A stretch of DNA of 22,988 nucleotides. Origin: a virus. Below, piece after piece: positions 1 through 22,988 of this stretch. The notes under the pieces were generated by a model. That model searched no databases. It saw only the letters and a program-made list of their open reading frames with translations, and had not been told where the DNA came from. The DNA lies in IMG/VR virus record IMGVR_UViG_3300023199_000139, positions 1 through 22,988 of that record. One strand, 5' to 3'. The position numbers and the translations under genes are program-made. Each line of letters starts with the position of its first letter. Position 1 is the first letter of the stretch.

Positions 1-104
1 AGCCGCCCGGCCTCGAGATCGAGCGCCAGATGCGTGGCGATCAGCGCCGCGCCGCCCGCGGCCAGATGGCGCGACAGCGCCGCCGCCACCAGCCCCGCCG
101 AGGC
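1..104 (-). pseudogene. ccmA: C-terminal fragment of CcmA-like ABC transporter ATPase
   Basis: Read on the minus strand from 104 to the window edge the frame gives about 34 residues beginning ASAGLVAAALSRHLAAGG and containing ALIATH. That is the D-loop to H-loop end of CcmA, the ATPase that with CcmB takes part in cytochrome c maturation at the inner membrane; the His of ATH would be the H-loop. Immediately upstream is an in-frame TAA (105-107), and the Walker A, signature and Walker B parts that should precede it are absent. The frame has no plausible start. I infer a host gene interrupted at the edge of the element. The match rests on a short segment, so another ABC ATPase is possible. Confidence 0.6.
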
Positions 105-106
105 TT

Positions 107-126
107 AGCGAACGAAACGCTTTACA
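107..126 (+). promoter_or_regulatory. Possible operator/promoter of the early operon
   Basis: A short inverted repeat, AGCG-N7-CGCT (107-121), is followed by TTTACA (121-126), which could serve as a -35 element. The only -10 candidate at normal spacing (144-149) is poor. It lies between the ccmA break and the first early gene, where the operon promoter is expected. The word GAACGAA inside it recurs at the att region and upstream of the terminase. This is a weak call. Confidence 0.2.
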
Positions 127-181
127 AAACGTCCGCAGTATGCGTTCATCCTCGCCCGAGGATGCGACCACGGAGAACGAC

Positions 182-460
182 ATGCCCGACCCCGAGACGA
201 CCCGCACGCTGGAACAGGCCTGCCGGCTTGCCCGGCCGGTGATCCGGCGCGAGCTGGCGCTCTACCTGCGCTACCTGACGATCGATTGCCCGCCCGAGCG
301 GCTCAATCAGATGCTCTGGGACGATATGGCGCCACGGATCGACGCGCTCGAGGCGCTCGACGCCGCCCTCGGCCCGACGCGGGACGAGTGGTCCGGAACG
401 CTCGAGGCCTGCCTGCCGCACCGCCCCGCCGCGACGGCAGATCAGGAGGCGTCGGGATGA
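182..460 (+). CDS. Small hypothetical protein, first early-operon gene
   Basis: This is a 92-residue acidic, mostly helical-looking protein (MPDPETTRTLEQACRL...) that I do not recognise. The ATG at 182 was chosen because GGAGA lies just before it; an in-frame ATG at 140 has no ribosome site. Composition is coding-like, with strong G/C at third positions. It ends in ATGA (457-460), so a start overlaps its stop, but that frame closes after only 22 codons. It is the first gene of a rightward cluster ending in the integrase, which suggests an early or lysogeny-related accessory role; that is inference only. No signal peptide or membrane segment is seen. Confidence 0.6.
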   Translation: MPDPETTRTLEQACRLARPVIRRELALYLRYLTIDCPPERLNQMLWDDMAPRIDALEALDAALGPTRDEWSGTLEACLPHRPAATADQEASG

Positions 461-677
461 CGGCGCCCGCCACATCGCGCGGGAGTCCGAGCGCCATGAC
501 GGCGCCAATGTCGCTGCCGCCATGAACCTGCTGCGCGACAGTGACAGCCCGGGCGACCGCGCGCGCGCCGACGCGCTCGCGGATCAGGCAGGACGGGTTG
601 GCGTGACGGGCCGGCGGATCGGACAGGGAGAGGTCGATTACGCCCGCTCGCGGGCGTCACCTGCACAGGAGGATCAC

Positions 678-1043
678 ATGAGAGACACCGACAAGGCCAC
701 ATTCAAGGCCACATTGATCGCGCTGGACGACTTTGTCTCGGGCGTCCGGCGCGTCGGCCCCGAGCGCGTCCGGGATCTGATCGCGCAGCACGAGGATGAG
801 CTCGCGGACGGGCTGGGCCAGGACATGCCGCCCGACGCGGGCGTGCTCCTCGGGCTGCTCTCCACGGCGCTCGATATTCTCCAGGGCTGGCAGGAGGACG
901 GCGCCGATCGCGTGGTGCTGACGGCCAATCTCGATCGCGGCGAAAGCGCGCTGTTTCAGTGCCGTGGCGACGCGCCGAGGGACGCCGAGTATCTGCGCAT
1001 GATGCACCGCGCCGTGGACAGCATCGCGGGAGCGGCGGAATGA
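678..1043 (+). CDS. Hypothetical early phage protein, 121 aa
   Basis: The protein starts MRDTDKATFKATLIALDDF and is unrecognised. It looks helical, with an acidic mid-part and a leucine-rich stretch (LLGLLSTALDILQGW). The ATG at 678 has a strong Shine-Dalgarno (AGGAGG at about 667-672, spacing 5). The same frame is open upstream through an ATG at 522 and keeps high third-position GC from about 456, so the 217 bp between 461 and 677 may hold an N-terminal extension or the remains of a gene; no well-supported start is visible there. It is coupled to the next gene by an ATGA overlap. Confidence 0.65.
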   Translation: MRDTDKATFKATLIALDDFVSGVRRVGPERVRDLIAQHEDELADGLGQDMPPDAGVLLGLLSTALDILQGWQEDGADRVVLTANLDRGESALFQCRGDAPRDAEYLRMMHRAVDSIAGAAE

Positions 1044-1318
1044 CGGGGCCCCACCACTGCCCCGCCACGCGCTCCCCCGGCTTCCGCCAGCTCGGCGAGG
1101 TCATGGAGGGCATCTCCGACGCAGCGCAGATCGGCCTCGCCCACGGCCTCGACCGTGCCGTCGCCGCGATCGACGAGATGATCGTCGAGGCCGAGGCGCA
1201 GGCGGATTTCGCGGAGCGCTGCGGGCTGCAGCCGGTGGCGCAGCGCCGACAGGACCGTGCGCGCGCCCTGCGCGACGCCCGGTCGGCCATCGAAGCACGA
1301 CGGGAGGAGGATCGATGA
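1040..1318 (+). CDS. Hypothetical early protein with AAIDEMIVEAEA motif
   Basis: This is a 92-residue protein, MTGPHHCPATRSPGFRQL..., charged and alpha-helical in its second half. The ATG at 1040 overlaps the upstream TGA (ATGA), so it is probably translated by coupling. Residues about 41-53 contain AAIDEMIVEAEA, encoded by a 36-bp stretch that recurs exactly in the next gene. The function is unknown. Position and length suggest a small phage accessory protein of the integrase operon. No DNA-binding motif is obvious. Confidence 0.65.
   Translation: MTGPHHCPATRSPGFRQLGEVMEGISDAAQIGLAHGLDRAVAAIDEMIVEAEAQADFAERCGLQPVAQRRQDRARALRDARSAIEARREEDR
1163..1198 (+). repeat. 36-bp direct repeat, copy 1
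   Basis: The sequence from GCCGCGATCG to GGCCGAGGCG is identical to 1558-1593. Both copies are read in the same frame and encode AAIDEMIVEAEA in two neighbouring proteins. Confidence 0.95.
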
Positions 1319-1623
1319 CACGGCAGATCGGCGGTTTCGGCGAGCAGCTGCTCGCGCGGTTCGGCGGCGGGCCGGCGCGGATGCGCCTGCATGCCGAGGC
1401 GGACGCGGCCCTCGAGCGTGCCGGCGGCGAGCGCGAGGCGGCGCTGGCCGCGTTCGAGCGCGCGGTGCACGCCCACGCCCACGCCATGCGACTGATGGCA
1501 AAGGCGCTGATCCGCGACGTCTGGCGGGCCGAGCGGGGGCTGCCGCCACGACGTCCGGCCGCGATCGACGAGATGATCGTCGAGGCCGAGGCGGCGCCTC
1601 GGTCCGGGGCCAGCGCCGGCTAG
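1315..1623 (+). CDS. Hypothetical early protein, helical, repeats the AAIDEMIVEAEA motif
   Basis: This is a 102-residue protein starting MTRQIGGFGEQLLARFGG, with a long Ala/Glu/Arg-rich helix (about 20-60) that could form a coiled coil. Its ATG overlaps the preceding TGA. Near the C terminus AAIDEMIVEAEA repeats the motif of the upstream gene, with identical DNA over 36 bp, while the rest of the two proteins differs. I do not recognise the family. It ends at a TAG four bases before the next small gene. Confidence 0.6.
   Translation: MTRQIGGFGEQLLARFGGGPARMRLHAEADAALERAGGEREAALAAFERAVHAHAHAMRLMAKALIRDVWRAERGLPPRRPAAIDEMIVEAEAAPRSGASAG
1558..1593 (+). repeat. 36-bp direct repeat, copy 2
   Basis: Exact copy of 1163-1198, in the same reading frame, in the 3' part of the 102-residue gene. 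Confidence 0.95.
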
Positions 1624-1627
1624 CGCC

Positions 1628-1795
1628 ATGCCCACGCCGCGCGTCGAGACAATCCAGCGCCGGATCAGGGCACTTGAGGCCGCGGGCTACGTCGTGCGGC
1701 GCGTCGCGGCCGACGGGTCGATCGAGGTTGCCAAGCGCGGCCAGGACGGAGAGGATACAGACGAGCTGGCGCTGATCGACATGAGGCGACGATGA
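1628..1795 (+). CDS. 55-aa basic protein upstream of integrase (possible directionality factor)
   Basis: A small frame encodes MPTPRVETIQRRIRALEAAG, then YVVRRVAADG and an acidic stretch ending DMRRR. It starts four bases after the upstream TAG, and its stop overlaps the integrase ATG (ATGA at 1792-1795), so it is held in the operon on both sides. The N-terminal half is a basic helix, followed by what looks like a short beta hairpin. Its size, charge and place just before int fit an excisionase or recombination directionality factor, but no winged-helix signature is clear and a plain hypothetical is equally possible. Confidence 0.6.
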   Translation: MPTPRVETIQRRIRALEAAGYVVRRVAADGSIEVAKRGQDGEDTDELALIDMRRR

Positions 1796-2766
1796 AGCGG
1801 GATCTGCCGCGCTACGTCTACCGCAAGCCCGGCGGGCTCTATTTCTGGCGCCGCCCCGGCGCGGCCGTGAAGATGCAGGCGGAGCCTTTAACAGACGCCT
1901 GGTGGGCCGAATACGCGCTTCTCCTGAAGGGCACGCCGCCGCCGCCGAAGGGCAAGACGTTCCGCGCGCTCATCGCCTCCTACCGGCGCAGCGACCGCTA
2001 CACGCGCCGCGCGCCCCGCACGCGACGCGACTACGACAAGGTGCTGACCTTCCTCGAGGACAGGCTCGGCAGCCAGGATCCGACCCGGGTCGCGCGCCAT
2101 CACGTTGTCGGCTGGCGCGATCAGAACAGCGGGCGATTCGCCGACTACCTGGTGCAGGTGCTGCGCGTGCTGTTCGAGCACGCGATCGACCAGGGCTGGC
2201 GCGACGACAACCCGGCCAAGGGCGTGCGGGCCACCTACCGCCCGAGCGGGCGGCGCAAGCCCTGGCCCGACGACCTGGTCGCGGCCGCGCGCGCGACGGC
2301 CACCGGCGAAACGCTGGTGCTGTTCGAGCTGCTTGTCGGCACCGGCCAGCGCGTCGGCGACGTGCTGCGCATGCGCTGGGCCGACATCGCCGGCGACGCG
2401 ATCCATGTCGGCCAGTCCAAGACCGGCGCCGAGCTTTGGGTGCCCTTCACCGCCCGGCTGCGCGAGACGCTGCGAAGGGCCCCGAGGCGGGGCGAGACGA
2501 TCCTGACCAGTAAGCGCGGCGGGCCGCTGTCCTACCGCGCCGCCGCCGACAGGATGCGCAAGCTGCGCGCGGCCATCGGCGCCGGCGAGGCGCACGACAC
2601 GCACGCCCTGCGCTACACGACAACGGCCGAGCTGGCCGCGCTCGGCTGCGACGACGACCTCATCATGGCCGTCACCGGCCACCGCTCGCAGGCAATGGTC
2701 GCGAAATATGCCGGCGCGGCCCGGCAGCAGGTGCGCGCCATCGAGGCGCAGAATCGCCGGAACTGA
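1792..2766 (+). CDS. int: Tyrosine recombinase / phage integrase
   Basis: This 324-residue site-specific recombinase would catalyse integration and excision at the adjacent tRNA-Cys site. The N-terminal part (about 1-55) looks like an arm-binding domain and about 56-145 like the core-binding SAM-like domain. The catalytic domain runs from about 155 to the end. Visible active-site residues are Arg187 (TGQRVGD), Lys210 (QSKTG), His271 and Arg274 (HALRY), His297 (TGHRS) and the nucleophile Tyr306 (AKYAG), so the enzyme looks intact. The ATG overlaps the stop of the 55-aa gene. The 3' end points at attP 80 bp away, the usual int-att arrangement. Confidence 0.95.
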   Translation: MKRDLPRYVYRKPGGLYFWRRPGAAVKMQAEPLTDAWWAEYALLLKGTPPPPKGKTFRALIASYRRSDRYTRRAPRTRRDYDKVLTFLEDRLGSQDPTRVARHHVVGWRDQNSGRFADYLVQVLRVLFEHAIDQGWRDDNPAKGVRATYRPSGRRKPWPDDLVAAARATATGETLVLFELLVGTGQRVGDVLRMRWADIAGDAIHVGQSKTGAELWVPFTARLRETLRRAPRRGETILTSKRGGPLSYRAAADRMRKLRAAIGAGEAHDTHALRYTTTAELAALGCDDDLIMAVTGHRSQAMVAKYAGAARQQVRAIEAQNRRN

Positions 2767-2796
2767 CCGCCGGAACGAACGGGGCACGAACAGGAA

Positions 2797-2817
2797 CTTG
2801 TGCCACCGCTTGTGCCA
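2797..2817 (+). repeat. Paired CTTGTGCCA words, candidate integrase arm sites
   Basis: CTTGTGCCA occurs at 2797-2805 and 2809-2817, a 12-bp period. A close variant, ACTGTGCCA, lies on the other side of the tRNA fragment at 2962-2970. Short direct repeats flanking a core site are typical of arm-type binding sites for tyrosine integrases. The first copy also pairs with GGCAC at 2783-2787 in an inverted arrangement. Confidence 0.4.
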
Positions 2818-2846
2818 GATGCTGCGCCGGATCGCCTAAATCATTG

Positions 2847-2891
2847 AGGCGAGTGCGGGATTCGAACCCGCGTAGACGGATTTGCAATCCG
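2847..2891 (-). other. attP: attP: 3' half of tRNA-Cys (GCA)
   Basis: Read on the minus strand, this gives the anticodon stem-loop with GCA, the variable loop, a perfect T-arm around GGTTCGAATCC and the acceptor strand CACTCGCCT: the 3' half of tRNA-Cys. No D-arm or 5' acceptor strand (expected GGCGAG) lies upstream, that is to the right, and the genome-encoded CCA is replaced by CAA. It is therefore an attachment site, not a working tRNA gene. The acceptor end faces the integrase, which is the phage-borne (attP) orientation. A small inverted repeat, TCGCCT/AGGCGA, spans 2832-2852. Confidence 0.85.
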
Positions 2892-3094
2892 GCATGATGA
2901 TCAATAGTTTCAATTTGTTAGCGTGCCCCGCGGCGCTGGACGGAAAGCGAACGAAACGGGAACTGTGCCAGCATACATGCCGGCCAGCGTCACGCCATTC
3001 TGAGAGCCGGACAACCGGCGCGGATGCACCAACGGGGCCTGGAAGCAGTCGCTCATACCGAATCGAGTTCGCACGACCGTCGAGCGCGCCCTCG
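2892..3094. other. Non-coding spacer between attP and repeat array
   Basis: I see no credible gene here. Its first part (to about 2960) is less GC-rich than the rest of the window, and it contains one arm-like word (2962-2970) and one GAACGAA word (2949-2955). Open frames crossing it run through the tRNA fragment or the repeats and look accidental. It probably contains the outer arm of attP. Confidence 0.5.
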
Positions 3095-3263
3095 AGCCTA
3101 GCAGAAGAAGCGGCGCGGCCAAACCCGGACCCGACTGAGAGCGATGCTGCCTGCTACCTGAAGCCTAGCAGAAGAAGCGGCGCGGCCAAACCCGGACACG
3201 GCTGCCCAGGCGCCTCAACCGGGCCGGAGCCTAGCAGAAGAAGCGGCGCGGCCAAACCCGGAC
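3095..3263 (-). CRISPR. Mini CRISPR-like array: three 36-bp repeats, two unique spacers
   Basis: Three perfectly identical 36-bp units lie at 3095-3130, 3162-3197 and 3228-3263. They are separated by 31 bp (3131-3161) and 30 bp (3198-3227) that do not resemble each other. On the minus strand the unit begins GTCCGGGTTTGG and ends TCTGCTAGGCT. A 36/30 geometry is standard for several CRISPR types, and as I recall it, alphaproteobacterial type II-C repeats are 36 nt with a similar GCTAnnCT end. No cas gene or tracrRNA is visible. The first minus-strand repeat starts directly after the stop of the last late gene, with no leader. The unit lengths (67 and 66) are out of frame with each other, which argues against a coding repeat. 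A non-CRISPR intergenic repeat cannot be excluded. Confidence 0.5.
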
Positions 3264-3539
3264 CTACCTTCCCGTGACCAGATACACCGACGCGCCGACG
3301 ATGGCGGCGATCAGCATCCGAACGCCCCATTCGGACTCGCCCATCTTGGCGCCGCGTCGGGCGCCCTCGACCTCGATCGCCTGCACGCGACCCTGCAGGG
3401 CGCGCAGATCCTCGCCGGTCTTCCGCTCCATCTGGATGTTCTGCGCCAGCCGCTCCTCGACCATCGCCAGCTTCTCGACCGCCTTCATGAGCGCCTCGAG
3501 GCGCCGCTCGACCGATTCGTGCCACTGCTCGTCGGTCAT
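3264..3539 (-). CDS. XhlA-like small coiled-coil membrane protein
   Basis: This is a 91-residue protein, MTDEQWHESVERRLEALM..., with a heptad-like charged N-terminal helix region (about 5-62) and one hydrophobic C-terminal segment (about 72-88, WGVRMLIAAIVGASVYLV). That layout matches the XhlA/haemolysin-type phage proteins that assist holins at the inner membrane. The ATG at 3539 was chosen for its GGGAGG ribosome site at spacing 5; an in-frame ATG at 3551 lacks one. It is the last late gene. No separate classical holin is seen in the window, so this may supply that role. The TAG stop abuts the repeat array. Confidence 0.65.
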   Translation of the reverse strand: MTDEQWHESVERRLEALMKAVEKLAMVEERLAQNIQMERKTGEDLRALQGRVQAIEVEGARRGAKMGESEWGVRMLIAAIVGASVYLVTGR

Positions 3540-3553
3540 CCGGCCTCCCATGC

Positions 3554-3994
3554 CTAGAGCCCCAGCGCCGCCGGCGGCGCCGGGGCGGTGCCATCCTCGA
3601 TCCGCACGACGTCGAACTCCACGTCCAGCGCCGCCAGGCGCCGGCGCCCGCCCTCGACGTCGACGCGCGTGCCGGCGGGCACCAGGTCGGCCAGAAGGCC
3701 GCCCATCCGCTCCGGCGCCGCCATGATGGCCTCGATGGCGCTGTCGGCGGCCGCCTCCATGTCGGCGCGCGCGCTCGCCGGGTCGGGCGCCGCCCAGAGC
3801 CGCACGGTCAGCCTGCCCGAGAGCTGCCAGCCGCCGCGCTGCGCCCGCGGCTCGGCCTCGTCCATCTCCAGCTCGACGGCAAAGGCCGGCAACCCCGATT
3901 CCGGCGCCGCCGCCGCCTCGCCCGTGCGGTCGGCGGCGTTCGGCCAGGCGCCGGCGAGCCGCGCGCGCGCCTCGGCGACCACCGCCGCGCTCAC
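3554..3994 (-). CDS. gpU-like tail terminator protein
   Basis: This is a 146-residue protein. After an N-terminal helix (VVAEARARLAGAW) come LPAFAVELEMDEAEP, WQLSGRLTVRLWA, a helical segment, VPAGTRVDVEGG and LDVEFDVVRI, the strand-helix order of lambda gpU and similar tail terminators, which cap the growing tail tube. Similarity is by pattern, not strong identity. It starts at GTG (3994), overlapping the upstream TGA (GTGA). Its place after the tail fibres is unusual: terminators normally precede the tube gene, and none is seen between the FII-like and tube genes here, so this is likely the missing one. Confidence 0.5.
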   Translation of the reverse strand: MSAAVVAEARARLAGAWPNAADRTGEAAAAPESGLPAFAVELEMDEAEPRAQRGGWQLSGRLTVRLWAAPDPASARADMEAAADSAIEAIMAAPERMGGLLADLVPAGTRVDVEGGRRRLAALDVEFDVVRIEDGTAPAPPAALGL

Positions 3995-4683
3995 ACCGGC
4001 GCCTCGGGGCGCATGGCGGTGACGCCCAGGCGCAGCGTCCCGCCGGTGAAGTTGCCGCCATTGGCGGTGACGATCACGTCCTCGGCCGAGAACGCGTTGT
4101 AGGTCGAGAGCCCGACATTCGAGCTGCCGACGGCGGTGCCGAGGGAGCCGCCGAACTGCGCGGTGGCGCCGGACCGGCCCACGTCATAGCTGCTCGCGCC
4201 GGTGACCTCCGCCGTCACCCAGGAGGTGACCGCGACGACGAGCGTCCGCGCGGGCAGGAGCCCCGAGGCGGTCACGCTCGCGCCCGACAGCCCGGACAGC
4301 TCCGCCTCGACCTGGACGAGCCCCGCGCTCGACCCGAAGGCGCCGGCCACCGCGCCGCGCCGCCAGGCGGCGCCGTCATGCACCCGCTCGGCTGCCTCGT
4401 CCGCGACGAACAGCCGCCAGCCGCGCGCAGGCGTCGCGAAATGCCAGATGCCGCCCGTGCGCACCGCGACGTCGCCCTCGGCGCCGCCGCCCCAGCCCGT
4501 TGGCGCGGCCGGGAGGATGTAGACATCGCCCTCGGCCGGGCTCGCCGGCGCCGCCGCCACCGTCGCCGAGATGGCCGCGCCGCCCAGCACCGCGTCGAGG
4601 ATGTCGAGCGCGGCATTGTGCGGGACATGCGGCTGCGCCTGCCCCTCGGCCAGATACGGCAGTTGCCAGAGCGACGAGCCCAT
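3991..4683 (-). CDS. DUF2793-type tail protein with C-terminal beta domain
   Basis: This is a 230-residue protein. Residues about 5-115 (LPYLAEGQAQPHVPHNAAL..., SPAEGDVYILPA, GWRLFVADEAAERVHDGAAW) match the DUF2793 family found on alphaproteobacterial phage tails and GTA loci. Residues about 128-230 (LSGLSGASVTASGLLPA ... VIVTANGGNFTGGTLRLGV) form a beta-rich domain shared with the protein encoded just upstream. The ATG at 4683 overlaps the upstream TGA by one base; GTG at 4686 is an alternative start. The likely role is a fibre or spike part at the tail tip, by context. Confidence 0.7.
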   Translation of the reverse strand: MGSSLWQLPYLAEGQAQPHVPHNAALDILDAVLGGAAISATVAAAPASPAEGDVYILPAAPTGWGGGAEGDVAVRTGGIWHFATPARGWRLFVADEAAERVHDGAAWRRGAVAGAFGSSAGLVQVEAELSGLSGASVTASGLLPARTLVVAVTSWVTAEVTGASSYDVGRSGATAQFGGSLGTAVGSSNVGLSTYNAFSAEDVIVTANGGNFTGGTLRLGVTAMRPEAPV

Positions 4684-5150
4684 CACGCGATCGCGAGGTC
4701 GATCCAGGCGGCGGTCACGACGACCTCGCCCGCGGTGAAGTTGCTCCCGTTCGCCGTCAGCACCACGTCGCCGGCAGCGGCGAGCGCGGCGGGAGAGATG
4801 GCGCCAGCGTTCTTGGTGCCGACCGTGAGCGCCAGGGCGTCGCCATAAGCATTCACCGTGGAGCCGTCACCGACATCGAACGACGTCGCGCCGGTGATCT
4901 CGACCGTCACCTCCACCGCGACGCCGAGCAGGATGGCGCCGGCCGGGACAAGCCCGGCCTCGGTCACGCTCGCCCCGGACAGCCCGGTCAGCGTCGCGCT
5001 GGCAAAGGCGATGCCGGCCGAGACGCCGTTGCCCGCGTGCGCCCGCCCGTTGTTCGCGTCCAGCGCGTCGAGCGCGGCGCCGATCGTGGCCAGCGGAAAC
5101 ACCTCGGCCTGCCCCGGCTTGTCGATGTTGAGAAGTGTCGTCTGCGCCAT
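4683..5150 (-). CDS. Tail-fibre-like protein with repeat beta domain
   Basis: This is a 155-residue protein. A short N-terminal helical part (LATIGAALDALDANNGR) precedes a Val/Ala/Thr/Gly-rich beta domain (about 50-150: LTGLSGASVTEAGLVPA, VEITGATSFDVGDGS, VVLTANGSNFTAGEVVV). The domain is paralogous to the end of the next protein. It lies three bases after the megatron stop, so it is probably a small fibre, or an adaptor fitting a fibre to the tip. It is smaller than most receptor-binding fibres and has no visible enzymatic motif. Confidence 0.6.
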   Translation of the reverse strand: MAQTTLLNIDKPGQAEVFPLATIGAALDALDANNGRAHAGNGVSAGIAFASATLTGLSGASVTEAGLVPAGAILLGVAVEVTVEITGATSFDVGDGSTVNAYGDALALTVGTKNAGAISPAALAAAGDVVLTANGSNFTAGEVVVTAAWIDLAIA

Positions 5151-5153
5151 GCC

Positions 5154-8100
5154 TCACTCCCGCACGGTGATTTGCGTTTCCGCCCCGGCCCCCCAGGCGT
5201 CGCCGATCTGCGCCAAGCGCACATCATATGGTGGCACGGCGCCGTCATCCGACTGCATGCTGGCCGTGTAGTTAAAGCTCGGTGATGCCACAGTCGCGAC
5301 GCGCCACGGCGCGCCGGCCGGGCCGATCTCCACGCGGTAGCTCTCGGCGCTCTCGCCGATCGGCATCGGCGCGCCGTCGGGCGGCAGCGTCGGCGCCAGC
5401 AGGCGCGAGCGGCGCAGCCAGGAGATCACGCGATCCCCTCCCGAGGCCGCGACGCGGACGAAATGCGGCGCGTAGGGCCGGCGCCCGACGCCCGCGACCG
5501 TCTCGGAAATCACGGCGCGCTCGGCCTCCGGCACGGTCGGCGGGCCGTGGCGATACCACCGCGCCGCGCCCAGATCGGCGGTCGCCAGGCCCGCCGGCAC
5601 CGCCGCGCCGTCGAGCAGCACGGCCCGCGCCCCGGCGCCAAGCGGCGCGGCGTCCGGCACGCCCTCGGTCCCGCGCACGCCGCGCAGGAGCCGCGACAGC
5701 CGGTAGGTGCCCGCGCCGATGAGCTCCGCATCGCGGAACTGCACGATCTCCCAGCCCGCCGCGTGGCGCAACGCAAGCGCGTTCGCCCCGGCGAGCACGT
5801 CCTCCTCGGTCCGGCTGACGAGCTGCCCGGCGAAGAGGCGCAGATCCAGCGTCCCGCCGCTCCACCGCCAGGCGCGGCCGGGCGCGAGGTCGGTCAGCGT
5901 CTCGCCCAGGGCGCCGCGGACGACGAGGTTGCGCGCCGCGGCGAAGCTGCCGTCCTGCGCCGCCGCCCGATCGACGACGACGACCCCGGGCCAGGGATCG
6001 GCATGCGCCACGAGCCAGGCATCCCAGTCCTCGATGTCCGTGGAGACCAGCGGCAGGTCCATGACCGAGAGCGTCACCGTGCTCGATCCGATCACCGGGA
6101 GCGCGCGCGGCTCGCGGAACACGCCGCGGGCCAGCGCGAAGGCGGCGCGGTCGATCGTCTCGGCCTCCACGTCCAGCGCCGCGCCGCGCTCGAGGCGCGT
6201 GACGAACAGCTCGCGCACCGGCAGCCCGGCATGCGTCTCGACCGGCAGGATCGCCGCCGGCCGCAGATCGACCGCCGATGGCGGCGCTGCCAGCCGCGCC
6301 ACCTCGCGCCCCGCCCGCGCCGAGGCAAGCAGCAGTTGCGCCGCTTGGTGGCCGGTGTCGAAATCGAAGGTCAGCGGCACCCGGGCCTCGGCCGGTGTCA
6401 GCTCGGGCGCCGCCTCGCGCCGGGCGACGGCCGTCGCCGGCTCGTAGTCGCGCGCCGCGTCGCGGAATGTCAGCCGCGCGACCGAGGGAACGTCCTCGGC
6501 CGCCCGGCGGGTAACGGTCACGCGCGGCCCCTCGCGCGCGGCGACAAGCCGCGTGTTCGCCAGCACCCCGAGGCGCGGCGCCGCGCCGCGCGTGCCGGCA
6601 TGGACGATGCCGCCCTCCTCCCAGATCGTCAGCGCCAGCGCCTGCTGCAGCGGCGCGGCGACCTGGCGGAAATCGATCGGCGCGGTCACCTCGTAGCCGG
6701 CGACCTGCCCGAAGGCGCGGCTCACAGCGAGCCGGTCCGCCGGCAGCCCCGCGCGCAGCAGCCGCGCCTCCACGATCGCGGCCACCGGCGCACTGCCCGC
6801 CCGGCCGTTCAGCCAGTGGCCCAGCCGCCAGTCCGGCCCGTCCGCCCACAGATCGTCCTGCGTCGGGAACTCGGGCCAGGGCCGCGCATCCCAGGCCCAG
6901 ACCTGAACGTCGTCGATCGCCACGATCCCGGGTGCGTTGTCGCGCCACCACTCGATCTGCGCGCGCAGATACTGGCGCTGCATGAAGTCGTCGCGCACGC
7001 CCGCCGCGAAATGCGGCAGATCGCTCTCCGAGCTTTTCGGCGAGTAGAACACGGCGGGCTGGTTGGCCCCGAAATCCACCGCCGGGCAGCCCAGCTCGGT
7101 GAACCAGACGGGCTTCGATCCCGGCACCCAGGCCGTCGCGGCAGGAACGGCGCGGGATCCCTCAGTCTTTGTATACGGCAGCACGCCGGCGCTCGCCGTC
7201 AGCTGCGCCCCGTTTCCAGCGGAAAGCACGGCAATCTCTGGGCTGCCGGTGCCCGAATGCCTCAGGTGAACGTAGAATCCGGCGCCCGTGATCGTGCCCG
7301 CAGTGGTTCCCGTGACGGAATACTCGTGCCAATTCCCGTCGTCAGTCAGGGTTATATTGGTGTTGTCCTTCACAACTACTGTTGGAATATGCTCTCGGAT
7401 TGAGAGGAGGAAATCGGAAGCGGAGCTCCCCCCAAGCGTCACCACCTTCACCATTATGCTGAACGTGTAGGTGGTGCCCGGCGACAGGGGAAAATTGTTA
7501 TTCGACTGAAACAGGTTGCCACCCCCTGAGCTCCACTTCACCGTGTTGTCCGAGCCGCTAGTGGACTTCACTGGACTGCCACCTCCGGCCACCATCCAAA
7601 CGGACGCGGTGAGGTCCTCTGACCATTCCAGCAGGTTATTGGGCTCGACCCCGCCCGGGCGGTCGTAGTGGGCGTTCCCGTGCCAGTCGCGGATCGCCTT
7701 CTGGCGAAAGACCCAGGGCTTGCCATAGGTGGCGTCCTCGATCGGTGTGCGGACCTGCGCCGCGCGATCGGCGTCGCTGGCGTAATACCAGTCCCAGAAC
7801 TCGCCGCCCTCGACGTTGCCCTTCAGATAGCCGAGATCGTAGACGCTGGTGACGCCGGCCGCGTCGTCATGGTCCAGGTGATCCTCGCCAGGCCGCCAGT
7901 CCGACAGCGGCAGGTAGTTGTCGATGCCCACGAAACCGACATTCGCGTCCGCCCAGAACGGATCGAGGTGGAAGCGCACGTCGCCGCCCTCGCGGTGCGA
8001 GTGATACTCCGACCAGTCGGCGGCATAGCTGACCTCGGCCCCCGGCAGCACCGCCTTGACGTCGGCGGCCAGCGTGCGCAGCGCATCGACGAATGGGTAG

Positions 8101-9524
8101 CTGCCGTCGGGCGCCCGCGCCATCGTCAGACCCCGCAGCTCGGTGCCGACGAGGAAGGCCTCCACCCCGCCGGCGGCCTTCGCGAGATGCGCGAGATGCA
8201 GGATGAAGCGTCGCCATCTCCATTCCTCCGGCCCCGAATACTGCACCGCCCCGTCCACGACCGCGAAGTCAGACACCTGCGCGGTGCCGACGAAGGCGGC
8301 GATCTCGGCGGCCACGTCCTGGCCGGCCTCCGGCGCGATCCGCCCGCGCCACGGATAGGCGCCCTGCGTGCCGCTTCCGGACGGGTCGGGCAGCGCCTGC
8401 GCCTCGGTGATGTCCATCATCAGGAACGGGTAGAGCACGCGGCGCAGCCCGCGCGTGGCGAGGTCTTCCAGCGCCGCGATCACCGCCGCGTCGGCCGGCG
8501 CCGCGCCGAAGGCGGGCCGGCCGTCCGCCTGCGAGACGACAGTCGCGCTCGCCCGTGTCAGCCCCGCCGCCGCCCAGGCGGGCGACGTCTCCTTGTCCTT
8601 GCGCTCCACGCGCGGCTCGACCCGGCACTCGCCGGCGCGCAGATCGGTGCCGAACCAGCTCACGACCAGGCTCGCCGTGCCGAGCGCCGGCATCACCCCC
8701 TGGGCGAGGTCCATCGACAGGCGCCAGTCGCTGGCCCGCGCGTGCCGGTGATTGTTCTCCGGCTGCTCCTCGATCACGTTGCCCTGCGAGTCGCGCGAGA
8801 CCTGCGTGACCACGCCGGGATCGTAGCCCCAGCCGGTCGTGCCGGGGATGATGTTCACCCCGCGCAGCAGGTCCGCCTCCAGCGTGCCGGACCTGCCCCA
8901 CAGCTCGACGCGCAGCTGGGGGACGCGATTGCCGTAATCGGCCAGCGCCAGCGCCTCGAGCACCAGATAGGCGGTGCCGAGGAAGGCGGGCGCGCCGTCC
9001 TCGACCGCCTCGATCGTCGGATCGATCGGCTGCACCTCACTGCCCTTGTAGACGCGCAGGCGCCCGTCATCGATCATGGCCGTCGGGTCGAACAGATCGC
9101 CATCGGCCCAGATGCGCCCGACATGGGCGATCTCGCCCTCCGACAGGCTGACGGCGATCGAGATGTCGTATTCATACGTCACCTCAGTGGTCGTCGTCGA
9201 CGCCTTGCCCGAGCCGACCGTGATATCCTCCTCGACCCGCGTCTCGCGGATCTCGGTCGCCCAGATCATCGTCCCGGGCACGGCTGTCCGCCCCCACACC
9301 TCGGGCAGAGGTGCGCCCTCCTGCGCCAGCGTCACCTGCAGGTTGTCCAGCCGCGGCCCCTCGGTGACCTGCCCGTCGCCGCCCGAGAGCAGCATCGTGT
9401 CGACCGCCCGGCCCGCCAGCGCGCCCACCGCCTGGCCGATCTGGACGGCACTCACGCCCAGCACCGACCCGCCGATCGCCGAGCCGACGGCGCCGCCCGC
9501 TAGGCCGAGGATCAGCGTCGCCAC
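5154..9524 (-). CDS. GTA gp15-like megatron / host-specificity tail tip protein
   Basis: This 1456-residue protein is the RcGTA gp15 type that forms the tail tip, binds the host and carries a glycosidase-like TIM barrel. The GTG at 9524 was chosen because the family N terminus (VATLILGLAGGAVGSAIGG) begins there; it overlaps the upstream stop by 13 bp. A hydrophobic Gly-rich N terminus is followed by hub-like beta domains. The TIM barrel spans about 380-890 (GPEEWRWRRFILHLAHLA ... PVWFTELGCPAVDFGANQP), with J-like tail-3 and C-terminal beta domains after it. The barrel is split by about 165 foreign residues (about 628-795) that look like a carbohydrate-binding jelly roll and are encoded by clearly AT-richer DNA. 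Confidence 0.9.
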   Translation of the reverse strand: MATLILGLAGGAVGSAIGGSVLGVSAVQIGQAVGALAGRAVDTMLLSGGDGQVTEGPRLDNLQVTLAQEGAPLPEVWGRTAVPGTMIWATEIRETRVEEDITVGSGKASTTTTEVTYEYDISIAVSLSEGEIAHVGRIWADGDLFDPTAMIDDGRLRVYKGSEVQPIDPTIEAVEDGAPAFLGTAYLVLEALALADYGNRVPQLRVELWGRSGTLEADLLRGVNIIPGTTGWGYDPGVVTQVSRDSQGNVIEEQPENNHRHARASDWRLSMDLAQGVMPALGTASLVVSWFGTDLRAGECRVEPRVERKDKETSPAWAAAGLTRASATVVSQADGRPAFGAAPADAAVIAALEDLATRGLRRVLYPFLMMDITEAQALPDPSGSGTQGAYPWRGRIAPEAGQDVAAEIAAFVGTAQVSDFAVVDGAVQYSGPEEWRWRRFILHLAHLAKAAGGVEAFLVGTELRGLTMARAPDGSYPFVDALRTLAADVKAVLPGAEVSYAADWSEYHSHREGGDVRFHLDPFWADANVGFVGIDNYLPLSDWRPGEDHLDHDDAAGVTSVYDLGYLKGNVEGGEFWDWYYASDADRAAQVRTPIEDATYGKPWVFRQKAIRDWHGNAHYDRPGGVEPNNLLEWSEDLTASVWMVAGGGSPVKSTSGSDNTVKWSSGGGNLFQSNNNFPLSPGTTYTFSIMVKVVTLGGSSASDFLLSIREHIPTVVVKDNTNITLTDDGNWHEYSVTGTTAGTITGAGFYVHLRHSGTGSPEIAVLSAGNGAQLTASAGVLPYTKTEGSRAVPAATAWVPGSKPVWFTELGCPAVDFGANQPAVFYSPKSSESDLPHFAAGVRDDFMQRQYLRAQIEWWRDNAPGIVAIDDVQVWAWDARPWPEFPTQDDLWADGPDWRLGHWLNGRAGSAPVAAIVEARLLRAGLPADRLAVSRAFGQVAGYEVTAPIDFRQVAAPLQQALALTIWEEGGIVHAGTRGAAPRLGVLANTRLVAAREGPRVTVTRRAAEDVPSVARLTFRDAARDYEPATAVARREAAPELTPAEARVPLTFDFDTGHQAAQLLLASARAGREVARLAAPPSAVDLRPAAILPVETHAGLPVRELFVTRLERGAALDVEAETIDRAAFALARGVFREPRALPVIGSSTVTLSVMDLPLVSTDIEDWDAWLVAHADPWPGVVVVDRAAAQDGSFAAARNLVVRGALGETLTDLAPGRAWRWSGGTLDLRLFAGQLVSRTEEDVLAGANALALRHAAGWEIVQFRDAELIGAGTYRLSRLLRGVRGTEGVPDAAPLGAGARAVLLDGAAVPAGLATADLGAARWYRHGPPTVPEAERAVISETVAGVGRRPYAPHFVRVAASGGDRVISWLRRSRLLAPTLPPDGAPMPIGESAESYRVEIGPAGAPWRVATVASPSFNYTASMQSDDGAVPPYDVRLAQIGDAWGAGAETQITVRE
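7140..7643 (-). other. Inserted carbohydrate-binding-like domain in megatron
   Basis: This segment encodes NNLLEWSEDLTASVWMVAGG ... TYTFSIMVKV ... GNWHEYSVTGTT ... PYTKTEG, the pattern of phage-borne CBM/jelly-roll modules (NLL-x-W-S-E-D ... Y-T-F-S). It lies between RPGGVE and TAWVPGSKP, which are adjacent in GTA gp15 homologues as I recall them. GC drops to roughly half within it, against 70% or more on both sides, and Asn, Ser and Thr rise, indicating recent acquisition. The frame is kept. The likely role is binding host surface polysaccharide. Confidence 0.75.
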
Positions 9525-9928
9525 GGGATTGCCCAGGCGCTGGTGATCCGCCGCGGCGGCGCCGAGGTGACGACGACGCCGCGCCGCCGGTCGGCGCCGA
9601 TCAGGCCCTCTGGCAGGCGGATCGCGACATGCGCGGCGCGGCAGGCGCCGACGCGGAACAGGATCACGTCGCCCGGCTCGCCGGGCAGCGGCCGGCGCAC
9701 CAGGTGCCGGCGCAGCGCCGCCAGCAGCGGCAGCCGCGCATCGGCGTGCCAGCCCGGCCGCCAGGCCGGCGCCGGCGGCACGGCGCCGGTCAGCTCGCCG
9801 ATGATGCCCCGGACGAGCCCGACACAGTCGCACCCCGCCCCGCGCAGCGCCGCGTTCGCGTGCCAGGGCGTGCCGGCCCACCGCCGCGCCGCCGCACAGA
9901 CCTCGCCGGCGGGCCAGGGCTCACTCAT
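9512..9928 (-). CDS. NlpC/P60 tail peptidase (GTA gp14-like)
   Basis: This is a 138-residue cell-wall peptidase of the tail tip, thought to cleave peptidoglycan peptides during DNA entry. The NlpC motif GCDCVGLVRG gives the catalytic Cys35, and AAHVAIRL gives His100. LPGEPGDVILFRVG is the typical strand between them. The ATG at 9928 overlaps the gp13-like gene by 8 bp and the 3' end overlaps the megatron start, the same order as gp13-gp14-gp15 in RcGTA. Length is normal for the family. Confidence 0.9.
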   Translation of the reverse strand: MSEPWPAGEVCAAARRWAGTPWHANAALRGAGCDCVGLVRGIIGELTGAVPPAPAWRPGWHADARLPLLAALRRHLVRRPLPGEPGDVILFRVGACRAAHVAIRLPEGLIGADRRRGVVVTSAPPRRITSAWAIPWRR

Positions 9929-10796
9929 GGCGCGATCCCCCGTCCTGGTCCGGGTCGCCGATCACCGCGTAATCCGCGGGGGCGCTCGCCGGCGGCATTC
10001 GCCAGAAGCCGCGGTGGCGCTCGAAGTTGGCGAACTTGTTCCGGCACGTGTCGGCGCTGCGGTCGCACCCGGCCGTCACCTCTATCGCGTCGCCGGCCGC
10101 GATCGCCGCCGGCACCTCGCGCCAGAGCTGCAGCTCGGTGCCCGCGGCGAGTTGCCGCGAGAGCCGGATATCCGCCTCGAACCCCGCCGCGCCGCCGTCG
10201 AGCATGCGCAGCCGGCCGAAATCGAAGAAGCCGGCGGCGGTGGCGTCGGGGATCGACAGGGTCGGCCCGGCGACCGAGTCCACGACCGTCTGGAACCGGA
10301 AGCCGCCCGCGTCCAGGTCGACGCCGCAGCGCGCGTCGCCCAGCCGCTCCACGTCGCAAAGCGGGCCCTGCACGCGCCCGCGCCTGCGCCCGAACACGGC
10401 GGCGGTGGACCGCATCTCGGCCCGGAAGGCCAGGTCGCGCCGCTCCACCTCGCCCAGCGTGAAGACGGCCAGCAGCCGGCGCGCGGAAACGTCCGTCCAG
10501 TCGACCTCCCAGAGCTCGACCTCGGCGCCGTCATAGACGCCGGCGCGCAGATCGGCCTCGGTGATGGCGTCCGAGGCCAGCGCGCCGGCCGCGTCCATCT
10601 CGCCCGTCCCGGCGCCGGCCTGCGACGACACGGCGCTCGCCTCCAGCGCGGCGCCGGCGGCAAAGGTGACGCCGTCGAAGGCGATGTCGCGGTCATGATC
10701 GGTGAAGCCCATCACGACGCCGTCGCGCCGCGCCAGCCGCCAGCAGAGCGCGCGCGTCGTCGCGCCGGTCAGGAGGGCGGCGTCGAGCCCGCTCAT
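9921..10796 (-). CDS. Baseplate hub protein, DUF2163 (GTA gp13-like)
   Basis: This 291-residue hub protein sits between distal tail and megatron. The N-terminal DUF2163 part (LCWRLARRDGVVMGFTDHDRDIAF) is very typical. Four cysteines, C147, C157, C244 and C251 (GPLCDVERLGDARC and GCDRSADTC), are spaced as in lambda gpL and GTA hub proteins, where they hold an iron-sulfur cluster. The C-terminal CRNKFANFERHRGFWRMPP is a family signature. The ATG at 10796 overlaps the upstream TGA. Confidence 0.92.
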   Translation of the reverse strand: MSGLDAALLTGATTRALCWRLARRDGVVMGFTDHDRDIAFDGVTFAAGAALEASAVSSQAGAGTGEMDAAGALASDAITEADLRAGVYDGAEVELWEVDWTDVSARRLLAVFTLGEVERRDLAFRAEMRSTAAVFGRRRGRVQGPLCDVERLGDARCGVDLDAGGFRFQTVVDSVAGPTLSIPDATAAGFFDFGRLRMLDGGAAGFEADIRLSRQLAAGTELQLWREVPAAIAAGDAIEVTAGCDRSADTCRNKFANFERHRGFWRMPPASAPADYAVIGDPDQDGGSRHE

Positions 10797-11473
10797 GCCC
10801 CGCCCCCGTCCAGCCGCGCCTCCACGAGGCCGATCGACGGCGCCCGCGCGCTGCCCTCCTCGCCCTCGAGGAAGTAAATCCACTCGACGCCCAGCTCGGC
10901 CGCCTCGAAGCGCACCGGCACGTCGAACTCGAAGCCGGCTGTCAGCGCCGTGCCCGCCGCCGGAGGCGTGTCGAAGGTAATCGTCCCGCCCGGCACGGTC
11001 AGGCTGAAGGCCGTGGTCGCCGCGCCGTCCACCGCCGCGACGACGGTGCCGGCGACGGGCAGGGCGATCGGCCGCAGGTAGCCGTTCAGCACCCCGTAGC
11101 GTTTGACGAGCTGGAAGCTCGCGGTCGCGCCGTCGCCGGACGCCTCGGTGTAGCCGCCGGCGCCATCGTCGGCGCCGAGCGGCTGATCCGTCGCCGCGAT
11201 CGCCTGGTCGGGCGGGGCCGAGCGCCAGTCCGCCCAGTCGCGCATGCGGAACGTGTGCAGCCGCCCGCGCGCGGCCTCGAAGATCGCGACGACCGATTCC
11301 AGATCGGCGGCCGTCTTCAGCGCGTAGCCGATCTCGTAGCGCCGGCGCGAGGCGCGCCAGCGGCTGTTCACCTCCACCGCGCCCGAGGCCAGCTCGACCA
11401 GGTCGTCGCGCCGCTCGATCACCGCCGTCGCGCCGGCGGCGATGTCGCGCGGGATCTCCAGGTCCAGATGCAT
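10793..11473 (-). CDS. Distal tail protein, DUF2460 (GTA gp12-like)
   Basis: The 226-residue protein begins MHLDLEIPRDIAAGATAVIE and contains GRLHTFRMRDWADWRS and ASFQLVKRYG, hallmarks of the DUF2460 family (RcGTA gp12) that rings the distal end of the tail tube. The start overlaps the tape-measure stop as TAATG, which fixes the ATG at 11473 even though the frame is open further upstream. The C-terminal part (EWIYFLEGEEGSARAPSIGL) is beta-rich. Length is near the family norm of about 210 residues. Confidence 0.92.
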   Translation of the reverse strand: MHLDLEIPRDIAAGATAVIERRDDLVELASGAVEVNSRWRASRRRYEIGYALKTAADLESVVAIFEAARGRLHTFRMRDWADWRSAPPDQAIAATDQPLGADDGAGGYTEASGDGATASFQLVKRYGVLNGYLRPIALPVAGTVVAAVDGAATTAFSLTVPGGTITFDTPPAAGTALTAGFEFDVPVRFEAAELGVEWIYFLEGEEGSARAPSIGLVEARLDGGGA

Positions 11474-13506
11474 TACCGCCCCCGCTGCCCGGCCGCGACG
11501 GCGCGGGAAATCTCGCGGCCGATCTGGGCGCGCGACCGCCGGAAGTTTTCCGGATCGGGCGTCTGGATATTCACGGTGACATTCGTGGCCGGCGCCTCGC
11601 CCCGGCGCGTCACCTGCACCTCCTCGCCGGCCGACAGGCGCACCGGCGCCAGGTTGCGGTCGATGCCGGCGACCCCCCCCACGGTGAACGCGCCGCCCCG
11701 GTCGAATCCCAGCAGCTCGCCGACGCCGCTCGCCAGCGCGGTCAGCGGGTTGCCCCGCGCGGGCGTCCCGCCCGTGCCGCCCTGGCCCAGCAGCGCCTCG
11801 ACATTGCTCGCCAGCGTGTCCCAGGCGGGCGAGAAGGCGAGGTCCAGCAGCCAGTTGGCCGCCTGCTCGAACACGCCCCGCCACAGATCCCCGAACGAGC
11901 TGACGCCCGTCGCGAGGCCGGTGATGTTCTGTTTCAGCGCGTCCCATACCGGCGCGCCGGCCAGCGTCTCCACGCTGGTGCCCAGCGCGTCGACCTCGTC
12001 CGCCGCGTCGCCCGCCGCCCCGCCGACCGCGCCGACGCTCTCGGGCACCTCGCCGGGCACCTCGGGCACATCTCCGGTCATCTCGCCGAGCTGGCGCATG
12101 TTCTCGCGGGTCCGCTCGAGCAGGTCGAACAGCTCGCCCGTCGGGTCGATCAGCGCGCGCTGTCGGGCGCTCAGCTCGCCGAGGCGATCGATCCAGAACT
12201 CGATGTCCGCGCGGTTTGCCTGCGGCGCGAAGACGCCGCCATCGCGGGGCGTGTTGCGCAGGTTGTCCAGCCGCGTGCGAACCTGCTCGATCTCGCCGGC
12301 CAGCGCCCGGTATTCGGGGCTCGTCCGCGCCAGCGCCCGACGCTCGGCGACGATCGCCTGCACGTTCTGGAACCGCGCCCGCGCCTCGCCCAGCTTCTGC
12401 GCCACCGCGGCCGCCGACAGCTGCGTATCGCTCGCCAGGACGCCCGACAGGTCTTCCGCCGCGCGCCGCTCGTCCCGGAATGCCTCGGTCGCCGTCCCCG
12501 TGCTCCCGGCCAGGCGGTCCGTCTCGGGCCAGAGCGCGGCGACGACGCCGATCAGCGCGCTGATCCCGGTGATCACCGTCGTCACGGGCCCGCCCAGCGC
12601 GCTCGCCGCGATGGTCAGCGCGCCCAGCGCCGCCGTCACGGGCGGCAGCGCCGCCGCGACCAGCCCCAGGTTGACCGCCAGCGACTGCGAGGCGGGCGAG
12701 AGCGCGTTGAACCAGTCCACAACGCCGCGCACCATCCCCGTGATCCCGTCCAGACGGTCGGCCAGCTCGCCGCCGACGACCTCCTTCAGATCGCCCCAGG
12801 CATTGCCGAGCTGCTCGATCGAGCCGGCGCCCGCCAGCGCCGCCTCCGCCTGCCCGCCGACCTGCGCCGCGACCTTGTCCAGGATTAGCGCCTGCGCCTC
12901 GGCCAGCCGGCCGGACTCGGCCAGGCGCTCGACCATTTCTTCCTGCGCGTTCGTGAACACGATCCCGGCGCGGCCCAGCCGCGTCAGCCCGTCCGCCGGC
13001 TCGGCCAGCGCCCGGCCGAGGCGCGTGGCCGTCGGCGCCAGCCCCTTGTCGGTCGCCGTCGCCAGGTCGAGCGTCAGGCGCGTGGCGCGCGTCAGCTGAT
13101 CCTCGGCGATGTTGCCGAAGGTGACGAGCTGGGTCGTGACGTCTCCGAGGATCGCCTCGTCGCCGAAGCGGCTGACCGCCTGCAGCCCGCTCGCCTGCTC
13201 GAAAAGCTGGCGGGCGGTCACGCCCGCGGCGCCGCCCGTGGCCGCGATCGCCTGGCGCACGCGCGCCTCGGCCTTCGCCTGCTCGTCGTAGAGCGCGATC
13301 GAGTCGCGGAAGGAGGCGACCAGACCGGCCGACGCGGCGGAGCCGGCCAGGCCGACATTGCGCAACCCCCGGCCGACATCGCGCACCCGCTCACGCGTGC
13401 GCCGCGCCGCCCCCTCGACGTCGCGCAGGTTGCGCTTGACGCTGCCGAAGGCGCGGTCCGAGGCGTCCCGCCCGACGATCCGGAACAGCAGGTCGCGCAC
13501 GCCCAT
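11473..13506 (-). CDS. Tail tape measure protein
   Basis: This 677-residue protein sets tail length; at about 1.5 angstrom per residue it implies a tail near 100 nm, hence a siphovirus. The N-terminal half is helical with coiled coil (about 1-250). A hydrophobic stretch at about 275-326 (NLGLVAAALPPVTAALGALT ... ISALIGVVAALW) may enter the host membrane during ejection. A second helical region (about 330-460) follows. The C-terminal GGAFTVGG ... LSAGEEVQVTRRG ... FRRSRAQIGREISRAVA is the common alphaproteobacterial tape-measure tail. It starts at an ATG just after the T-like chaperone. Confidence 0.93.
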   Translation of the reverse strand: MGVRDLLFRIVGRDASDRAFGSVKRNLRDVEGAARRTRERVRDVGRGLRNVGLAGSAASAGLVASFRDSIALYDEQAKAEARVRQAIAATGGAAGVTARQLFEQASGLQAVSRFGDEAILGDVTTQLVTFGNIAEDQLTRATRLTLDLATATDKGLAPTATRLGRALAEPADGLTRLGRAGIVFTNAQEEMVERLAESGRLAEAQALILDKVAAQVGGQAEAALAGAGSIEQLGNAWGDLKEVVGGELADRLDGITGMVRGVVDWFNALSPASQSLAVNLGLVAAALPPVTAALGALTIAASALGGPVTTVITGISALIGVVAALWPETDRLAGSTGTATEAFRDERRAAEDLSGVLASDTQLSAAAVAQKLGEARARFQNVQAIVAERRALARTSPEYRALAGEIEQVRTRLDNLRNTPRDGGVFAPQANRADIEFWIDRLGELSARQRALIDPTGELFDLLERTRENMRQLGEMTGDVPEVPGEVPESVGAVGGAAGDAADEVDALGTSVETLAGAPVWDALKQNITGLATGVSSFGDLWRGVFEQAANWLLDLAFSPAWDTLASNVEALLGQGGTGGTPARGNPLTALASGVGELLGFDRGGAFTVGGVAGIDRNLAPVRLSAGEEVQVTRRGEAPATNVTVNIQTPDPENFRRSRAQIGREISRAVAAGQRGR

Positions 13507-13509
13507 CGA

Positions 13510-13644
13510 TCACCCCCGCGATTGCTGCGCCAGGTAGGCGCGCCAGCCGGCCAGCTCCTCGCGCGGCAGATCGAGGATTTCCGTCACCGACTTGCCGAGA
13601 CGGAGCGCCAGCGCGTAGTGGCCCGCCGCCTCCGTCTCGGCCAT
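13510..13644 (-). CDS. Tail assembly chaperone, T-like 44-aa frame
   Basis: A short frame encodes MAETEAAGHYALALRLGKSV then TEILDLPREELAGWRAYLAQ. The pattern LALRLG-x-SV-x-EILDLP-x-EEL-x-W-x-AYL is that of lambda gpT-like/DUF4035 chaperone tails, which recruit the tape measure. It follows the G-like gene in the -1 frame with a TGATG junction, so it may be made alone by reinitiation or as a frameshift extension of the G-like protein. It ends three bases before the tape-measure ATG. Confidence 0.75.
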   Translation of the reverse strand: MAETEAAGHYALALRLGKSVTEILDLPREELAGWRAYLAQQSRG

Positions 13645-13991
13645 CACTTTTCCATCTCGGCCTCGTCCGACCCGCCCAGGATCGCCGAGGCGATCCGCGC
13701 CAGGAGCCGCCCCTCGACATGCTCCGACAGCAGGCGCACCGTCTCGGCATCCTCCGCGAACATGCGCTCGCCGGCCTCCGTTTCGGCCTTCAGGATCACC
13801 GTCCAGAGCGACATCGCCGCCTCGCTGGCGCCGGCCCGGCGGCGGATCTTCGCCCCCTCGGCGTTGGTCACCGGCCGCCACCAGACGACCAGCGGCGCGC
13901 CGTCGGGGCCCGTGATCTCCGGCACCTCCAGCGACTGGCGCCCCAGCCGCTCGAAATGCCGCGCCATCAGCTCCGCGACCGAGCCCGTCAC
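13644..13991 (-). CDS. Tail assembly chaperone, G-like
   Basis: This is a 115-residue protein between tail tube and tape measure, where lambda G and its analogues lie. It contains LEVPEITGPDGAPLVVWWRPVT, a strand-turn-strand start typical of these chaperones, then helices (NAEGAKIRRRAG, LLARIASAILGGSDEAE). It starts at GTG (13991), overlapping the tube-gene TGA; ATG at codon 9 is an alternative. Such chaperones bind the tape measure during tail building and are absent from the virion. Assignment rests mainly on position plus the T-like neighbour. Confidence 0.7.
   Translation of the reverse strand: MTGSVAELMARHFERLGRQSLEVPEITGPDGAPLVVWWRPVTNAEGAKIRRRAGASEAAMSLWTVILKAETEAGERMFAEDAETVRLLSEHVEGRLLARIASAILGGSDEAEMEK
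13647..13653 (-). promoter_or_regulatory. Possible -1 frameshift slippery site GGAAAAG
   Basis: Directly before the stop of the G-like frame the minus strand reads G GAA AAG TGA. Slipping -1 gives GGA AAA GTG ATG GCC and enters the T-like frame without a stop. It differs from the lambda G/T site (GGGAAAG), and pairing after slippage in the P site would be imperfect, so plain coupling is also possible. Confidence 0.3.
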
Positions 13992-14377
13992 GGCGCCGTG
14001 CTCTCGGTCAGGGCACCGTCGCCCTGGAAGTTGACGGTCTTCGTGACCCAGCCATCCTTCGGCACGCTCAGCGGCACGCCGGTGACGACGACGCTGCCGG
14101 AAAAGAAGGCGTTGCCCGTTGCCTCGCCGCCGGGGAACAGCTCGACCGACAGCGTGTCGCCCGGCACGATATTCGCGCCGGCCGTCTCCGTCGGGTCGTA
14201 GTAGAACTCCATCGACCCCTCGAAGGATTTCACCGTGGCCCGCGTGGCCATCCAGGCGTCGCCCATGCCGTAGCCCTGGGTCGTCTCGGCGCGCTGGTCG
14301 ACGTTCCAGCGCTGGACCGAGCCGACGGCGCTGCCGCCGACCTTCACGATCCCGTCATAGCCGTGATAATCCGCCAT
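13988..14377 (-). CDS. Major tail tube protein
   Basis: This is a 129-residue protein, MADYHGYDGIVKVGGSAVGS..., beta-rich, with GSMEFYYDPTE, GDTLSVELFPGG, GNAFFSGSVVVTGVPLSV and KDGWVTKTVNFQGDG, the sequence style of short siphovirus tail tube proteins (the FFSGSVVVTG hairpin and the final VNFQG strand). It follows the head-tail joiner and precedes the chaperones, as expected. The ATG at 14377 has a GGAGG site; GTG at 14380 is in frame one codon before. The hexameric rings it forms make the tube. Confidence 0.85.
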   Translation of the reverse strand: MADYHGYDGIVKVGGSAVGSVQRWNVDQRAETTQGYGMGDAWMATRATVKSFEGSMEFYYDPTETAGANIVPGDTLSVELFPGGEATGNAFFSGSVVVTGVPLSVPKDGWVTKTVNFQGDGALTESTAP

Positions 14378-14694
14378 CACGCTTCCTCCAGAACCAGCCG
14401 GGACAGCCCGGCGCCGTCGCTCCGCGCCTCCACGACGCGCCAGGTCACGCCCGCGCGCTCCAGGCTGTCACCGGCCGCCGGCGGCGCCAGCAGGTCCGCG
14501 TCGAAGAGCGCCGCCACCGGCGCGCTCGCCGCGACGCCGGGATCGGCGCCGGTCAGCGCCGCGACATGCGGCGCCTCGAAGATCGCCGGCACCTCGGCCG
14601 CCATGCCGCCGGCGGGCGTGTAGCTGACGACCTCGCCGAAGGCGCGCGTGTCCATGAACACCGCGCGCTCGGCCGCTCCCTCGATCTCAGCCAT
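14377..14694 (-). CDS. Head-tail joining protein, lambda FII-like
   Basis: This is a 105-residue protein, MAEIEGAAERAVFMDTRAFG then EVVSYTPAGG and later VTWRVVEARSDGAGLSRLVL. The F-D-T-x-x-F-G-E-x-V-x-Y-T-P-A-G-G opening and the closing beta strands match the FII/phage-attachment family, which sits at the head neck and receives the tail. It overlaps the previous gene by 8 bp and joins the tube gene through TGATG. Length is close to lambda FII (117). Confidence 0.75.
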   Translation of the reverse strand: MAEIEGAAERAVFMDTRAFGEVVSYTPAGGMAAEVPAIFEAPHVAALTGADPGVAASAPVAALFDADLLAPPAAGDSLERAGVTWRVVEARSDGAGLSRLVLEEA

Positions 14695-14932
14695 CGCCGC
14701 CGCCCCCGGCCCTGCGCTTGCCGCGCGCGACGCGCGGCGCGTCCGTCGGCGCGCCGCCCGCCTCCATGCGGGTCTCCGCCGGCGCCTCGACCGGCGCGGC
14801 TTCGCCGGCCGGCCGCGCGCGGCCCCGCGCGATCATCCGGCGCGCGAGCGCGGGATCGATGTCCAGCGTCTCGCCCGGCGCGCGATCGGCCCCGGCGATC
14901 CGGCTCGCCACTGTCAGCGTCACTTCGGTCAT
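14687..14932 (-). CDS. Small hypothetical protein downstream of capsid
   Basis: The 81-residue protein begins MTEVTLTVASRIAGADRAPG then ETLDIDPALARRMIARGRAR and ends in a basic, Gly-rich tail. Short proteins with this RIAG-x-D-R-APGE and RRMIARG opening are often found next to phage capsid genes, but I know no function. It has a GGGGAG ribosome site, as expected after the hairpin that separates it from the capsid gene. It could be a minor head or connector part. Confidence 0.65.
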   Translation of the reverse strand: MTEVTLTVASRIAGADRAPGETLDIDPALARRMIARGRARPAGEAAPVEAPAETRMEAGGAPTDAPRVARGKRRAGGGGDG

Positions 14933-14950
14933 GTGGTTGTCTCCCCTCAG

Positions 14951-14976
14951 GCGCCGGGCGGCACGCCGCCCGGCGC
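14951..14976 (-). terminator. Perfect GC hairpin after capsid gene
   Basis: GCGCCGGGCGGC, two bases, then GCCGCCCGGCGC form a perfect inverted repeat in the only sizeable gap (55 bp) of the late operon. No U-run follows on the minus strand (CTGAGGGG), so it may be a leaky terminator or an mRNA-protecting stem that keeps capsid mRNA high relative to tail genes. Confidence 0.5.
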
Positions 14977-14987
14977 GTCAAGCCCGA

Positions 14988-17078
14988 TCAGGCGTTCTTG
15001 CCCATGTGGAAGCTGTCGGTGCGCAGCACCGCCACATCCACGTCCTGGAAGGCGCGCAGCACCGTCCCGCCCGACTTCGCCAGAGTCGCCGTGTCGGCGG
15101 ACAGATCGACGCCCGACCACATGCCGATGGCCAGGTCCGCCCAGTTGCCGAAGAAAACCTCCCAGTCGGCGACAAGGTTGGTGCGCAGCCGGCGATAGCC
15201 GTTGACCGTGCCCTCCGGCGTCTCGGCATAGACGGGCGCCCCGGTCGTCTGCAGCTTCGAGCGCAGATGCCCGGAGGTGCGCGCGTTGTAGACGTAGGAC
15301 AGGTTGCCCAGGTCCGCGTTGTCGACCGCGACCTCCGTCTCGAGCTCGACCATCTCCGGGTAGGTCGGATCGTTCGCCGCCGCCCAGGTGCTGGCCCCGC
15401 CGACGATCGAGTCGCGCAGACCGTCCGGCGCGTCCGCGGCGGCGCTGCCGATGATCGCGGCGCCGTCGATGGCCCGGGCGATCTTCTCGACGATCGCGCG
15501 TCGGATCACCGCCTCGATGTCGGGTGAGCCCTGCAGCATCATCTTGCGCGTGATCGGCACGCCCACGCCCAGCGTCTTCGGCGACATCGTCACCTGCCCG
15601 AAGGTCGCCTGGCTGTCGCTCACGTCCTCGGCCTCGCCGACCCAGTAATGCGTGACGTCCCCCGTCATCTTCGGGATCTGGATGTCGCCGCGCAGCCCGG
15701 TCAGCATCGTCGCGCCGGCCTCGGCCAGCACCAGGCGGTCGCGCAGGAGCTCGATGAAGGAGCTCGCCAGGTGCTCCGTCGCCACCAGGTTGCCGCCGGC
15801 GGTGGGCGTGCCGACATTCTGCGCGCGTTGCCCGCCGGCGAGGCCGGGCGCGAAGGTCACGTCGGGCGGGATCATCGCCCCGCGTGTCTCCCGGCCCAGA
15901 TGGCGCTCGGCCGCCCGGCTCGCCTCGAGCTCGAAGGCCGCGCGCTCGGCGTTCTCTGCCGAGGGCTCCATCAGATACCGCACAAGGTTGAAGACGCTGA
16001 AACGCTGCGCCTCGGCCGCGCTCATCCCGATCTGCGTCGCCCGCGCGCCGGTGCCCTGCTCGCCGCCGGCGCGCACCCGGTCGAGCACTCGCTGGCGGAA
16101 CGTGTCGGCCGGCGTCCCGTCCTGCCGCGCGGCGGCGGCCATGTCGGCCGGCAGGTCGAACTCGCGCGCCATCGCGTCGATCGCGGCGACGCGCCGGCGC
16201 TCCTCGGCCAGCGGAGCTTCGCCGCCGCGCGCCTCGGCCGGCGCGGCCCGCGCCGCCGGCTGAGGCGCCGCCTGCCCGGCCGCCTCACCCTGGCGGGTGC
16301 TCCCGTCGCCGCCGGCCGGGGTCGCGCCACGCTCGCCCGGTTGCCCCGCCGGCGCCGCGCCCTGCCCGGGCGTCTCGCCCTGGCGCGTGCCCGCCTCGCC
16401 GCCGGGCTGCGCACCGGCGGCCGGCGCGCCGCTCCCGGCGCCGCTCTCCGTCCCGGCCCCCGCCTGGTCGGCGCGCGTGCGCGCAACTTCCAGGGCCGAG
16501 GCCCCCCGATCCTCGCGGCCCTGCCGGACCGCCACACCACCGTCAGGCATCTCGCTCTCCTCTGTCTGCCTGCCCACACCGACGGACATGTCCGCCGGCA
16601 CCGCCACGAAGCTCACTTCCCGGGGCTGCCAGCGCGTGACGCGGATCACCGGCAGCCCGTCCCTCGTCCCGGACTCGCGCGCCTCGAGGATCGAGTAGCC
16701 CACGCTCAGCCCGGCGATCTCGCCGCGCCCGGCGCGCGCGAACAGCGCCTCGGCCCGGTCGGTGCGGTGGCGGCGCAGCACCCCCACCGCGCGCCCGCCG
16801 GCCAGCGTCACGCCGGCCAGCGTGCCGACGACCGAGTCCACCGCCGCGGCATGGTCGGTCAGCACCGGCACCAGCCCCGACTCCACGCGCGAGACATCCA
16901 GCTCCCCCTCGCGATGGCCCAGCACCTCCCAGAAGCGCTCGCCCGTCGTGAAATCCATCCGCAGCACCGGCGCCTCGGACGAGATCGGCGCGACGATCTC
17001 GGACGGGGCGACGGCCTCGGGCGCGGACCCGGCCATCGGCTCGAGCCGCCATTGCGCTGCCCTCGCATCTCGCGTCAT
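14988..17078 (-). CDS. Prohead protease-major capsid protein fusion
   Basis: This 696-residue protein joins two head functions. Residues about 35-170 are a prohead protease: LTDHAAAVDSVVG holds His76 and EIAGLSVGYSI holds Ser125. About 175-290 is a low-complexity Gly/Ala/Gln linker with two GSTRQGE/GTRQGE units. About 285-345 is a helical, scaffold-like delta region. About 350-696 is an HK97-fold capsid protein (GGNLVATEHLASSFIELL, TPEGTVNGYRRLRTN, near-C-terminal DVDVAVLRTDSFHMGKNA). The ATG at 17078 overlaps the portal TGA; the open frame further upstream is a portal shadow. Such fusions are known in some phages; the protease presumably cuts itself and the linker away. Confidence 0.9.
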   Translation of the reverse strand: MTRDARAAQWRLEPMAGSAPEAVAPSEIVAPISSEAPVLRMDFTTGERFWEVLGHREGELDVSRVESGLVPVLTDHAAAVDSVVGTLAGVTLAGGRAVGVLRRHRTDRAEALFARAGRGEIAGLSVGYSILEARESGTRDGLPVIRVTRWQPREVSFVAVPADMSVGVGRQTEESEMPDGGVAVRQGREDRGASALEVARTRADQAGAGTESGAGSGAPAAGAQPGGEAGTRQGETPGQGAAPAGQPGERGATPAGGDGSTRQGEAAGQAAPQPAARAAPAEARGGEAPLAEERRRVAAIDAMAREFDLPADMAAAARQDGTPADTFRQRVLDRVRAGGEQGTGARATQIGMSAAEAQRFSVFNLVRYLMEPSAENAERAAFELEASRAAERHLGRETRGAMIPPDVTFAPGLAGGQRAQNVGTPTAGGNLVATEHLASSFIELLRDRLVLAEAGATMLTGLRGDIQIPKMTGDVTHYWVGEAEDVSDSQATFGQVTMSPKTLGVGVPITRKMMLQGSPDIEAVIRRAIVEKIARAIDGAAIIGSAAADAPDGLRDSIVGGASTWAAANDPTYPEMVELETEVAVDNADLGNLSYVYNARTSGHLRSKLQTTGAPVYAETPEGTVNGYRRLRTNLVADWEVFFGNWADLAIGMWSGVDLSADTATLAKSGGTVLRAFQDVDVAVLRTDSFHMGKNA

Positions 17079-18514
17079 TGCTCCGCCCCGCTTGCCTCTT
17101 CCAGCGTCTCGGGGCGCACGGGCACCCCCGGCAGGCCGTCCAGCGCGGCCGCCTCCTCGCGCAGCTCGCGCGCGATGTCCTGCCAGTCCTGACCGCGCCG
17201 CGCCGCCCAGCGCTGGCGCGAGGTGACGCCGGCGGCCAGCTCGCGCTCGATCGCCATCGCGTCGTCCTTCGGGTTGACCGATTCCCAGCCGCGCGCGTCC
17301 CAGCGCGCCGCGCGGAACTTCCCGATCCGCTCGAAGGGCAGGCCGATTTCCCCGGTCAGCAGCGCGCGCGGCAGCCAGGCGTCGAAGACGGGCTGGCACA
17401 GCCCCTCCTCGACGCCGCGCTGCATCATGCGCCACTCGTCGCGCTCCTCGGACTTGCCGGCGCGCAGGACGCTGAAATTGGCGTCCTTCAGGGACGTCGT
17501 GAGCGTCTCGGTCGAGATGCCCAGCCCGGCGGCGGTGGCGTTGTTCATCTGCCGCATGAAGGGGTCGATCGCCTGTTCGGGATAGTGCGGGCGGTGCGGC
17601 TCGGGCTTCACGCCCGGCGGAAGCATCGAGATCGTGCCCGCCTCCATGTCGTCCAGCGGCACGTCGCCGGCGGGCTTGCGGGGGGCGGCGCCCGCCCCGT
17701 CCTCCTGCGTGAAGAACAGCATGTTCGCCGCGCCGTAATGGGCGGCCGCGAGCGCCGCCTCCTGGTAGCGCGCCGAGAGGTTCATCATCCTCAGCGCCGT
17801 CGCCGGCCGCGGGATGCCCAGCGCCTGCCCGATCTCCTCCGGCAGGAACAGGTGGATGATCTCGGCCGCCGGCACGCGCATCTTGCGCGCCGGCCGCCCC
17901 GACAGCCCCGAATGGGGCGGCCTGCTCCACAGGTGATACGCCACGACGCGGTCGCGCGCGTCATACTCGATGCCGGCCTCGATCACCGTTCCCGCACGCG
18001 TCGGCCCCTGGGCGGTCGTGTCCAGGAGATCGAAGGGCAGTGCCTCCAGCTGGAAGCCGAAGGGCCGGCGCCCCTCGCGGTGCATCCGGAACAGCGCGTT
18101 GCCCTCGCGCACCAGGTTGGTCACCGCGATGCATTGCAGCTGCCACCAGGACAGCCGGCCGCAGACGGTCGGCACACCGCGCCGGCCCCAGCGCGCCCAG
18201 GCCTCCTCGATCAGCCGGTTCGCCACCTCGTCGGGCCGGTCCGGCGCGTCCATGACCTCCATGCGCAGCCGGATACCCTGCGGGCCGATGACGTGCCGGC
18301 GCGCCAGCATCTCGTAATGCCGGGCCAGGTCGAAATTCTGCGCCGCGTGGCGGGCATGACGGATCAGCCCCGGCACGTCGCGCCGCTGGGTCTCGCGTGT
18401 CGGCTGACTGAACAGCGACCACCCGCTCACCAGGCGGTCGGGCCGGGACGCGGAATAGCTCCGCCGCCCCGCCCGCGCGGACGCCACCCAGCCGCTCGCG
18501 CCCGTCCAGCTCAC
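17075..18514 (-). CDS. Phage portal protein, lambda gpB family
   Basis: This is a 479-residue portal forming the dodecameric ring at one capsid vertex through which DNA passes. Family marks are PGLIRHARHAAQNFDLARHY, NLVREGNALFRMHREG, DARDRVVAYHLWSRPP, IIHLFLPEEIGQALGIPRPA, KDANFSVLRAGKSEERDEWR and NPKDDAMAIERELAAG, in the usual order. It starts at GTG (18514) inside a GTGA overlap with a GAGG ribosome site; no ATG of comparable fit exists near. It is slightly shorter than lambda gpB (533). It is directly coupled to the protease-capsid gene, as is common. Confidence 0.95.
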   Translation of the reverse strand: MSWTGASGWVASARAGRRSYSASRPDRLVSGWSLFSQPTRETQRRDVPGLIRHARHAAQNFDLARHYEMLARRHVIGPQGIRLRMEVMDAPDRPDEVANRLIEEAWARWGRRGVPTVCGRLSWWQLQCIAVTNLVREGNALFRMHREGRRPFGFQLEALPFDLLDTTAQGPTRAGTVIEAGIEYDARDRVVAYHLWSRPPHSGLSGRPARKMRVPAAEIIHLFLPEEIGQALGIPRPATALRMMNLSARYQEAALAAAHYGAANMLFFTQEDGAGAAPRKPAGDVPLDDMEAGTISMLPPGVKPEPHRPHYPEQAIDPFMRQMNNATAAGLGISTETLTTSLKDANFSVLRAGKSEERDEWRMMQRGVEEGLCQPVFDAWLPRALLTGEIGLPFERIGKFRAARWDARGWESVNPKDDAMAIERELAAGVTSRQRWAARRGQDWQDIARELREEAAALDGLPGVPVRPETLEEASGAEQ

Positions 18515-19086
18515 GAAAACCTCACCCGCCGTTGCCTGATCGGCGAAATGCCGGCCTCCGCGTCAACACTTCGTTGATAGACTGCACGCAACCGCAACAG
18601 CTGCTCGATCGGCGTGCGCGAGATGCTGCGCCCCTCGATCGAGTAGCTTTCGGCGTCCTTCGTCGCCCGCCCCTCGATCGTCGCCTCGATCGCGGCCAGG
18701 ATGCGCTCGGCATCGCTGCGCGTGTCGCCCGTCGAGGTCAGGGGATCGGCCACCACGGCCAGCTCGCCGCGCTGCACAGTCCGCCGCTCGCCCGCGCCCG
18801 TATCCTCCGCCACCAGCGCCCAGGCGTAGCGGCCGGTGGGCAGGGCCAGCGCCCAGGCGTAGCGGCCGGTGGGCAGGGACGACGTTTCGGCCGGGGTCAT
18901 CGCCACGCGCCAGGAATCGCCGCTGTCGGCCGCCGGGATCGTGGTCACCGGCCCGCCTTCCTTCGGCGTCAGCGCGAAGGTCAGCGTCCAGGCCGGCGGC
19001 GGATATTCCCCGCGCAGCGCCGCCAGGTCGACCGTCAGCGAGTCGCCCGCGGTGATCTCGGCCGGGATCTGTGTGAGCGCCGTCAT
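18511..19086 (-). CDS. Hypothetical head-region protein with duplicated 11-aa segment
   Basis: This is a 191-residue protein. The N-terminal part (MTALTQIPAEITAGDSLTVD, PPPAWTLTFALTPKEGG) looks like an Ig-type beta sandwich. The C-terminal part (SDAERILAAIEATIEGRATK ... ISRTPIEQLLRLRAVYQRSV) looks like the helical segment of small head-completion or adaptor proteins that precede portal genes. LPTGRYAWAL occurs twice in tandem from an exact 33-bp DNA duplication. The ATG at 19086 forms TGATG with the Rz1-like stop. Function is not established; a gpW-like or neck role is a guess from position. Confidence 0.6.
   Translation of the reverse strand: MTALTQIPAEITAGDSLTVDLAALRGEYPPPAWTLTFALTPKEGGPVTTIPAADSGDSWRVAMTPAETSSLPTGRYAWALALPTGRYAWALVAEDTGAGERRTVQRGELAVVADPLTSTGDTRSDAERILAAIEATIEGRATKDAESYSIEGRSISRTPIEQLLRLRAVYQRSVDAEAGISPIRQRRVRFS
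18813..18878 (-). repeat. 33-bp perfect tandem duplication within CDS
   Basis: Units 18813-18845 and 18846-18878 are identical and in frame, adding one extra copy of an 11-residue strand (LPTGRYAWALA) to the encoded protein. Confidence 0.95.
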
Positions 19087-19337
19087 CACGCGCGGCCCCG
19101 GCAGGCGCGCAGCTGATCGCGCAGCGCGGCGTAATCCGCCAGCATCTCCGGCAGGACGGCGCCCGGCGGCAGCGCCGCCATCTCATCGGCCGCACGGGCC
19201 TGCGCCTCAGCCGTGTAGGGAACGACCGGCGGGCAAATCGGCCCCTCAGAAATCGCCGGCCCGCAGCCGGCGAGCCAGAGCAGAGCGATCGCGCGGCCGG
19301 CGCGCGCCGGCCTCCAGCATCCGCGTGAGCGCCGCAT
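19086..19337 (-). CDS. o-spanin, Rz1-like lipoprotein
   Basis: This is an 83-residue protein with a basic N terminus, a hydrophobic signal (AIALLWLAGC) and a lipobox with Cys25, followed by GPAISEGPICPPVVPYTAEA, a proline-containing stretch typical of Rz1-like outer-membrane spanins. A helical C-terminal half (EMLADYAALRDQLRAC) could contact the inner spanin. It begins inside the Rz-like gene in another reading frame and overlaps it by 92 bp, the classical nested spanin layout. It would fuse inner and outer membranes at lysis. Confidence 0.8.
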   Translation of the reverse strand: MRRSRGCWRPARAGRAIALLWLAGCGPAISEGPICPPVVPYTAEAQARAADEMAALPPGAVLPEMLADYAALRDQLRACRGRA

Positions 19338-19485
19338 TCCTCGCCTCCTCGCTTTCCAGATCGGCCGCGCGCCGCCCGGCGCGCTCGGCCATGCGCCACA
19401 TCCCCAGCACCGCCAGCACTGCCATCGCCGCCAGCGCCGCCCAGCGCGCCGCCCCCGTCGTCAGCGCCGACCAGAGCCCGCTCAT
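19246..19485 (-). CDS. i-spanin, Rz-like
   Basis: This is a 79-residue protein with an N-terminal transmembrane segment (about 12-30, AARWAALAAMAVLAVLGMW), then a charged helical part (RAADLESEEARNAALTRMLE) and a basic end (RDRSALARRLRAGDF). It is much shorter than lambda Rz (153), but membrane anchor, coiled helix and nested Rz1-like partner together fit an inner-membrane spanin. The ATG at 19485 overlaps the endolysin TGA. Confidence 0.75.
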   Translation of the reverse strand: MSGLWSALTTGAARWAALAAMAVLAVLGMWRMAERAGRRAADLESEEARNAALTRMLEAGARRPRDRSALARRLRAGDF

Positions 19486-20159
19486 TCGGCCCGCCCGTCC
19501 TGCCAGCGGGCGACGATGGCCGCCCCGGCGCCAAGCATCGCGATCGCGAACAGCGCCCATTTCGCCGCGTCCAGCGTGCCGGCCAGCCCCTGCAGCTGGC
19601 CCGACGCCTCGGCCAGCGCGGGCTTTGCCGCCTCCACGGCCTGGGCCGCCGCCACGGCCGCGCCGGCGATCCCGGCCCCGCGCGCCGCGCCGTCCGTCTT
19701 CAGCGGCCTCGGCGCCGGCTCCGGCGTGAAGCGCGAGGCATCGTCGCCGCCCGGTGCGTCCGGCCAGCGCGTGCCCCATTCGCGCGCCGGCCCCGTGTCG
19801 ATGTGCATGAAGTCCTGCCTCGGGTAGAAACCGAATCCGGTGAAGCCGGCCGCCCGCGCCGCCGCCTCGAAGGTCGCCGGATCGTGATTGGCCATCGAGA
19901 TGTCGAAGGCACGCCCGAGCAGGTGCTGCGAGCGTTTCGCGCCGCCCACCTCGCGGTTGTAGGCCGGCGTGCGATAGCCGCTGGTCACGATCATCGGCGC
20001 GCCCAGCCGGTCGCGCAGCCCCTGCAGCGCGTCCATCGCGCCAATGTCGATCAGCAGGCTGCCGTCGCCCCGGCAGGCGATTTCCTCGGGCGAGAAATCC
20101 CGCCAGCGCCAGTTGTCGTTTCGGACCTCTGTCCAGTGATTCCAGCTCTTCGTCACCAT
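19482..20159 (-). CDS. M15 peptidase endolysin with C-terminal membrane segment
   Basis: This is a 225-residue protein. Residues about 15-130 are a peptidase M15A (D-Ala-D-Ala carboxypeptidase-like) domain, with zinc ligands His79 and Asp86 in SQHLLGRAFDI and His119 in MHIDTG, plus VTSGYRTPAYNREVGGAKRS. It would cut the peptide part of peptidoglycan. A Pro/Ala-rich linker (about 140-195) leads to a hydrophobic segment (about 201-217, WALFAIAMLGAGAAIVA), so the enzyme may be membrane-held before release. Start ATG 20159 has a GAGG site, 7 bp after the terminase stop. It heads a lysis cassette placed unusually between terminase and portal. Confidence 0.88.
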   Translation of the reverse strand: MVTKSWNHWTEVRNDNWRWRDFSPEEIACRGDGSLLIDIGAMDALQGLRDRLGAPMIVTSGYRTPAYNREVGGAKRSQHLLGRAFDISMANHDPATFEAAARAAGFTGFGFYPRQDFMHIDTGPAREWGTRWPDAPGGDDASRFTPEPAPRPLKTDGAARGAGIAGAAVAAAQAVEAAKPALAEASGQLQGLAGTLDAAKWALFAIAMLGAGAAIVARWQDGRAE

Positions 20160-20166
20160 CGCGACC

Positions 20167-22254
20167 TCACCATTTCCGCCTGGGCCGCTTCACGACCCAT
20201 CCCCGCTCCGCTTCTGGCGCCGGCGGTGCCGCGCCGTCGCCCCCGCCCGGGCCCGTCGCCATCAGGTTGCCCGCGCCCGGGCGTGCCCAGTCGGGCGGCG
20301 CCTCCCAGTCGATCGCCTCGGCCTCCATCGCGACGGCCAGCGCCAGCGTGTAGACCGACAGGTCCAGAGCCTCGTTGCGCGCCACCCCCGGGCGCGCCTC
20401 CCATCCCTTCACGCCGCGCCGCTCGGCCGCGTATTCCGCGAACATCTCCCCGGGCGCGCCGCGCGGGACGTGCAGCTTGCGCGCGCCCGCGTCCCGGCGC
20501 AGGAGCGCCGCGGCCACCTCGTCCTTCAGCCGGTCGATGCCCGCGCGCAGGACCGGGAGGTCGCGCGCCGCCGGCCGCCTGCGGCTGCCATGCGCCCGTT
20601 CGGGATACTGGACCTTCGCGCGCGGCGCGCTCTCGCCGGGCACGCCCATCACCAGGTGAAAGCGCCGGGGCCAGCGCAGCGCCGAGGCCCGCCAGTACGC
20701 CTGCGCGTTCGGCGTCACCCCCGCCTCGCCGCGCATGTCGCAGACGATGCCGGCCGCCCGCAGGGCGTGATCGCTCCCGGTCACCGGCCAGCTCCGATCG
20801 AACAGCGCGTCCAGCGCCGCCCAGTCCTCGGCATACCGCGCCGGGTCGATGCGCCGCTCACCGCCCGGCGCGCCCTCGGGCGGGCTGACCAAATCGAAGC
20901 GATCGATGACGACGCGCTCCAGCCCCGGCAGGAACGCTTCGGCCTGGACGACGAAGCGGCCGACCTGCACGTCGACGCCGACCAGGATGAACGCCGTCCG
21001 CGCCGGCGCCTCCTGCCAGGGATGATCGGTCGCGCCACCGCGCAGCGCATCCTCGTGCAGCCCGGCACCTTGCAGCCGCGCTTTCGGCAGGTAGGGCAGG
21101 CCCAGCTCGACATTCGTGACCGAGCGCAGCGCGGCCTCGTCACCGATACGCTTGTAATGGGCATGCGCCTCGATCCAGCGCTCGGCGATCCGCGCCCAGG
21201 AGGCAAGCGCCGCCGCCGGCCCCGTGAGCAGGTAGGACACGGTCGCGACGCGCCGCGCCAGGTCGCCGATCGCCGCGGCGCTGCCATCCTCCTCCTCGTG
21301 CAGCCAGACCGCGCCTTCATTCAGCGCGCGTTTCCGGGCCGGCTCGATGACGCCGCCGCAATGCGGGCAGACCATCACCGCCTTCTCGGCGCGGCGCTGC
21401 GCGGTGCCGTCCGCGGGCCATTCCAGCCGCTCGAAGCGCGGCTCGAAGGGCGTCTCGCAGGCCGGGCAGGTCCAGTAGAGCCGCGCGCGCGTGCCGGCAT
21501 TGTAGAGCTGGACGATCCCCTCGGCCGGCGGCGCCTCGTGCGCGCTCGCCGGGCGCCAGCGCTCATCGACGATCGGGTAGCGCGGGCTCGACTCGACGAT
21601 CGTCATCCCGCGCGTGCCGGCCTGCTCGGTCCGCTTGCGCATGAGCGCGAAGGCCTGCCCGTCGCCGCCGATGTCGGCGTCGAAGGCGTCGTAGTCGGTG
21701 GCGATCACCGTGTGCAGCGACCGCTGGGCCAGCTTGTCGGGCACCGGCCAGTCCACCGTCAGCCGCGTGCCGCCGCGGAACCGCTTGGTGAACACGTTGT
21801 CGGCGCTCTTGCCGGGCGCCAGCCGCGCGCGGATCTCCGGGCTGTAGACGATGAAGGGCGAAAGCTGTCCCTCCGACCATTCCTGCGCGGCCTGCTTGCG
21901 GGGCGAGAAGACGGCCACCTTGCGCGGCTGCGCCAGAACCGCATGGGCGATCACGTTCAGCACCAGCGCCTCGGATTTCGAGGCGCGCGCCGGCCCGACG
22001 AAGACGAGGCTGTCGAAGCGCCGGCTCGTCACCTGGCGCATCGGCTCGACCATGTAGGGCGCGACATCGTTGCGCCAGGGCACCCATTGCCCGTCCGTCT
22101 CGACATTGCGCCGCGGCGCGACATCGGCGACACTGACACGCGCCTGCGGTCGCAGGGCAGGCAGGGCCTCGGCGATCGCGCCCTCGACGGCCGCGAAATC
22201 CGGCAGCGGCGCGACGTCCAGCGCCTCGCGGGCCCTGGCGGCCCCGGCGCTCAT
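20167..22254 (-). CDS. Terminase large subunit, GpA family
   Basis: This 695-residue DNA-packaging ATPase/nuclease has a Walker A-like GPARASKSE at 87-95 and a Walker B-like VIATDYDAFD around 183-192. A zinc-knuckle pair, CPAC (263-266) and CPHC (296-299), is characteristic of GpA proteins. The nuclease domain begins near ILVGVDVQVGRFVVQAE, with likely metal-binding Asp428. The protein ends in a basic tail, VVKRPRRKW. The ATG overlaps the small-terminase TGA. Length is close to lambda GpA (641). By family it would cut concatemeric DNA at cos-type sites and drive it through the portal. Confidence 0.95.
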   Translation of the reverse strand: MSAGAARAREALDVAPLPDFAAVEGAIAEALPALRPQARVSVADVAPRRNVETDGQWVPWRNDVAPYMVEPMRQVTSRRFDSLVFVGPARASKSEALVLNVIAHAVLAQPRKVAVFSPRKQAAQEWSEGQLSPFIVYSPEIRARLAPGKSADNVFTKRFRGGTRLTVDWPVPDKLAQRSLHTVIATDYDAFDADIGGDGQAFALMRKRTEQAGTRGMTIVESSPRYPIVDERWRPASAHEAPPAEGIVQLYNAGTRARLYWTCPACETPFEPRFERLEWPADGTAQRRAEKAVMVCPHCGGVIEPARKRALNEGAVWLHEEEDGSAAAIGDLARRVATVSYLLTGPAAALASWARIAERWIEAHAHYKRIGDEAALRSVTNVELGLPYLPKARLQGAGLHEDALRGGATDHPWQEAPARTAFILVGVDVQVGRFVVQAEAFLPGLERVVIDRFDLVSPPEGAPGGERRIDPARYAEDWAALDALFDRSWPVTGSDHALRAAGIVCDMRGEAGVTPNAQAYWRASALRWPRRFHLVMGVPGESAPRAKVQYPERAHGSRRRPAARDLPVLRAGIDRLKDEVAAALLRRDAGARKLHVPRGAPGEMFAEYAAERRGVKGWEARPGVARNEALDLSVYTLALAVAMEAEAIDWEAPPDWARPGAGNLMATGPGGGDGAAPPAPEAERGWVVKRPRRKW

Positions 22255-22913
22255 TCCGCGGCCACCATCGCGGCGGGATCGGGCGCGTCGTCATCGGCCG
22301 CCGGCTCCTCGCCGATCAGCTCGCCGACCGCCCGCGACGCGCCGTTCAGCGCATCGTCGCAGGCCGCCTCGATCAGCTCCACCGCCGCCCCGTCGAGCGC
22401 CAGCTCGCGCGCCAGCCGGTCGGGCAGGGCGTCCAGCGCGTCGCGCAGCGTGGCGAAGACCTCCTCGATCCCGGTGACGACATCCTCGCGCCGGATCAGC
22501 TCGCGCCGGTCGCGCGCGGCCAGGTTGCGCGCATGCTCCAGCTCCAGGAGCTCGCGCTGTTCCTTCGGAGAGAGGCGGGTCGTCGCCTCGTCCGCGCCGT
22601 CACCCAGGAGCGCGAGCTTGAGCTGGCGCGCCGCCTCGTCGCCGGCCGCGCGCTGGCGGCGATCCTCGTCGCGGCGGCGCTGCACCCAGGCATGCGCGAT
22701 CGACAGCCGGAAGCGGTATTGCCGGCCGTTCGTGCCCGCCTCCTCATAGGGCATGCCCTGCCGGACCCAGGCCGAGATCGTGGTCTGCGACGCGCCGAGC
22801 GCCATCTCGAGCTGCGCCTTGTTGACCAGCGCATCCTCGACGCCGGGCGGCAGCGGATAGGCCTCCACCATCGCCCGCTCCTCGCCCGACAGCGCCCTCA
22901 GCTCACCGCCCAT
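22251..22913 (-). CDS. Terminase small subunit, Nu1-like
   Basis: This is a 220-residue protein from the ATG at 22913. Residues about 29-80 (LVNKAQLEMALGASQTTISA then WVRQGMPYEEAG and YRFRLSIAHAWVQRRRDEDR) are the winged helix-turn-helix of Nu1-type subunits that recognise the packaging site. The rest is helical and acidic at the C terminus. An ATG at 22871 with a GAGGAG site is an alternative, shorter start. A longer frame reaching 22985 reads Gly/Phe-rich peptide from what looks like non-coding DNA. It is coupled to the large subunit through ATGA. Confidence 0.88.
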   Translation of the reverse strand: MGGELRALSGEERAMVEAYPLPPGVEDALVNKAQLEMALGASQTTISAWVRQGMPYEEAGTNGRQYRFRLSIAHAWVQRRRDEDRRQRAAGDEAARQLKLALLGDGADEATTRLSPKEQRELLELEHARNLAARDRRELIRREDVVTGIEEVFATLRDALDALPDRLARELALDGAAVELIEAACDDALNGASRAVGELIGEEPAADDDAPDPAAMVAAE

Positions 22914-22988
22914 GACCACAGCCCAAACGAAAACGAAGCCCCTGCCCCCGAACGAAAAACCCCCACGCCCCGCACCTCCGAACATGCC
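22914..22988. promoter_or_regulatory. Region upstream of terminase; possible cos/regulatory DNA
   Basis: This 75-bp stretch is rich in G-runs and TTCGTT words on the minus strand (GAACGAA at 22950-22956 and AACGAAAACGAAG at 22926-22938 on the plus strand). Its position upstream of the small terminase is where cos sites and late leader sequences usually lie. Nothing decisive can be seen before the window ends. Confidence 0.25.

Follow-up and report, generated by a model that had tools for sequence, protein, structure and literature searches.

The left edge of a linear phage contig holds a piece of a bacterial gene for cytochrome c maturation, which abuts phage DNA carrying an attachment site of its own, and the question raised by this locus is how the two came to be joined. 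The window, which here means the whole stretch of DNA that was analyzed, is a virus record classed as linear and 22,988 bases long. The explanation we favor, and consider probable, is that the window represents an incomplete, free phage related to Cronusvirus, with a cos terminus at its right end, to whose left end 104 bp of ccmA have been joined technically.

A ccmA fragment at the left edge

The features at the left edge are as follows.
1–104, minus strand: ccmA fragment (bacterial gene, 34 codons, H-loop included), which would run on past the left edge of the contig
104–107: junction where ccmA meets the phage sequence, its position known to within a few bases, with a minus-strand TAA at 107–105
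105–181, plus strand: non-coding stretch ahead of the first phage gene, holding AGCGAACGAAACG at 107–119, which recurs at 2946–2958
182–460, plus strand: first phage-side gene past the junction, 92 aa, with no relative found in searches of phage records, IMG/VR, genomes and PHROGs

Bases 1–104 are a piece of ccmA, a bacterial cytochrome c maturation gene, as the preliminary description of this DNA had proposed. Read on the minus strand from 104 to 3, they give 34 codons in a frame that is open throughout, ASAGLVAAALSRHLAAGGAALIATHLALDLEAGR. A search of NCBIfam with these 34 residues matched two families, TIGR01189 (E 0.0033, fragment residues 4–31 of 34 against profile positions 164–191 of 198) and PRK13538 (E 0.041), both of them CcmA, and no others. 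The scores stay far below the curated cut-offs (17.1 bits against 131.6 for TIGR01189, and likewise for PRK13538) because the query has only 34 residues. The piece lies near the C-terminal end of CcmA, at about residues 150–183 of about 205, and the remainder of the C terminus would lie beyond the left edge of the contig. We take it to start right behind the D-loop and to extend through the H-loop, and the NCBIfam, ccmA locus and Rhodobacterales comparisons all place it in that CcmA-type region, H-loop histidine included. The part aligned with TIGR01189, the heme ABC exporter ATP-binding protein, includes ATH, presumably the H-loop, as in the family, but the window holds this fragment only, without the N-terminal ATPase part that carries Walker A, Walker B and the signature; bases 1–104 are thus part of a ccmA gene but do not encode a CcmA protein. 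The preliminary description suggested looking at the element's far end for the N-terminal part, but none was found anywhere in the window, where a full-length CcmA profile run on 365 six-frame stretches gave no second significant match.

When 390 Rhodobacterales genomes were searched without motif selection, 236 matched the fragment at E ≤ 0.001, the best with 69% identity over 32 residues, so the comparison with Rhodobacterales ccmA that had been suggested bears out the assignment. At E ≤ 1e-4, matches were found in about 103 of the 390 (counted by hand) versus 3 of 385 genomes in a sample of the alphaproteobacterial class. A genome scan with the pattern GGAALIATH followed by I, L or M gave at least 119 stretches, and among the 80 matches listed, 78 were from Rhodobacterales, one from Sphingomonas and one from another alphaproteobacterium, as assigned from titles whose family membership we presumed. 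The motif lies inside an open frame in all 119 of these ccmA loci, and in 109 that frame also contains a Walker A motif; the best matches of the fragment to them were 69% identical over 32 residues as protein and 88% over 58 bases as DNA. A stricter ccmA pattern found 0 stretches in genomes, and in plasmids the ccmA peptide gave a single match of E 8 and window 1–182, as DNA, only six weak matches. By these comparisons, the fragment appears most like Rhodobacterales ccmA and is identical to none among the genomes sampled. Its first residues align with the “ASV” of related CcmA, and its end, HLALDLEAGR, is unusual: most relatives among the motif loci have HIDLGL or similar, and HLP occurs at this position in locus L048 and in the Sphingomonas locus L035.

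Since the stretch is short, is 80% GC and matched neither Pfam nor PDB sequences, its likeness to CcmA might be a chance resemblance of a GC-rich frame. Its GC-rich parts do resemble other DNA, with a 26-base match of 92% elsewhere inside the same phage and, at E ≤ 0.001, DNA matches in 104 of the 385 genomes of the class sample, nearly all of them short and probably GC-rich background. Chance resemblance is nevertheless scarcely credible, and was rejected, because CcmA models are the sole NCBIfam matches, the protein-level matches extend over the 236 Rhodobacterales genomes and the fragment scores 32.0 bits with a local CcmA profile against 8.8 bits for the best of 10,000 shuffles. With that profile, the runner-up to the fragment among the 365 six-frame stretches of the window had an E value of 0.5. 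The profile is biased in favor of the fragment because its loci were chosen by the fragment's own motif, a bias of which the NCBIfam and 390-genome searches are free.

The junction and the early region

The sequence changes abruptly at 104/105, where ccmA gives way to phage sequence, and the abrupt junction noted previously therefore stands. A stop had also been read where the D-loop should continue; the minus-strand TAA is indeed there, immediately upstream of the ccmA frame, but it belongs to the phage side of the junction and is not a mutation inside ccmA. The stretch 105–181 may be a leader or promoter region.

For the segment 105–460, with the first early gene, no relative was found in phage records, IMG/VR or 149 genomes, and searches with the second early gene found none either; window 1–4000 had no match in phage records. 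Of four early genes upstream of 1628 that were compared with PHROGs, three matched no family and the one at 1315–1620 had a weak transposase match (E 0.00022). The early region also contains a perfect 36-base duplication (1163–1198 = 1558–1593).

The phage, its relatives and its right end

The right part of the window contains the following features.
20167–22254, minus strand: large terminase of the lambda gpA type, closest to Cronusvirus (PF05876, E 8.2e-60)
22251–22913, minus strand: small terminase (phrog_141, E 1.2e-23)
22975–22988, minus strand: likely cos terminus, reading inward GGCATGTTCGGAGG, with a by-eye likeness to the ends of RcCronus and R4C

From the right end inward, the genes for small terminase, large terminase, endolysin-type peptidase, portal, capsid and GTA-like tail proteins are followed by attP, the integrase and the small early genes. 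The large terminase is 60.1% identical to that of Dinoroseobacter phage vB_DshS-R4C and 53.9% to those of Rhodobacter phages RcRhea, RcCronus and RcSaxon, and a search of IMG/VR with it found none. The terminase, portal, capsid and GTA-like tail genes of the Cronusvirus members R4C and RcCronus are ordered as in the window, but the integrase, which in the window sits beside attP, sits elsewhere in R4C and is unannotated in RcCronus.

The RcCronus record starts with GGTTCCTTCGCGC and the R4C record ends in GGCACTTCGGCTG, both similar by eye to the right end of the window read inward, and in a MAFFT alignment the starts of the three fall within about 10 bases. The distance from the small terminase start to the record end is 75 bases in the window, 85 in R4C and 48 in RcCronus, when the window start is set at ATG 22913, picked by comparison with the relatives, the earlier ATG 22985 being also open. 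Overhangs of 13 bases (RcCronus; PMC8601537) and 14 bases (R4C; PMC6836515), both 5′, have been reported. The right end of the window is thus likely to be a natural cos end. The left end showed no resemblance by eye to the right ends of the relatives, and was rejected as the other cos end on that ground; in tblastx comparisons with R4C and RcCronus, nothing left of 5154 appeared among the best 30 matches per record. The window has 23 kb and the linear records of these relatives 36 kb, which points to a missing stretch; the phage genome is probably cut off partway at the left edge of the contig, with about 13 kb probably absent on that side. The record would accordingly represent an incomplete, temperate cos-type siphophage related to Cronusvirus.

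It might be supposed that the genome of such a phage truly carries a piece of host ccmA beside its early region, acquired by illegitimate recombination without use of the tRNA-Cys attP, and that the contig ends inside this piece. The open frame of 34 codons with the conserved CcmA residues kept is what such carriage would show, and the Rhodobacterales-like fragment agrees with the hosts of the phage's terminase relatives, which infect Rhodobacterales. However, just 104 bases are present, exactly at the contig edge; scans of IMG/VR, which may have skipped the record of the window itself and those closest to it, found 0 stretches for the ccmA end, 0 for the ccmA motif and 0 for the phage side of the junction, and a group of virus records sharing this ccmA motif was rejected on that result; the CcmA fragment matched none of four virus records that share the integrase; and no ccmA is annotated in the R4C or RcCronus record. 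In the literature collection searched, no paper dealt with cytochrome c maturation in combination with phage and auxiliary metabolic genes. Genuine carriage seems rather unlikely to us.

The integrase, attP and tRNA-Cys

Two features define the attachment region.
1792–2766, plus strand: tyrosine integrase (PF00589, E 2.1e-22; phrog_1, E 3.6e-36)
2846–2893, minus strand: 3′ part of tRNA-Cys (attP core), a partial tRNA model match shared in L004, with phage genes on either side

The partial match to the tRNA model, at 2914–2855, scores 24.3 bits, below the gathering score of 29, and the 3′ part used as a pattern with three mismatches was found in 0 of 149 genomes. Because attP, which lacks the 5′ half of tRNA-Cys, is flanked by phage genes, being placed between the integrase and the tail genes, the molecule is in its unintegrated form and ccmA is not the flank of attP. 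The preliminary description was right, then, to find the ccmA fragment hard to reconcile with a tRNA-Cys attP.

Integrase matches at E ≤ 1e-5 were obtained in all six bacterial genomes searched, and two loci were examined. The integrase of L126 is 54% identical, and 77 bases past its 3′ end stands an intact tRNA-Cys whose own 3′ end faces the integrase, the same arrangement as in the window; in L127 (47% identical), tRNA-Cys is about 0.87 kb off, on the 5′ side. The L005 locus has the 5′ part of tRNA-Cys beside the integrase in the opposite orientation, and the IMG/VR record L003 terminates at the stop of its integrase. The L126 tRNA-Cys and the L003 end tie this integrase family to tRNA-Cys, not to ccmA, and tRNA-Cys, judging from these loci, is the family's site, with an att arrangement that varies as in L127 and L005. 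The integrase of L004, 85% identical over the best segment, belongs to a region sharing 1635–1903 and 2186–2970 with the window, att included; around 8600 it is without about 280 bases present in the window (1903–2186), although the flanks align, and is either an internally deleted integrase or the product of an assembly gap. GAACN7GAAC motifs, which we take as candidates for integrase arm sites or alphaproteobacterial LexA boxes, flank the tRNA-Cys core at 2777–2791 and 2949–2963. L004, L005 and L126 also have one such motif near the 3′ end of their integrase and L127 has none, and L003 and L004 each carry one elsewhere.

A phage contig that ends in part of a host gene, with the frame of that gene cleanly cut, looks like a prophage border, and the phage, or a rearranged copy of it, might have resided inside the ccmA of some host with the contig reaching 104 bases into that host. 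Several observations make this unlikely. The related integrase of L126 abuts tRNA-Cys, the attP of the window is internal, no tRNA core was found by eye at the ccmA junction and the right end resembles a free cos end. Nor was ccmA seen split: every match listed from the 390 Rhodobacterales genomes belonged to a frame at least 184 aa long, and the 9 of 119 motif loci with fewer than 160 residues upstream were each cut by the locus edge. Integration at ccmA by way of the tRNA-Cys attP was rejected on the internal attP and on the L126 integrase abutting tRNA-Cys.

Distance between ccmA and tRNA-Cys in bacterial genomes

The distance between the two genes was determined in 12 genomes from the 390-genome search, all with ccmA on contig C1. 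Each has a tRNA-Cys, which lies on the same contig as ccmA in 8 of the 12, 282 kb to about 2 Mb away with circularity ignored, and on a different contig in the other 4; the 119 ccmA loci, none longer than 8 kb, contained no tRNA-Cys. A separation of at least 282 kb wherever it could be measured is evidence against specialized transduction, and transduction of attB neighbors was rejected, since the host DNA is not a neighbor of attB, the att site is not a hybrid and ccmA is distant.

These distances also bear on the idea that the window is a transducing molecule, in which packaging started at cos and ran into host ccmA. The cos-like right end would suit such a molecule, and, with the direction of packaging taken from lambda, packaging from the small-terminase side would head toward ccmA. 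Given the separation of ccmA from tRNA-Cys in the 12 genomes, the 119 loci without tRNA-Cys and an intact attP, which is not what aberrant excision leaves, we regard packaged host DNA as very improbable.

A probable technical origin of the junction

The joining of ccmA to the phage by a technical error is what we consider probable. Assembly of the phage would have halted within the early region, leaving a dead end on the left, and 104 bases of bacterial ccmA would have been attached there, either because a library fragment was itself chimeric or because the assembly graph was extended wrongly. The bacterial stretch stands exactly at the contig edge, which we count in favor of this account, and a typical short read is longer than 104 bases. 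Against it we count that a mis-join in the assembly graph normally needs a shared k-mer and none was evident at the junction, that no relative was found for 105–460, and that the att arrangement varies (L127, L005) and a 13-base repeat adjoins the junction. Chimeric contigs are, moreover, an uncommon though known error, and their low base rate weighs against the account: in a study of simulated viromes, their share was usually below 2.5% of an assembled dataset and below 5% among contigs of at least 10 kb (PMC5610896). As in the chimeric contigs described there, two genomes would be combined in one contig, but the foreign part here amounts to 104 bases at one end. Among the origins offered in the preliminary description, a chimera formed in the assembly or in the library is the best fit, the packaging of host DNA from beside attB is disfavored, and no direct evidence was obtained for a second insertion or a decayed neighbor.

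If the join is technical, any claim of a phage-borne cytochrome gene, or of a host link based on ccmA, should wait until the left edge of the contig has been trimmed. If the junction were true, it would mean a phage that breaks or carries a respiration gene away from its usual attachment site.

Repeats and other features

The 13-base sequence AGCGAACGAAACG is repeated exactly beside the ccmA junction (107–119) and beside att (2946–2958). Repeats of this length are common in the GC-rich window, since in a control some 13-mer repeated elsewhere was present in 498 of 1148 stretches of 40 bases; when only 13-mers of no more than 7 G+C are considered, two longer families apart, there is no direct repeat but this pair. 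Three perfect 34-base repeats (3097–3130, 3164–3197 and 3230–3263), separated by unique spacers of 33 and 32 bases, lie in the interval from attP to the tail genes. Neither the region 2960–3300 nor either spacer had a match in phage records, and 3097–3263 may be either a very small array of CRISPR type or an intergenic element that has been reiterated. ARAGORN calls a tRNA-Ser within the tail genes, at 9643–9722 on the minus strand, which is probably a false positive in coding sequence.

Follow-up and report, generated by a model that had tools for sequence, protein, structure and literature searches.

Phage mini-arrays with host-like repeats and without a leader or cas genes are an established class, for which the function favoured below has been proposed already (PMC6858448, PMC11656645, PMC8616872). 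According to PMC6858448 and PMC8616872, which cite the survey of Faure et al. 2019, virus-borne mini-arrays such as those of SPV1 and SPV2 of Sulfolobales have one or two spacers, host-like repeats and no cas genes, and they lie between phage genes; the array described here shares the spacer number, repeats and position, and no cas gene turned up among the window genes scanned. The mini-arrays of bacterial phages cited there are leaderless, as this one is, whereas the SPV1 and SPV2 arrays come with a leader and with targets identified in sister viruses, neither of which was found for the present array. Many phage mini-arrays have a single spacer; the present array has two, is of the kind used by a Cas9/tracrRNA system and directly follows a late operon. 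Type II viral mini-arrays without a tracrRNA have been described before (PMC8616872, PMC11656645), so the array belongs to a known class. RNA anti-CRISPRs (Racrs) are likewise instances of CRISPR-repeat mimicry by phages without cas genes; they are solitary repeats with no second repeat nearby, whereas three repeats and two normal spacers are present here. Type II-C CRISPR-Cas9 loci of Rhodobacteraceae (L004, L031, L005, L029, L030 and others) have the same repeat (33–35 of 36 nt, i.e. 1–3 mismatches), spacer length and tracrRNA pairing, but they also have cas9-cas1-cas2, a tracrRNA gene, a leader with a G-rich end and, behind the last repeat, a terminator, whereas in the phage fragment the array alone was found.

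The window, i.e. the whole stretch of DNA analysed, is a linear virus record of 22,988 bases, and its array lies on the minus strand at 3095–3263. In crRNA direction, repeat 1 (3228–3263, GTCCGGGTTTGGCCGCGCCGCTTCTTCTGCTAGGCT) is followed by the 30-nt spacer S2 (3198–3227, CCGGCCCGGTTGAGGCGCCTGGGCAGCCGT), repeat 2 (3162–3197), the 31-nt spacer S1 (3131–3161, TCAGGTAGCAGGCAGCATCGCTCTCAGTCGG) and repeat 3 (3095–3130). The repeats are identical over 36 nt and 66–67 nt apart, and S1 and S2 are dissimilar; the initial annotation had described them correctly at these positions, including the minus-strand repeat sequence. A search of the window with up to 3 mismatches returns exactly these three repeats, while none is expected from shuffled sequence, so three exact 36-nt copies at such spacing are not a chance occurrence. 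Two or more near-identical repeats with unique spacers of constant length make a mini-CRISPR array, and this one is carried by a virus: an integrase, an att site and a late operon occur on the same contig, with phage sequence on both flanks. It is a genuine phage-borne type II-C mini-array.

Other origins for the repeats were considered and rejected. Some reading frames have ORFs across the array, but spacers of 31 and 30 nt disrupt the frame between units, which rules out a coding repeat. Chance or an unrelated intergenic repeat family, the latter left open in the initial annotation, is excluded by the shuffle expectation and by matches to Cas-linked Rhodobacteraceae arrays. An assembly mis-join at the repeats requires a true repeat on each side, and both flanks are phage-like; the phage-borne repeat therefore withstands the objection of a chimera, though spacer count and order could be affected. 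Folding of the array RNA gives no excess structure (z 0.88).

The repeat family was traced with an 18-nt repeat core (CTAGCAGAAGAAGCGGCG) in IMG/VR and 84,980 GTDB genomes. One IMG/VR contig (L004) matches, as do 33 stretches of GTDB genomes, which are mostly Rhodobacteraceae arrays or tracrRNA genes and sort into three groups. The first comprises long arrays that read GTCCGGG[C/T]TTGGCC[A]CGCCGCTTCTTCTGCTAGGAT in crRNA direction and occur in Rhodovulum, Paracoccus, Allgaiera, Ruegeria, Defluviimonas, Roseivivax, Rhodosalinus and other genera; the second comprises single matches within a conserved tracrRNA gene (...CTAGCAGAAGAAGCGGCGTGGTCTTTCCCGCGATAAGG...GGGGCAGGCTGCGGCCTGCCCC); the third is a few chance matches. 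Where host loci are intact, the array adjoins cas9-cas1-cas2 and the tracrRNA gene, which bears out the proposal that the phage array is of type II-C. Cas9 (TIGR01865) was detected in 13 of the 23 genomes reached through repeat matches; in the rest, the genome may be incomplete or the array an orphan. The closest repeat, in a Rhodobacteraceae MAG (L031), agrees at 35 of 36 nt; its first 34 nt are identical and it ends GGAT rather than the GGCT of the phage, at the end of a contig that carries cas2-cas1-cas9-tracrRNA. The L004 contig has 32 repeats (33 of 36 nt shared with the phage) beside Cas9 (TIGR01865, E 4e-148), type II Cas1 (TIGR03639) and Cas2 genes that lie upstream of the array, with the tracrRNA preceding cas9. 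A locus with cas9-cas1-cas2 and nothing else between counts as type II-C by the usual definition. The ending GCTAnnCT that the initial annotation gave for alphaproteobacterial repeats is slightly off: the host family ends TGCTAGGAT and only the phage copies end GGCT, an exact ending that is absent from every genome searched. Phage spacer lengths of 30 and 31 nt are those of the hosts, in which 240 of 267 spacers have 30 nt and 24 have 31 nt.

A guide that depends on tracrRNA must have a repeat that pairs with the anti-repeat, and such pairing is predicted here with three host tracrRNAs, as the initial annotation had suggested should be looked for. The predicted duplex between the phage repeat and the host anti-repeat is near-perfect, at -59 to -61 kcal/mol compared with -60 to -64 kcal/mol for the host repeats themselves and a mean of about -23 to -24 for shuffles. 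It has the same bulge as host repeats and 24 continuous pairs; an A-to-G change at repeat position 15, shared with L031, gives a G-U pair with host tracrRNA. Since its repeats match those of the Cas9 system of likely hosts, the phage can probably borrow host Cas9.

The array has the temperate-phage setting beside attP that had been recognized initially. A tyrosine integrase gene (1792–2766, plus strand; Phage_integrase PF00589, E 2e-22) precedes the 3′ half of a tRNA-Cys gene (2846–2892, minus strand; anticodon GCA), identified by inspection and taken as the putative attP core; a related phage, L055, has an equivalent site after its integrase. The tRNA-Cys core gave no host identification, with no match within 3 mismatches in the 23 genomes with this CRISPR family. 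Beyond the array, the late operon of a GTA-like siphophage (3991–22985, minus strand) encodes a DUF2793 tail fibre, a GTA TIM-barrel (GTA_TIM) host-specificity protein, NlpC/P60, tape measure, a prohead protease/capsid fusion, portal, TerL and TerS. ARAGORN also calls a tRNA-Ser(GCT) within the NlpC/P60 gene (9643–9722, minus strand), which is probably a false positive. The nearest named relative is Cronusvirus R4C. Cronusvirus (Dinoroseobacter phage R4C and Rhodobacter phage RcCronus) has the same GTA-like late genes, and parts of the tail gene are about 70% identical at the DNA level; unlike the window phage, R4C has no CRISPR repeats in the 18.7 kb examined. A search with the DUF2793 gene yielded no relatives.

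The last gene of the late operon (3264–3551, minus strand) encodes about 95 aa with a C-terminal hydrophobic stretch and no family match. Its TAG stop (3266–3264) abuts repeat 1, which begins at 3263 in the same sense as the late operon; transcripts of the late genes that continue past this stop would thus include the array in crRNA sense. Neither a sigma-70-like promoter nor a terminator was detected at the array. Each phage repeat contains TTGGCC, 16 nt and then TAGGCT preceded by TG. Repeat-embedded promoters occur in Neisseria type II-C arrays, and the phage elements resemble them and may act as weak promoter-like elements, which the A-to-C change of the phage repeat would weaken.

Taken together, we favour with moderate confidence the reading that the leaderless type II-C mini-array of this temperate Rhodobacterales siphophage feeds two guides to host tracrRNA and Cas9, most likely against competing phages or plasmids. 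The array would be transcribed from the minus strand, either by late-operon read-through or with the help of weak promoter-like elements within its repeats. The transcript would then form a duplex with host tracrRNA that host RNase III would cleave. Array anatomy and precedent suggest that host Cas9 would thereby be loaded with two phage-chosen guides and could attack rival phages or plasmids sharing the cell. Such superinfection exclusion is the likeliest purpose of the array but is unproven, and transcription with the late operon would supply most guides during lytic growth, the stage at which exclusion brings the least benefit.

Whatever the array does would require host parts, because no tracrRNA core occurs in the 23-kb window (the best candidate has 15 mismatches in 34) and the scanned genes include no recognised cas gene. 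The nine window genes scanned have no cas or other defence matches, in agreement with the initial annotation; the window is a 23-kb linear fragment and the rest of the phage may carry some. A complete CRISPR-Cas system, with a cas effector, adaptation genes and tracrRNA, was thus not found within the 23 kb. In this family, the leaders of several hosts end GCGGGGGGGG..CGAnTTCACAGCAAT, and the last host repeat is followed by a terminator, CCCCGCGCAAC..GTTGCGCGGGG. Neither is found in the window: coding sequence occupies the place of a leader upstream of repeat 1, and repeat 3 has no terminator after it. With host leader, tracrRNA and cas genes not found, canonical leader-dependent spacer acquisition by the phage array is unlikely. 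The simpler origin is recombinational capture from a host array, which PMC6858448 likewise gives as the source of leaderless phage mini-arrays. None of 14 related virus records has the array, and L004, the only other IMG/VR carrier of the repeat core, holds a whole Cas9 locus; the array is therefore probably a recent gain.

Targets were sought widely for both spacers. Near-exact searches of INPHARED and PLSDB gave chance-level matches only; exact 19–20-nt PAM-proximal seeds of S1 and S2 had no match in IMG/VR, nor did S2 in one wobble-tolerant scan of IMG/VR. No match of 26 nt with up to 3 mismatches to either spacer was found in 395 Rhodobacteraceae genomes, no protospacers occur in 15 virus records (the 14 relatives and L004), and there is no self-targeting in the window apart from the array itself. 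Because the IMG/VR scans were exact except for the single wobble-tolerant scan of S2, divergent targets may have been missed. Spacers of viral mini-arrays usually match related viruses, a feature that is not defining and that was not found for the present spacers; such spacers have matches in 67% (viruses) to 93% (proviruses) of cases (PMC8616872). Of the initial proposal of a tiny array that uses host Cas9 and tracrRNA against rivals, the type II-C repeat family is supported; for targeting of rival phages no protospacer was found in the collections searched. In the reverse direction, none of the 267 host spacers matches the window phage above noise. One Paracoccus bogoriensis spacer (L034), from an array of the same CRISPR family, agrees at 26 of 30 nt with positions 12310–12339 of L055, where the 3′ flank is CCAGAACC. 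L055 is a phage that shares the type of att site and has an integrase 85% identical to that of the window, so such phages do encounter CRISPR systems of this family.

The strongest rival is that a short piece of host array recombined into the phage and has so far been a functionless passenger, which we regard as unlikely. It would account for the missing leader and host terminator, the spacers for which no targets were found, the absence of the array from the relatives examined and the final bases GGCT, which are unlike those of all host arrays seen; expression of the array is also putative. Three repeats without a single difference and spacers of host-standard length nevertheless indicate that the array has not decayed, and its place exactly after a stop codon, in crRNA sense, also speaks against this reading.

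A Racr-like decoy, in which the repeats would sequester host tracrRNA and Cas9 in complexes harmless to this phage, appears doubtful. Phage repeat-mimic RNAs inhibit several CRISPR types (PMC10651486), the predicted near-perfect duplex with tracrRNA suits such a decoy, RNA from 3′ of the late genes would be abundant on infection, and spacers without known targets would still serve. However, the Racrs described are solitary repeat units, and SRUFinder discards arrays and mini-arrays (PMC10651486); those tested cover I-C, I-E, I-F and V-A, and none is of type II. A decoy would also need less than three repeats and spacers of the proper length, and no defence-related neighbour was recognised. With comparably low probability, the array could be a 3′ extension of the late operon, i.e. 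a Cas9 guide cassette without leader or tracrRNA that is expressed late and in bulk, and that would provide both guides against co-infecting phages and a tracrRNA/Cas9 sponge; with TGCTAGGCT in place of TGCTAGGAT in every repeat, the embedded promoter would then be weaker and expression tied to the late operon. That the crRNAs make host Cas9 a repressor of the cas operon or of another host gene, like scaRNA or the long tracrRNA, is highly improbable: larger orphan arrays of huge phages can match host genes (PMC8616872) and partial matches would elude the searches made, but across 18 host cas loci S2 has no seed match longer than 8 nt and S1 has none of 8 nt.

The reading of a guide-supplying mini-array makes this locus a specific example, open to experiment, of a phage able to borrow host Cas9. 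Culturable species with a matching II-C locus exist (Rhodovulum, Paracoccus and Allgaiera), as do isolates of related phages. For archaea, virus exclusion driven by mini-arrays is cited as experimentally proven, and a Cas9-dependent bacterial case would extend that proof.

Host arrays of this family have features of their own. In Rhodosalinus halophilus (L012), in whose genome Cas9 was not found, a remnant array of four repeats (2704–2872) is flanked by the host leader and terminator. A mixed array in L018 (7822–8000), about 330 bp from a tRNA-Ser gene, has one repeat of the phage-array family (TTCCGGGCTTGGCC..CTAGGGC), 31 nt and then repeats of a different family (GTTGCGGCTGGACCTCGAATTCTGAACTGCTAAGCT). 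The complete cas9-cas1-cas2-tracrRNA locus of L004 (2217–11687, with an array of at least 32 repeats from 11760) directly follows a P4-type primase and a CcrB-like serine recombinase on a contig classed as viral, and it may ride on an integrative element. Within that array (12060–12980), the same spacer-repeat units recur up to nine times in succession, which suggests array expansion by recombination.
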